Below, piece by piece: positions 1-64,000 of a stretch of DNA of 64,000 bases. How positions within the stretch are numbered: position 1 is the stretch's first letter; each line of letters begins with the position of its first letter. The notes under the pieces are model-generated. The model saw nothing but the letters and a program-made list of their open reading frames with translations, was not told the origin of the DNA and did not search any database. Where the stretch lies: assembly GCF_032362555.1 (NCBI RefSeq), contig NC_083524.1, positions 1,412,001-1,476,000 of the forward strand. Direction: 5' to 3'. This stretch comes from Amyelois transitella. Taxonomy: Eukaryota; Arthropoda; Insecta; Lepidoptera; Pyralidae. The position numbers were made by a program, and so were the translations under genes.

Positions 1-85
1 AAGGGTATGTTAAGATGGTTTGGTCATGTGGAGAGGATTAATGAAAGCAGGTTGTTTAAGCAAATGAACAAGGGGAGTGTGATAA
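1..85 (+). mobile_element. YADD-type LINE, 3' coding fragment
   Basis: The open frame at the window edge reads KGMLRWFGHVERINESRL, matching the C-terminal part of the LINE protein at 48292-49405. The copy runs off the left edge and stops at about base 85, where a family A repeat begins. Confidence 0.8.
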
Positions 86-91
86 TAACTT

Positions 92-309
92 ATCTACCCT
101 GACAGAGCCAATAGTCATCAAAATACTGAAAAACCACGTTCAGCTGTTTGGTTTAATGATAGAATTGAGATTCAAATAGTGACAGGTTGCTAGCCCATCG
201 CCTAAAAGAGGAATCTCAAGCCTATCCCTTAGTCGCCTTGTACGACATCTATGGGAAAGAGATGGAGTGGTCCTATTCTTTTTCTATTGGTGCCGGAAAC
301 CACACGGCA
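92..309 (-). repeat. family A SINE-like repeat, near full length
   Basis: Reverse copy: starts in the tail motif (CTACC...GACAGAGCCAA) and ends with the head complement CCACACGGCA. The (TATG)n tail is missing. It joins directly to a LINE fragment. Confidence 0.8.
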
Positions 310-315
310 TATTAA

Positions 316-840
316 ATAAAACACGCACGTCACGGTAAAAATGTACAAAGATTATTTTCAGCCTATCGCTATCCGAGACATGTATCAATTGGCCGTCGAT
401 GGTCGAGAGTATTCAGACGATGACCTCTTAAACTATCCCCCATCTAGACTCTGTCTACAACGTAAAGGATCTTAAGGGAATGAAAAGCCGTGTTTTCGGT
501 CCGATATAAAAATACATTACCCAAAATCAATCTAGCATTTGCAAGCTTTCTGAGAGCTAGCTACGATATCAAATATCGAAATACGTCGAAGATGACTGCG
601 CTAGTCCATAAACGGCAAAAACATACCAGACTTCACTATTTGAACGAAATCACATTGGATTTACGCACTTATACCGTCGTAATAGAGGCTGAAACTGCAT
701 ATGAGATGGTTTTGCGTTGGCGAAAAAGGTATTCGGTTGGGGTTCCTTTTCGGGCGACTTTGGATGCGATTTAAGTATATTATTGTACCTATATTCAAAA
801 TCAATAAACTCAATAAAATTAATAAGTGAATTCTACTAAC
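316..840. other. no recognised gene; weak 94-codon open frame
   Basis: An open frame at 490-774 (+) begins with GTG; its first ATG is at about 592. The product is basic and shows no family motif I recognise. No splice-site logic or repeat identity was seen, so it is probably either a chance frame or a relic of an unidentified transposon. Confidence 0.3.
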
Positions 841-849
841 TTGGGATTA

Positions 850-1075
850 TTTTAGGCGATGGGCTAGCAACCTGTCTCTATTTGAATTTCAATTCTATCT
901 TGAGAAGACTGATAGGCCACGTTCAGCTGTTTGGCTTAATTAAAGAATGAGATTCAAATAGTGACAGGTCGCTAGTCAATCGCCTAAAACAAGAATCCCA
1001 AGTTTATAAGCTTATCCCTAGTCGCCTTTTACGACATCCATGGAAACGACATGGAGATAAAAAATAGAATAGGAC
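850..1075. repeat. family A copy, head-to-tail hybrid
   Basis: Bases 850-900 match the middle of family A in + orientation (GGCGATGGGCTAGCAACCTG). Bases 901-1075 then match family A in reverse orientation. The inverted junction suggests a template switch or a nested insertion. Confidence 0.7.
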
Positions 1076-1079
1076 CACC

Positions 1080-1740
1080 TATTCTCTTTTTTATAAGAGT
1101 ATTATATTTTAATTTTAAATACCTTAATAAACGCTAACACTCGTGACCCACCCTTAACGTTCTTTGCAAACGATGCCGTCTTGTGGCGGAAATTATCAGC
1201 TATGAGAGTTCAGATATCTGTTATCAGAGCCACTCCCGACCCTGGATAAGGCTCCAGATCCTGGGAATATCCGGCTGTGATCTGATTAGTGGGAATCTGA
1301 ACGGTGAACGTATCAGATGATTCGGTTTTTAACCGTTTCGAAAAGGGAGGTCCTCTATTTTATTCAGACAAAACTAATAATTTGATTTTAATATTACAGT
1401 GAAGGCTGGAGTAGAGTGTAAATTGATGACATTTTTTTAATGTTTTTGTCTTTTACCGGGTAGACAGAGCCGAAAGTTTTGAATGCTACTATTTCCAGTA
1501 TGACTTCAAAATATTAACAATATGTTATCAGTAATTATATATATGTATGAATCAGTTACTTATGTATGTATTCAGTTAATACATACATAGATAATGCGTA
1601 TACCCTCTAGGGGTAGACAGAGCCAACAGACCTATCTACCCCGCGAGGTAAGACCAATTAACCTAAAACTCTACAAGCATTTGCGTAATAACAACGAAAA
1701 CCAAATAAACCTAATTAAAAATCTTATCTCATGAATCATT
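1080..1740. other. intergenic, no gene seen; family A fragment at 1612-1652
   Basis: No open frame or RNA gene is supported. A ~40-bp piece of family A tail (GGTAGACAGAGCCAACAG) lies at 1612-1652 beside a short ATGTATGT-rich stretch. Confidence 0.5.
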
Positions 1741-1770
1741 TCAACATAATCTAGTATCAATTTCATTTAA

Positions 1771-1861
1771 TCAGTTCTTTTATATACACTTGTTTATCTA
1801 TAACTAATCCATCACACATTTTTCAGTTTAATTTTGTACGACTGTGTGTGAAGCATTGAAT
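1771..1861 (+). promoter_or_regulatory. probable CPL1 promoter / 5' UTR
   Basis: TTTATATA at 1779-1784 and an arthropod initiator-like TCAGT at 1823 lie upstream of the ATG at 1862. The ~44-bp spacing is longer than the usual ~30, so the pairing is uncertain. A GATA-type site (TTTATCTATA) lies between; GATA sites are common in insect midgut genes. Confidence 0.35.
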
Positions 1862-2097
1862 ATGATTTACAAAATCATTTTTATGTTGTTTATTGTCACA
1901 TTCGTCGTAGGGTCAAAACATGACCAGTATAAAGGGTGAGTTATTATCCATTTATAATTAAATTTGATGACATAGTTAATTATTTCGAGAAGAGTTAGAT
2001 AGTTTTTAAATTATTATATTTCACACTTTTTTAATTAACACTTTTCGTATAACTCAAGAGTAAAATTAAATTAATTAACTTATTGATTTATAATTTA

Positions 2098-2292
2098 CTA
2101 GAGGCCGCCCGCGACTTCGTCTGCGTGGAATCATTCCTGCGGGAACTCCGGGATAAAAGCCTATATGTTATTCTGGGTCTTCAGTTACCTTCATACCAAA
2201 TTTCATCGTAATCGGTTTAGTAGTTTTTGCATGAAAGAGTAACAAACATCCATACTGACATCCAAACCTTCGCATTTATAATATTAGTAGGA
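2098..2292 (-). mobile_element. short Helitron-like (Lep1-type) element
   Basis: Reverse orientation. The 3' end is CGCGGGCGGCCTCTAG (complement of 2098-2113) and the 5' end is the TATAATATTAGTAGGA complement, starting TC. The body carries the familiar 'ATCGGTTTAGTAGTTTTTGC' block of non-autonomous lepidopteran Helitrons. Lies in CPL1 intron 1. Confidence 0.75.
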
Positions 2293-2359
2293 TTTGTCTC
2301 AAGCAATAAGTATTATGCGTGTGACATTAAGTTAATTCAAATCAATCTCAATTTCATCA

Positions 2360-2450
2360 TGAAGCCATATAGCTGAACGAGGACTTTCAGTTTTCTTAAG
2401 ACTTTTTCTACCCCGCAAGGGATATAAACATGACCTTTCCGTTATTTAAC
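2360..2450 (+). repeat. family A, 3' fragment
   Basis: Matches the tail half (AGCTGAACG... CCCCGCAAGGGATATA). Ends about 55 bp before the acceptor of CPL1 exon 2. Confidence 0.7.
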
Positions 2451-2743
2451 TATTTACTACGTCCACCCCGTAAATGAATCCTGACATATGTATGTGCAAT
2501 TACAGATACAAAGTATACACATTCAACTTAACATCAGCATATCAACGGGATAATTTTGATCATCTCAAAAGTGACGTCATTGATTACTGGATTTTGCCAA
2601 ATTTGGAGTTGAAGAGGGCCGGGAGAGTTATGGTGCCTGCCTCCCACCAATCCTGGTTCGAAGAGAACCTTCGGGAACTTGGTATGCCGGTGGAGGTGTT
2701 AATACAGGATGTATATGAGTAGGTCTTCCAAAATTCTCTCATC

Positions 2744-2893
2744 TCCCGAAACCGCCGAGCTTGCATGGAGAGAGTTATGAATGTGGATGAAGCGAAGGAA
2801 GTGTGCAGAGATCGTGGCAAGTGGATAAATGTAGTCTCTGCCTACCCCGCCGGGAAAGAGGCGTGATTTATGTATGTATTGTATTGTATTGTA
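2744..2893 (+). mobile_element. YADD-type LINE, 3' end fragment
   Basis: Matches the LINE C-terminus ([35 protein letters not shown]) and its 3' UTR (CCGGGAAAGAGGCGTGATTT), with a TATTG-repeat tail instead of TATG. It begins about 25 bp after the exon 2 donor of CPL1. Confidence 0.85.
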
Positions 2894-2894
2894 T

Positions 2895-3325
2895 TGATTT
2901 GTAGCGGGAGCGATGATTCGGCCAGACCGCCACCAAATGAAAGATCTTCCGCCAGGCTAGGTGTGATGCCTGGGGAACCGCGGCTCCGACGATATTGGGT
3001 GGGAAGTTGTATTTATGCTCCAATCCGTGAAATCTTAGTTTGCGCGATTTAGAAACTTCACTGCTATTGGCTGAGCGCTTCAATTTCTTCGCGATGATTG
3101 ACAAATTAATGGTGTGTGGCATTAGTGATGTCGCCACAGATTTAAAAAGCACCAAAGTGAGTTCGGTATATCTGAAGGACAATATATTAAATACTTTCAT
3201 AGATAGCTTTGGAAGCAGTTTGGAAGCGGTAGTAAGTAGTTATAATTAGATTTAAGTGATGTAACGTCAATAAGTGATACCTTGTAACCAATTTTGAAAA
3301 TAAATCTATTCTATTCTATTCTAAG
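2895..3325 (+). repeat. composite repeat ending in a LINE tail with (ATTCT)n
   Basis: Bases 3165-3325 (GCTTTGGAAGCAG ... AATAAATCTATTCTATTC) match a second copy at 23884-23985, so this is a LINE 3' end. The preceding 270 bp (GCGGGAGCGATGATTCGG onward) is moderately GC-rich. It contains a 69-codon open frame (3040-3249) that I cannot assign. Confidence 0.55.
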
Positions 3326-3539
3326 ATAAACACTCAAAATCTGGTCCAATCAGAAATAAAATGTCAGGGAAAAACAAGAAAATTTTGATAGGCAGAATAT
3401 GCTGATTTAGTAGCTTGTGCCAACTGTTTTTCTTTCCTTGCAAAATGTAACAGTCAATCAAGGGAAAGGAAAACAAATTTGGCATTCTTCATTAAGTCTG
3501 TCCTGTATGTGTCATTGTCATTAATATGACCTACACATA

Positions 3540-3650
3540 TGAACTTCAACACCATCATTAAGCCATACAGCTGAACGTGGCCTTTCAGCCTTTTCACGAC
3601 TGTTGGTTCTGTCCTCCCCGTGGGGGATACAGACGTGATGGATGTATAAT
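3540..3650 (+). repeat. family A, 3' fragment
   Basis: Matches the tail half and ends in GACGTGATGGATGTAT, only a few bases before the polypyrimidine/AG acceptor of CPL1 exon 3. The repeat may supply part of the intron's 3' end. Confidence 0.7.
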
Positions 3651-3897
3651 TTTCAGATACCTGATGAAGAAGGAGAATGAAGACAGCTTGCAGAGAAATC
3701 TTGAAAACCAGATGATACTATCGAGGCGATCGAGAGATCGAGTGTACAATTTGACACGTTACCTACGTTATAATGAGGTACCTATGGCTAATTCCCTTAG
3801 AATAAGCATTTTATGGACAGAAGTAAGACAAATCCTGATATTTAAGACATAAACAATTAACATGCGGACTTTTAGAGAAGAAGACTTCCAGGGGCTT

Positions 3898-4046
3898 CGA
3901 TTCCGTTGGAATTTTAGTAAAAAAAAATAACCCTATATGTTTACTCATATTTCATTAAAATCTATCCAGTAAGTTTTGCATGAAATAGTGACAAACACAC
4001 ATCCACACATCCTTAAAAACTTTCCCATTTATAATATTAGTAGAAT
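3898..4046 (-). mobile_element. Helitron-like fragment
   Basis: Contains the shared block AAGTTTTGCATGAAATAGTG and the terminal TATAATATTAGTAGAAT complement. The 3' CTAG end is not found. In CPL1 intron 3. Confidence 0.55.
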
Positions 4047-4704
4047 TATACAAGAAATTAGCTAAACTTCTTTTATATTACAGATTTTGGAATACGCCCT
4101 CGACTTACAAGAAGAATTTTTAACGTCACCAAACATATCTTTAGATGTAGTTGCATTCTCTCAAAATACATTCCAAAATAGAGAATTGTTCTATCTGAAA
4201 CTAACTTTCTTTTTTTTTTGGCGGCTGGCAACCCCGGAGCGTAATTGTCATATTCATTGCTCCGTATTTAAAATTTGTAAATTTAATTAAAATACACTAA
4301 AAATAAGTAAAAAATAAAATAAATTCATTGAATGCACATAGTGTAATTGTAATATTTAATTTTTAAGGTCAAATTCGGTGTATCTTGTGAAAAGATAGTG
4401 TTCAAAGTTGACGTTCTGTGGGTAACTGTTGCCGGTTTTATTTTACAACTTTTACAAGGTAAGAACTGTACAATAGTTACTTTTCCTCACGAATTTATAT
4501 CAATCACCGCGTCCTTGTGCACTGTTTTGCGTAATTTTTATTAAATATCTTACGAAATCACTTATTTCCTATACCGAATTTGACGTTTGTTTACTTTTGA
4601 ATTAGGTTAGGTTTTAGTACGGTAGTCGGTTTTGCTGGTATTATTTTACACACATCAAACTCTCATTGTCTTCCTTATACTTATAACATCTTATTTTGTA
4701 AAAT

Positions 4705-6306
4705 ATGTCGTCCTCAACCCGTGCTGTGACCGCTCGTCAGCTGGAAATGCAACTGAAGGAAGCCTTAGTTCAACTCAAGGCTGAGAAAAAGGACAATGAG
4801 CAATTATTACTGGAAAGGGAAGACAATGAACGTGAATATGAATTGATGCGAAATAAAAATCTAAAGCTCGAACAACATCTTGCTGAGAGTCTTAATAATT
4901 GTGATGACTTAACCGGGCAGCTTAACCGACTTAATTTAGTGGTAGATTCTTTCCGCCAATGCAGTGATACGTATGAGCAGACACTCAGACGTGTTACTGA
5001 ATTAGAAAGGGAGCTGAGTGAGGCATATGAGCTGATAAATAGACACGAGCAAGATGCCCAGTCGCATCAGTCAAAGGAGGTGTCCAGCCTCTTTGATGAG
5101 CTCATTGAAAGTAGACTTATGTCACCCTCAGTTGATTCCTCAATTATTGATCTCACTAGTGACACTTCTTATGATAATATGTATAAAAACAAACCAAAAC
5201 TTGATTTGAGCCATAATAAATTAAAAAAATACCTAAAACTCTCTAAAAAAATTAGGAAATGTAAATATCAATTAAAAAATAATAACATAAGGAAATCATG
5301 CTTAATAAAAAGCAGTTCATTGAACTGTAGGTTACAAAGGGAAATCAGCTCTTGCAATCAAAAAATGGTAGAAAATCAAGAGGCATATGAGGTTGATAGG
5401 ATCAGATTGGAGACTCATGTCATAAAATTACAGGATGACTATTCTAAACTGTTTAATAAATATGATAAACAAAGACAGCAAAATACTGAGCATCTGTTGG
5501 CTGTAGAAAAGTTGATTCATGACAGTACATTTAACCAGGAGACTCTTGAATTCTTATCAAAAGAATGTACCTGCGGGCAATTCAACAAGCCCATTATCAA
5601 TGATTCTACCTTGCTTTTACCCACTCCCAGTGCCGGTAATTTGCTTGATACTTATTCCAACTCTGAACCCTGTAAACCTCATTATAATTATAATACAGTG
5701 CTATTTTCAGACGGTATTGGTAGCAATATGGGTAAATATTTTTGTGATACCCTTAATCAGTCTTTTATAAATTACTGCATGCCAAATGCATCTTTTACCC
5801 AAATTATTGAGAGAATTAATAATGTAAATTTAAATAATAAATCCACCATAGTAATATTAATTGGTGATAGTTTTAAAATTGGCAGGAAAGATATAATTAA
5901 CTGTTTTGAATCATTGAATAAATTAAAAGTTAACCAAATAATTTTATGTGCTTTTCCATATATGAGTTGCCAGTCTCCAAAACTTAATAAAAACATTCAC
6001 CTACTCAATAATTTTATGCATTCGTTGACATGTCGTCACAGTGACAAATTTGCGTTTTTTGACACAAACAATTTCATAGGTGATTGTTTTAAGACCAATG
6101 ATAGAATATTTCTATCCAGATACCATAAGAACAAAATTGCTACATTGGTAGCTAGTAATATTAATGTTTGGACGAGTTTACATTGTAAGCGAAATATTAA
6201 TTATAAGTTGACTACAGAATTGCCAACTCTGTGTGATGGTAACTCTGTTGACTTGACAGTTAATTTAAACTGCACACTCAGACAACGGGAAACCCTCGAG
6301 GGTTAA
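4705..6306 (+). CDS. CR1-type LINE ORF1 protein (coiled coil + SGNH-like domain)
   Basis: 533 aa from ATG 4705. Residues ~8-130 are charged heptad-rich sequence (QLEMQLKEALVQLKAEKKDN) typical of a coiled coil. A second helical, lysine-rich part spans ~165-270. The C-terminal ~200 residues resemble the esterase/SGNH-hydrolase-like fold of CR1 ORF1 proteins, including LFSDGIGSNMGK and a later VILIGDSFKIGR. The usual N-terminal GDS block reads SDGIG, so enzymatic competence is doubtful. In the CR1 group ORF1 acts as an RNA-binding chaperone in the retrotransposition particle. No frame break is seen. Confidence 0.8.
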   Translation: MSSSTRAVTARQLEMQLKEALVQLKAEKKDNEQLLLEREDNEREYELMRNKNLKLEQHLAESLNNCDDLTGQLNRLNLVVDSFRQCSDTYEQTLRRVTELERELSEAYELINRHEQDAQSHQSKEVSSLFDELIESRLMSPSVDSSIIDLTSDTSYDNMYKNKPKLDLSHNKLKKYLKLSKKIRKCKYQLKNNNIRKSCLIKSSSLNCRLQREISSCNQKMVENQEAYEVDRIRLETHVIKLQDDYSKLFNKYDKQRQQNTEHLLAVEKLIHDSTFNQETLEFLSKECTCGQFNKPIINDSTLLLPTPSAGNLLDTYSNSEPCKPHYNYNTVLFSDGIGSNMGKYFCDTLNQSFINYCMPNASFTQIIERINNVNLNNKSTIVILIGDSFKIGRKDIINCFESLNKLKVNQIILCAFPYMSCQSPKLNKNIHLLNNFMHSLTCRHSDKFAFFDTNNFIGDCFKTNDRIFLSRYHKNKIATLVASNINVWTSLHCKRNINYKLTTELPTLCDGNSVDLTVNLNCTLRQRETLEG

Positions 6307-9155
6307 GAATTATCCATCAAAATATACAAGGTCTTCCCGGCAAAGAATTAGAAGTACAACTAGTTTTAGAAGAATTAAATGTGGACATTTTATGTTTGAC
6401 TGAGCATTGGCTCATGGAGGGGGAGATGATGTTCAGCCTAAACAATTATAATATTGTGAGCTGCTTAAACAGAAAGTCTGCAATTAGAGGTGGGTCTATG
6501 ATATTTATCAAATGCGGTCTTCGCTGTAAAGAGCGAACAGACATAACCAGACTTTCGGTTGAGCGGTGTGCCGAAGTGACCTGTGCCGAGCTAGATCATC
6601 ATATAATTGTTTGTGTGTACAGTCCCCCAAACAGTGAATTTAAACAATTTTTAAAAATAATGGATCAAGTGTTACATGTTACCTCAAAATGTAACAAAAA
6701 ATTAATTATTTGTGGTGATTTTAACATTGACATTTTAGTTAAATCAACTGTTAGTATACAATTTATTAATTTGTTTAAATCTTATAATTTAGAGTATGTT
6801 TTTTTCGAACCAACCCGAATAACATCTACATCTGCCAAGTGTCTGGATAATTTTTTTTGCAATAATCTTTTTATACGGAAATCAATTATTCACAAATTGC
6901 CCTCAGATCACACCGGTCAATATGTTACCTTTGAGAAAGAGTCCTTAAACAATTTAAATAATGATAAAATTATGTGTAGACCTCTTTCTTCCAAAAACAT
7001 AAGAAAATTTAAAATAAACATTGCAAATCAATTAAATACTTTAACATATTCTGGAAATAATCCTAATGAACATTATAACAATTTATTTAATATGATTTCT
7101 GCTGAATACTCAAAAAGGTTCAAGCAGAAACAAGTCAATATTCGTAATAGATTACAGTTCAGTGAATGGGCTACATTAGGTATTCACAAGAGTAGGAATA
7201 AGTTATATGACTTATATGCCCAGAAACAATACAATTTTGACCCCAGTTTTGTAGAATATGTCAAAAATTATTCAAAATTATTTAAAAAAGTTTGCAGGCA
7301 AGCCAAGTCTTTTCACATAAGTAGTAAAATAAACAATGCACCAAATAAAATTAAAGAAACATGGAACATTATTAATAAAGAATCTGGCAAAATCAAAGAT
7401 AGAGACAGTATTAAACAAATATCATCCGGTAACAAAAGTATTTCTAAAACTCAGGACATAGTAAATGCTTTTGATAATTTCTTTGCAAAAATCCCTGTGG
7501 AGCTAACTTCTGACGTTGACTCTTGTCCATTGCGCGCTGAAACCCTACTTAATAATAACACAACTCCCATCAAATCTGTCTTTAAATTTAAATATGTTAA
7601 CTCTGATAATATATTAAAGGCGTTCAAACAACTTAATTTGAAAAAGTCTGAAGACCATTGGGGTATGTCTGTTAGTATCATAAGTCAAATCATAGATATT
7701 ATTGCATCTGATCTAGCTTTTATATTTAATGAATGTATTGATGAGGGTATTTTTCCAAATTTAATGAAATGTAGCAAATTAATACCTCTATTCAAAAAAG
7801 GGGAGAAAACAGTCCTTGGCAATTATAGACCTATTTCTATATTGCCAGTTTTGAGCAAGGTGTTTGAGAAGATGATGCTTAATCAAATGCAACAATATTT
7901 TAAAATCAATAACATTTTCCATTCCCAACAATATGGGTTCACTGCCGGGAAGTCCACCACTGATGCGGGAGTAGCACTTGTTACTCAAATCTATGACGCG
8001 TGGGAGAGTTCACAGGATTCAGTTGGAGTCTTTTGCGATCTCTCTAAAGCATTTGATTGCGTAGATCATCAGACACTTTTGCGTAAACTTCGTCAATATG
8101 GGTTTGACCACAAATCAACTAAACTAATGGCATCCTATTTGACTGATAGGCTTCAAACTGTAGATATTAATGGAGTAAAGTCAAGCGGATCAAGCGTCTC
8201 AATGGGTGTTCCTCAGGGCTCAATTTTAGGACCATTCCTCTTCTTGGTATATGTCAATGACCTGCCTTTTATGGTGGAAAAACAGGCGGGTATAGTGCTG
8301 TTTGCCGATGACACTTCTTTAATATTTAAATTAGATCGCCATAGCGAAAATGTAAGTTCGGTTAATAATATACTGTCGGCCATATCTATCTGGTTCTCAA
8401 CCAACAATCTTCTTTTAAATGCTAATAAGACCCAATGCATTAAATTTACCCTTCCAAACGTAAGGCAGGCCAATACTGACATAATACTGGAAGGCCAGAA
8501 ATTAGAATTTGTTGAAAATACTAAGTTTTTAGGAATTATAATTGATGCAAAGCTACAGTGGGGTGCTCATATTTCTAAACTATCCAATAGACTTAGCTCT
8601 GCCGCTTATGCTGTTAGGAGGATCCGACAATTGACAGATGTAGCTACAGCTAGGCTTGTTTATTTCAGCTATTTTCATAGCTTGTTATCTTATGGTTTAC
8701 TTTTATGGGGTAGCGCGGCTGATATACAAACTATTTTTATAATTCAGAAAAGGGCCGTTCGCGCAATTTACGGCTTAGGACCAAGAGACTCGTTAAGACA
8801 ACTCTTTAAGAAAATAAACATACCTACAGTAGCGTCCCAGTACATTTTTGATCTTATAATGTATGTTAGGAAAAATACCTCTTTTTTTCAAAAAGTTAGT
8901 GCCACAACTGATAGAAATTTACGTAATAAACATAAATTAGTCATGCCGTTTCATAGGCTTAGCAAAGTCAATAAATCATTTATGGGGAACTGTATACGAT
9001 TTTATAATAGGTTGCCGGAGTCTGTTCTTGATATGCCCTACCGAAAATTCAAAGAGTATGTAAAGAAAGTACTTTGTGAGAAGGCTTATTATAGGACTGA
9101 TGATTACCTTAATGATAAAAACATCTGGCTCGAGCTTGGCACAGGAACCTCGTAA
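6264..9155 (+). CDS. CR1-type LINE ORF2: AP-endonuclease + reverse transcriptase
   Basis: The frame is open from 6264, overlapping the ORF1 end (6306) by 43 bp in the -1 frame. The first ATG (6381) lies inside the endonuclease: upstream in-frame residues IIHQNIQGL and ELNVDILCLTEHWL are conserved endonuclease sequence. Hence the true start is probably by -1 frameshift or stop-start coupling rather than at 6381. Endonuclease motifs: LTEHWL, CGDFNID, PSDHTG. Reverse transcriptase motifs: NYRPISILPVLSKVFEK, KAFDCVDH, GVPQGSILGPFLF, VLFADDTSLI (catalytic ADD), and FLGIIID. At least 924 aa and uninterrupted; this copy could be active. Confidence 0.9.
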   Translation, partial: FKLHTQTTGNPRGLRIIHQNIQGLPGKELEVQLVLEELNVDILCLTEHWLMEGEMMFSLNNYNIVSCLNRKSAIRGGSMIFIKCGLRCKERTDITRLSVERCAEVTCAELDHHIIVCVYSPPNSEFKQFLKIMDQVLHVTSKCNKKLIICGDFNIDILVKSTVSIQFINLFKSYNLEYVFFEPTRITSTSAKCLDNFFCNNLFIRKSIIHKLPSDHTGQYVTFEKESLNNLNNDKIMCRPLSSKNIRKFKINIANQLNTLTYSGNNPNEHYNNLFNMISAEYSKRFKQKQVNIRNRLQFSEWATLGIHKSRNKLYDLYAQKQYNFDPSFVEYVKNYSKLFKKVCRQAKSFHISSKINNAPNKIKETWNIINKESGKIKDRDSIKQISSGNKSISKTQDIVNAFDNFFAKIPVELTSDVDSCPLRAETLLNNNTTPIKSVFKFKYVNSDNILKAFKQLNLKKSEDHWGMSVSIISQIIDIIASDLAFIFNECIDEGIFPNLMKCSKLIPLFKKGEKTVLGNYRPISILPVLSKVFEKMMLNQMQQYFKINNIFHSQQYGFTAGKSTTDAGVALVTQIYDAWESSQDSVGVFCDLSKAFDCVDHQTLLRKLRQYGFDHKSTKLMASYLTDRLQTVDINGVKSSGSSVSMGVPQGSILGPFLFLVYVNDLPFMVEKQAGIVLFADDTSLIFKLDRHSENVSSVNNILSAISIWFSTNNLLLNANKTQCIKFTLPNVRQANTDIILEGQKLEFVENTKFLGIIIDAKLQWGAHISKLSNRLSSAAYAVRRIRQLTDVATARLVYFSYFHSLLSYGLLLWGSAADIQTIFIIQKRAVRAIYGLGPRDSLRQLFKKINIPTVASQYIFDLIMYVRKNTSFFQKVSATTDRNLRNKHKLVMPFHRLSKVNKSFMGNCIRFYNRLPESVLDMPYRKFKEYVKKVLCEKAYYRTDDYLNDKNIWLELGTGTS

Positions 9156-10699
9156 TTAATTGTAGTTTAATTTGAACTTAAATCAAAATTTCAGTACACT
9201 CTGTACATAAATCTTTTTAAAATTGGCAATCCATAAAATATATATATATATATATATTTTTTTTTCTTTTTTCAATATTAAATCTCATAAATATATAAAT
9301 CTCCCGTGAACAATGTATTCTCCCGTCCACATTATATTCTAAGTATAATTTAATATTGTGAAGTTGACGTTGTTAAAGAAAATGCTGCAGTGCAGTTTGT
9401 TACCGCTTCTTCTGCACTGACGCCTTGGAAGCGGCAGTAAACTTAGTTTTTAAGTAATATATTTGACGTCAACCAAGTTGTTAAACCATACGACAATTAT
9501 TAAGCGATATAATAATATCCTATAATAATGAATAAAAAATTTTGAATTTTGAATTTTTTGAATTTTTTAACATCTTCAAGTGCTGTGGCTGAACCCAAAC
9601 CAGTTATTGTGATAGAAGCGGCATCTGTAGCTAGAGAATGGATAACTGTTCCTTCAGCCATGTACATTGTTGATATGTTATTGGAAGATGAGCAGTATCA
9701 GCTTTTAGAAGAATTTGAGTGGATTGTAATACCAGTTTTGAATCCTGATGGATACGAGTTCAGTCATACAAATGTAAGAATGTGATTTCTAAATTCTGTA
9801 TAATGCAGTGACGGAATGCTAAATTTAGCTGTTGTTGTATCTTGCCTATGTTAATTTCTTAAAAACCAATAAACCTTTGAGACTTTAGAAAGGAAATAAG
9901 CTTGATTTCAGTAAATATACAAGATTTAGCGTGTAATCACAATTACAAATAGTCATTCAGTAACAAATACATTCTGTAGTTTCGTTGAGCACCTCCAGTA
10001 ATTCGTATAATATTGTACTTTAAAAATTATCAGTGAATGCTTGTTATTTCATGTTCATTTCGTTAACCTAACTTTACATTTGGAACCATATGTAACACTT
10101 TACCATAACTTACAAAGATGTTATTGTCAATTTGCAGACTCGACTTTGGATCAAATCACGACGCACAAATTTACTGCCCCTCGTTTGTGTCGGTGTGAAC
10201 ATTAATCGTAACTTCGACATTGATTTTGGTAATTTCGACTCGAGCACCAATTACTGCAGTGACACCTACGATGGAGGATCCCCATTCTCCGAGCCAGAAA
10301 GCCAATTCGTCCAATCAATTGTTGAAGAATATCGCGACAGGATAAAGTTGTACATCTCTTTGCAAAACAAAGGTGGATTGATCACGTATCCATGGAGCTA
10401 TGAACGGGCTGCATCAGCGTTATTCAAACAACATCATATGTTGGCTTTATCTATGATAAGTGTTATGAATGGAAATTATACAGTGGGTGTGTCATCTGTA
10501 GCTATTGAAAGAGCTTCGGGTACAAGCAGCGATTATGTTAGGAGAAACGGAGTAAGATATACGTTTAATTTAGATATAGGAAGCGTTGATAACAATGTCG
10601 TGATACCGGTTCAAGAAATACCGACGATTGTTGAAGACGTTTGGTGGGCGGTCTCGACTGCGGCGAGGGAAATTGTTTATTAAATTGTTGTGAATATTT

Positions 10700-10870
10700 A
10701 TTTGTTTATTTAAAACTTTATTGCACAAAACACAAATGTACAAAAGGCGGACTTAATGCCGTTTGGCATTCTCTACCAGTCAACCAGCTGACCAAACAGA
10801 AATAATTTTAAGTTGGTGGTGCGATAAAGTGCACATGCATACTGAAAAATACATACAAGATACATAATAT
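10700..10870 (-). repeat. dispersed LINE-tail-like repeat
   Basis: Nearly the same sequence (CAAAAGGCGGACTTAATGCC, GTTTGGCATTCTCTACCAG, GTGCGATAAAGTGCACATG) recurs at 63365-63550. Read in reverse, it has an AATAAAGTTTTAAATAAA end like a LINE 3' UTR. It begins about 17 bp after the CPL1 stop codon. Confidence 0.65.
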
Positions 10871-11450
10871 ACATAAAATATCAAATTATTTAATAAACTG
10901 AGTCTACCATGGTCCAGTGAACTCGCAACTATATATTGAAGTACATCACTGAGAGAACAATCCTCGGGAATAGAATACTTACCGCTGAACACCTCTCCTT
11001 GTACCTCGTCTGCGCAACCACGCAAGAAGAAGAATAGAATATCGATATTTTGTTACTGAAACAGTTTTATTTCATCCAGTTGGTAAATTTTTGTTGTTTT
11101 TGTGAGTCGGAGGACGAAAAAATTATCAATGAACTACAGTTTTTATTATATTCTTGTCTGATTAATTTTGTAGGGTTGAATGCTGAAAAGGCTTCATCAG
11201 AATATTTCCATGCCAAAAATTTTATTTTTGTCTTATATAACACGTAAAGTATTGTAGCTGGCTTTCAATATCTGAATAAACTAATCGGCCCCCACCAATA
11301 GTATCTTTTTAATGTAATTGTTTTGAAAAACAAATATATCTTTGACAAATAATATCCTAATCGGCATTTTTAATTATTTACATATACTTAGGTTTAATTA
11401 AAGATATTAAGATAAAATTTATTCGAGTTATCAATCATTCATTTGTCGTT
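10871..11450. other. intergenic, nothing recognised
   Basis: AT-rich spacer between CPL1 and CPL2. The only landmarks are an AATAAA at about 10892 that could serve CPL1, and open frames with no family signal. Confidence 0.4.
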
Positions 11451-11497
11451 GACTTGATAATTTATTCAGTCATTTGCATCAGTGTAGCCCCAAAAAA
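11451..11497 (+). promoter_or_regulatory. probable CPL2 promoter / 5' UTR
   Basis: TCAGT initiator-like motifs at 11466 and 11479. CTTGATAATTTATT, a GATA-type site, sits about 28 bp upstream of the second one in place of a canonical TATA. The ATG at 11498 would then be ~17 bp from the start site. Confidence 0.35.
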
Positions 11498-14400
11498 ATG
11501 TTGTTCAAATTGTTTATATTTTTCTTTTTGAGTTCCCAAACGTTAGCCAAAAATGAATTATATTCAGGGTGAGTATTTCATCTCTTATATTTTTTCTTAG
11601 TTATTATCTCGCAAAGCTTAGTGTTATTTCCATAAAATTTGAATCATGCAAATCCTTTTTTGCTGTTGTGGAAAGTAATTTTATTTATATTTTCACGATT
11701 TTTTATCAACAGGAAGACATGAGCCAATTCAGAGACAAGAATTTATTTTGTATTTTTAGTATATTCATTTAATGTTGAGCTGGTACGGGCACATTATGAG
11801 AAGTGAAGAAGGTCATGTTACTTAAAGGGCCTTAAATATGGAGGTCGAAGGTTGTCGATAAAGGGGAAGACCGAAAAAGAGATGGATGGACAGTGAAAGG
11901 AAAGTATGGGCAGAAAGGGAGTGACCAGTGAGATGGCAATGACAGAAGTAATTAGGAAAAACTGTTCCGACGTTACATCAAGAGTTGGAAAAGATATACA
12001 CAAAGAAGAGTATATTTATCAAATAACAAAAGTAAATACAAATTAAATTGCTTCCAGATACAAGGTGTACAATATAAAATTTGGAACAGAAGAACAAGAA
12101 AATAATTTTAAGTTATTGAAACGAGATGGCTTAGATTTCTGGAGATACCCATCTTGGGAACGGAATGTCATTGGTCGTGTTATGGTAGCCACATCGCACG
12201 TGGAATGGTTTGAAAGAAAACTAAGAGATATGAATATTGATGTAAATGTCCATATTGAAGATGTTTTAGAGTAAGTATTAAAACTGTTTCATTACATTAA
12301 GACTATTGCTTTTTTTTGAGGTTAATTTTTTTTGCCGTGTAGTTCCCGGCACCAATACAAAAAGAATAGGACCACTCTATCTCTTTCCCATGGATGTCGT
12401 AAAAGGCGACTAAGGGAAAGGCTTACAAACTTTGGATTCTTTTTTAGGCGATGGGCTAGCAACCTGTCACCACTTGAATCTCAATTCTATCATTAAGCTA
12501 AATAGCCGAACGTGGCCATTCAGTTTTTTCAAGACTGTTGGCTCGGTCTAACCCGCAAGGGATATAGACGTGACCATATGTATGTATGTATGTTAATTTT
12601 TTTATACGTACATACATTAAATCACACGTTAGTAACAGAACCAATAGTCTTGAAAAGACAGATATGCCACGTTCAGCTGTTTGGCTTAATGATAGAATTG
12701 TGATTCATAATAGTGACAGGTTGCTAGCCCGTCGCCTAAAAGAAGAATTCCAAGTTTATAAGCCATTAGTCGCCTCCGACATCCATGGGAAAGAGATGAA
12801 GTAGTCCTATTATTTTTTCTAATAGTGCTGGGAACCACACGTCACTGCCGGGATCCACACGGTACAGAGACAAGATCTAGTAACAATAGTTTTATTGACA
12901 ATCGTTTTTGTACAACGAGGGTTAACATTGTGATAAAATTTTCATTTGAAACAAATATAAAATTTTTTGGTAGGACATGGTAGGTTGCGGCGGTCAGTTG
13001 GATGTCGTTTCGTGAAAAAACCTGACTAAACCACTCCATAATCTTGGATACTGGAAAATACCAGTCCTTGGTAGGCTTCTACTTAAGCCAGGCATAAAAT
13101 GTAAATCTTTATTAAGATTTCATCTGTCACTATTTGAATCTCGATTCCATCATAAAGCTATACAGCTGAACGTGGCCTATCAGTCCTTTCAAGAGTGTTG
13201 GCTCTGTCTGACCCGCAAGGAATATAGACGTGACTTTATGTATGTATGTATGTATTGATCGAGTAAATCTCACACTAACCCTTTTGGACTACTACGACCA
13301 AAGAATGCATTACAGAAAAAAAATCTGGAAGTAATACAAATAGTTCTTAATATCTTTTAGATACCTTTCAGAAAAAGATGGAACAATCGAAGTTGTCGAG
13401 AGAAACAGAGCGTTTGATTTTGACAATTTTTATCGATACGATGAGGTACGATATAAATATAAATATATATACGGGACAAATTACACAGATTGAGTTAGCC
13501 TCGAAGTAAGTTCGAGACTTGTGTTACGTGATACTAACTCAACGATACTATATTTTATAATAAATACTTATATAGATAAACATCCAAGACCCAGGCCAAT
13601 CAGAGAAAGTTCTTTTCTCATCGTGCCCTGGCCGGGATTCGAACCCGGGACCTCCGGTGCCACAGACAAGCGTACTACCGCTGCTTTTGCTTTTAGTATG
13701 ACATATTCTTATTTTTGTTTGTTCTTTGCTTTATTCTTTGTGCCTGTTATCGGCATCTTTCAACTTAATAAATGTTTAGTATACCCTGAATATTATACAC
13801 GGGGCTGCTGTCTAGTTTTAAGAACCTTTATCTTTTAGTTCTCATGTTAGTGGATTTATTGTAATCTTTTATGAGAATAAATTCTTTAAACCTAAACTAA
13901 GACACGATGGAATACTATGTACATCATAATAAAAAAGATAAAAAAAATTCCCGACCGTAACAGCATTCTGTACTTTGGATCATATTATTTTTCCATAATT
14001 AGTTGAAGTCCGTCTTTTTTAAAAACAAATATACAGAGTGTCTGATAAATCGCGTTTCGTATTACATACATACTTACAATCACGTCTATATCCCTTGCGG
14101 GGTAGACTGAGCCAGCCTTGAAAAGATTGATAGGCCGCGTGCAGCTGTTTGGCTTAATGATAGAATTGAGATTCATATAAAGAGACAGGTTGCTAGGCCG
14201 TCGCCTAAAAGAAGTACCTCAAATTTATAAGCCTATCTCTTAGTCGCCTTTTACAACACCTATGGGAAAGAGATGGAGTGGTCCTATTCTTTTTGCTATT
14301 GGTGCCGGGATCCACACGGCGACAATAGGAAAAAAATTGTCAGAATGTTATTCATTTTGATATCACGACCCTGTCATTCAAAATATCGTACGATTTAATA

Positions 14401-16772
14401 AAGGATTTAACCATGCATTTATCAGTGATAAATATTAGATTAATTTTCGGTAAAAAATATTGAAATAAGCCTAAAAAATAATGAATTTTTGAAATCATGT
14501 CATTGACAAACAATATAATACCTATGTTGATAATATTGATTAAGCTCTGCACGCTCAATCATTTCACGTTATAGATATTAAAATGGTTTAGCAAATTTCA
14601 AAATAATATTAGCAAATCTATACATATAATAAAACAGTCAAAATATTTTGTCTATACATTTAGTATTTTTGACTGAAATGGATAGAGGCACTTAGAATGA
14701 ATAATAGAAAGCAAATATTTTTTTTTGTCTGTCTGTATGTATCATCACGTTTATCTCCGAAAGTATTGAACCGATTTACTTAAAACTTTTACCAATTGCT
14801 TTGTTTTAATTTAGAAAAACATTTAATGTTTGTTTCATCAAAATCGGTTCACTTAAAAAAAAGTTATCGTCATTTGAATGAACTCAAGGCATGAGTTTGC
14901 CTGCAAATAATTTTACACGGAAAAATTCAAAATTTACGCGGACGAAGTCGCGTCGCTAGTTTTAATATAAATCCTTAATCCAATTCATTATTAATTGATC
15001 ACGTACGTGGGTTCTCCTTAGAATTTGTTTCATAAAAATATAACTTGGTAATTTTATTTTGCAGATCCTAAATCATTTACAAGAGTTGGAGTCGAAATAT
15101 ATGAATTCTGATAACGCCACATCAGTAGAAATAGTTGATTTTGGCACTACCAACCAAAATAGAAGGCTGGTATATTTAAAAATAGAGAGAAGAGAACAAG
15201 ATATATCTAAACCAGTTATTATAATTGAGGCTGGCATCAATCCAAGAGAATGGATAACAGTGCCATCTGCAATAAATGTGATTGAAAACATTTTAAATGA
15301 AGATCAACCAAGGTTTTTGAATGATTTTGATTGGATTGTTATACCAGTTTTAAATCCTGATGGTTATGAATATACACACACAAATGTAAGTGATATACGA
15401 GTACATACATACATATGGTCACGTCTATATCCCTTGCGGGGTAGACAGAGCCAACAGTCTTGAAAAGACTGAATGGCCATGTTCAGCTGTTTGGCTTAAT
15501 GATAGAATTGAGATTGAAATAGTGACAGGTTGCTAGCCCATCGCCTAAAAAAATCCCAAGTTTGTAAGCCTATCCCTTAGTCGCCTTTTACGTCATCCAT
15601 GGGAATCCTATTCTTTTTTGTATTGGTGCCGGGTAACACACGGCGGAAAAAATTATATACGAGTAATTAGGTAATTTCTCCTACTGTCACTTGGATATAA
15701 ATATCAGTAATCTATTGAAGAAGATAGTTTTATTTATCACGGATATAGTGTCAGTAAATCAGTTAATCTTATTACATAGCACATTGATCCATTTCAGCGT
15801 GATAATGATAAGCGACTTAAACCATTGTGTAGATGTTTAATCAATAATGGGTGTGTCTTTGTCGTGATAAGTTCTGAACTTGCTGAAACATTTTACGCTT
15901 TTTAACTTACAAAAATAAGCCTGTTATTCAATGATATTTCTGCATGACCTAAATATATACTTGTTTGATTAACTATAATGTGTTTTGTGCAAAAAAAGAA
16001 ACAATAAATAATAATTGACTAGTTTTCATTCATGCAAAATACATTCCACCTATAAGAGATTTATATATTATCATAAGAGGATCTCTCGGATAGAAATAAA
16101 TTACTTATAGTATCAATGACTGGTGTCTTTATTTCTTTAAGGATAAGCATCCTTATGTATCCGAATATCTATATCGGAAAAAACATGTTATTTCTGCTAA
16201 CTCAATATCAAATTTTTCAGTTACGTCTCTGGGAGAAATCAAGAAGTACAAACAGCAACTTAGGGGTAATTTGCCCTGGAGTGAACATTAACAGGAATTT
16301 CGATATTGACTGGGGTACTTCTGCGTCCAGCTCAAGTCCTTGTAGCAATATTTATAGTGGCACTGGTCCTTTCTCGGAAATCGAAAGCCAAATGATAGCA
16401 GCTCTAATTGAAGAACACGGTGCAAGAATAAGACTTTATATATCACTGCAAAATAATGGTGGATTTATATCTTACCCGTGGTATTATGAAAAAGCAGCGA
16501 CAGCGATGTTTAGAGATAATCATTTGCTTGGTATAGAAATGGTTGATGCTATGGTTAGTAATTATACTCTGGGTGTGGCTTCGGTTGTTGCTGATAGAAT
16601 TTCAGGTACAAGCAGTGATTTTGCTCGAATAAGAGGAGTGAGGAATACATTCAATATAGATATAGAACATAGTGAAGATGGAAATGTAGTGATATCTACA
16701 AGCGATATAAAGAGAATTGTGGATGATGTTTGGGCAGCTATTAGAGTTGCCGCTGAAAATGTTACAGACTGA
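11498..16772 (+). CDS. CPL2: M14 carboxypeptidase-like protein with lost catalytic residues
   Basis: Exons: 11498-11568, 12058-12270, 13361-13445, 15065-15385, 16221-16772 (TGA). Phases match throughout; product 413 aa. Signal peptide MLFKLFIFFFLSSQTLA, then an M14 propeptide, then the peptidase domain. Key residues (bovine CPA numbering): zinc His69 is Asn (GINPREW), His196 is Gln (SLQNNGG), Tyr248 is Asp (ADRISG), Glu270 is Asn (TFNIDI). Arg71, Glu72, Arg127 (WEKSRS), Asn144 and Arg145 (NINRNFD) are kept. So it should not bind zinc or cleave, yet retains the carboxylate-binding side. AATAAA at 16783-16788 follows the stop. Codons are A/T-ending, unlike CP3/CP4. The exon 3 linker is shorter than in CPL1 (29 versus 41 codons). 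Alternative: a decaying gene, though the intact frame and splice sites argue against that. Confidence 0.9.
11773..12005 (+). mobile_element. LINE reverse transcriptase C-terminal relic
   Basis: Reads MLSWYGHIMRSEEGHV, then frameshifts, then RGRPKKRWMDSERKVWAER. This is the conserved C-terminal 'WYGHIMR ... GRPKKRW' pattern of many insect LINEs, different from the LINE at 48292. In CPL2 intron 1. Confidence 0.65.
12333..12592 (+). repeat. family A SINE-like repeat, full length
   Basis: Head GCCGTGTAGTTCCCGGCACC, middle GGCGATGGGCTAGCAACCTG, tail GACGTGACCATATGTATGTATG. In CPL2 intron 2. Confidence 0.85.
12628..12862 (-). repeat. family A copy with partly duplicated head
   Basis: Reverse copy. 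The head end reads twice: GGGAACCACACGTCAC and then GGGATCCACACGGTA. Confidence 0.75.
12930..13080 (+). repeat. SINE B body fragment
   Basis: Contains GGTCAGTTGGATGTCGTTTCGTG and AAAACCTGACTAAACCACTC, the body shared with the tRNA-headed SINE at 33846-34155. No tRNA head here. Confidence 0.5.
13118..13258 (+). repeat. family A, 3' half
   Basis: Starts in CTGTCACTATTTGAATCTC and ends in TATGTATGTATGTATT. About 100 bp upstream of CPL2 exon 3. Confidence 0.75.
13465..13685 (-). repeat. tRNA-derived SINE, near full length
   Basis: Read on the - strand: a tRNA-like head with box A (AGCGGTAGTACGC) and box B (GGGTTCGAATCCCGG), then a body ending AACTCAATCTGTGTAATTTG. It lies ~20 bp after the CPL2 exon 3 donor. 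It is a SINE rather than a tRNA gene, as the same head and body recur at 47587, 62155 and 63643. Confidence 0.85.
13848..13905 (+). repeat. possible LINE 3' tail
   Basis: TTATTGTAATCTTTTATGAG followed by AATAAATTC resembles insect LINE 3' ends. Weak; 13690-14058 otherwise holds nothing recognised. Confidence 0.3.
14060..14323 (-). repeat. family A SINE-like repeat, full length
   Basis: ACATACATACTTACAATCAC tail complement through to GGGATCCACACGGC. Confidence 0.85.
14617..14959 (+). mobile_element. Helitron-like non-autonomous element
   Basis: 5' TCTATACATATAATAAAAC, GTCTGTCTGTATGT block, and 3' GCGGACGAAGTCGCGTCGCTAG followed by T. About 343 bp, in CPL2 intron 3. Confidence 0.8.
15395..15648 (-). 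repeat. family A SINE-like repeat, full length
   Basis: Begins about 10-15 bp after the CPL2 exon 4 donor (15386), from the CATACATACATATGGTCACG tail complement to ACACACGGC. Confidence 0.85.
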
Positions 16773-16904
16773 TTAAAAAAGTAATAAATATTTCTGCTTT
16801 TAATTATAGTGATTTTGGTATGATTTGGTATTTTGATTCAAAATAACGCCGAAAGATTATGTATTCAATCTTTTTAGTACCTGAATTTTCTTGAATGGTT
16901 TTAA

Positions 16905-17130
16905 GTTTGCAAGCGGAGGTCAGATGGGAATCTGACCTCCGCAACCTTTTTGCAGGAGAACCTTACCCATAATCCAATACGGATCATGTTCGTTTCCTCA
17001 TCGTAAGAGAGTCGGTTAGCACTAATACTAATATACATAACTCAGAAAAGGGTAATTTGTCCATGACCGAGGTAGGATTCAACATGTGACCCCACTCACC
17101 CGCATTGAGGTCTACTCAATGCGGGTATAT
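16905..17130. repeat. SINE B-derived remnant with two perfect hairpins
   Basis: Stem 16913-16925 / 16930-16942 has 13 bp and loop GGGA. Stem 17098-17109 / 17115-17126 has 12 bp and loop GTCTA. The first stem is built from the SINE body motif GGTCAGATGGGA and its inverse. Lies downstream of CPL2's poly(A) signal. Confidence 0.6.
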
Positions 17131-18240
17131 GTAAAGAGAGAATTTCCTTTTTTATTAAATTGGTTCTAAATTTATTTATTTTTCTTACCAAGAAGACAGT
17201 CTCCAACTTAACTTTCTAATTGAACGAAAATTGTTCAAGTCTTAATAAAACCGTTAATTACAATTCCTTGAATTAGAAGGTCAGGGTCATTGGTCCTTCG
17301 AAGGTCGGATTCTTACGGAACGTTTCTATGAAATTTTGCCCAGAAAAAGAGACGAATTAATCGGATTGTTGGACAAAGCTAATAAATTGGACCACTTAAT
17401 TCCTCAATTGCTCTGATTGGAATCCTACTTGAGACAAAGGGTGGACTGAAATTCAATTCTCGGGTACAAACGCTAATTGTCCAATATTTTTTTTATTTTA
17501 TACAATTTTTTATGGGACAAATCACACAGAATGAATTGTATAACTGAATTGAAACAGGTGAACGTGGCCTATAAGTCTCTTCAAGACTGTTGGCTCTGCC
17601 TGCCCCGCAAGGGAAATAGACGTGATAATATCATATAAATAAAGAAAAAAAATAAGGGCATACAATAGAGAATTATAACATCCAGTGCTCTATCTATCTT
17701 AAGAAATATAGGTACATGCATAATTTCAAATAATAAATGCAGAAGCATATCCAATAAGCTTGCGGTATGAGATTTCAATACAATAACAACACTAACTTCG
17801 ACATAATCGGTTAAAATCCAGCGCTGTCTTCAGGTAATAGGAATTCGTGGAATACCTTCTCGCGCAGGGAGGTAACAGGGGCGCAAGAAAATATTGCCCC
17901 GGGCTGAAACGTGACGCGCCCATGCCGGACACTAGTGACGGGACATCGATATATCGATAATGGAAATATTTGTTTTATAGTTACAGCAACATATTGTTAA
18001 TATCTTGAAATTTTATATGAAAAGTGTATTAATGTTTTGATCAAGAAATACTTTAACTTCTTTGCTCTTTTCTCCTTTCATTAAAGACAGAATTTTGTAT
18101 ATCACACAAGAACTTGCCGATGTTCGTCCAGATTTCTCTGTGGGTATATGACATCTTAAACTTTTAGTAGTTAATTTAACTGATTAAGTTAACCTCAAAG
18201 CAAATTCAAGATTTGTGTTATGGTTAAATACTCAACGTAA
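17131..18240. other. intergenic; only repeat scraps seen
   Basis: A SINE tail scrap (GGGACAAATCACACAGA) lies at 17510-17550 and a family A 3' fragment (+) at 17555-17635. Bases 17810-17960 are somewhat GC-richer and contain the palindrome ATCGATATATCGAT. No gene supported. Confidence 0.45.
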
Positions 18241-18244
18241 TTAT

Positions 18245-18556
18245 TTTTTACATACATACATACATATGGTCACGTCTATATCCCTTGCGGGGTAGACAGA
18301 GCCAACAGTCTTGAAAAGACTGAATGGCCACATTCAGCTATTTGGCTTAATGATAGAATTGAGATTCAAATAGTGGCAGGTTGCTAGCCCATCGCCTAAA
18401 AAAGAATCCCACGTTTGTAAGCCTATCCCTTAGTCGCCTTTTACGACATCAACGGGAAAGAGATGGAGTGGTCCTATTCTTTTTTGTATTGGTGCTGGGA
18501 ACCACACGGCACTTGTATTGGTGCCGGGAACCACACGGCACCAATACAAGTGCCAT
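18245..18556 (-). repeat. family A, full length, with inverted duplication of its head
   Basis: After a normal reverse copy, the head is repeated as a 19-bp perfect inverted repeat (18508-18526 with 18536-18554) around a 9-nt loop. Confidence 0.85.
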
Positions 18557-18659
18557 AATTAATTAACATAATTAATTTTTATAAAAAAATATTCTAATCA
18601 GAGAATGTAACATATTCTTATAATAAAATCACGGCATGATTCCAATGAAGTTGGCGCCA

Positions 18660-18885
18660 ACACCTTTATAATTGCTACGATTGGATGTCATAAAAGGCGA
18701 GTAAAGAATAGGTTTATAAATTTGGGATTCCTCTTGAAGGCGATGGGCTAGCAACCTGTCGCTATTTGCATCTCAGTTCTATCATTAAGCCAAAGAGCTG
18801 AACGTGGCCTTTCAGCCTTTTCAAGACTATTGGCAATTACCCCTCAAGGGATATAGACATGACTAAATGTATATATATATTTTTC
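18660..18885 (+). repeat. family A, 5'-truncated
   Basis: From GGATGTCATAAAAGGCGAG to ATATAGACATGACTAAATGT. Confidence 0.75.
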
Positions 18886-18889
18886 ATAC

Positions 18890-19355
18890 AAGCGTGTCGG
18901 TTAAATATTCTCTCGATGTGATCTTAAGCTAGGTGGCACTAGATCTTAGAAATCAATTAATCAGAAATAGTTTTCATTAAAATTTCTGCATTTGACTGCA
19001 CCACTACTACTCCTTGTCTCTTTTATAACAATGGTTACTTACTATTTTCTTGTTACTAAGTAAATTTCTATACAATAAATATATAACAAACAAATAAAAT
19101 CCTCAGAGACCGACAGTATCGATATATTTATCGACCTTTGCACATCCCTACCTGCATCTCCAGCATGCAACGGGCACCCGTCTCGCTGCCAGGGAATATG
19201 TCAACGTAAGGAAACTTCCGCCGGTTGTATTTCCAATTTCCATCGTGTGCCGTATACTCTTGCTGAGATAATGGTGAAATGGGAGTAAAGTGCACGATGG
19301 ATCAATACAGCTGCTTTTTTAAGCTTAACTTCTTCTTTGTCGTTACCTTCTCCCA
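18890..19355. other. intergenic, nothing recognised
   Basis: No gene or repeat family identified. TATCGATATATTTATCGA at about 19118 is a short imperfect palindrome. Confidence 0.35.
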
Positions 19356-19359
19356 CTTT

Positions 19360-19500
19360 CTACGTGGGGTCGGCACAGTTTGTCAGTTTTTTCCAATTAC
19401 TTCTGTCACTGGCCGTCTCATTGGTTCCCTTTCTACTCATACTATCCTTTACGCCGTCCATTCATCTCTTTTTCGGCCTTCCCCTATTTCTTAAACCTTT
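19360..19500 (-). mobile_element. LINE reverse transcriptase C-terminal relic
   Basis: On the - strand it reads RNRGRPKKR, a stop, MDGVKDSMSRKGTNETAS, then NWKKLTNCADPT and a stop. This is the classic end of a LINE RT ORF. One in-frame stop shows decay. Confidence 0.7.
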
Positions 19501-19659
19501 TTAAGAATAACGCCATATATAGACACGTCTATATCCCTTGGCTCTGGCTCTGTCTAATAATGATTATTTTGTCAATATTTTAATGTCAAATAATAATATG
19601 AATTTGCCAAATTATAATATAAAAAATATAAAGTAGTTATTTAATAGTACACAAATACA

Positions 19660-19770
19660 TTTTTATAATCACGACTATTCTACTTGCAGGGTAGACACAG
19701 CCAACAGTTTTCAAAAGGCTGAAAGGCTACGTTCAGGTATATGGGTTAATGACGGAATTGAGATAGCTAA
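19660..19770 (-). repeat. family A, fragment
   Basis: Tail half, diverged (GGGTAGACACAGCCAACAG). A further scrap lies at 19520-19560. Confidence 0.55.
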
Positions 19771-19944
19771 ATATAGTTCGACACATATTATGCATGTTCT
19801 TCAAATAACTCAAACCAAGTCTGTGTAACATTACTATCATAAATAGTCGAACTGAGGTGCACTTCATTATAATATTGGCAACATGCCATCCACCACCTGG
19901 CTAATGGGTGCGGTCTTACCTTCGTGGTCTAATTCGCTAAGTTT

Positions 19945-20215
19945 AGCAACTACATACATACATAAAATCACGCCTCTTTCCCGGAGGGGTAGGCAGAGAC
20001 TATCTCTTTCCACTTGCCACGATCTCTGCATACTTCCTTCGCTTCATCCACATTCACAACTCTCTTCATGCAAGCTCGGCGGTTTCGGGTACTTTTGACC
20101 TGACCCTTTACCAGGACGTCTTTAATTTGATCAAGATGCGTTCGTCTAGGTCTTCCCATTCCCACCTTTCCCTCCACACTCTCCTTGTATATCTGCTTAG
20201 TCAACCTGTTTTCAA
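19945..20215 (-). mobile_element. YADD-type LINE, 3' end fragment
   Basis: TACATACATACATAAAATCA tail complement, then a - strand frame ending SAYPSGKEA and containing GRPRRTHLDQIKDVLVKGQ. About 270 bp, 5'-truncated. Confidence 0.85.
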
Positions 20216-20414
20216 CAACTCAACTAAGCAACTCATACGAGTAGTTTTTGCTTTCGTCTGACTAATGTTAACAGCATCAGTCTAAAAGTTTTAAGGTAAA
20301 AACAGGACTCTATCACTAAGCCATCTGTTTATCACCAGGCTGTATCTCATAAACTGTGTTATCTAAAAAGCTGTTTATTTTTTTTTAATTATGCCTTCCC
20401 ATTGCCGCTATAAC

Positions 20415-20632
20415 AACAACATACATACATATAATCTCGTCTATATCCCTTGAGGGGTAGACAGAGCCAACGGTTTTGAAAAACTGAATGGCCACGTTTA
20501 GCTGTTTGGTTTAATGATAGAATTGAGATTTAAATAGTGATAGGTTGCCAGTCCATCGCCTAAATGAAGAATCCCAAATTTATAAGCCTATCCCTTACTC
20601 GCCTTTTAAGACATCTATAAGAAAGAGATGGA
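20415..20632 (-). repeat. family A, head-truncated
   Basis: Stops at AGAAAGAGATGGAGTG, where the next LINE tail begins. Confidence 0.8.
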
Positions 20633-20635
20633 GTG

Positions 20636-20752
20636 ATACATACATACATACATAAAATCACGCCTCTTTCCCGGAGGGGTAGGCAGAGACTACCTCTTTC
20701 CACTTGCCACGATCTCTGCATACTTCTTTCGCTTCGTCCACATTCATAACAC
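20636..20752 (-). mobile_element. YADD-type LINE, short 3' end nested in family A
   Basis: The TACATACATACATACATAAA tail plus ~90 bp of LINE 3' end. GATGGAGTGATA flanks it on both sides (AGATGGAGTGATACATAC and CAGATGGAGTGATAGTG), so it appears to have inserted into the family A copy with a target duplication of about 12 bp. Confidence 0.8.
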
Positions 20753-20859
20753 ATTCAGATGGAGTGATAGTGAGTATAAAAAGAATTCTTTTACTTAATC
20801 CTCCAGTTAAAGAATGTTATTAACTATATAAATGGTTATAGGGACGTAACAGCGGTTTT

Positions 20860-21195
20860 TACATACTTACCCTAATTGGATGTATGTTTGGACACGTTAT
20901 ACGGGTAATGAAGATCCTAATTACCTATTAGCGGTAATAGAGACTAGGATTATAGTAAGGAAATCGTTGCAATTAGGATATAATGGTTATAATGTTTGTG
21001 TTTCCAGAAGTATTGAAAAAGAAAAGTTAGCTATGGTTTTAATTTTGTTTGACAAATTTCATGTGCTCAGAAAAGTGGATAAGTTGCAAGATGGTGACAT
21101 TTTATTCTTTAAGAAACATACTTATATAGCCACAAAAAGACTAGACGCCCATGTTCTGCTGTATACGTTAATAACAGAAGAAAGATCCGAATAAT
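20860..21195 (+). other. unassigned 104-codon open frame
   Basis: ATG at 20880 to stop at 21194. The product contains IIVRKSLQLGYNGYNVCVSR and is lysine-rich. No family is recognised, and no promoter or poly(A) signal stands out. It may be an exon of an unknown element or a chance frame. Confidence 0.25.
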
Positions 21196-21481
21196 GACAT
21201 ATTGCTGAATCACCACCAATCACCTAAAAGAAGAATCGTAAATACATGAGCCTTTCCCAAACTATTATTTAACATTAACTTTTACATACTACACGAGAAG
21301 AAAGATAAGCAGCAGAAACAAACGATTTTAATTTGGTCGTTATTACTCCGATTACTTCTATGGTCCAAACGCTAAGCTGTTAGAAAATTTATTATCATTA
21401 TCAAATAATTATTGTCAGGTCTTTAACAGTTGCTTCGAAAACTAAACAAACTTTGCAACCAAATTTACGAAGTAACAGATA

Positions 21482-23214
21482 CAGTGGGTTGCCAAATTAA
21501 TAGGGACAGTCGAAAAATATTGTTTTTTTACACTTTATTGGTCCATAACTAATTAAAAACGTTGTTTTGAGTTATAATTATATTTAATAATATTAGACAC
21601 ACATCTTACAAGTAGTTTAAACAAAAAAATAACAGTCTTTGGGTAATTAGAAAATATTAGCAGGTATTACGAAAATGGCAATGAGATATTGCTAATATTT
21701 TGTCACATTTCCTTTAGCCTGAATGAGTGCTTCGATCCGCCTCGGCATACTTTCTATGCACTGTTTGGCACTTTCCTTTATTTTAGGGTTGTGGTGCCAC
21801 ACATTTATTAATTTTTCGATCAGTTTTACCTTGGTGGTTATCACTTCCTTGGCAATTTCCGCCTTGGTAATTTCCCATAAGTTTTCGATGGGGTTCATGT
21901 CTGGAGAATTGCCAGGCCAAGGTAAAACTGGTATATTGTGGTCTGCTAAAAATTTTGTTACACTCCTTGCTTTATGGCATGGTGCTGAGTCATGCATGAA
22001 CATGAATTCCTCCCCCTCTGAGAACCATTCCCGGAGTTGCGGCAACAAGCGAGTTTCTAGGACCTGCCTGTATTGGTCCTGTCTCATGGTTCCCTGGACA
22101 ATGTAGAGACGCCCAACCCCTTTAGCACTTATGACAGACCATACCATTATTTTAACAGGGTGTTTAACGCGTTCCACAATGCAGTCAGGGTGAAATTTCT
22201 CGCCTGGGCGCCGCCTGACAAAGTTGCTTTTGTCGGCAAGAATCTCAAATGTTGATTCGTCTGAGAAACACACCTGAAAAAAAATATTTATAACTTATAT
22301 GAAAATCTTTTTAGATAATATACCATAATATTAATATAAATTATCAATTGACATTAAAACTGACCTTGCTCCAGTCTTCAACACTCATCAGACGGTGTTC
22401 ACGAGCCCAAGCAAGTCGTTTCTTCTTCATCGCCTCTGTCAGTCGCGGTTTTTTAGCTGGGCGATGTCCGGTCAGGCCTTCCTCTGCCAACCTACGCTGT
22501 ACAGTTCTCTTCGAAACTTGTATTCCAGACTCCTGTACCATCTGGGTTAACAATCCAGCACTTTTCTTCCTGTTTTGCAAACACATATCCCTGATTTTCC
22601 TATCGGACCGTGGTGTCGTAATCCGTTTTCTTCCGCATTTGCCTTTTCTTTTGGGCAAAAGTGGCTGATCTTGATCCAGATTTATTTTTATTTTATTTAC
22701 TACCGACTTAGAAACACCAGCCAGTTCTGCTATCTTCCTCTGAGAATGACTTGTGTGCAAAAGAAGGGTTTTAACCTCAGATTTTTTTCTTGGAGACAAA
22801 TCTACCCCTCGACCCATAGTGAAAGCTGTAAAAATAAAAAATTAATTAATTTCGTCCTAAAATCAGCCCCAAAATACTTAAGATTTAATAAAAATAAAGT
22901 AATACTTACTTGCAGTCAATAATAATTTCACAAAATCACAAAATAACTTTTTAAAATAATTAGTTACTTATTTTACTTTTACACGTGTGAAGGACTGCGC
23001 GTCTCTCCCGATAATAAAATATTTTTACAAAATAAACAAATCCCATAACACTTGAAATTTACTTTCAAGTTGATCTGTAGAGGTGCTGTGAACATAAAAA
23101 TACATTCCAGGACCACTTACACCACTTGAAATAGCAGTCAAACGCGCCTGAAGAAAAAATATGATAAAAAATGTGACTGTCCCTATTAATTTGGCAACCC
23201 ACTGTAGTGCGAAA
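21482..23214 (-). mobile_element. Tc1-like DNA transposon, complete, TA target duplication
   Basis: 1,733 bp with ~30-bp terminal inverted repeats (CAGTGGGTTGCCAAATTAAT ... and its inverse before 23214), flanked by TA at 21480-21481 and 23215-23216. The transposase is on the - strand and uninterrupted apart from one intron, so the copy may be recent. Confidence 0.93.
21692..22817 (-). CDS. Tc1-like transposase (DD34E), two exons
   Basis: Exon 1 22817-22365, intron 22364-22274 (91 bp, GTCAGT...TTTTTTTCAG), exon 2 22273-21692; 344 aa, usual for Tc1. The N-terminal part has paired helix-turn-helix DNA-binding domains (SQRKIAELAGVSKSVVNK and an RKR-rich second motif). Catalytic residues are D in CFSDESTF, D in FMHDSAPCH and E in PIENLWE, with 34 residues between the last two. 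The enzyme cuts and pastes the element at TA dinucleotides. Without splicing, exon 1 would end in a few extra codons and a stop. Splicing joins DWSK to VCFSDES, the expected family sequence. Confidence 0.9.
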
Positions 23215-23216
23215 TA

Positions 23217-23880
23217 CATTTTAAATTAATCTCTTTATCCCCAACTTCTTCGTGTTATGAAAACTCGCTTAAAAATTCTGCAGTATAACGAAGCGAATGC
23301 ATCTAAATTCATTGAAAAGTTGGTTCCACATTTCCATTCGCAATTCGGAACTTCCTGAAGAACCTGTAGGGATGAGCTGTGCCGTGCCATACAAGTTTTA
23401 AGATTTATCGATAAATTTTTCGAAGATGTCACAACAAATTTATTAAGCAAGTCCGGTTCCAAACTCACATATTATAATATACTGAATCTAGAAGTACCTT
23501 ACACACCCAAAATAATCCTACAGTGCTATATTTGATTGTATTGAATGAATAAGGATTTAACTTTAATAACATTGGTATTATCGCTGACATAATATTGAAA
23601 TCTATTTGCACAAAGATCCTTGCATTATGATCTGGTAGGCATTCAACAAGAAAACCAAATCAGGGCAAGCAAAATTTATGTCATTTTGTTCATACCTATA
23701 CAGTTTTATTTACAGCGATTTCTTTCAAAACTTAGGTACCCTGACCTACCTAGCTAATCGCTGATTACTAAAATATGTGACGATGTAGGTCTGTATTATC
23801 TTCAATCGGATTTATCAATTCGATATCATCAAGCAAATTTGTTTTCACAGCTGCGATATTAGATAACAATGTAATTAATA
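23217..23880. other. intergenic, nothing recognised
   Basis: AT-rich spacer between the Tc1 element and CP3. Open frames here carry no family signal. Confidence 0.4.
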
Positions 23881-23883
23881 CAT

Positions 23884-23985
23884 GCGCTTTGGAAGCAGTT
23901 GTAGATATAATTGGATTTTAGTGAGTGACGTCAATAAGGCAATTTTGTATTCAATTTTGAAAATAAATCTTTTCTATTCTATTCA
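23884..23985 (+). repeat. LINE 3' tail with (ATTCT)n
   Basis: GCTTTGGAAGCAGTTGTAG ... AATAAATCTTTTCTATTC, the same 3' end as at 3165-3325. Confidence 0.65.
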
Positions 23986-24096
23986 AATTATGAATCGCAC
24001 CCAAAATTGATTTTAAGTTGCTGTCAAAATAAGTAACAATTGCTTTAAAGAAAATCATTATATTTTCACTAAACAATGTTGTATTTGTCATGGAAA

Positions 24097-27000
24097 TTAC
24101 AGGTTACGTCTCCTCCAGTTATCCCTGGCGTATCTAGCTCCAACTTTGATACCTTCCCAGGTCTCCATTCCGGCTTGTTCAATGAAATCATCGTTCACCA
24201 AGAAACCATTCAAAGTTTGTCCACTACCAGTTCTACCAGGCAGTTCAAAAGTGTACGAATAAGGGATTCCCATTCCCAAAGCATAGTCACCCGCACTGCC
24301 AGACGCAGCGTACAAAACCATGAAGGTATTACCCACAATGTAGTTAGGATTAGCGGGTACTTTAACAGCATCGATGGCTTGAGCAATGTTGACTCCAGCT
24401 ACATGAATGCTGAGGGAATTGGCGGGGAATTGGCCGTTTCCATAACCGTACAAGACCATGCTTCCAAAGCTGTGGATGTCAAGGAAGAGTTCGATACGAT
24501 TGCCATATTCGTTGATGATATCTCTGATGGCAGCAGTTTCGGGTTCGGAGAAGGGCGCTCGGCCGTGGAAGGTTTCAGTGCAAGCGTTGTTGCTGGATGC
24601 AGTGGACCAGAAGATGTCGAAGTTACGGTTGAGGTCAACGCCCATGCAGAGGTCTCCTGTCATGTAGCCAGTGGCGCGGTTCTTTCTCCAGAAACGAGCC
24701 TGTAATTTTTTTTATGATCTTTTAATCTATGATTTTGAAATGCTCATAAGATGTAGGTTGAAGTTAACATAAATTCCTAAAATTGAGCGTCTTATCCGAA
24801 ATGGTACGCAGAGACTTTATCTTAACACTTGCTATCCGTACTAATATTATAAATGCGAAAGTCTGTCTGTCTGTCTGTCTGTCTGTCTGTTCCTCTTTCA
24901 CGGCCGAACCACTGAACCGATTTTGATGAAATTTGGTATGTATATAGTTTAAGACCCGCGTTCAAACATAGGCTATTTTTTTTTTCAAAAATCGACCCCC
25001 TAAATTTTCAAATGGGGGGTTGAAAGTTTGTATGAAAATCATCGTTCCGCTTTCACGCCTGACCCGCTGATCCGATTTTGATGAAATTTGGTATGTATAT
25101 AGTTTAAAACACGCGTTCAAACATAGGCTATTTTTTTTTTTTTCAAAAATTGACCCCCAAAATAGTCAAATGGGGGGTTGAAAGTTTGTATGAAAATCAT
25201 CGTTCCGCTTTCACGCCTGACCCGCTGAACCGATTTTGATGAAATTTGGTATGTATATAGTTTAAGATCCGCGTTCAAACATAGGCTACGTTTTTTTTCA
25301 AAATTCGACCCCCAAAATAGTCAAATGGGGGGGTGAAAGTTTGTATGAAAATCATCGTTCTTCTTTCACGCCTGAACCGCTCAACCGATTTTGATGAAAT
25401 TTGAAATGCATATAGATTGAGATACGAGTTCAAACATAGGCTACTTTTTTTTCAAAAAACAACCCCCAAAACAGTTAAAGGGGGGGGGGGGGGTGAATCA
25501 TCGTTCCGATTTTACGGCCTAACCGCTAGGCCGATTTTGATGAAATTTGGTATGTATACAGTTTTAGTATTTTTATTTTAACGTCAACAGAAATTTATAA
25601 TCTGTGAAAATGTCACCTGTCTAGCTAATACGGATCATGAGACACGCCTGGTGACAGGAGGATGGGTGAGCGGACAGACGAACTAACAGACAGACGGACA
25701 CCGAAGTCGAGTAATAGGGTCCCATTTTTACCCTTAAGGTACGACGGAACCCTAATAAGTGTTAATTTTTGATATGCAAAAGATTAGAAAATTTATTCCT
25801 TCAATGAATAATTTGTTTGATAATGTAGCAATAGATGGCGTCACCATGTAATGTAAAAGTCGCTATCGTTTGTCGTTCGACAATCAATAAGACTTCTATG
25901 ATTTTGAAAGCATTTTTACCCTCAGTTAATAAGTTGTTGGTCGTTTCGTATTCATGCTTGAAGACGTTTCGTTGTGTTTTGTTCATTTGTATTTAAAATA
26001 TATTGGTTAGTAAAAAATACGTGTCAGTTGCGGAAAGCGGGATGGCACTAAATAGGATGGGACAGGATAGGAGGACTGGATGGAGCCGGACGGGACACAA
26101 CAGGTTGTGACGGGACGGAACAGAACGAGAAGAGACGGGAGAAGCCATATGAATTTAAATCAAATATAAACTTAAAACAGTCCCGCACGATACGGGATTA
26201 AAACATGGGTGAAATTTTATGTCGTATCCTTATAATCTAAAATACATTTGCGCGGGCGAAGCCGCGGGCAAAAGCTAGTTGATAATAAAGTAAATGAAAT
26301 GTATATAAGAAGCTCTAAAATAATCATTTCAGTCTCTTTTTGGGTTAATTTAGACTCTAATAATGAATCGACATTTCAATAAAATAACTAACATATACCC
26401 GCATCTCCGCCTGCTTAAACAACAGATTCCGTTAATTACCAATCCTGCTCAAAATTGGGAGATCCTCTCTTATTATTCGCCTAAGGAATTTCAAATTTTG
26501 CTAATTTTGTGTGTTTGATTTTTGTAAGTTTACTGACGACACTTACACTACGATGAGTCCAAACATATCCATCAGGATTGGCAATGGGCAGGATGATCCA
26601 GTCGATATCTTGAAGCAAGTCCTGCTCCTGTACATCAATCACCAACTTCTCAATGGCGTAGAGGGTAGCTGGTAAGGTGACCCATTCGCGAGCATGCAGC
26701 AGAGATTGCATGTATACGATGGGTTTTGAAGAAGTCTGGAAGATAAATTTGATAACTTTAGATAGACAATTATTCAATCTAACTTTGATGTTGAATGGCA
26801 TCAGGAAGCATAATCAGCATCAAGATTTTTAAAATACTGCATTGAGTCAGACGATAATAAGCTTGAATGTGCAAATAACATATCGAAAAAGTTGATAAAT
26901 GTAATTATGCAATCTGGATTTGTAAACTTTCAAGGATTGGACATGGCATTTCCAATTTTTGTATTACCAAAAAGTACTGCATAGAGCAATTCTTCTTACC

Positions 27001-30000
27001 TGGAAGTTTGTGGAGGAAATCTTCAGGTACCTGATGTCTCTGCCTTCGAAACTTTTGCCCGCATTCACCACAGTCACGATGTCGGGGTAACGTTCACTCA
27101 AGTCCGTCAAATATTGATCTACCTGAAATCATTGGGTATGTTTAAAGTAATTTGTTTACATTATTGTGATCGTTGTATGATTACTATATGCCCAGTAAAA
27201 TTACATGTAATATTTAGCAAAGATTTATAGTGGAGTGCTGGTATTTTGTGTTATGGTGCCTCATTGTTTTAGTCTGAAACTGCTATGCAAAGGTCAATAG
27301 GCTTTTGTATAATTCGACGATATGATTGATCGACCTCGAGCGTTCAGCGGCCCGGACTTTTATTTTGGAATCGTTTGTGGACAGAAAGTTGACGTTATTG
27401 AAGAAAATGCTGCAGTGCAGTTTGTTACCGCTTTTTCTGGATTGACGCTACGGAAGTGGCAGTAAACTTAATTTTGGGTAATTTATTTCACGTCAATCAA
27501 TGTTGTGAAACCAAAAGATAATAATATGAAAATTATTAAGTAATGTTGAAATATCCCAATGAATAAAAATTTTGAATTTGAATATATACTTTTGTGTCGA
27601 AAAATCGTCCAAATATGAAAATTTCTGTCTCCTAATCTACCGATGAAGAAAAATTATGTCGTTCAATTGTTCGTACGCTGATCGTCCGTGGTGTCTGTGG
27701 TATTACCTAAAAGACCTAATAGAACTGTAAGGAATATTTCAAATAGTATTACTTACAACATCATACTCGTGGATGGTGTCAAAGGAAAGACCGCCATCAG
27801 ATTTCGTGCTGCGTCCTCTCGCCGCGGACAATATTTCTTCTTCGCGCAGAATATCTCTAGAAATTGTCAAATATTAATATATTAACAGTGGATTGCTCCT
27901 TTCACAGACAATATTAGTACTCTATTTAGGGCACAATTGATTTATTATGCCACCGTATTTAAATGAGAGGTACACGATTTGATCACTAATCAACAAATGA
28001 TGGTTATTGATGGCATCCCAATAGGCATTGATGTTAAATGTTCAGACAAATGCAGATGTTTCTGTTCTGTTATTTTTACGTTGCATCTGTTGTTTTTTTT
28101 GTCTCAAGTTTTGTTGTTTTTACATTTGATTAATTATTATAAGTGACAAATATGAAGTAACTATTTAGAGTTTAATTGACATAGGTAATAATATCATCAT
28201 TTTATTAAGAGTAAAATAATTTGACTTAACTTACTAATTGTAACTTACGTGTAAATTTATTATATTTGTTAAATATGTTTTATGCTACACTTTTAATAAA
28301 CCCTTATCAAAAGCAAATAAAGATTCTATTCTATTACGATTGTTTATTCCTAAAAAGTAATTTCAGAAAGTACTTCGTAGTATACCTCATAGTACGAAAC
28401 TTTCTTTAAAACTAGCATGTACAACAACATTGCCAAAAAAAGTTGAAAATTCAACTCACTCCCTGATATTGTCAGACAGGATTTTGAACTCAATGCCTGC
28501 GGAAGTGAGGGCTTCCTGGAACAGTTCCTTCATCTCTTTGTTCACCAGCACCTGTCCAGGTCTGTTGGGGAAGGCCCGGGACCACACGTCTACGAAGTGT
28601 GACTCCATTTCGCTTAGGATCTTCGCCTGCTGCATGTTCTGTACCGATACCTCGTAGAGGGCTGAGCTGGGGAGGTAAAATATCTTTTACACCTGACTCA
28701 TAAACTAACTTTAAATTAAATGAATATATAAGTGTTCAGGCGCTGGACTTGCAAATTGTCACTGATAGGCCAACATTAAGCTTTTTGGCTAGATGACAGA
28801 ATTGAGATTCAAATAGTGACAGGTTGCTAGTCCATCGCTTAAAAGACGAATCCCAAGTATATAAGCCTATCCCTTAGTCGCCTTTTACGACATCCTCGGG
28901 AAAGAGATGAAGTGGTAATAATCTTTTTTTTATTGGTGCCACACGGCACTAAAGTAATAACTCTACAATATATTGCTTTTTTACAATAATTTGAGTGTGT
29001 TTGACCTCAATATGCCTGACAGTAAACAGGATGAGGCCTACGGTGATTTTTGTTATAAAAACATACATACATAAATATCATCACGTCTATATCCCTTGCG
29101 GGATAGACGGAGCCAACAGTTATATACTAAGCATAAAATCATATGCGTGCGACGCCGCGAGCGGAAACTAGTATTCTATCATGTTATAAATTCTGTCATA
29201 AAATATTATCTTTATATCTTAAGCTTCCATAAGCCAAATTAATTAAATTAATATCGTGTAATTAATTAAAATGAGTGGTGAGGGCAAATGTTACACTTTA
29301 ATGAGTCGAATTTTGTGACTTGATTTTGTAATATCACACGTTTCTTCGTAGAGCGCTGATGGACGAAGGGTTATTGTACCCTACTCGTAAATCAACGGTT
29401 CACGGTTCAATTCCCAAGCAAATATTAGAGAGTTAGGTTAAAGTTAGCTTAGTAACGTTAGTTTGAATTTTCTGGTGTTACAGTGAGTGAATATGTCGTG
29501 TGGAAACGTGCATAATTAAGCGATAGACATAAAAATGGTCTAATTTGGTCAGGTTCTCATGTTGATAGGGTTATGGAGGTCAGATGTTGTTTACTTTTAC
29601 CTTTCCAGAATCGTGGTCATGGTCTTTTTTCGAATGATGCAATTTGAACATAATCCATATATCTAGTGGATTATACATCATTGATCGTAACGGGGTAGAC
29701 AGAGGTTCACGTTATCTATCACAACTCAATATCAATGACGTTTGCATACACGTTACTGGTAACAAATTTTCTTTATCTTTTCTGTATTTTTCTAATTTGA
29801 AGTTTATACCGCCGTGCCGTGTGATTCCCGGCACCAATACAAAAACAAGATTATTACCACTTCATCTCTTTTCCATGGATGTCGTAAAAGGCGACTAAGA
29901 AACTTGAAATTAATTATAATAGGCGTTGGGTTAGCAACCTGTCACTATTTAAATCTCAATTCTATCATTAAGCGAAACAGCTGAACGGGGCCTAGCAGTG

Positions 30001-30148
30001 TCTTCAGGACTGTTGGCTCTGTCTACCCCGCAAGGGATATGACGTGATTATATGAATATATTTTCTTGAAAACTCACCCATCGTACTCTTCATGTTTTCC
30101 GTACACTGCGTAAACAGACAAACACACAAATAGTACTTTTTTCAACAT
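24097..30148 (-). CDS. CP3: secreted zinc carboxypeptidase (M14, A/B type)
   Basis: Exons on the - strand: 30148-30078, 28666-28460, 27856-27757, 27122-27000, 26735-26547, 24699-24097; 430 aa, all phases agree. Signal peptide MLKKVLFVCLSVYAVYG, propeptide ~70-100 residues, then the peptidase. Intact active site: zinc ligands in HAREW and DIHSFGS, carboxylate binding in VDLNRNFD, Tyr248 in VLYAASG, general base Glu270 in YTFELPG. The residue matching position 255, which sets side-chain preference, is Gly (SAGDY), so no charged pocket is predicted. It probably removes C-terminal residues from dietary peptides in the gut after tryptic activation. It has one more intron than its paralogues (between NFQ and TSSKP). 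Two GATA-type sites (TTATCATTGATAA on the coding strand, ~30223-30235) lie upstream. Codons are richer in G/C than in CPL2. Confidence 0.93.
24835..26278 (+). mobile_element. Lep1-type Helitron with internal tandem array
   Basis: 5' TCCGTACTAATATTATAAAT, (GTCT)n at 24862-24889, 3' GGGCGAAGCCGCGGGCAAAA then CTAG. Flanking A (24834) and T (26279) fit Helitron insertion between A and T. No RepHel ORF, so non-autonomous; 1.44 kb, inside CP3 intron 5. Confidence 0.85.
24891..25560 (+). repeat. tandem array, ~155-170-bp units, about four copies
   Basis: Each unit holds CCGATTTTGATGAAATTTGG, CGTTCAAACATAGGCTA, a T-run and a G-run (up to 14 G near 25480), and AAAATCATCGTTCCGCTTTC. Later units are more diverged. 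Confidence 0.8.
27387..27590 (+). mobile_element. CR1-type LINE, 3' UTR-only copy
   Basis: Matches the element at 4206-9567: GAAAATGCTGCAGTGCAG, TTGTTACCGCTT, and the tail GAATAAAAATTTTGAATTTG. Extremely 5'-truncated. In CP3 intron 3. Confidence 0.85.
28225..28346 (+). repeat. LINE-like 3' tail with ATTCT repeat
   Basis: ACACTTTTAATAAACCC ... AATAAAGATTCTATTCTATT. In CP3 intron 2. Confidence 0.5.
28770..28955 (-). repeat. family A, tail-truncated
   Basis: From CACTGATAGGCC to GTGCCACACGGCAC; in CP3 intron 1. Confidence 0.75.
29060..29178. repeat. family A tail scrap joined to a Helitron 3' end
   Basis: 29060-29120 is the reverse family A tail. 29139-29172 (GTGCGACGCCGCGAGCGGAA then CTAG) is a Helitron-like terminus. 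Confidence 0.5.
29180..29808. other. CP3 intron 1 sequence, nothing recognised
   Basis: Intronic AT-rich sequence. An open frame at 29644-29898 runs into a family A repeat and is not gene-like. Confidence 0.4.
29810..30058 (+). repeat. family A SINE-like repeat, full length
   Basis: Head GCCGTGCCGTGTGATTCCCG to tail GATATGACGTGATTATATG. It ends ~20 bp before the CP3 exon 1 donor (30077 on the - strand). Confidence 0.85.
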
Positions 30149-30359
30149 TATGACCGTCTGTTTAGGGTCAAGAATCCTAACGCAGTGGCATAAAATTATT
30201 TATTTCATTAAATTATATAAGTTTATCAATGATAACGTTTTATCTTTTTCATTCTCACGATCGTCGTTAATATTAAAAAAAAAGGTTAAGTGGTTTGTAT
30301 GTTAATTATTTTTATTGATTTAGTTAATATTCCGGTTTTAACTTTGAATTTATCATTGT

Positions 30360-30490
30360 CCTGATGCAAGTTCATGTTGTTTATTCAGAGCAGAGCCTTG
30401 GGTCTATCTGTGACCACGATACAAGTGTGTAAGGTTTTTACACGAAACGACTTCAGTCTGACCTCTGCAATCTTTGTTGGGGTCATTGCT
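30360..30490 (-). repeat. SINE B body fragment
   Basis: Inverse of the shared body (TTTTTACACGAAACGACTTC, TCTGACCTCTGCAATC). Upstream of CP3. Confidence 0.5.
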
Positions 30491-30589
30491 TGTATGTTTT
30501 GACATTAAAATTTATTTTAAATACGATTTTGTATTTTCATTAGGACAGGTCACAGCAATGACCATAAATATTGACATTATATAACAGCC

Positions 30590-30645
30590 TTTAACCCGTC
30601 TTGCGTAATAAATATATTCGATTTGATTTGATTTCCTAACCAATA
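30590..30645 (+). repeat. LINE-like 3' tail
   Basis: AACCCGTCTTGCGTAATAAA followed by a TTTGATTTGATT repeat. Confidence 0.4.
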
Positions 30646-30677
30646 TTGAATCTTAGTTACACAACTGATATGTATAA

Positions 30678-30910
30678 TGCGATGCGATGCGATGCGATGC
30701 GACGCGATGCGACACGACACGACACAACACGACACGACACGATACGATAACTCTTTATTGCGCCAAAATAAATAACAGCAAATTCACAATCATGTATGAA
30801 AAAAAACATAGCAGCAAAAGGCGACCTTTTGATGATCTCTTCCAGATTGAAATAATCTCTTCCAGGTAACCTGAAGCAATAGGTGAAAGTAGGTTTCCTC
30901 ACGATATTTT
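30678..30910 (-). repeat. minisatellite-tailed LINE 3' end
   Basis: (GCGAT)n grading into (CGACA)n at 30678-30748, next to TTTATTGCGCCAAAATAA. Read on the - strand this is AATAAAGAGTTATCG and a TATCG/TGTCG pentamer tail, a typical LINE end. A similar TGTGTTGTGTCGTG run sits at 36672. Confidence 0.5.
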
Positions 30911-31024
30911 CCCTCACATAATTAGTTAGATAATTATAATGTACAAAAATGTCATTTACTGTAAGAACTTTTGAATCTTGGAATTACTACGGTTTTTTAA
31001 GGTGAATACCTTGTCTGACAGATT

Positions 31025-31268
31025 TAAATACATACATACATAAAATCACGTGTATATCATTTGCGGGGTAGACAGAGCCAACAGTCTTGAAAATAGTTAT
31101 AGGCCACGATCAGCTGTTTGGCTTACTGATAGGATTGAGATTCATATAAAGTGACAGGTTGCTAGCCCGTCGCCTAAAAGAAGTCGCTTTTTACGACATC
31201 CATTGGAAAGGAGATAACGTGGTCATATTCTTTTTTCTCTTGGTGCCGGGAACCACACGGCACACTTA
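31025..31268 (-). repeat. family A SINE-like repeat, internally deleted
   Basis: Tail complement CATACATACATAAAATCACG to CCACACGGCACA; about 25 bp missing after CTAAAAGAAG. Confidence 0.8.
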
Positions 31269-31559
31269 CTGACGGCCTTACTTTTATCTAAAAACATAGG
31301 TTGGTACATTAATATAATGTCACGCCTTTATTCAAAACCCATGAGGATCCTAAGTAAAAGACGAGTGTTCTTTTTCAAAAGTGCCAATAACCACACGGCA
31401 TATCCACTTTATCCTTACATAGATTGTGTGGGTATATAAAGTTCCTTTCCATCACTACGCCATGACACTTATCATTATTAGAAAATTTTATTGAAAATTC
31501 ACCGACACTTTCATTTCACTAAATTAGAATCACTATCATTATAAAAATATAACTAACTA

Positions 31560-31709
31560 CATCGTACAAAGTTTTATGTCTCTTTAGTCTAATCGCGAAA
31601 ACTACTGAATCTAATTTGATACGGTTTATACCAATATACAGTCATTATCTTTATAGATTGTACGGCTGTAGATAATAGTTTCACGTGCAAAGCCGGAGCG
31701 AATCGCTAG
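31560..31709 (+). mobile_element. Helitron-like 3' portion
   Basis: ATCGCGAAAACTACTGAATC ... GCAAAGCCGGAGCGAATCGC then TAG and T. The 5' end is not clear. Confidence 0.55.
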
Positions 31710-31904
31710 TCTGTTATATATAACTTATATTTGACTTTAGGGTGACTAATTGACTGACTGGTCTACCAACGCATTGACCAAATTACTGAACCGATCGAGC
31801 TAAAATTTTGCATACCAATAGTTTTTATGATGTGTTCACCCGATAGAAAAGGATTTTAAGAAATTCCGGGAGAAACAGGAGATAACGGGATTTTACGTTA
31901 GCCA

Positions 31905-32123
31905 CCACCAGCCACCAGTTTTAAAAAGACTGACAGGCCACGCTCAGCTGTTTGGCTTAGTGATAGAATCGAGATTCAAATAGTGACAGGTTGCTAGCCC
32001 ATCGCCTAAAAGAGGAATCCCAAGTTTATAAGCCTATCCCTTAGTCGCCTTTTACGACATCCGTGGGAAAGAGATGGAGTGGTCCTATTCTTTTTTGTAA
32101 TAGTGCCGGGAACCACACGGCAC
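31905..32123 (-). repeat. family A, tail-truncated
   Basis: Good match from AAAGACTGACAGGCCACGC to CCACACGGCAC. Confidence 0.85.
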
Positions 32124-32139
32124 ATATATATAAATACAT

Positions 32140-32395
32140 TTTTAATTCTTCTTATAGGCGATGGGCTAGCTACATGTCACTATTTGAATCTCAATTCCAT
32201 CATTAAGTCTACTTTCAAAACGCACTTGAAGATTCAGATAGTAACAGGTAACCATCGCCTGCAATAGAAATCCCAAGTTTATAAGCCTATCCCTTAGTCG
32301 CCTTTAAGACATCTATGGGAAAGATATTGAGTGCTTCCATCCTAGCTAGTTCCTTCCAACCTAGTTAGTGGCGGAAACCACACGGCTCCTTTTTT
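32140..32395. repeat. family A, inverted hybrid
   Basis: 32150-32210 matches the middle in + orientation, 32228-32392 the reverse. Same architecture as 850-1075. Confidence 0.65.
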
Positions 32396-32514
32396 GATGT
32401 CGGTTAAGAACATTTGTTCTATGATTCTTATAACTATAGGCTCTGTCTACATCATAAGGAATAAAGGCGTAACATATGTGTGTTTCACATACCCAATTAA
32501 ATTATATATAGGTT

Positions 32515-32695
32515 CGTTTACAATTTCGAGTTGACCAGGATTTGAACCTGGCAACTTCAGGATAAGCTCAATACTCCCATTGGTTCTATCCATGATGCGA
32601 TATGGGTAAGATTCTCGTGCAAAAGTTGCAGGATGTCAGACCAGCAGGTTCGTGGTAAAACTTGGAATTTCCTAAATAGGACAGGACATAACTTG
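32515..32695 (-). repeat. tRNA-headed SINE fragment
   Basis: Box B complement GGATTTGAACCTGGCAAC, followed by body-like GTGCAAAAGTTGCAGGATGTC in altered order. Confidence 0.45.
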
Positions 32696-32784
32696 GACTT
32701 ATACCAGGAGTACCTATGAACTTAAATACTTTCGTGCTATGAAGTCAAAATACTTGGTCAGTTTCGTTACGTAAATATACATAT

Positions 32785-33055
32785 ATACAAACCACGCCTC
32801 TTTCCCGGAGGGTAGGCAGAGATTACCGCTTTCCACTTGCCACGATCTCTGCATCCTTCGCTTCATTCACGTTCATAATTCTCTTCATGCAAGCTCGGCG
32901 GTTTCAGGTACTTTTGACCTGACCCTTTACCAGGACGTCCTTAATTTGACCAAGATACGTTCGTAAATATAATCACGACTATATCCCTTGCGGGGTAGAT
33001 AGAGCCAACAGTCTTGAGAAGACTGAAAGGACACGTTCAGCTGTAATAGCAAAAT
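32785..33055 (-). mobile_element. YADD-type LINE 3' fragment followed by family A tail
   Basis: 32785-32965 matches the LINE C-terminus and tail complement (CACGCCTCTTTCCCGGAGGG). 32966-33045 is a reverse family A tail half. The two meet at AAGATACGTTCGTAAATATA. Confidence 0.8.
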
Positions 33056-33059
33056 AAAT

Positions 33060-33242
33060 GAATATATACGATACAAATTAAACGCTAAGAGTTAGCCTTG
33101 CAGTAAGTCCGAAACTTTACGAGATACTATTTTTTATAATAAATACCTACTTATATAGGTATGTAGATAAATATTTAAGACACAGGCCAATCAGAGCAAG
33201 TTCGTTTCTCATCATGCCCTGGCCGGGATTCAAACCTGTTAC
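33060..33242 (-). repeat. tRNA-derived SINE, head-truncated
   Basis: Same body as 13465-13685, ending within box B (GCCGGGATTCAAACCTG). Confidence 0.8.
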
Positions 33243-33421
33243 GATGTTTCTTTATGTGTTTTTCATAGAATTTTTAATTCATTTAGTCATATGGAAAAAA
33301 AACGATATCCATATATCTTTCCTGCTATCGTAATCAAAGATAACAAATTAGTACCTAATTAAAAGATTATTTTTTTTTACGTCACGCATTTACCTAAATT
33401 GTTGTCAAAACATCCTAAAAT

Positions 33422-33715
33422 ACATACATATAATCACGTATCCCTTGCGGGGTAGACAGGGCTAATAGTCTTGAAAAGACTGATAGGCGACATTCAGCTG
33501 TTTGGCTTAACGATAAAATTGAGGTTCAAATAGTGACAGGTTGCTAGCCTATCGCCTAGAAGAAAAATCCTATCCCTTACCGTCATACAGTTACTGGTAG
33601 CGTTACAGTCTTCGCGAGACTGTTGGCTCTGTCTAGCTCGTAAGGGGTAAAGACGTGACTATACATATCTTGGGATCCTTCTTTTAGCGATGGGCTAGCA
33701 GAAGTTCAAGATTGT
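33422..33715. repeat. two family A fragments in opposite orientation
   Basis: 33422-33585 reverse (TATCCCTTGCGGGGTAGAC ...), 33595-33710 mostly + (GACTGTTGGCTCTGTCTAG). Confidence 0.7.
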
Positions 33716-33845
33716 TTATTTTCTTATTATCATAAGCATAATTTTATTATGTTTCAATCACAGGAAATAAAAATCGATAAACGTTATCTGTTTATAAAAA
33801 AATGCCTTACGGTTTTCCCTCAACGGTACAAGTAGGCACAAAAAG

Positions 33846-34155
33846 CGTCGCTGGTCGAATCGGTAAGGTAAGCTTAAAATGAGTGATGCGCAGAAAGGCA
33901 CCGGTTCGAATCCCATTTCGGGCATGTACCAATGACTATTTTCGAATTTATGTACATCAGTTTGAATCTAAATCGTGTGGAAACCTGTACATTCAGGCAA
34001 CTGGATGTGTAACCATGATCGATCCAATACGAGTTAGGTTCTCCTGAAAAGGCTGCGAAGGTCAAATGGGAGTCGCTTCGTGTAAAACCCTGACTTACCC
34101 AATCCAGGGTCCATGGTCAACCCGAGTTCGAATCCCGGCCAAGGCATGATGAGAA
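33846..34155 (+). repeat. SINE B, tRNA-headed, full length
   Basis: tRNA-like head with GGTCGAATCGGTAAGG and box B CCGGTTCGAATCCC. The body holds AATGACTATTTTCGAATTTA, GCAACTGGATGTGTAACC and GGGAGTCGCTTCGTGTAAAA. A partial second box B (GAGTTCGAATCCCGGCC) at the 3' end suggests a dimer. Confidence 0.8.
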
Positions 34156-34159
34156 ACAA

Positions 34160-34445
34160 ATGATAAACAAGTTATGTCCTATTATTTTACTTACTATAAC
34201 AACATAAAGCCCATTTTTATTGACAGAATAATAATAAATTCCAAATTTTTTCTCAATTTAGAATAATCGTGGAATTTATTATTATTCGTACAAATTACGA
34301 TTTATCTTTTAAGTCTTAAAAGTTAGAATGTAATTTAGAAACCTAACTCCGCCTCCGCAAATTTTAACAAAACTTTCTTTATCAGTAAATGCTATAATAA
34401 ATTTTTAAATTACAAAAACGTTACAAAATCGAGGAAGGCTTTAGT
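34160..34445. other. intergenic, nothing recognised
   Basis: AT-rich; no gene signal. Confidence 0.4.
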
Positions 34446-34449
34446 CTAC

Positions 34450-34806
34450 CTAGATAACATCACGATTTTCGAATTTTTCCGCGCAAACTTATTTGCATAC
34501 AAACTTATGCCTTGAGTTCATCCAAATGACAATAACTTTTTTTTTTGTGAACCGATTTAGATGAAACAAACTTTAAATGTTTTTCTGAGTTAAAACAAAG
34601 CTATTGGTGCAAGTTTTAAGTGAATCGGTTCAGTACTTTCGGAGATAAGCGTGATCAAACATACAGACAGACAGACAGACAAGAAATTCAAAAAAAATAT
34701 TTTTACTTTCTATTTTTCATTCTAAGTGTCCCTCTATCCATTTTAGTCAACAATTCTAAATGTACAGACAAAATATTTTTACTGTTTTATTATATGTAGA
34801 TATAGA
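34450..34806 (-). mobile_element. Helitron-like non-autonomous element
   Basis: The inverse of the 14617-14959 family: AACCGATTTAGATGAAACAA, (CAGA)n at 34663-34680, end TATTATATGTAGATATAGA. The CTAG terminus is degraded. Confidence 0.75.
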
Positions 34807-34809
34807 TTA

Positions 34810-35170
34810 TAAAATTAGTAACCCTGAAAGAAGAAATGATCATGATTGATGATGGACTCGAAGGTGGGTTGCAATTAGTAATGTAACGAAAATACTATTA
34901 CAAGCATAAAGATAATGTCACTCCTACGCAATACCCGGATGTAAGGCTGTTCCTAAAAATAACGTATATTTGCGAAGTGCGTGGGATAAAAAATGTAGGT
35001 ACGTCAATGCCAGACATTACTTTAGGGACATTGAGTGGCGATATTATGTTAACCGTATAGCTTGGATTTTGCTGTGAAGTACGTTATCTCGTAGATGAGG
35101 TATTTCACTCTGTTTTATTCAGAAAATTGGCATTCGCAATCCATTTTTCTCATAATTTTACAATTCCTGA
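34810..35170. other. intergenic, nothing recognised
   Basis: No gene signal. Short scattered open frames only. Confidence 0.4.
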
Positions 35171-35174
35171 TCTA

Positions 35175-35328
35175 ATTGAGGACGTCCTGGCAAAGGGTCA
35201 GGTCAATTGTGACCAAAACCGCCGAGCTTGCATGAAGAGAGTTATGAATGTATACGCAGAGATCGTGGCAAGTCGAAAGATGTAGTCTCTGCCTACCCTC
35301 CGGGAAAAAGGCGTGATTTTATGTATAT
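35175..35328 (+). mobile_element. YADD-type LINE 3' fragment
   Basis: GAGGACGTCCTGGCAAAGGG ... CTCCGGGAAAAAGGCGTGAT; frameshifted, with a 20-bp deletion in the DEAKEV region. Confidence 0.8.
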
Positions 35329-35339
35329 ATATTATTCAA

Positions 35340-35470
35340 TAAAGTTACTATTCGAATCTCAATTCCGTCATTGGGCCATGTATCTGAACGTCCCTTTCAG
35401 TTTTTTCAGTGTCAACAGGCTCTGTCTACACCGCAAGGGATGAAGACGTGACTATATGTATGTATGTTTC
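35340..35470 (+). repeat. family A, 3' half
   Basis: ACTATTCGAATCTCAATTCC to GACTATATGTATGTATG. Confidence 0.75.
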
Positions 35471-35689
35471 TTTTCTTTACCACTAAAATACCATTGTATT
35501 GCCCACTCCTGAGTTTTGAAGATCACTACCTCTTTCTATTTTTAGGTTTGTTGTAACTCCTTAACATTAGAGGTCTGGTTTAAGAATAAACGCATATTAC
35601 TCGGATAATAATTCCACGTCACGAAATCTCTGTAATCGTTTGGAATAAATTCTATCTAATAAATTAAATCAAATATAATCTGAGTTTTT

Positions 35690-35948
35690 TAATGGTGCCG
35701 TGTGGTTCCCGGCACCATTAAAAAGAAGAATAGGACCACTCAATCCCGTTCCCATGGATAACGTAAAAGGCGACTAAGGGCTTATAAACTTGAGATTCTT
35801 CTTTAAGGCGATGGGCTAGCAACCTGTCACTATTTGAATCTCAATTCTATCATTAAGCCTAACAGCTGAACGTGGCCTTTCAGTCTTTCTAGACTGCTGG
35901 CTCTTGTCTACCCCGCAAGGGCTATAGACGTGACTATATGTATTTATG
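35690..35948 (+). repeat. family A SINE-like repeat, full length
   Basis: GGTGCCGTGTGGTTCCCGGC to TATAGACGTGACTATATGTA. The preceding bases include an extra GGTGCC. Confidence 0.85.
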
Positions 35949-36204
35949 TTTTTTAATGATTTTCTTCTTTTTTCTTCTCGATTTAGTCCAGGTTGTAACC
36001 TTGGCACTCCTGAGTGTCGAAGCCTTAGAGATACTAACACATCTCAATGTTGGAATAATGACCTTACTAGCGTCGCCGAACTGACCATAGTTGACCTCGA
36101 AAATCATCCACCCTATCGATACTATGGATAGCTCAGTTTGGTACAATAGTATCGACGATAACAATACTATCGATAGTTTTATTACCAACCAATATAAACT
36201 AAAT

Positions 36205-36453
36205 ACTATATAAATATTATGAAGCTGAAGAGTTTGTTTGTTTAAACGCGCTAATCTCAAAATTATTTTTATGTTTAATAGTTTTTTTTTATCGAGGAAG
36301 GCTTTAGGCTATATAACAACACACTGTAACTTTTAGGAGCGAAGAAATGATGGAAAATGTGAAAATAAAAACGGGGAAAATTATTCATCCTTGAGGGCTT
36401 TAATGATGCCCAAAATAACTGTTCCACGCGGATGAAGTCGCGGGCACAGCTAG
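36205..36453 (+). mobile_element. Helitron-like non-autonomous element
   Basis: ACTATATAAATATTATGAAG start; GAGTTTGTTTGTTTAAACGC block; GATGAAGTCGCGGGCACAGC end with CTAG. Same subfamily, inverted, at 40614-40883. Confidence 0.8.
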
Positions 36454-36940
36454 TTCTATATAAAAAACTATCGATAGTGTTGACCTATCGATAGTTTCAA
36501 CACAATCGATGGTTTTGAGATGTTGTGATCTAGTTTCAATACTTGCTATATATTACATACATACTACGAGTATGTATGTAATATATAGCATTCTATTCTT
36601 CTATTCTATTTTCTATTCTCATTCTATTTTCTATTGATACGATTGCTTTTATTCAACTATTGAATGTTATATTGTGTTGTGTCGTGTCGTGTTAAGTTAT
36701 AACTATAGAAAGTAGACTTTTGTTAGGCAAAACAAAAAATTGCATCCTTCCACCTTCCACAATCTCAGCATACTCAACACAACATTACAAATTAAAACCA
36801 GTTATCAAATAATCCTAAATATCCTTTTACATTAATTACATTGATCTTAACTTTCAATTCGCTGATTAATTATAGAGGATTAGTGTCAGTGTCAGATATT
36901 TTAAATTTTGGTAGAATTATATTAATATCAGCATCTTTAA
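36454..36940. other. intergenic with ATTCT-rich stretch
   Basis: Imperfect (TTCTATTC)n at 36588-36640. CTATCGATAG-type motifs recur (36114, 36167, 36467, 36487). No gene seen. Confidence 0.4.
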
Positions 36941-36944
36941 TGTA

Positions 36945-37215
36945 ATGGATTGCAATGTACCGTATGGTTCCCGGTACATATAAACGAGAATAGGACCACT
37001 CCATCTCGTTCCCATGGATGACGTAAAAGGCTTCAAAGGGATAGGCTTATAAATGCAATTCTTCTTTTAGACGATATTCTATCAAACAGTCACTATTTGA
37101 ATCTCAATTCTATCATAAAGCCAACCGGCAGAATGTGGCCTATCAGTCTTTTCAAGACTGTTGGCTTTATCTACCCAGCAAGGGATATAAACGTGATTTT
37201 AAGTACCTATATATG
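36945..37215 (+). repeat. family A SINE-like repeat with 5' extension
   Basis: TAATGGATTGCAATG precedes the head GTACCGTATGGTTCCCGGTA; the same extension occurs at 39595. This may mark a subfamily with a longer 5' end. Confidence 0.8.
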
Positions 37216-37269
37216 TTAATGCAATTGATTTATGTATGTTAATGCACTCAATCTCTAAATTACGTAAAT

Positions 37270-37520
37270 TGATCGTCTTTCTCCTGACGTCAGTTCCGGG
37301 AACATCCACCACTTTTCTGCTGAAGCGCCCTAGGTCCGCTTTTTGACCATAATCAAGGGTAAGTCATGTTTTTACACAAGGCTCTTACGACTTCCCAGCC
37401 CATATTGGCTCTTGATAAGAGCTGCATTATATGTATTAATTTGAGTCAATTATAATAACATCTATAGGAAAAAGATAGAGTGGTCTTGTTATTATGTTCC
37501 GGGAACCACATGGCACTCAG
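37270..37520. repeat. SINE B body fragment (-) and family A head scrap (-)
   Basis: 37275-37400 resembles the inverse SINE B body (TTTTTACACAAGGCTC). 37460-37515 is the family A head complement (GTTCCGGGAACCACATGGC). Confidence 0.45.
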
Positions 37521-37784
37521 ATGATATAGAATTATTATAAATATTACAGTGAAGTATAGTCACTCTTCACACTACGTTAAAATCTATAGTGCGCGTCACA
37601 TTCATTCAGTCTTCGAGATAATATTTAATAAGATAATATCAAGTATAGACGATAAAGATAATCCTCTGAATCTGGAAACCAATAAAATGTATATCACTTA
37701 TCTGCCCCATTGGAAAACTGGCCCATATAAAAACGCTATTTTACAGAAACTGTTTATATATTGTTTTTCTTAAATATATAAGTA

Positions 37785-37885
37785 AATATGTACGGAACAA
37801 ATTACACAGATTGAGTTAGCCTCGAAGTAAGTTGAGACTTGTGTTACGAGATACTAACTCAACGATACTCTTTTTATAATCAATA
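37785..37885 (-). repeat. tRNA-derived SINE, body only
   Basis: GGAACAAATTACACAGATTG ... ACTAACTCAACGATACTC, no tRNA head. Confidence 0.75.
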
Positions 37886-38024
37886 CTTATTTAGATTTTT
37901 ACCATTTATATTTTCTTGTTATTACTTTGTGTTTATTTTTTGAGAAGCCAGCATTGAACAGTTGTAGAAAAAGGCTCACCTGGCGGTGATATAGGGGCGT
38001 ATTGGTTCAAAAACTAATATATAC

Positions 38025-38475
38025 AAGAGAAAACTGGGTGTGGCTGAAGAATCACGAAAGTAGAATTATCGCGTTGAAAATGAGAGGTATGATCGGTGTA
38101 AAATTGAGTGTCAGGATAAGGAACAGCGTGATAAGGGAATGTTGTGATGTAAAGGAAGATATAATGACTGGAATTGAAAAAGGAATGCTTAGATGGTGTG
38201 GTTATATCGAGAGAAAGAGAGAGAGCAGGTTGATTAAGCAAATGTACGAAAGGAGTATGAATGGCATTGTTGGAGTGAGAAGGCCTAGATGAATGTACCT
38301 TGATCAAATCGGAGACATTCTGGCAACAGGTCAGATCAAGAGTACCCGCAATCTACGAGCTTGAATCGAGTGAGTTATGAATGAATGAAGCGAAAGCAGT
38401 AAGCGGAAAACGTGGCAAGTGAAAAGTTATTGTCTCTGCCCATCCCTCCGGGAAAGAAGCGTAATTTATTTATGC
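38025..38475 (+). mobile_element. YADD-type LINE, 3' coding fragment, older copy
   Basis: Reads ENWVWLKNHESRIIALKMRG, then RIRNSVIRECCDVKEDIMTG, then GMLRWCGYIERKRESRLIKQ, then GVRRPR and a stop. Matches residues ~215-361 of the 48292-49405 protein with deletions and stops. Confidence 0.85.
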
Positions 38476-38615
38476 AGTATTGAACTAGCGATATTTGATA
38501 TGGTTTAACTTTAATATTTGCCAGCTAAAAGTAACTGGATTTTTTGAGGAATTTTTTTTTAATGTTTTCGCTGTTTTCAGAAGCAACTAGCGTACGGTTT
38601 GCCAAAGGGGCGTAT

Positions 38616-38648
38616 TATAAAATATCGGAGCTATGTTTTTGGGTCAGT
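38616..38648 (+). promoter_or_regulatory. CP4 core promoter: TATA box plus TCAGT initiator
   Basis: TATAAAATA at 38616-38624 and TCAGT at 38644-38648. The initiator A (38646) is 30 bp downstream of the TATA start, the classical insect spacing. This predicts a 21-nt 5' UTR. Confidence 0.7.
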
Positions 38649-38666
38649 AGAACGCCAAATAGTGCC

Positions 38667-41600
38667 ATGATGAAGGTTTTGGCACTCCTGTTGTTGGCCG
38701 CAGTGGCTCTGGCAAAACATGAGGAGCTGATAGGGTGAGTGTTGGTGATATCGACCTCTCTTTCTCTCATCATCATCATCATTCTTGGATGGGTGGATTT
38801 CTTATAACATGTGCGATGTGCCGTGTTGTTCCCGGCACTACAGAATAGGGCCATTATTTCCCATGGATCTCGTGAAAGACGACTAAGGGATAGGATAATA
38901 AAGTCTATCTCTTAGTCGCTTTTTTATGACATCCATTGGAAAGAGATGGAGTGGTCTTGTTCTTTTTTTTATTGGTACCGGGAACCACACTGTATTTTCC
39001 GTAGCCGCTTTAGCAATTAATACAAAAAGAATTTTTTCGTATCTTTTGCTCAATATTAATAACGGTAACAGGCGGACGCTTTAAACTTTCACACAATTAT
39101 TTACTTGTATATTACCTTTTAAAATAAATAATTAGGAAAACAACAATGTAATTACCAAAAACCCATACAACATACGTTACTCTTAAGAATTTTTTTTCTG
39201 TTCATTTTAATACACAGTTAGAATATAAAAAAACAACAGTAACAAACGTGATGATGGTACGAAACCCATCGTGCGCGGGCCCGACTCACCCTTAGCCGTA
39301 TATTAAGATACATTTAAAAAAACAAAACTAACTATTTTCAGTTGGAAATCCTACTACCTCGCTCCAGCTAACGAAGAGCATCTTCAGACTATAGGCCGGT
39401 TGAAGTATGACCTAGATCTGGACGTCCTCAGCCATCCCATCCTGCAGAGGGAGGGAGTAGTCCTGGTGAAACCTGAACATCATGACAGCTTCATCCAAGC
39501 CGTCCAGGAGGCAGGAATACCGTACAGGATCCACAGGGAAGACGTGAAGGCGTAAGTGCAACTGTCAAAAAAATGTATCAATATTAGTTTCTTTGATGCA
39601 ATGGATTGCAATATGCCGTGTGGTTCGCGGTATTATAAAAAAAGAATAGGACCACTCCATTTAGTTCCCATGGATGTCGTAAAAAGTAGCTTCTTTGATG
39701 CAATGGATTGCAATATGCCGTGTGGTTCGCGGTATTATAAAAAAAGAATAGGACCACTCCATTTCGTTCCCATGGATGTTGTAAAAAGCAACAAAGGTGT
39801 AGGCTAAAACTTTGGATTCTTCTTTTAGGCGATGAGCTAGCAACCTGTCACTATTTGAATCTCTATTGTATCATTAAGCCAAACAGCTGAATGTGGCCTA
39901 TCAGTCTTTTCAAGACTTTTGGCTCTGTCTACCATGCAAGGGATATAGACGTGATTTTATGACTACGCTGATTTGTCAAACTAGGCACGGTCAGGAGAAA
40001 GGTCAGGTCAAGAGTACCTGAAACCGAACTTGCAAGACAGTTATGAATGTGAATGAAGCGAAAGGAGTTTGCAGAGATCGGGGCAAGTGGTAAGATGTTA
40101 ATCTCTGCATACCCTTCCGAAAAGAAGGCATGATTCTATGTATTAATTCAAGAAGGCTGAATTTAACATAGCATGTCTTCTCTCTCTTTCTAACTTTGAG
40201 ACTAACCGCAATGATAGAAAAAGAAAGAAAATAAGCCTTGAGTTAAGGCTGTTTCTCTTCTAGGCAATAATAAATATGATATTATTCATTTAGGAGATGG
40301 ACTAGCAACATGCCACTTATTGAATCTCATTTGCATCAAGCTGAATGTGGCCTTTCGGTATTTTTAATACTGTTGGCTCTGTCTACCCCGTAAGGGAGAC
40401 GTGATTATATGTATGTATATACGTAGAAATTTCAAGGAACGTGTAAAATAAAGTAGATAAAAATCTTGACATAAATTTCTTTATCAATTAATCTCCATTA
40501 CCCGAAATTAAGGCTTGATTGATTAGTATAATGATAAAATTAAACTCTTCCTAATTATTTGATAATAATAAGCAAAATGAATCACATTTTTATCTAGAGT
40601 CGTATAAGAAAAACTAGCTGTGCCCGCGACTTCGTCCGCGTGGAATAGTTATTTTGTGCATCATTGAAGCCCTCAAGGAGGAGTAATTTTCCCCGTTTTT
40701 TTCACATTTTTCATTATTTCTTCGCTCTTAATAGTTGCGGCGTGATAATAAATAGCTTAAAGCCTTCCTCGATAAATGGTCTATTAAACACAAAAAGAAT
40801 TTTTAAATTCGAACCAGTAATTCCTGAGATTAGCGCGTTCAAACAAACAAACAAATTCTTCAGCTTTATAATATTAGTATAGATTATGCAAAAAAATTGA
40901 TGTACCTACGTGAGTGCGTGTTTGAGGATGCTATTCAATCACGAAAATTCTACTGGATGGATTTTGATGAAACTTACGTACACGGGAAGAATAATGCCTG
41001 GAATAGAACATAGTTTATTTTTCTTACAAAAGCAAAGTCCCGGGGGCGCAGCTGTTAAAAAACAAATAAATTCTAAAGACAAAAAAAGGAAATTATAATA
41101 ATGGAAAGTTAAAGTATCTCTTTGTATACAACATTTGCTGTCTTGCCCATTGGAGACATCACAAAAAAACTGTCACAGCTGGTGACCCGCGGAAAGCGAC
41201 GTAGAGCTGTCCGTGTGAGAAGCAAATCGTCCTGAGGTCGACTCCGGCTGCTCCAAGCGTTTGACCTTGCAATTTGTTAATTGTCATCGCGAAACATATA
41301 GCCACTGGAAACTGAACACGCTTAAATTGAAATGGAAAGTTGTTGGGAATGAGGGGAATGCGTGGTATAAAAACAATTTCACCAGCTGCACAACCAGTAA
41401 GAATTTTAGCTTCTATAATATTGTTATGAAGCGAAAATGTATTGTGAGGGCAATGTTAAAATATTAAGGGTTTTGAAAAAATCTCTAAGTGAATCTATTT
41501 GTTTTAAGCCGTAGATAGCTCGAATCGCCTTTTTTTTTTGTAAACTATAATAATACTTTTAATTCTCATGTGGCGCCATCTCGTATCGGGTAGTCAAAAA

Positions 41601-42198
41601 ATAAATATCTAAACCACGGGAACTAAATCAATGGTGAAACGGTAAGTCCTGGCGTTACTACATTGTGTGTTATTCCTGCTAATCTTGAGCGATGCATTGT
41701 AGCCGATGCGGGGCGCGTCAAACTACCTACATAAAAAAAAAATCTTCTCAAAGATGTGGTGAAACGGTAAGTACTGGCGAAACTAAATCAATGAAAAAAA
41801 GAATTTGTAATAAATTGAAAATTTTGCCAGCGGCTACAATCGTGTTATTTCTTAAATTCTCATGAGGCGCCATCTCGTATCGGGTGGGAAAAAAAAAATA
41901 AATATCTAAACCACGGGAACTTAATCAAAAAACAAAGCATAATGAATTAAATCAATAAAATGCTATTTTTTAATCATCATTATAAATATGATAATTAATT
42001 ATTTATAGCTTTTTATATCGATTCAAAAATGACGAAGTTCCATACAAACTTGCACCCCCTCTTTCATCCCCTTGGGATAGAATTTCAGGATAAAAAGTAG
42101 CCTATATTCTAATCCAGGTTAATAGCTATATCTGTGCCGAATTTCGTTCAAATCCGTTCGGTAGATTTTGCGTGATGCGCGTACAAACATACAGACAG

Positions 42199-42232
<34 letters not shown>

Positions 42233-45200
42233 AAAAATTCAAAAAAAAATTGTTTTGGCTTCTATTGACCCTAAAAAGACCCCTTATAATTTTTTTTCTT
42301 AAATATCTTCAATGTACAGACAAAGTTCAGTTACAGTTTTATTATATGTATGGATGTCATAAGAATTCAATTATTTAAATAACTTGTTCTTTCTAAGAGA
42401 CCGATAGAGTTATGCCGTGATCAGAGGGCTGGAAACTTCTCAGTTATTCTTCAAGTTAATCTCTGAACTGAGCATTGCTTTTCAATGTGACAATGCAACC
42501 AGCCTTCTGGGCAAGTTGCCGTGGTCAAATTAATAAGCCTACACCACCTGCATCTGGAAAGCTGCACATTCAGGCAACTGAATGTGTGACCATGATCGAT
42601 AAAATACGAATTAGGTTCCCCTGTAAAGATTGCGGGGGTCAGATGGTAGACGCTTCGTGTAATAGCTCACCCAATCCAGGATCCATGGTCAAAGGCATAC
42701 TCTGAGCTTCTCTCCAGAATTGTGAGGAGGAAACCAGGACTAAAGCCAGGAGGAGGAAGAAGAAGAATATTAGTCTAGACTGGTTTTGTCTATTTCAGGA
42801 CAGAGACTTAATATGTATACATACATACATACATATGATCACGTCTATATCCCTTGCGGGGTAGACAGAGCCAACAGTCTTGAAAAGACTGAATGGCCAC
42901 GTTCAGCTATTTGGCTTAATGATAGAACCGAGATTCAAATAGTGACAGGTTGCTAGCCCATCGCCTAAAAGAGGAATCCTAAGTTTATAAGCCTATCCCT
43001 TAGTCGCCTTTTACGACATCCATGGGAAAGAGATGGAGTGGTCCTATTCTTTTTTGTAATAGTGCCGGGAACCACACGGCACTTAATATGTATGTTTTTA
43101 ATCATTCTCTTAACATTTTCAGAGCGCTGGACTACGATGACATGGTAATTGAGACAAGAAGAAGAGAGAGAGTCATGAGGAACTCTCGTGAAATGCCATA
43201 CGATAGTTACCAGAGAATGGAAGTGGTGGGTAATCCTTATTATTTTAAAGCTAAAGTCGTGCGGTTCCTGTCACCAATATAAAAGAAAAGAATAGGACCA
43301 CTCCATATATTTCCTATGGATGTCGTAAACGAGTGACTAAGGGATAGGCTCATAAACTTGGGATGCTTTTTCTTAGGCGATGGTCTAGCAACCACTGTCA
43401 CTATTTGAATCTCAATTCTATTCTTAGGTAAGCCTAAGAGCTGAACGAGGCCTATCAGTATTTTCGAGACTGTTAGCTCTGTCTACCCTGCAAGGGATAT
43501 AGACGTGATTATAAACTAAGCGTCTAAGGCGGATCACAGCAACGTCACTATTTTAATCCCAATTCCATCCTGAAGCTATACAGTTAAACGTGGCCTGTCT
43601 CATCGAGACCGTTGCCTCTGTCTACCTCGCAAGTAACATAGACGTGACCATAAGTATCTCTGTTATGAATCGTGGCATCTTCTTTCAGATCGATGCTTAC
43701 CTCGAGAGGATCGCGAGAGAATACCCCGACACAGTGACCCTTGTCACTGCCGCCAACTCTTTCAACGGCCGCCCGATCAACTACCTGAAGATTTCCACCA
43801 CTAACTTCGAAGACGAAAGTAAACCTGTCATCTTCATCGATGGAGGGATCCACGCTAGGGAGTGGATATCACCACCGACTGTGACGTACGCTATAAGGAA
43901 GCTGGTGGAAGATGTCACCGAGTCTGATCTCCTGGACAGGTTCGATTGGATTCTTCTGCCGGTTGTCAACCCTGATGGTTACGAACATACTTTCACAACC
44001 GTAAGTATGTTATTAAGAGTTTTTATATGAATACTTCTATCCATCTATTCATGCCGTGTGGTTCCCGGCACCAATACAAAAAAGAATAGGACCACTCCAT
44101 CTCTTTCCCATGGATGTCGTAAAAGGTGACTAAGATTAAAGAGATAGGCTTATAAACTTGGGATTCTTCTTTAAGGCGATAGGCTAGCAACCTGTCACTA
44201 TTTGCTCTGTCTACCCTACAAGGGATATACACGTGATTATATGAATAAATGAATTAATACCAATTTCATTTCCAAAACTAAATAGGAGCTAAATGTAATT
44301 CGTTGAAATGTTTTTTTACTGACTTAAAGTTAAATGTTTCAAAGTACCTTGTTTGATTCTATTTTATCATTGTCATTAGTAGTAGGGGCAATTTTAACAT
44401 CGTTTACCTTTATGCGGTCTTAAAAACCGTGCACGATAAACAACTAAGCACAATATACATACATACCTACATATGGTCACGTCTATATCCCTTGCGGGGT
44501 AGACAGAGCCAACAGTCTCGAATAGATGGCCACGTTCAGCTATTTGGCTTAATGATAGAATTGATATTCAAATAGTGACAGGTTGCTAACCCATCGCCTA
44601 AAAAAGAATCCCAAGTTTGTAAGCCTATCCCTTAGTCGCCTTTTACGACATCCATGGGAAAGAGATGGAGTGGTCCTATTCTTTTTTGTATTGGTGCCGG
44701 GAACCGCACGGCAGTATTTATAAATAGTATATTATTTTCGTTGAAATCTCAGAGAAATGTATCATATAATATAATTGAATCTATGCGATTCAGGACAAAA
44801 AGAAGCGACTACTTATGTAAATAAGAAAAATCCCAATTATTCAAAAATATCACTCAACATTTTCAGTACCGTTTCTGGCGCAAGACTCGCTCCACCGACC
44901 AGCACTCCCTCAGCCCCACATGCCCAGGAGTCGACGGGAACCGCAACTACGACTTCTTCTGGAACACGGTCGGCACCAGCGCATCTCCCTGCGCCGACAC
45001 CTACGCTGGTAACCGTCCCTTCTCTGAAATCGAAACCAGAGTCGTCAGAGACATAGTCCAAGAGAATCTGCACAGATTAGCGTTATACCTCACCATGCAT
45101 AGCTATGGAAGTATGATACTGTACCCCTGGGGTCATGACGGCACTCTATCACCTAACGCCTTCGCTCTCCACCTTGTCGGAGTGGCTATGGCTGACAGAA

Positions 45201-45469
45201 TATTCGAGAACCAACTTCCTAACTTCCCGAGATATGTTGTGGGTAATTCTGTCCTGGTCATTGGCTACCCGGCAGCTGGAGCCTCTGAAGATTGGGCTCA
45301 TTTGGTCGGCGTTCCTCTGTCTTATACTTACGAGTTGCCTGGTCTTGCCGGTGGACTGAATGGGTTCCATTTGGACCCAATTTACATTGAACAGGTGGCC
45401 AAGGAGACCTGGGAGGGTATAGTGGTGGGAGCGAGACAGGCTGGCGATTTGTTCTTGAGGAATAAATGA
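38667..45469 (+). CDS. CP4: secreted zinc carboxypeptidase (M14, likely B-like specificity)
   Basis: Exons 38667-38734, 39342-39551, 43123-43225, 43689-44000, 44867-45469; 431 aa from the first of two adjacent ATGs. Signal peptide [17 protein letters not shown]14 propeptide, peptidase domain. Intact site: [21 protein letters not shown], Tyr248 in [10 protein letters not shown], Glu270 in YTYELPG. The residue at CPA position 255 is Glu (GASEDW). An acidic residue here is the hallmark of basic-residue specificity in the family (Asp255 in vertebrate CPB), so Lys/Arg removal is inferred. It would act in the gut lumen after activation and complement trypsins. AATAAA at 45501. Codons are G/C-ending and it has a strong core promoter, both fitting high expression. 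Intron 2 (3.6 kb) is packed with transposon remnants. Confidence 0.93.
38815..38996. repeat. family A heads in opposite orientation
   Basis: 38816-38900 is a + head (GTGCCGTGTTGTTCCCGGCA). 38905-38993 is a reverse head (AGTCTATCTCTTAGTCG ... GGGAACCACAC). CP4 intron 1. Confidence 0.75.
39589..39965 (+). repeat. family A with 102-bp tandem duplication of its head
   Basis: Units 39589-39690 and 39691-39792 are almost identical and include the TGCAATGGATTGCAAT extension. The rest of the element follows once, to 39965. CP4 intron 2. Confidence 0.85.
39995..40148 (+). mobile_element. YADD-type LINE 3' fragment
   Basis: AAAGGTCAGGTCAAGAGTAC ... ATACCCTTCCGAAAAGAAGG; diverged and frameshifted. Confidence 0.8.
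40285..40428 (+). repeat. family A, 3' half
   Basis: GGAGATGGACTAGCAACATG to GTGATTATATGTATGTATAT. Confidence 0.7.
40614..40883 (-). mobile_element. Helitron-like non-autonomous element
   Basis: CTAGCTGTGCCCGCGACTTC at the left and TATAATATTAGTATAGA at the right. Same subfamily as 36205-36453. Confidence 0.85.
40890..41560 (-). mobile_element. relic of an autonomous Helitron
   Basis: Contains the decayed RepHel C-terminus (41146-41457) and, to its left, a Helitron 3' end-like tract (AAGTCCCGGGGGCGCAGCTG, GATTTTGATGAAACTTACGT). In CP4 intron 2, opposite strand to the gene. Confidence 0.75.
41146..41457 (-). pseudogene. Helitron RepHel helicase, C-terminal remnant
   Basis: The - strand reads [20 protein letters not shown], then [19 protein letters not shown], then [13 protein letters not shown] and [11 protein letters not shown]. 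These are the last superfamily 1 (Pif1-type) helicase motifs of Helitron RepHel proteins. After LYVAF the frame loses the expected LSR motif and soon stops. The rep nuclease and earlier helicase motifs are absent, so it is non-functional. Confidence 0.85.
41555..41940 (+). repeat. direct repeats of an unidentified sequence
   Basis: TCTCATGTGGCGCCATCTCG ... AAATATCTAAACCACGGGAA at 41561-41627 recurs at 41861-41920. GGTGAAACGGTAAGT recurs at 41633 and 41758. Probably part of the neighbouring Helitron relic. Confidence 0.6.
42000..42354 (-). mobile_element. Helitron-like non-autonomous element
   Basis: AATTTCGTTCAAATCCGTTC block, (CAGA)n at 42188-42231, end TTATTATATGTATGGA. The left terminus is unclear. 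Confidence 0.7.
42530..42775 (+). repeat. SINE B body, head lost
   Basis: CACATTCAGGCAACTGAATG, GGTTCCCCTGTAAAG, GAGGAAACCAGGACTAAAGC. Confidence 0.7.
42815..43082 (-). repeat. family A SINE-like repeat, full length
   Basis: Preceded by (ATAC)n. A nearly consensus copy, ~40 bp upstream of the CP4 exon 3 acceptor. Confidence 0.9.
43250..43515 (+). repeat. family A SINE-like repeat, full length, diverged head
   Basis: GTCGTGCGGTTCCTGTCACC to TATAGACGTGATTATAAACT; starts ~25 bp after the CP4 exon 3 donor. Confidence 0.8.
43525..43660 (+). repeat. family A, 3' half
   Basis: CACTATTTTAATCCCAATTC to ATAGACGTGACCATAAGTAT. It ends ~30 bp before the CP4 exon 4 acceptor. Confidence 0.7.
44045..44250 (+). 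repeat. family A, internally deleted
   Basis: Full head. ~75 bp are missing between CACTATTTG and CTCTGTCTACCC. About 45 bp after the CP4 exon 4 donor. Confidence 0.85.
44455..44715 (-). repeat. family A SINE-like repeat, full length
   Basis: ACATACATACCTACATATGG to GGGAACCGCACGGCA; CP4 intron 4. Confidence 0.9.
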
Positions 45470-45539
45470 ATTTGTTAGCGATGGTTTTGTATCATTTGTA
45501 AATAAAATAGTGTGAAAATGTTATGGAAACTTTTTTTTT

Positions 45540-45675
45540 AGACCTATCACTATTTGAATTTCAATTCTATCATTAAGCCAAATAGCTAAACGTGGTCAGT
45601 CAGTCTTTTCAAGACTGTTGGCTCTGTCTGTCCCGCAAGGGATATAGACGTGACCATATGAATGTATATTTTATT
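45540..45675 (+). repeat. family A, 3' half
   Basis: GACCTATCACTATTTGAATT to GACCATATGAATGTAT, just past the CP4 poly(A) signal. Confidence 0.8.
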
Positions 45676-45677
45676 AG

Positions 45678-45945
45678 AACATACATACATAAAATTCCAT
45701 ATTTTACCCGGAGGGGAGCATATTTTGCCCCAGAGATCGTGGCAAGTGGAAAGATGAAGTATCTTAGGCAGATGCCACGATCTCTGCATACTTCTTTCGC
45801 TTCCTTCGCATTCATAACTCTCTTCATGCAACCTCGGCAGTTTCGGGTACTCTTGACCTGACCCTTTGCCAGGACGTCTTTAATTTGATCAAGATACGTT
45901 CGTCTAGGTCTTCCCACTCCGACCTCTCCCTCCAAGTCAACCTGC
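45678..45945 (-). mobile_element. YADD-type LINE 3' fragment, rearranged
   Basis: ACATACATACATAAAATTCC tail complement. A - strand frame holds GEVGVGRPRRTYLDQIKDVL-like sequence. An inverted ~25-bp scrap (GAGATCGTGGCAAGTGGAAA) sits inside. Confidence 0.8.
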
Positions 45946-46149
45946 TTTCTATCATTGATGAGGATGAGGATGCATTAAATTTTTGAGCATTGAACTTTGA
46001 AAGAAGGCTGCGTTCACTAAAATTCACCCATATTCATCTGCACCTCTCGACCGCACAGAGTAACAAAGAAATTTGAAGAAGAACATCAGTGACAGGTTTT
46101 TTAATCATTATGGTACATTTGATAGCTCACTTAATAATTGTCATATATT

Positions 46150-46505
46150 TTGATTTCACAACAACAACAAATACTTTATTTGCTATAAATGCGGTACAAT
46201 TATAGGTGTTACAAAGCATATACATTTCGCGCATTTAACCAGTCATGGCATGCAAAAATACAGAAAAATTAAATTGAATTAAAATTAAAATAATGTCATA
46301 TAAAATGTTCTTGTCAAAATTTATTTTTTATCGAAATATTCGTCAACAGTATAAAACGATTTTTCGATAAGCATCCACAACATTGGTTGACGTCAAATAG
46401 CCAAAGTTAACCGTCGCTTCCAAAGCGCCAGCGCAGAAGAAGCGGTAAAAAGTTGCACTGCATCATTTTCTTCAGTTACGTCTACATCACAATAATCCAA
46501 GCTTA
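46150..46505 (-). mobile_element. LINE 3' UTR(s), inverted
   Basis: ACAACAACAACAAATACTTT at the left reads as a poly(A)-signal tail on the - strand. 46375-46490 is a diverged inverse of the CR1-type 3' UTR (TTGGTTGACGTCAAATAG, AAAAGTTGCACTGCATCATT). Confidence 0.6.
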
Positions 46506-46845
46506 GAATGAGAATAACTTTTTTCGGTCCAAGAAAACAAATCGAATTACACGATTCCTTAATCCTTGCCTAAGTCTAGGGAACATGATCCGAAGGAACA
46601 AATAATAAGCGAATCCAGAAACTTCGTAAATTAGCATATTCGTTAACGCCGCCGCCGGTGCATGTAAACCCGGCGATAATTGGAATTTTCCCTCCGTCCT
46701 CGGAAACTTTCAGCGCAGTGCGGATCAATTTTCAATTCAGAATACTCTGTTCTCATCTGGTAGACGCCGAGGGATGCGAATGAAGTAGAGATATCGATAA
46801 GTTACACCGACATTGTTGCGCTTTCCAGTATCGTGATTTGAGAAC
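46506..46845. other. intergenic, nothing recognised
   Basis: Contains a GC-richer patch (GCCGCCGCCGGTGCATG at 46649). No coding or repeat identity. Confidence 0.35.
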
Positions 46846-46849
46846 GTCG

Positions 46850-47030
46850 AAAAGCTACGTTCAGCTGTATGGCTTCGAAATTCAAATAGTGACGTTGTTT
46901 AAATAGAGATTGCTAGCCTACAAGAAAAATCCCAAGCTAATTAGCCATTCCCTAAGTCGCTTTTTACGACATCCACGGGTAAAAGATGGAGTTGTCTTTT
47001 TCAATTAAAGTGTTATGAACCACACGGCCC
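46850..47030 (-). repeat. family A, diverged
   Basis: TACGTTCAGCTGTATGGCTT to ATGAACCACACGGCCC. Confidence 0.7.
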
Positions 47031-47031
47031 A

Positions 47032-47362
47032 TAAAAACATACCTACATACATATAGTCACGTCTATATCCCTCGCGGGGTAGACAGAGCCAACAGTCGTG
47101 AAAAGACTGATAGGCTACTTTCAGCATTTTGGCTTAATGATAGAATTGAGATTCAAATAGTGACAGGTTGCTAGCCCATCGCGTAAAAGAAGAATCCCAA
47201 GTTTATAAGTCTATTCCTAATTTATTTGACGTCAACCAATGTTGTTAAACCATACGTTTTGACAATTATTAAGCGATATGAAGTATCCTATAATAATGAA
47301 TAAAAATTTTGAAATTTGAATTTCTAATTTTTTATTGGTGCCGGGAACCACACGGCCCATGA
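47032..47362 (-). repeat. family A copy split by a CR1-type tail
   Basis: The reverse copy runs 47032-47216 and ends at 47335-47362 (TTATTGGTGCCGGGAACCAC). The middle was replaced or interrupted by a LINE 3' end. Confidence 0.85.
47217..47330 (+). mobile_element. CR1-type LINE 3' end nested in family A
   Basis: TTATTTGACGTCAACCAATG ... GAATAAAAATTTTGAAATTTG matches 9460-9560 almost exactly, so the insertion is recent and younger than its host repeat. Confidence 0.85.
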
Positions 47363-47584
47363 AATAACATGGTTTAAAACCAATATAACTGAAAACCCAA
47401 CAATCCCTGATGATAGTACTGAGCCTGTTCACTGGGTAAAACAATTCAAGAGCCGTTCAGCTCGTGGTTTTAGAAGTTACAGTAAGTTCTGGCAGTGGAT
47501 GGTTTTGCCCACGGACATAGATTTAGCTAGATAACGCAAGGTTGATCTGAGTGGAAACCAAGCGTATCCAGTTTTAAAATATAT

Positions 47585-47770
47585 ACTTGACAAATATATA
47601 CTTGACAAATTACACAGATTGATTTTGCCTCGATGTAATTTCGAGACTTGTATTACGAGATACTAACTCAACGATACTATGTTTTATTATAAATACTTAT
47701 ATAGATAAAACATCAATCAGAGAAAGATCGTTTCGCATCATGCGCTGGCCGGTATTCGAAACCTTGGTTT
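47585..47770 (-). repeat. tRNA-derived SINE, partial
   Basis: AATTACACAGATTGATTTTG ... GCGCTGGCCGGTATTCGAAA; the head is truncated at box B. Confidence 0.8.
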
Positions 47771-47929
47771 AACATGCGAAATATTAACAAAACATCGCAG
47801 GGTCTAGCAGGATCTATGTCTGTGGTTTGTCAAAGCAAAGACTATGCGACCACTATGTTAGGAGCCTGGCATTATTAGATCGCTATTAGATTTTCTTGTG
47901 ACTTGAGTGACGGGCGTTTGCTTAGACAT

Positions 47930-48190
47930 ACAAATATAGTCACGTCTATATCCCTTGCGGGGTAGACATAGCCTCAGAAAGACTGAAAGGCCACGTTCAG
48001 CTACATAGTACACAGCTAGCTACAGTACATACAGCTTCAATGGAATTGAGATTCAAATAGTGACAGGTTGCTAGCACTTCGGCTACAAGAGGAATCCCAA
48101 GTTTATAAGCCTATCCCTTAGCCGACCTTTACCATGGGAAAGATATGGAATGGTTCTATTCTAAAGTACCGGAGACCCCGCGGCACTAAA
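47930..48190 (-). repeat. family A SINE-like repeat with a small insertion
   Basis: GTCACGTCTATATCCCTTGC to GGAGACCCCGCGGCAC. A ~25-bp insert of ACATAGTACACAGCTAGCTA type sits after the GTTCAGCT motif. Confidence 0.8.
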
Positions 48191-48261
48191 CATTATATAT
48201 ATTTATACGGCACTACACTTTAAATATAATTGCTTAGAATCTGTAAATAACAGCATTTAAA

Positions 48262-49410
48262 GTACATACATACATACATACATACATAAAATCACGCCTC
48301 TTTCCCGGAGGGGTAGGCAGAGACTACCTCTTTCCACTTGCCACGATCTCTGCATACTTCTTTCGCTTCGTCCACATTCATAACTCTCTTCATACAAGCT
48401 CGGCGGTTTCGGGTACTTTTGACCTGACCCTTTACCAGGACGTCCTTAATTTGATCAAGATACGTTCGTCTAGGTCTTCCCACTCCGACCTTTCCCTCCA
48501 CACTCTCCTTGTATATCTGCTTAGTCAACCTGCTTTCATTCATCCTCTCCACATGACCGAACCATCTTAACATACCCTTTTCTATTCCTGTAACTACATC
48601 TTCTTTCACATCACAACATTCCCTTATCACGCTGTTCCTTATCCTGTCACTCAATTTCACACCCATCATACTCCTTAACGCTCTCATTTCCACTGCATTT
48701 ATTCTGCTTTCATGCTTCTTTTGCCATACCCAACTTTCACTCCCATACATTAATGTCGGGACCAACACGCCCCTGTGCACAGCCAGTCGAGCCTTTTTGG
48801 ATAGTTTCTGACTGCTCATAAAGGCATGCAAAGCTCCATTCACCATGTTCCCCGCGTTCACTCTCCTTTCAATATCACTATCATACTTGCCATCTGATGT
48901 AAACTTTGATCCTAGATATACAAACTCTTTCACTTGCTCCACTTTTTCTCCTCCAATCAAAATATTACATGCTGTCATTTCTTTCTCCATTTCAAAAACC
49001 AGTGTTTTAGTTTTACTTACGTTCACTTTCATTCCTTTCTCTTTTAAAGCTTCATGCATACAGTTTACCATCTCCTGTAACTCCTCCGCTGATGACGCCA
49101 GTATAACCTGATCGTCGGCATAGAGCAGACATTTGACGAGTAACTCATTCATCCTTAATCCACTTTTAGACTCTTTCAAATCTGTCAAACAGCTATCCAT
49201 AAATAGGTTGAACAGCCACGGTGACGCAACACATCCTTGCCTAACGCCTTTCTCAATCTTAAACCACTCAGTGTGCGCTCCGTTTATCCTGACACAAGCA
49301 CTCGAATCCTCATATAAGGATTTCAGTGCTCGTATTAAGAGACTGCTCACCCCATGCATAGAAAGTGCTGACCACAATTCATTCCTCTCAACTCTGTCAT
49401 AATGTCTGTG
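48262..49410 (-). mobile_element. YADD-type LINE, longest copy, 5'-truncated
   Basis: Read on the - strand: RT domain, C-terminal domain, a 3' UTR of only a few bases beyond the stop, and a (TATG)n tail (CATA repeats 48262-48292). The tail GGCGTGATTTTATGTATG resembles that of family A (GACGTGATTTTATGTATG). At least ten fragments of the same 3' end occur in the window. The clade (RTE or a relative) is not resolved. Confidence 0.9.
48292..49405 (-). CDS. LINE reverse transcriptase, C-terminal part (5'-truncated)
   Basis: At least 361 aa are open. The frame continues upstream of the first Met-like codon as YDRVERNELWSALSMHG, so the N-terminus is lost by truncation. RT motifs: GVRQGCVASPWLFNLFMD, CLLYADDQVILA (catalytic YADD), VNVSKTKTLVF, FVYLGSKF. 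The C-terminal region includes RNSVIRECCDVKED, MLRWFGHVERM and GRPRRTYLDQIKDVL. No endonuclease is present. With an uninterrupted frame this is a young truncated insertion and cannot itself mobilise. Confidence 0.92.
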
Positions 49411-49439
49411 TCATGTCTCTGTCATGTTTAAAGTACATA

Positions 49440-49642
49440 TAAGTACACATTTGTCTATCCCGTAAGGGAAAAAGACGTGACAAGTAAACACATATCACGT
49501 CTTTACCTACTGGGTTAAGCCACAAAATGACTCGACTAAGGGTAAGGCTAATACATTTGGGATTCTTCTTTAATGCGATGGGCTACCAATAGCAACCTGT
49601 CACTATTTGAATCTCAAATCTGAACGTGGCCTTTCAGTTTTC
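49440..49642 (+). repeat. family A fragments
   Basis: Scrap of tail at 49445-49480 (GTCTATCCCGTAAGGGAAAA). A second copy at 49520-49638 lacks its head and tail. Confidence 0.7.
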
Positions 49643-49712
49643 TAGCCTGGATTCGAACCCGGGACCTCCGGTATCACAGACGAGCGTAATACCGCTGCGC
49701 CACAGAAGCAAT
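49643..49712 (-). repeat. tRNA-derived SINE, head only
   Basis: CTGGATTCGAACCCGGGACC ... CGTAATACCGCTGCGCCACA, tRNA-like boxes B and A on the - strand. A decayed SINE head rather than a tRNA gene. Confidence 0.7.
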
Positions 49713-49784
49713 CAATAATAATACTGAAATACGTGTTTGTAAGATAAAAATAGGTAATCTTTTTATTCGATCTTTAAACTCCAT

Positions 49785-49995
49785 CTTTTTCCCATGGATG
49801 TCGTAAAAGGCGACTAAGGGATAGGCAAACTTGGGATTTTTCTTTTATGCGATGGGCTAGCAACCTGTCACTATTTGAATCTCAATACTATCTTAAAGCC
49901 AAATAGCTGAAAGTGGCCTTACAGTCTTATCAAGACTGTTGGCTCTGTCTACTCCGCAAGGGGTATAGACGTGATTCTATGTATGTATGTATTAA
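49785..49995 (+). repeat. family A, head-truncated
   Basis: CTCCATCTTTTTCCCATGGA to ATTCTATGTATGTATGTATT. Confidence 0.85.
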
Positions 49996-50184
49996 TTCGA
50001 CCCGCCCGGTCGGTTTCCAGATAAACGTTATTTAAAGCTCGCTAAGAGCTTTTTCTTTTCAAACAAAAGTTCCTTTTCGATTAGTATTCTGTCGCGATAC
50101 TACAGACAGACTGAACGTAAGAAACTTCCGTCCTATGAGAATACAACGTTGTTGTTTTAAAACCCATTTATTTATAAAACATGG

Positions 50185-50690
50185 TTATGCCGTGTGGTTA
50201 CCGGCACCTAAACAAAAAAGAAAAGGACCACTCTGTGCCTTTCCCCTGAATGTCGTAAAAGGCGACTGAGGGATAGGCTTACAAACTTGGGATTCTTTTT
50301 TAGGCGATGGGCTAGCAACCTGTCACTATTCGAATCTCAATTCTATCATTAAGCCAAATAGCTGAACGTGGCCATTCACTCTTTTCAAGACTGTTAGCTC
50401 TGTCTACCCCGCAAGGGATATAGACGTGACCATATGTATGTATGTTATGCCGTGTGGTTCCCGGTACCTAAACAAAATGAAAAGGACCACTCTGTCTCTT
50501 TCCCCTGGATGTCCTCAAAAGGCGACTAAGGGTAAGGCTTATAAACTTGAGACTGACTAGCAACCTGTCACTATTAAAATCTTAATTCCATTAGTAAACC
50601 ATGCAACTGAACGTAGCCTTTCAGTCTTAACAAGACTGTTAGCTCTGTCTACCCCGTAAGTGTTATAGGCGTGTTTTTATGTGCGTATGT
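50185..50690 (+). repeat. two family A copies in direct tandem
   Basis: 50188-50447 and 50448-50690, head to tail. The second starts directly after the first one's ATGTATGTATGT tail, so one inserted into, or copied from, the TATG tail of the other. Confidence 0.88.
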
Positions 50691-50691
50691 C

Positions 50692-50752
50692 ACAACGTCT
50701 GCCTACCCCTCCGGGAAAAAGGCGTGATTTTATGTATGTATGTATGTATGTC
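50692..50752 (+). mobile_element. YADD-type LINE, ~35-bp 3' end with (TATG)n
   Basis: GTCTGCCTACCCCTCCGGGA ... GGCGTGATTTTATGTATG; the third member of a tandem run of TATG-tailed units. Confidence 0.8.
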
Positions 50753-50754
50753 AA

Positions 50755-51240
50755 ATATCCTATAGGACAATATTTCTTCCCATCAAGTGCCGAGGTCAAA
50801 TTACCATGGTAAGCAATATTGGGTCGCAATCAATCAAAGCCTCCATTCAAGCCACGTCCGCTGTATTTTTTAAGCCTGACACGAATGTATTATGTCTTAT
50901 CCGCTCTTATTATCTCAAGAAAATTCATGGAAATTCGTATTATGCAGTGACTTCGTATGCAAACGTCGTTTATTTTCCTCCCTTTTTTAATTTAAGCCGC
51001 CGTTTCGTTCGCGTGTAGGAATGAAATGAAATTATTTTATCCTCCTGGCGGTAGTTACGGTTGCGTCCGTTCTGACCTCTTCAGGGAGGAGTCATGGAGC
51101 CGCCTGTGACCATGACCACGGATTGGGTAAGTTAGGTTTTTACACAAAGCGACTTGTCTAGCCTGCGCAATATATATAGGATACCTACTTATTCTAATGA
51201 GCCGATATCCTTACAGCATAAAGACAGATGTTATGAAAAT
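50755..51240. other. intergenic; SINE B scrap
   Basis: 51045-51165 carries inverse SINE B body (CACGGATTGGGTAAGTTAGG, TTTTTACACAAAGCGACTTG). The rest is unassigned. Confidence 0.45.
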
Positions 51241-51690
51241 AACTAAGTACCTTAATCTATATCTATACATATAATAAATCTGTAGAAGGGTCAATTCTGT
51301 ACATTGCAAATATTGAAAAACTAAATAGCAGGGGGTGTTACTGGATCGATACCAAACACAAATATGTGATTAAAAAAATTTTTGTCTGTCTGTCTGTATG
51401 TTCACGCATCACGTGAAAACTAACAGTTCGATTTTGATGAAACTTGGTATAATTATACCTTATTATCCTGGGCATAAAATAGGATACTTTTTATCCTGGA
51501 AAAATACGAAGAAAAAAAAATCTTAATTTATCAGTTTATACATAGACGTTGTTCTGTAGAACCGCGAACACACGTTACGTCACCCGCAGTGGATTCAGCG
51601 CCGTAACACATAGCGCCGAAAGTCGGATTTAGCTTGAACCGTTTGCGGCACACGCGGGCCGCTACTAATTACTATGAAAAAAAATACTTT

Positions 51691-53383
51691 AGTCCGGTCA
51701 ATCTAGACATTCGAAGCTACATTAATTCCCATCAAGCTGAAAATGAGTATAAATGTTTAAAACACAAACAAAAGCATTATTTCGAAATTCCCCATGATTC
51801 CCGTTTAAGGAAAAAAAAATTACCCAAGGTCAAAGGTAAAAAATGGGTGTTTCGCAATTTTCTTCAAAACGGTAAGTTTTTCAAATCGGAAAATTACCTC
51901 AGACATAAATTGTAGATCATAAAGTTATCTATAAAAAAGGTATCAATATTTTTTTTCAATAAAGCTACCGTTTCTGAGATATATCGATGCAAAAAGTTGC
52001 AAGCGTCATAATATGTATGTACACGTTTCCACGCCACCTCTGAGGTAGTGTACTATTAGCGCGTTTTTTTACATTTTTATTATTAAACTTGAAAAAGTCT
52101 GAAATAGGTTAGAATAAACACGTGTTTTCACTACGCAGTGGCACTCAAGACTAACTTTCGCATTTATTATTTAAAAAAATTAGAATAACCCTAAGTGAAG
52201 AAAATCATCTTAGGACAATAATAAAGATTACAATTAAATCAAATTAAAACTAAAACTACTAATATAAACGAAAGAAAAAAGATGACTACAAACTAATATT
52301 TAATTTATAAATTGTACAGTCCCTGCATAGTATCAACATGCGGGAGTGTGCCCAGAAAGCTGGCAGCATTGCCAATTTAAATGGCAATGCTGATTCTCTG
52401 AGCCAGATAATTTCCAGCCCTCCGGTCAAGTGATACCTCAATCAGCTTTTTCGACAATTATCTGAAAAGCTGATGGGCAGATAGGCCCCCCGGTCCCAGA
52501 GTTTCTACCCCAAAAGTGAAGTTTTTTGCCTCATTTGAAGCAGAACCGGTCTTAGATTTAGTAACCTGAAGATGGACGGCGCAAGTGTGACGACACAAGT
52601 AGCATCCCACACCAAAGGCCGCCCCAATCTCCAGAGTACCAAAGTCATATCATCCGGTCTCTTGGCATCATCCCGAGCCAGACCGTTTGGTTCTAAAACG
52701 GCTGGAACATGGATGTTGGCAAGAGCACGGAGGATTATATTATTTAGGGCGGCATGGCGCCCTAAACGGCCGGCACTCCTAGGGCATGAGAGGCCGTGGT
52801 GTCCATAGCCGTCAACGGTATCCCCGCAAGGACTACTATTATTAAAGACTAACGGTATTTCATGTGTTGAGCATTATGAGATAAAGCAGGTATACGACCC
52901 TAGCCACGTACACAATCAAACAGAGAGACAGATGTTGTCTCAAGGTTTCACTACAGTATAAATGAAGGGACTGGGTTTCATTATACTTATGTATATATTT
53001 TATATTTTGAATTCAAGTTAAAATTACCGACAGAACAATATTTTTACTTATATTACTGCTACACAGAGTATATACGAGACGTGCTTATGCATATTATGAC
53101 GCTTGCAACTTTTTGCATCGTTATATCTCAGAAACGGAAGCTTTATTGAAAAAAAATATTCATTCCTTTTTATAGATAACTTTATGATCTACAATCTATG
53201 CCTGAGGTAATTTTCCGATAAAACTTACCGTTTTGAAGAAAATCGTTTTTTTTCCTTAAACCGGAATCATGGGTAATTTTGAAATAATGCTTTTGATTGT
53301 GTTTAAAACAATTATACTCATTTTCAGCTTGATGGGAATTAATGTAGCTTCATTCTTATTTTTTAGTCTAAATTGACCGGACT
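51691..53383. repeat. large inverted repeat (arms ~300 bp, loop ~1.07 kb)
   Basis: Arm 1 CCGGTCAATCTAGACATTCG ... GCAAGCGTCATAATATG. Arm 2 is its inverse with ~10% differences and a ~30-bp indel (TTACCCAAGGTCAAAGG is present only in arm 1). Confidence 0.85.
52370..52845 (-). pseudogene. LINE polyprotein C-terminal domain relic
   Basis: On the - strand, across a few frameshifts: [20 protein letters not shown] (Cys/His finger), [45 protein letters not shown], then [16 protein letters not shown] recall this order (finger, KRPDG, WDAT-DT, ETLGP) from the C-termini of LINE-encoded proteins in many invertebrates. The RT core is absent. A 5' and internally deleted relic, in the core of the inverted repeat. 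Confidence 0.65.
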
Positions 53384-53599
53384 ACTTACTACAGAACGCG
53401 AATGCAACAACAGTAGCTCAAAAGAGGGATCTCTTTTTAGTGCCATATATTTTTGATTATAGGCCTAGCCGTAATTGGGTCCAATAGATATTTATAAGAT
53501 GTCATTGTCAGAGTTACTCAAAATGGAGAAATAAACCATCCACGCGATGACACCGACATCCGCGCGGACGGAGTCGCGGGGGGAAGCTAGTATATTATA

Positions 53600-55480
53600 T
53601 AAAAGCAATAGACTTTCTCAACACAATAAAAGCAAAAAAGAAGAGAAATCTTCAAGAATCTTCAATTTTGTCCTCAAATCGAGTTTACAGTTGCACAGAA
53701 AATGCAATTTTAGATGATCGCCAATAAGAATTCAATCAACCACTGACAGCGGACTCGTGAAGGAATAAAAATATACGATTTCCACAAATTATTATTAGGA
53801 CCGAGGCATAAGCGACAGCGGGGTGAAATACTATTGAAATTAAATAATAAAAAAAAAACGGACCAGTCACATATTACACACAAAACGCAGGGAAGTAGCA
53901 GAGCGGAAGACATAGAAATCAGAATAATATAATACAATAGAAATGGTAAATACTGATGAATGTGACGTCACAATATTGTGTCTTCAGAGCCAGTTATCGA
54001 ACCAAAGATGTGATGAAGAGAGAATATAAATACCCACAATAATTATTCTGTATATACACTCGGGTAGCATTTATATAAATCTTTATCTGAAAACCGTCTT
54101 TCCAACATTTCAAACAGGAACAAAATCCGTCCACAAGATTCAGAAAACAGTTTTCGACTTTCGTCGTATGAAGGAATGCCAAGCTTATTAAATCTATAAA
54201 TTAATTTCTTGGATTCATAGGTTTATAAGATAGAAAAAAGCAGCGTCGGTTTGTCGTCGCAATGTTTATTTCAGAAATGCAGGGTATAAAAACAGTACTT
54301 ATCGATAAATTCATAACAATGCCATCTAGTGTAAATCGGCGGAACTACAACGTGGTCAATAAATATCGTTGCTTGCCACTCCTAATAAGTTATGAGAAAT
54401 CGGTTAGATTGCGCTGTCGATAGACATCGTACGCAGATTTGAAGCTGTCAAATTAATCTCAGAATTTGAGAAACTTAGGAAAACGTACCGGTGGACTGGA
54501 AGAGATCCCTTCGTGCGATAAGTCCGGCATTACAAGTGATTTATCTATATTCTATTCGATCATTAAATAACCTATGAAACTATCAAATTTTTATACCAGC
54601 AAAAGATGAAACACACATATGGCATGTATATGTGTAAACTATCAAATAAATTCTCTTATGACTTAAACCAAACAAGAGAATTAAAGAATTCGAATGACTA
54701 CCTTCAGTCAAATCTAATTCGCGGGATCATTCCAAATCCTTATAGAAATGAAATGTAGATATTCTCTCCGACGGGTAATTGAACGATTCTTATCAAAATA
54801 ATATTCTGTGATATTGGAGGGCTATATTCCAATAAACCAAGTTTTAGAATCGCTTTAAAACTTCCGATTTTAATATTCCCTTGGTTATTTTTGTTACTTT
54901 CCTCTTCTTATAAATCAGTTAGGGATCCATTTTAGGTTACTGGGATTTGTTCAGTATTAAAAGTGTAAAGGTATTGAGAGAAATATAGGCATGTATTTTT
55001 TTGCGTAGGCCTACGCCAAAAAGATGACCTTTACCTTATTTAGATTAATTAATATTAATTGATTTATTAGTATGTATATATAAATGTAGTTTATTATTGT
55101 CATTCATTTTATTGTGCTGTGTAGTTCCCGGCACCAACAAATTAACTTATTTCTAGACAAATTTCTTCCAGTTTTTTTTTCAAGATTGATATTTAAGATT
55201 TTAACCTCTCGTTTATGAGCGAAATAATTTAACCACTCACCCACCGACCCTCCCTTAGCAAAAAATAAAAGTATTCTCTTAAATTCCTTAGGAAGGTACC
55301 AATCTCCGAAGATCGGCTTACAAGTCGGAAATAAAGAAATTGTCCTACTTTTATAGGTTACATAAACAGTTTTCAATATAACTTTCGCAGTATACTGTGA
55401 CAAGTTTGTCTGTTTGGTGTACGATCTGAGTATAAACTCAGATCCTAAGGACAATAGGCACAGATGTTAGACAAAATGAC
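53600..55480. other. intergenic, no gene or repeat confidently recognised
   Basis: About 1.9 kb of AT-rich DNA. An open frame on the - strand at 55104-55454 (116 codons) has no family signal and ends in a family A head scrap (TGTGTAGTTCCCGGCACC at 55119). Candidate single-copy spacer. Confidence 0.4.
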
Positions 55481-55484
55481 TTTT

Positions 55485-55832
55485 TTTTGCCAGAGGTTAG
55501 GCAGAGACTACATCTTACCACGTGCCATGATTTTTGCATAAAAGACCTATTTTTCTTCATCTACATCAATCTTTTCATGCAAGCTCGTCGAATTAGGGTA
55601 CTCTTGACCTGACCTTTCACCAAGACGTCCCCGATTTGATCAAGATACGTTTGTCCAGAAAAGGTACGTAAAAGGTAAAAAAGGGATTTTCATACCTCTT
55701 CTGCCACACCTTATGTGGCAGAGACAACATCTTTCCACATGCCACGATCCCTGCACACTTCTATCGCTTCATCCACATTCATAACTCTCTTCATGCAAGC
55801 TCGTCGGTTTTAGGTCAACTCTTGACCTGAAA
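55485..55832 (-). mobile_element. two YADD-type LINE 3' fragments
   Basis: 55495-55660 and 55725-55832, both diverged (CATGATTTTTGCATA; CACGATCCCTGCACACTTC). The second meets a Helitron end at TTGACCTGA. Confidence 0.7.
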
Positions 55833-55835
55833 ATT

Positions 55836-55906
55836 ATTCATCCTTGAGGGTTTCAATGATGTCCAAAATAACTATTCCACGCGGACGAAATCGCAGGCAC
55901 AGCTAG
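55836..55906 (+). mobile_element. Helitron-like 3' end
   Basis: ATTATTCATCCTTGAGGGTT ... GCGGACGAAATCGCAGGCAC then AGCTAG; same subfamily as 36205-36453. Confidence 0.7.
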
Positions 55907-55909
55907 TTA

Positions 55910-56280
55910 AATGCATAAAGCAATATTTTTTATTGTTCAAGTTAAATTTCTTGTTACATCACGTAAGTATAGCATGTTCCCTTAAGTTAAACTTTTATTA
56001 AAATTGGCTCAATAACTGAAGCTTTCTTTCCAAGTTTGTCGTATTATCGGACCAACTTTGAGGCCGAATTTAAAAAATGAAGTTTATTATGTAACGGAGT
56101 TGGACCGATTCTCTTAAGATGAAAAGAAAACATCATCTAAAAACCTGAATATGGTGGATTAAAATCCGATATTTATATATGATGATCCAAGCTGGGTTTC
56201 ACTTTCTGTATGTATATCTGCCTTTTATGTTTTCACAGTAAAACCGCTGGACCGATTACAATGACATTGTGCATGGATCT
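55910..56280. other. intergenic, nothing recognised
   Basis: Bases 56216-56275 (TATATCTGCCTTTTATG, AAACCGCTGGACCGATTAC) look like a weak Helitron scrap. Confidence 0.35.
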
Positions 56281-56282
56281 AA

Positions 56283-56530
56283 ATTGCCGTGTGGTTCCCG
56301 GCACCAATAAAAGAATAGGACCACTTCATCTCGTTCCCATGGATGTCGTAAAAGACGACTAAGGGATAGGCTAATTGGGATTATTCTTTTAGGCGACGGG
56401 CTAGCAAGCTGTCACTATTTGATTCTTAATTCTATCAATTGGCTATACAGCTGAACGTGGCTTATCAGTCTTTTCAAGACTGTTGGCTCTGTCTACTCCG
56501 TAAGTGATTATATGTATGTATATATGTACC
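56283..56530 (+). repeat. family A SINE-like repeat, full length
   Basis: GCCGTGTGGTTCCCGGCACC to GTGATTATATGTATGTATAT. Confidence 0.88.
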
Positions 56531-56699
56531 TTGAAGACTCTGGAGTGCCTTACCCGACGAATATCCAACAGACAAACAAATTTTCAGGAAAAAGTACATT
56601 CCTTTCTAATCAGAAAGCAAATGGCGGAATGATTCATCATTTCTTACTTCATGTGAATAATATTTAGGTATATTTATCTACATTATATTCTTAATTATA

Positions 56700-57095
56700 C
56701 ACCGCGGTCATATTTCAATGACTATTTTCGAAGTTATTTTGAAAAACATTATTTTGAATTACATAATATATACATTATTTTGAATTACGTACATTATTTT
56801 GGATACTAACCAATGCTCTTACGGTGAGGGAAAACATTTTGACGCCCTCTGTGGCGCAGCGGTAGTACGCTTGTCTGTTACACCGGAGGTCCCGGGTTCG
56901 AATCCCGGCCGGGGAGTGATGAGAAAAAAACTTTTTCTGATGTGTTGTGAACTGGATGTGTAACTTTGTGATCCAATACGAGTTAGGTTCTCCTGCAAAT
57001 GTAGCGGAGGTCAGACGGGAGTCACTAAAAATCTGTCTCACCCACTCCTCTCCAGAGTGGTGAGGATGCAACCGGGACTAAAGGAGGAAGAGATC
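56700..57095 (+). repeat. SINE B body / tRNA-headed SINE composite
   Basis: 56710-56830 is SINE B body (AATGACTATTTTCGAAG, CTCTTACGGTGAGGGAAAAC). At 56842 a new tRNA-like head begins (TGGCGCAGCGGTAGTACGC; GGGTTCGAATCCCGGCCGGG), followed by SINE B 3' body (GGTCAGACGGGAGTCAC). Confidence 0.8.
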
Positions 57096-57234
57096 TTTAT
57101 TCTTATTTTTGTATGTCTATTTATAAAACTTTTGTATATTTTTCACTTTTAACTTGACACCGGTTCATTCATCATCTGTTTGCTATTTTCTTAAGGCTAA
57201 CTACTAGAGAATGCTATTAGCATTACATATATAA

Positions 57235-57490
57235 ATATACATACCATCACGTTTATACTTATCCCTTGCGGGGTAGACAGAGCCAATAGTTTTAAAAAGA
57301 CTGAAAGGTCACGTTCAGCTGAATGGTTTCGTAATGTTATTGAGATTGAAATAGTGACAGGTTGCTAGCCCATCGCCTAAAAGAGGAATCCCAAGTTTAT
57401 AAGCCTTTCTCTTAGTCACCGTTTACGACATCCATCGGGAAGAGATAGATCAGATCCTATTCTTATTTCTATTGTTGCCACACGACATCA
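57235..57490 (-). repeat. family A SINE-like repeat, full length, diverged head
   Basis: ATACCATCACGTTTATAC to ATTGTTGCCACACGACA. Confidence 0.8.
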
Positions 57491-57707
57491 TTAGCATTAA
57501 ACCCACTTATTGTATCTTTGAGATTGACAAGAATTGCTGATTTAACAGAATTGGTATCTACAGCTCTCAAGAAATGCTCAGACTACTGACGGCGGATTTC
57601 ATCTCTGATTTTTATTAACTTTTCCCGTTTCTCAGGTGAGTCGAAGGATCGCCGCTATTACAGACTCAATATTACGATTTAATATTGATTCTGTTCCTAG
57701 ATATATT

Positions 57708-57970
57708 GGTTTGTGCCGTGTGGTTCCCGGCACCAATACAAAAAAGAATAGCTCCATCTATTCCCAATGGATGTCGTAAAAGGCGACTAAGGGACAGGCT
57801 TACAAACTTGGGTTTATTTTTTTTAGGCGATGGGCTAGCAACCTGTCACTATTTGAATCTCAATTCTATCATTAAGCCAAATAGCTGAACGTGGCCATTC
57901 AGTCTTTTCAAGACTGTTGGCTCTGTCTACCCCGCAAGGGATATAGACGTGACCATAAGTATGTATGTAT
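57708..57970 (+). repeat. family A SINE-like repeat, full length
   Basis: Near-consensus, GTGCCGTGTGGTTCCCGGCA to GACCATAAGTATGTATGTAT. Confidence 0.9.
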
Positions 57971-57979
57971 ATATTAGTT

Positions 57980-58480
57980 TCTAGAGTGTCGGTGGTCGAA
58001 ACGGTAAGGTGCCTGGTCAAATTGTGGTCAGAAGGCGTGCACTTTATCGTGGTCACTTTACCAAGGTCACTCCCCGACGGGGGATGGATTGCCCCGTATA
58101 TATTTATTTATTAAAAAAAATAAAATGGCGGCCAGTAATTTACTGGTCGCCCATTACAGCAAGATTCCCGGCACAGAAGCGCCGGCCAGCCAGAGGGCAT
58201 CGTGGTGAAATGCCTGCGATGCCATGATGCCCTCAAAATGGCAAGAAGGGCGAATTTCTTCTCATGGGTCTACTGGAAGAGATTTCTTCTGAAATAAGTA
58301 GCACCTTTGTACTCGAATTATTGTAATAAATGCTCCTGTATGTAATTTTGTGTACATAAATAAATAAGGGCGCATGGAGGGGTTTTAGTGGGTAGGCTGG
58401 TACATTAGGTGCCAGGAGTCCCACACTCTCCAGGGTGAAGACCCGGGGGTTGTCCGTAAAAAGGATTTTACCTTCGATAA
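57980..58480. other. unassigned repeat-like sequence with a tRNA-like start
   Basis: GAGTGTCGGTGGTCGAAACGGTAAGG at the left resembles the SINE B head. It continues into an unrelated GC-richer part with hairpin-prone CCCGGCACAGAAGCGCCGG at 58169. Perhaps a LINE 3' UTR; not identified. Confidence 0.35.
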
Positions 58481-58485
58481 CAAAC

Positions 58486-58762
58486 ACGTGCCGTGTGGTT
58501 CCCGGCACGAATACAAAAAAGAATAGGACCACTCCATCTCTTCCCCATGGATGTCGTAAAAGGCGACTAAGGGATAGGCTTACAAACTTGGGATTCTTCT
58601 TTAGGCGATGGGCTAGCAACCTGTCACTATTTGAATCTCAATTCTATCATTAAACCAAATAGCTGAACGTGGCCATTCAGTCTTTTCAAGATTGTTGGCT
58701 CTGTCTACCCCGCAAGGGATATAGACGTGACTATATGTATGTATGTATGTATGTATAACAAA
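58486..58762 (+). repeat. family A SINE-like repeat, full length, near consensus
   Basis: One of the best-preserved copies, GTGCCGTGTGGTTCCCGGCA to four or more TATG units. Confidence 0.92.
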
Positions 58763-58764
58763 CA

Positions 58765-59052
58765 AAAAGGTTCCTGGTTCAAACGCGTGTTACGCAGAAA
58801 GGCACAGGTTCAAATCCCAGCTCGGCCGTGAACCAATGACTATTTTCGAAGTTATGTACATTAGTTTGAAAACTAATCGATGCTCTTACGGTGTGGGAAA
58901 ACATCGTGAGGAAACCTGCACATTCAAGCAACTGGATGTGTAACCCGTTTGCAAGGGAAAGTAACCCGTATTTGGATCATATGGATGCAAATACGGTTTA
59001 CTTTCCCTCCGCAGGTCAGACGGGAGTCGCTTCGTGTAAACACCTGTATATA
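58765..59052 (+). repeat. SINE B, near full length
   Basis: Head with CACAGGTTCAAATCCCAG box B; body AATGACTATTTTCGAAG, GCAACTGGATGTGTAACC, CAGACGGGAGTCGCTTCG. A ~45-bp inverted palindromic insert (GGGAAAGTAACCCGTATTTG near 58955 and its inverse near 58990) sits in the body. The mariner starts at its 3' end. Confidence 0.8.
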
Positions 59053-59055
59053 CTA

Positions 59056-60373
59056 CTCTGTCAAGAAAGTAGCGGGAAAAGATCAATAATACACAAACTG
59101 TTTGTTATTCATCCAAATTTATTTTATCACCTTCAAAATATGCTCCTTTAGAAACGATACACTTACGCCAACAAATAATCCAATCATCAAAACATTTTTT
59201 AAACGCTGTTTCCGGAATTGAGGTCAGTTCTCGCCGCGAATTCTCTTTTATGTCTTCTACCGATTGAAAACGGGTGCCACGAAGTGGTAATTTGAGTTTA
59301 GGAAAAAGAAAAAAGTCGGCTGGAGCCATATCTGGTGAATATGGTGGTTGCTCGATGGTATTTGTTGAGTGTTTGGTTAAAAATTCGTTCACAATGATGG
59401 CCTTGTGCGAAGGTGCATTATCATGGTGCAAAATCCAAGAATTTTCTTTCCACAAATCTGGCCTTTTTCGTCGGATTTGCTCTCTTAAACGCCGCATAAC
59501 ACTCAAATAATATTCCTTATTTACCGTTTGACCTTCCGGCAAGAATTCCGAGTGCACAACACCGCGATAGTCAAAGAAAACAGTCAACATGACTTTGACT
59601 TTTGAACGACTTTGGCGTGGTTTTTTCGGTTTCGGTTCAGTTGGAAGGCGCCACTCCGAAGCTTGTTGACTAGTTTGCATGTCAAACTCGTAAACCCACG
59701 TCTCGTCACCAGTAACAATGCGTTTCATGAATGTTGGGTCGGAATTGACTCGTTCTAGCATGTCCTCAGCGACTCTCATGCGATTGAGTTTTTGAAAAAA
59801 ATTCAGGTCTTTTGGGACTAGCCGAGCGGCAACATGTTTCATACCCAAATTATTAGTTAAAATGGTACGGATCGACTCGTGAGATACAGAAAGTTCGGTG
59901 GCTATCTCTCTCAAAGTTGAATGAGGATTTTCAGTCACTATTTCCTTCACTTTTGCGATGTTAACTTCAGTTGCAGACGTTGATGGCCTACCAGAGCGAG
60001 GCAAATCTTCCATCACATCTCGACCGCTTTTGAACGCTTTGTACCACTCATAAGCACGAGTTTTTGATAAAGTCGATTCACCGTAAGCCTTCTGTAACAT
60101 TTTCAGTGACTCCGAATACGATATTCCATTGGCAATGCAAAATTTAAGACAAACTCTTTGTTCGATGTTTTTATCCATTATGAAATTAGCAATACACACT
60201 AGATATGATATAACTAAAAATAGCACTGTATTTAATGTAAACAACAGATGCAACTCAAACTCCGCGCCAAAATGGAAAACAGTTGTGCCAATCTAACAAC
60301 AACAAAAAAAACAAAAATTTGAATTTGGAACCATAAATAAATAATCCATTCCCGATACTTTTCTGACTGAATG
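59056..60373 (-). mobile_element. mariner (DD34D) transposon, complete
   Basis: About 1.32 kb flanked by TA (59054-59055; 60374-60375). Imperfect terminal repeats, CTCTGTCAAGAAAGTAGCGG at the left and the inverse TTCAGTCAGAAAAGTATCGG at the right. It sits at the boundary of SINE B (left) and a Helitron-like sequence (right). Confidence 0.9.
59105..60178 (-). CDS. mariner transposase (DD34D), intact
   Basis: 357 aa from MDKNIEQRVCLKF. An in-frame ATG 75 bp upstream (60253) would add a hydrophobic stretch and lies in the 5' UTR, so 60178 is preferred on family length. N-terminal helix-turn-helix DNA-binding domains (WYKAFKSGRDVMEDLPRSGR; STLREIATELSVSHESIRT). Catalytic D in VTGDETWVYE, D in LHHDNAPSHK, and a third D in MAPADFFLFP, 34 residues after the second. 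It cuts and pastes at TA. No stops or frameshifts, so possibly active. Confidence 0.93.
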   Translation of the reverse strand: MDKNIEQRVCLKFCIANGISYSESLKMLQKAYGESTLSKTRAYEWYKAFKSGRDVMEDLPRSGRPSTSATEVNIAKVKEIVTENPHSTLREIATELSVSHESIRTILTNNLGMKHVAARLVPKDLNFFQKLNRMRVAEDMLERVNSDPTFMKRIVTGDETWVYEFDMQTSQQASEWRLPTEPKPKKPRQSRSKVKVMLTVFFDYRGVVHSEFLPEGQTVNKEYYLSVMRRLREQIRRKRPDLWKENSWILHHDNAPSHKAIIVNEFLTKHSTNTIEQPPYSPDMAPADFFLFPKLKLPLRGTRFQSVEDIKENSRRELTSIPETAFKKCFDDWIICWRKCIVSKGAYFEGDKINLDE

Positions 60374-61121
60374 TATTAATAAGACCCTGGAGAAGGATAT
60401 AGGGTACCCGTCATCCCGTTAAAAACTATAGTTGCTTTGATATTTGCGAAAAACCTGTATTCCTTGTAAGTGGCGCTAAATTTATCGCTTTTTGCAACTA
60501 AGTGGTAACTCTTGTGGTGGTAACTCTCAAAGTTGAATAAGGATTTTCAGTCACTATTTCCTTCATTTTTGCGATGTTAACTTCAGTTGCAGACGTTGAT
60601 GGCCTACCAGAGCGAGGCAAATCTTCCATCACATCTCGACCGCTTTTGAACGCTTTGTACCACTCATAAGCACGAGTTTTTGATAAAGTCGATTCACCGT
60701 AAGCCTTCTGTAACATTTTCAGTGACTCCGAATACGATATTCCATTGGCAATGCAAAATTTAAGACAAACTCTTTGTTCGATGTTTTTATCCATTATGAA
60801 ATTAGCAATACACACTAGATATGATATAACTAAAAATAGCACTGTATTTAATGTAAACAACAGATGCAACTCAAACTCCGCGCCAAAATGGAAAACAGTT
60901 GTGCCAATCTAACAACAACAAAAAAAACAAAAATTTGAATTTGGAACCATAAATAAATAATCCATTCCCGATACTTTTCTGACTGAATGTATTAATAAGA
61001 CCCTGGAGAAGGATATAGGGTACCCGTCATCCCGTTAAAAACTATAGTTGCTTTGATATTTGCGAAAAACCTGTATTCCTTGTAAGTGGCGCTAAATTTA
61101 TCGCTTTTTGCAACTAAGTGG
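59908..61121. repeat. tandem duplication of mariner 5' end plus flank (offset 616 bp)
   Basis: 59908-60505 is repeated almost exactly at 60524-61121. The 18-bp junction (60506-60523) is made of GTGGTAACTC-like words from the flanking edges. The second copy carries a truncated transposase start (60498-60869) that ends in junction sequence. Confidence 0.9.
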
Positions 61122-61203
61122 CGTTTTGTAGGTGATGCTTATTTCTTCGTATTTTTGTCGGTGGCGCTAAATCTACGCGGGCGAACCTGCGGGCAAAAGC
61201 TAG
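61122..61203 (+). mobile_element. Helitron-like 3' end
   Basis: GGTGGCGCTAAATCTACGCG, GAACCTGCGGGCAAAAGC then TAG at 61200-61203. Bases 60376-60505 and 60992-61121 look like the interior of the same Helitron, into which the mariner jumped. Confidence 0.7.
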
Positions 61204-61414
61204 TTACAACATACATATATTTAAAGTTTCAACGTGCAAATATCAATTTGCATAATATACTTATGTAAGTACCGGAAATTCCTCGCCTCAGTGATAATAA
61301 AATTAGTTTAAGAATTATATTGTCTTTGCTTCATATTATGTATATTCGCGTGTACGGAAAATATTAACATTATGTAAATTAATTAAGTTGTATGTTTAAG
61401 ATTTCATGCTTGTT

Positions 61415-61692
61415 TTGTACATACATACCTATGGTGACGTCTATATCCCTTGCGGGGTAGACAGAGCCAACTGCCTTGAAAAGACTGAATGGCCACGTTC
61501 AGCTATTTGGCTTAATGATAGAATTGAGATTTAAATAGTGACAGGTTGCTAACCCATCGCCTAAAAAAGAATCCCAAGTTTGTAAGCCTATACCTTAGTC
61601 GCCTTTTACGACATACATGGGAAATAGATGGAGCGGTCCTATGCTTTTTTATATTGGTGCCGGGAACCACACGGCACCCGGGAACCACATGG
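61415..61692 (-). repeat. family A SINE-like repeat, full length, with doubled head end
   Basis: ACATACATACCTATGGTGAC to GGGAACCACACGGCACCC, followed by GGGAACCACATGGCAC. Confidence 0.88.
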
Positions 61693-61694
61693 CA

Positions 61695-62150
61695 CTTGTA
61701 ACGGCTTGTTTTGTAGCTAGGATAAACAGTGTGGGACAGTTATTTCTTTTCTCGCATAGATTGTAAAAGTTAAAACAAGTAGGCATAAAGACTAGAATAG
61801 AACAGATTTGTGGCGGCATCTCAAAAGTCACACGTCATCTGTCAATTATAGTGTGACGACGCGCTCAACCAATAGCAGCGAAGAACGTCACACGACATCA
61901 GCCAATCACTGCGCGTATGATGAATCGCGAATACATAGTTCAGTCCGACTCAAAGTATACCTAACCTAATATCATAGCCTTAACGGGTTTCTGGTAATTT
62001 TCCTTAACCAGCGACCTGTCCCGGCTTAGAAAAGGTAGCATTTATAAATAAAACCTTCCACAGACAACCGTCTTTTTAACATTTCAAACATGTACACAAT
62101 TCGTCCACAACTTACCGAGATTAGCGCAAACATACAGTCAGAGAAGTCAG
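61695..62150. other. intergenic, nothing recognised
   Basis: Contains paired GTCACACGTCATCTGTCAAT / CGTCACACGACATCAGCCAAT words near 61830-61905. No gene seen. Confidence 0.35.
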
Positions 62151-62154
62151 AGTT

Positions 62155-62352
62155 GACGGCCTCTGTGGCGCAGCGGTAGTACGCTTGTCTGTGACACCAG
62201 AGGTCCTGGGTTCGAATCCCGGCCAGGGCATGATGAGAAAAGAACTTTTTCTGATTGGCATGGGTCTTGGATGTTTATCTATATAAGTATTTATTATTTA
62301 TTATAAAAATATAGTATCGTCGTAAAAAAAGAAAAAAAAAAAAAAAAAAAAA
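62155..62352 (+). repeat. tRNA-derived SINE, 3'-truncated, followed by A-run
   Basis: tRNA-like head TGTGGCGCAGCGGTAGTACG and GGGTTCGAATCCCGGCCAGG; body ends at ATATAGTATCGTCG, then an A-rich run to 62352. Confidence 0.85.
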
Positions 62353-62474
62353 TTGCAGTGATAGTGACTATTTGTCATTTAGAGAATTCTATATCCTTTT
62401 TGGATCAGACATTTTGTTATCTATTGTGTACGTATTAGTTGTTAGACTACATTTAAAACACGTTTCTCTTGGAT

Positions 62475-62697
62475 TACATACATACATATAGTCACGTCTG
62501 CATCCTTTGCGGAGTGGAAAGAACCAACAGTCTTGAAAAGACTGAAAGCCACGTTCGTCTGTATAACTTTATGATGGAATTGAGAGCCGAATAGTGACAT
62601 GTTGCTACGTTTATTAGCCTAAGACGCCTTTTACGATGTCGTGAAAGACATGGAGTGGTTATTATTCTAAAGGGCTGAAAACCGCACGGCTTCCTGT
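62475..62697 (-). repeat. family A, diverged
   Basis: ACATACATATAGTCACGTCT to GAAAACCGCACGGC, with internal loss. Confidence 0.75.
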
Positions 62698-62699
62698 GG

Positions 62700-63065
62700 T
62701 GGTAATTATTTCTAGCAATAACATGAATCTTAACATTTCCACAGTAATTTACGTCTCAATCTAGACTTAAGATTTAACACCCGGAAAATGTTCCTTGCAA
62801 TCTAGCTGGAAACTGGGTGAAATGCATTCCGAATAGCTACGTAGAAGACTCTTGAAACGCCTTCAAATGAGAAATTTTAATGAATTCTGGCCATCTTTGG
62901 CGGGAGATAAATTGACTAGATGTGATTTAAAAATTGTTTAAGAGTTTGCGACAAAACGGAACGTACCGTTTCGTTCTATTATAAGATATCATTTACATAA
63001 ATTTATCTAATGATACTCCATAATAAGACCACTCAAGACTAAAAAATACGTTTTTTGTATGTTGA
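62700..63065. other. intergenic, nothing recognised
   Basis: AT-rich; no gene or family found. Confidence 0.4.
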
Positions 63066-63067
63066 CA

Positions 63068-63325
63068 GTTCCGTGTAGATTCCGGCACCAATAAAAAAAA
63101 TGAATAGGACCGCTCCGTCTCATTCCCATGGATGTCGTAAAAGGCAACTAAGGGATAGTAAGCCTATCCCTTAGTAAACTTGGGATTCCTCTTTTAGGCG
63201 ATGGACTAGCAACCTGCCACTATCAATTCTATCATTAAGCTTAAAAGCTGAACGTGGCCTGTCAGTCTTTCAAGACTGCTTGCTCTATCTACCCCGATAT
63301 AGTCATAATATGTTTGTTGTATAGG
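63068..63325 (+). repeat. family A, with a small internal inverted duplication
   Basis: The CTAAGGGATAG segment is followed by its inverse (CTATCCCTTAG) at 63150-63175; otherwise collinear. Confidence 0.8.
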
Positions 63326-63364
63326 AATTACTTATTACTTAATTTTTATTTATTTTTTTTAATT

Positions 63365-63550
63365 GAAAGTTTATTTATTTAAAACTTTATTGCACAAAAA
63401 ACAATATACAAAAGGCGGACTTAATGCCGTTTGGCATTCTCTACCAGTCTACCAGCTGACCAAACAGAAAAAAACTTTAAATTGGAGGTGCGATAAAGTG
63501 CACATGCTAACTGAAAAATACATACATTAGGTAGAAAACAAAAGTTAAAT
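63365..63550 (-). repeat. dispersed LINE-tail-like repeat, second copy
   Basis: Same as 10700-10870, with ~90% matching words. Confidence 0.65.
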
Positions 63551-63642
63551 ACAACTTTATATTCGGTGAAATTTTATTATTGTTTTTACCTTTAAGGTAT
63601 GGAAATGAAAAGGCCGATCTTAGGTCAAATCAGTCTTCTGCG

Positions 63643-63890
63643 GCTGACGGCCTCTGTGTGCGCAGCGGTAGTACGCTTGTCTGTGACACCGGAGATCCCG
63701 AGTTCGAATCCCGGTCAGGGCATGATGAGAAAAGATCTTTTTCTTATTGGCCTGGGTCTTGGATGTTTATCTATATAAGTATTTATTATAAAATATAGTA
63801 TCGTTGAGTGAGTATCTCGTAACACAAGTCTCGAACTTACATCGAGGCTTACTCAATCTGTGTAATTTGTTCCGTATACATATACACATA
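63643..63890 (+). repeat. tRNA-derived SINE, full length
   Basis: GCCTCTGTGTGCGCAGCGGT head with one extra base in box A; box B GAGTTCGAATCCCGG; full body to CAATCTGTGTAATTTGTTCC. The best reference copy for this SINE. Confidence 0.88.
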
Positions 63891-64000
63891 CATACGAGTA
63901 CATATACAATTCTGCCGTAGCAAAGCACGCGGGACGTCGTTTTCATCGCGAGAAAAACTATCGCTGTCCCGTTTTACGTCACAATAAAAAGCGAAACACC

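Follow-up and report, generated by a model that had tools for sequence, protein, structure and literature searches.

In active M14 carboxypeptidases, R127, N144 and R145 bind the substrate carboxyl group and E270 serves acid-base catalysis, according to the part of PMC9925722 that treats these residues, and the counterparts of R145 and Y248 (the number matching was made in this analysis) anchor the carboxylate in the enzymes covered by the relevant passages of PMC8605224. Members of the family that have departed from this arrangement, the M14 pseudopeptidases, are already known from vertebrates and fungi; as worded in the section concerned of PMC9925722, their activity residues are substituted and other conserved residues are kept, the substitution of multiple conserved residues denoting pseudogenes. 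Here, we analysed a tandem pair of M14 genes, CPL1 and CPL2, in a 64,000-nucleotide window of a moth genome (the whole stretch of DNA under study). The best solved relatives of CPL2 are 1JQG (1.4e-54), a Helicoverpa armigera procarboxypeptidase A, and 2C1C (5.5e-54), an H. zea carboxypeptidase B (species names as given in PMC8605224). We consider the CPLs to be probable duplicates of a zinc-less secreted pseudo-procarboxypeptidase that has long been constrained, most likely for non-catalytic binding by way of a remodelled cleft or a glycosylated surface.

Judged from their sequences, CPL1 and CPL2 are secreted M14 A/B procarboxypeptidase-like genes (Table 1). The initial annotation had described the signal peptide, propeptide, splice sites and frame of CPL2 as intact, which agrees with its five exons and 413 codons, devoid of internal stops and frameshifts, its hydrophobic N-terminus, its Propep_M14 (PF02244, 5.7e-9) and Peptidase_M14 (PF00246, 2.8e-55) domains, and the GT/AG dinucleotides at all listed splice junctions of both genes. 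A discoidin domain, a trait of the AEBP1/CPXM group, was sought in CPL2, and only Propep_M14 and Peptidase_M14 were found; an NCBIfam search gave no match, a scan of viral contigs with CPL2 exon 5 as the query gave no relative, and structure prediction for half of the domain reached a pLDDT of only 37. The GC3 of CPL2 (0.276) lies below the GC content of the window (0.368), which hints that selection on codons is weak and that the gene is perhaps expressed at a low level.

Table 1. Positions of the CPL pair, the inserted LINE and the active-type neighbours in the window
Feature	Position	Strand	Remarks
CPL1 gene	1862-10683	+	tandem neighbour of CPL2
CPL1 exon 1, signal peptide	1862..1935	+	
CPL1 exon 2, propeptide	2506..2718	+	
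CPL1 exon 3, propeptide/activation segment	3657..3777	+	
CPL1 exon 4, part 5' of LINE	4084..4206	+	inner boundary approximate
LINE (non-LTR retrotransposon) within CPL1 exon 4	4207..9566	+	boundaries approximate; ~5.4 kb
LINE ORF1	4705..6306	+	open frame of 533 aa without a Pfam match (E 0.01)
LINE ORF2, endonuclease and reverse transcriptase	6381..9155	+	924 aa, open, as listed mechanically
CPL1 exon 4, part 3' of LINE	9567..9773	+	inner boundary approximate; V69 R71 E72
CPL1 exon 5	10138..10683	+	R124 I127 N144 R145 Q196 N197 K198 S207 E248 S255 D270
CPL2 gene	11498-16772	+	tandem neighbour of CPL1
CPL2 exon 1, signal peptide	11498..11568	+	
CPL2 exon 2, propeptide	12058..12270	+	
CPL2 exon 3, activation segment	13361..13445	+	
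CPL2 exon 4	15065..15385	+	N69 R71 E72
CPL2 exon 5	16221..16772	+	R124 E127 N144 R145 Q196 N197 N198 Y207 D248 S255 D270
CP3, active-type procarboxypeptidase	24097..30148	-	exons 30078-30148, 28460-28666, 27757-27856, 27000-27122, 26547-26735, 24097-24699
CP4, active-type procarboxypeptidase B-like	38670..45469	+	exons 38670-38734, 39342-39551, 43123-43225, 43689-44000, 44867-45469

CPL1 is interrupted by the LINE in this assembly, leaving CPL2 as the intact copy; neither a stop nor a frameshift is present in the exons that flank the element in CPL1. The LINE matches 39 other scored places in the genome at 99-100% over 1501 bases; the break is therefore recent, and CPL1 was therefore open until lately. 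In a search for a target-site duplication, no common string of at least 6 nucleotides was found except T runs and T-run-plus-G strings.

Aligned to active paralogues, 1JQG and 2C1C, the CPLs carry Val (CPL1) or Asn (CPL2) instead of His at position 69, Gln instead of His at 196 in both, and Glu (CPL1) or Asp (CPL2) instead of Tyr at 248, so that the zinc ligand set H69/E72/H196 is incomplete, with the third ligand, Glu72, retained. In the loss of both zinc histidines and of Tyr248, as in the conservation of Arg71, Asn144 and Arg145 (R124 is present as well), the alignments uphold the initial annotation. Two of its residue calls have to be revised. Arg127, listed as conserved, has been replaced by Ile in CPL1 and by Glu in CPL2, and the arginine of both proteins sits three residues on; in bovine numbering, this residue, earlier called Arg127, is presumably Arg130. 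The assignment is consistent with the residue that PMC8605224 calls Glu255 in the H. zea enzyme. Glu270, read as changed to Asn, is Asp in both CPLs with no local gap, as the HMMER alignment of CPL2 with 2C1C concurs; to read Asn, one would have to open a gap at this point, and the HMMER and MAFFT alignments have none. The carboxyl and acid-base set R127/N144/R145/E270 is incomplete too (I/E127, N144, R145, D270). Without H69 and H196 the CPL domain should hold no catalytic zinc, and with R127 and Y248 gone and E270 turned into Asp the proteins should not hydrolyse peptides. The adjoining CP3 and CP4, stated earlier to have the active ancestor-type site, both carry the full set of H69, E72, R127, N144, R145, H196, Y248 and E270, and CP4 clusters with 2C1C in the tree (96/94).

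The common origin of the pair is apparent from the tree, where CPL1 and CPL2 form one clade (100/99) on a long stem branch (0.96); its rows exclude two partial sequences, C11b and C11c (150-column minimum), and it predates the recount of cleft residues on spliced window sequences. The two genes share the Q196 codon CAA and the D270 codon GAT, together with N197, N268 and N142, and, relative to CP3 and CP4, an insertion at one shared place (5 residues in CPL2, 4 in CPL1), a 7-residue gap at another, and two aligned N-glycosylation sequons that the neighbours are without. Over 409 aligned codons, they are 48.7% identical at the amino acid level, with an NG86 dN of 0.437 and a saturated dS of 3.78, and 43 of 67 four-fold sites differ; ML dS values from Biopython (7.7 to 19) were likewise saturated and set aside. 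Their divergence has proceeded under purifying selection with omega far below 1: for this single pair, whose saturated silent sites allow omega only to be bounded, both omega = 1 (2dlnL 201) and omega 0.3 (2dlnL 61) are rejected. In simulations of neutral substitution, 2 of 200 runs stayed free of stops at 0.1 changes per site, and none of 200 did at 0.25, 0.5 or 0.75. The earlier proposal that catalysis was lost in the common ancestor is supported, as regards loss of the zinc site followed by constraint, by the shared residues, indels and sequons and the rejected omega = 1, and catalysis was most likely lost before the duplication, with long constraint thereafter. Because residues 69 (V/N), 127 (I/E), 198 (K/N) and 248 (E/D) differ between the copies, part of the zinc-site and catalytic loss may have followed the duplication.

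The constraint may extend to the cleft, defined here as 29 positions picked by hand, partly by residue number, and counted on spliced window sequences, three other rows having their exon ends masked; the tests are small and uncorrected. CPL1 and CPL2 are identical at 20 of 29 cleft positions and at 131 of 261 positions outside the cleft (one-sided p 0.041), and each matches the six active rows at just 6-11 of 27-29. A residue that the two CPLs have in common and no active row shows occurs at 9 of 28 cleft positions versus 33 of 240 others (p 0.023), namely at 142, 143, 196, 197, 200, 249, 255, 268 and 270. Each CPL keeps 35 of the 58 columns invariant in the six active rows and has 23 changed; retention in both does not differ significantly between the cleft (6/16) and elsewhere (26/42; p 0.14). 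A net anionic cleft was considered and dropped: summed by hand, the charges at the 29 positions came to about +3 in CPL1 and +1 in CPL2.

We propose that the ancestor of the pair was already a zinc-less secreted M14 A/B pseudo-procarboxypeptidase when it was duplicated in tandem, and that purifying selection kept the signal peptide and the propeptide along with the disulfide cysteines and the core. The cleft would have been rebuilt away from the active form (N142, I143, Q196-N197, G200, R249 beside E/D248, S255, N268 and D270) and then held similar in both copies, N-glycosylation sequons would have been gained in the CPL lineage, and the young LINE has lately interrupted CPL1, with CPL2 the copy that remains intact. 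The protein most likely works by binding without catalysis, either by way of the remodelled cleft or by its glycosylated surface, and the ligand is probably not simply a peptide C-terminus.

The CPLs might instead have kept specific binding of a peptide or inhibitor C-terminus through the old carboxylate clamp, as a peptide sink or an inhibitor decoy, which would be compatible with the first part of our explanation. N144, R145, R71 and R124 are indeed retained in both, Arg145 has been kept through a silent change (CGT in CPL1, AGG in CPL2), and PMC11266112 tabulates five M14 pseudopeptidases that show the reverse, with R145 changed and H69 kept. However, the clamp, thought earlier to be intact, is reduced to N144 and R145 of the R127/N144/R145 trio, residue 248 is acidic, L203 is T/S, T268 is Asn, and the S1' pocket has Tyr (CPL2) or Ser (CPL1) in place of G207, so that the combination expected for C-terminus binding, an N144/R145/Y248 anchor with an open S1' pocket, is absent. 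As Ser207 occurs in active human and porcine CPB (PMC8605224), only Tyr207 of CPL2 argues against an open pocket. Moreover, R145 is kept in all four other loci that apparently lack H69, where N144 is lost throughout, and so may persist for reasons other than peptide binding. Support for the binding of peptide C-termini is thus weak, the data agree better with a remodelled pocket, and we regard the clamp explanation as unlikely. Simple decay of a dispensable pair, with CPL1 already dead and CPL2 drifting, would account for the LINE inside an exon, the low GC3 of CPL2 and the long stem branch, yet it seems equally improbable given the uninterrupted reading of CPL2 and of the flanking CPL1 exons, the preserved splice junctions, the low omega and the recency of the insertion.

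Two further scenarios concern the timing and completeness of the loss. Had the CPLs diverged while active and lost the zinc site later and separately, the differences at 69, 127, 198 and 248 would follow naturally, but the nine cleft residues that both share and no active row has, the identical codons at 196 and 270, and the related indels and aligned sequons make this very unlikely. That the altered ligands (N69, E72, Q196 and D270 in CPL2) still bind a metal for some hydrolytic or cation-dependent function is least probable of all: E72 and an acidic residue 270 persist in both proteins, and CPL2 offers oxygen ligands at all four positions, but CPL1 has Val69 and neither protein has R127 or Y248. 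To our knowledge, no M14 enzyme uses the set N69/E72/Q196/D270, which we also count against metal binding.

Beyond the pair favoured here as long-constrained binders, three to four further M14 loci of the genome apparently lack the zinc histidines. Zinc-site loss would seem to be a recurrent change of a known kind, that of the M14 pseudopeptidases, here in an insect digestive-type setting. It is conceivable, though we hold it rather doubtful, that digestive-type carboxypeptidases of this moth lineage repeatedly became secreted non-catalytic binders, with loss of zinc, a rebuilt S1' pocket, newly acquired glycosylation and conservation of the altered pocket, the CPL pair being the best-preserved case here; such repeated conversion would be the metallopeptidase counterpart of the insect serine protease homologues (SPHs). 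These are non-catalytic protease relatives in moths (PMC4676143, in the portion bearing on them), belong to another peptidase class and serve as an analogy only. In one open-licence library, which leaves most subscription papers outside, we found no description of zinc-less digestive-type M14 members in moths. Genome surveys in which M14 domains are tallied as carboxypeptidases, among them the 25 reported for silkworm in the cited part of PMC5000601, may include such non-enzymes, and the naturally interrupted CPL1 could offer a ready test of the protein's purpose.

Among known systems, 2C1C and 1JQG share with the CPLs the disulfide cysteines and core, and 1JQG also the pro-plus-mature layout; unlike both, the CPLs are without H69, H196, R127, Y248 and E270 and carry sequons. 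Set against the definition excerpted from PMC9925722, they have substituted catalytic residues, but 23 of 58 invariant columns are changed as well and the CPL1 frame is cut by the LINE. AEBP1/ACLP, CPXM1, CPXM2 and CPD domain III are likewise M14 members with substituted catalytic residues, CPXM2 having Q196 too, but they carry a discoidin domain or are built of several domains and do not belong to the A/B digestive group (PMC11266112, as tabulated); the CPLs are of A/B type with a propeptide. Fungal Ecm14 is, like the CPLs, a predicted inactive A/B-type protein with a propeptide (PMC7706225; also PMC11266112), yet it keeps H69, E72 and H196 and shows N144D, R145H and E270K. About half of its Basidiomycota sister clade resembles the CPLs more, with R127Y, H196R, E270H and N144 kept, although H196 is the sole zinc ligand named there as lost (PMC7706225, in the passage on this clade). 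AEBP1/ACLP, CPXM1, CPXM2 and CPD domain III all keep H69 and have R145 changed; with H69 lost and R145 kept, the CPLs show the opposite of what PMC11266112 tabulates for five M14 pseudopeptidases.

Four M14 A/B genes lie in the window (C20:1412001-1476000 of a 327-Mb, 33-contig assembly): the tandem carboxypeptidase-like genes CPL1 and CPL2, and the neighbouring active-type procarboxypeptidases CP3 and CP4. Exon junctions examined in all four are GT/AG, and CPL2, CP3 and CP4 have no internal stop, so that the intact frame and splice sites claimed for CPL2 in the initial annotation are borne out. CPL2 begins with a hydrophobic stretch, carries Propep_M14 and Peptidase_M14 domains, and has the Helicoverpa carboxypeptidases as its nearest solved relatives. 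CPL1 is broken, its fourth exon being interrupted by a non-LTR retrotransposon (LINE), while the exons on either side remain open. Both LINE frames are open (ORF1, 533 aa; ORF2, 924 aa, endonuclease plus reverse transcriptase). Among the best 40 of 465 first-look candidates, a 1501-base ORF2 piece matched itself and 39 other genomic places at 99-100% identity over its full length; the family is therefore young, consisting of retrotransposons active now or recently, and the CPL1 insertion is recent and may be polymorphic. Elsewhere in the window, a 123-aa frame adjoins the presumed mariner-type frame and repeats its start, and CP3 has an additional intron absent from CPL1, CPL2 and CP4.

Features of the window, and loci outside it with positions counted within each locus
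Feature	Positions	Strand	Description
CPL1	1862-10683	+	M14 A/B gene
LINE in CPL1	about 4207-9566		splits fourth exon
CPL2	11498-16772	+	M14 A/B gene, 413 codons
Two open frames	21692-22817	-	presumably Tc1-type transposase
CP3	30148-24097	-	M14 A/B gene, 430 codons
His69-bearing part of CP3	26547-27122	-	exon divided by an additional intron
CP4	38670-45469	+	M14 A/B gene, 430 codons
361-aa open frame	48292-49377	-	presumably part of a reverse transcriptase
382-aa open frame	59105-60869	-	presumably mariner-type transposase
L016	4132-6490		M14 locus, apparently without one or both zinc His
L021	1060-2315	-	as L016
L022	5753-6751	-	as L016
L024	978-2291	-	as L016

The CPLs were aligned with six active rows (CP3, CP4, Helicoverpa zea carboxypeptidase B (2C1C) and three further active-type paralogues of the same genome), and residues were reread on the spliced window sequences. 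We assume bovine numbering throughout, anchored by Glu255 of the H. zea enzyme as named in PMC8605224. CPL1 has V69 R71 E72 R124 I127 N144 R145 Q196 N197 K198 E248 S255 D270, and CPL2 has N69 R71 E72 R124 E127 N144 R145 Q196 N197 N198 D248 S255 D270; CP3 and CP4 retain H69, E72, R127, N144, R145, H196, Y248 and E270. The initial annotation had thus read positions 69, 71, 144, 145, 196 and 248 and the active-type site of CP3 and CP4 correctly, but its conserved Arg127 is Ile in CPL1 and Glu in CPL2, and its Asn270 is Asp in both.

A tree of 21 rows, built without two partial ones, joins CPL1 and CPL2 in one clade (support 100/99) with no settled place among the active genes. At cleft positions 142, 143, 196, 197, 200, 249, 255, 268 and 270 they share a residue absent from all six active rows. 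Compared with CP3 and CP4, each carries a sequon-containing insertion (four residues in CPL1, five in CPL2) and a seven-residue gap adjoining a second, aligned sequon, and their codons at 196 and 270 are identical. Together, these features make it very probable that their common ancestor already lacked a working site, as had been proposed. N-glycosylation sequons across 1862-16772 number four in CPL1 and three in CPL2, two of them aligned; CP3 and CP4 have none.

Simple decay of the pair, for which a dN/dS near 1 had been named as one of several signs, seems unlikely. Between CPL1 and CPL2, dN is 0.437 and dS is saturated; 43 of the 67 shared four-fold sites differ, and by hand arithmetic the lower bootstrap bound on this proportion, 0.52, corresponds to a silent distance of about 0.97, which caps omega at roughly 0.45. 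Both omega 1 (2dlnL 201) and omega 0.3 (2dlnL 61) are rejected under a codon model; its free fit ran to saturation at omega 0.01, a worthless point estimate with a sound direction, and the base shift (GC3 0.407 in CPL1, 0.276 in CPL2) adds to that saturation. Protein change has been kept far below silent change since the ancestor.

Continued binding of peptide C-termini by the CPLs through the old clamp is favoured by N144, present in both, and by R145, kept despite different codons (CGT/AGG), but I/E127, E/D248, T/S203, N268 and, in CPL2, Y207 speak against a working clamp, and such binding is improbable. Ser207 of CPL1 does not count against it, since human and porcine CPB also have Ser there (PMC8605224). 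Across the 29 cleft positions, chosen by us and compared in small tests uncorrected for multiple testing, CPL1-CPL2 identity is 20/29 vs 131/261 elsewhere (one-sided p 0.041), and new shared residues number 9/28 vs 33/240 (p 0.023), which suggests a cleft rebuilt and then conserved, not an ancestral clamp frozen. Active-row pairs agree at 17-24 of 26-29 cleft positions, CPLs and active rows at only 6-11 of 27-29. Each CPL keeps 35 of the 58 columns invariant in the active rows; those kept by both do not differ significantly between cleft (6/16) and elsewhere (26/42; p 0.14).

The predicted zinc-less state is not unique to the CPLs in this genome. Among 22 M14 loci surveyed exon by exon (four in the window, 18 elsewhere; joins are approximate and some joint residues unreliable), His69 is missing from six of the 21 covered (CPL1, CPL2, C17f, C18b, C11c and, least surely, C18c) and His196 from five of 21 (the same without C18c). 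The four outside the window all lack N144 (V, S, D, D) and keep R145. The L-loci in the table, which appear to lack one or both zinc His, differ in their substitutions, their matched stretches being open and their gene models incomplete. Four further C16 loci have H69, H196, R127, N144, R145, Y248 and E270; the partial matches L018, L019, L028 and L029, and matches on C3, C5, C8 and other parts of C16, fall outside the count. No third CPL copy was seen in a whole-genome search with the mature part of CPL2, exon by exon: among 35 matches (best candidates only), those of at least 60 residues, CPL1/CPL2 aside, all have at most 44% identity.

Taken whole, the reading of the CPLs as real, predicted pseudoenzymes under past constraint is probably correct; it overlaps with the retained-binding and decay readings, which are not fully exclusive. 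By the rule given in PMC9925722, substitution of multiple conserved residues makes a pseudogene, and this might cover the CPLs too; the same source predicts pseudoenzymes for 6 of 76 CPO duplicates and for 1 of 51 among the remaining duplicated CPA/B genes of vertebrates. The silkworm has 25 M14 genes, and the word 'inactive' is absent from the main text of that survey (PMC5000601). Five M14 pseudopeptidases tabulated in PMC11266112 all keep H69 and have R145 changed. The CPLs would be a new insect form of an already known kind, and the nearest precedent for their residue pattern is found in Basidiomycota relatives of Ecm14, with R127Y, H196R, E270H and N144 kept in about half (PMC7706225).
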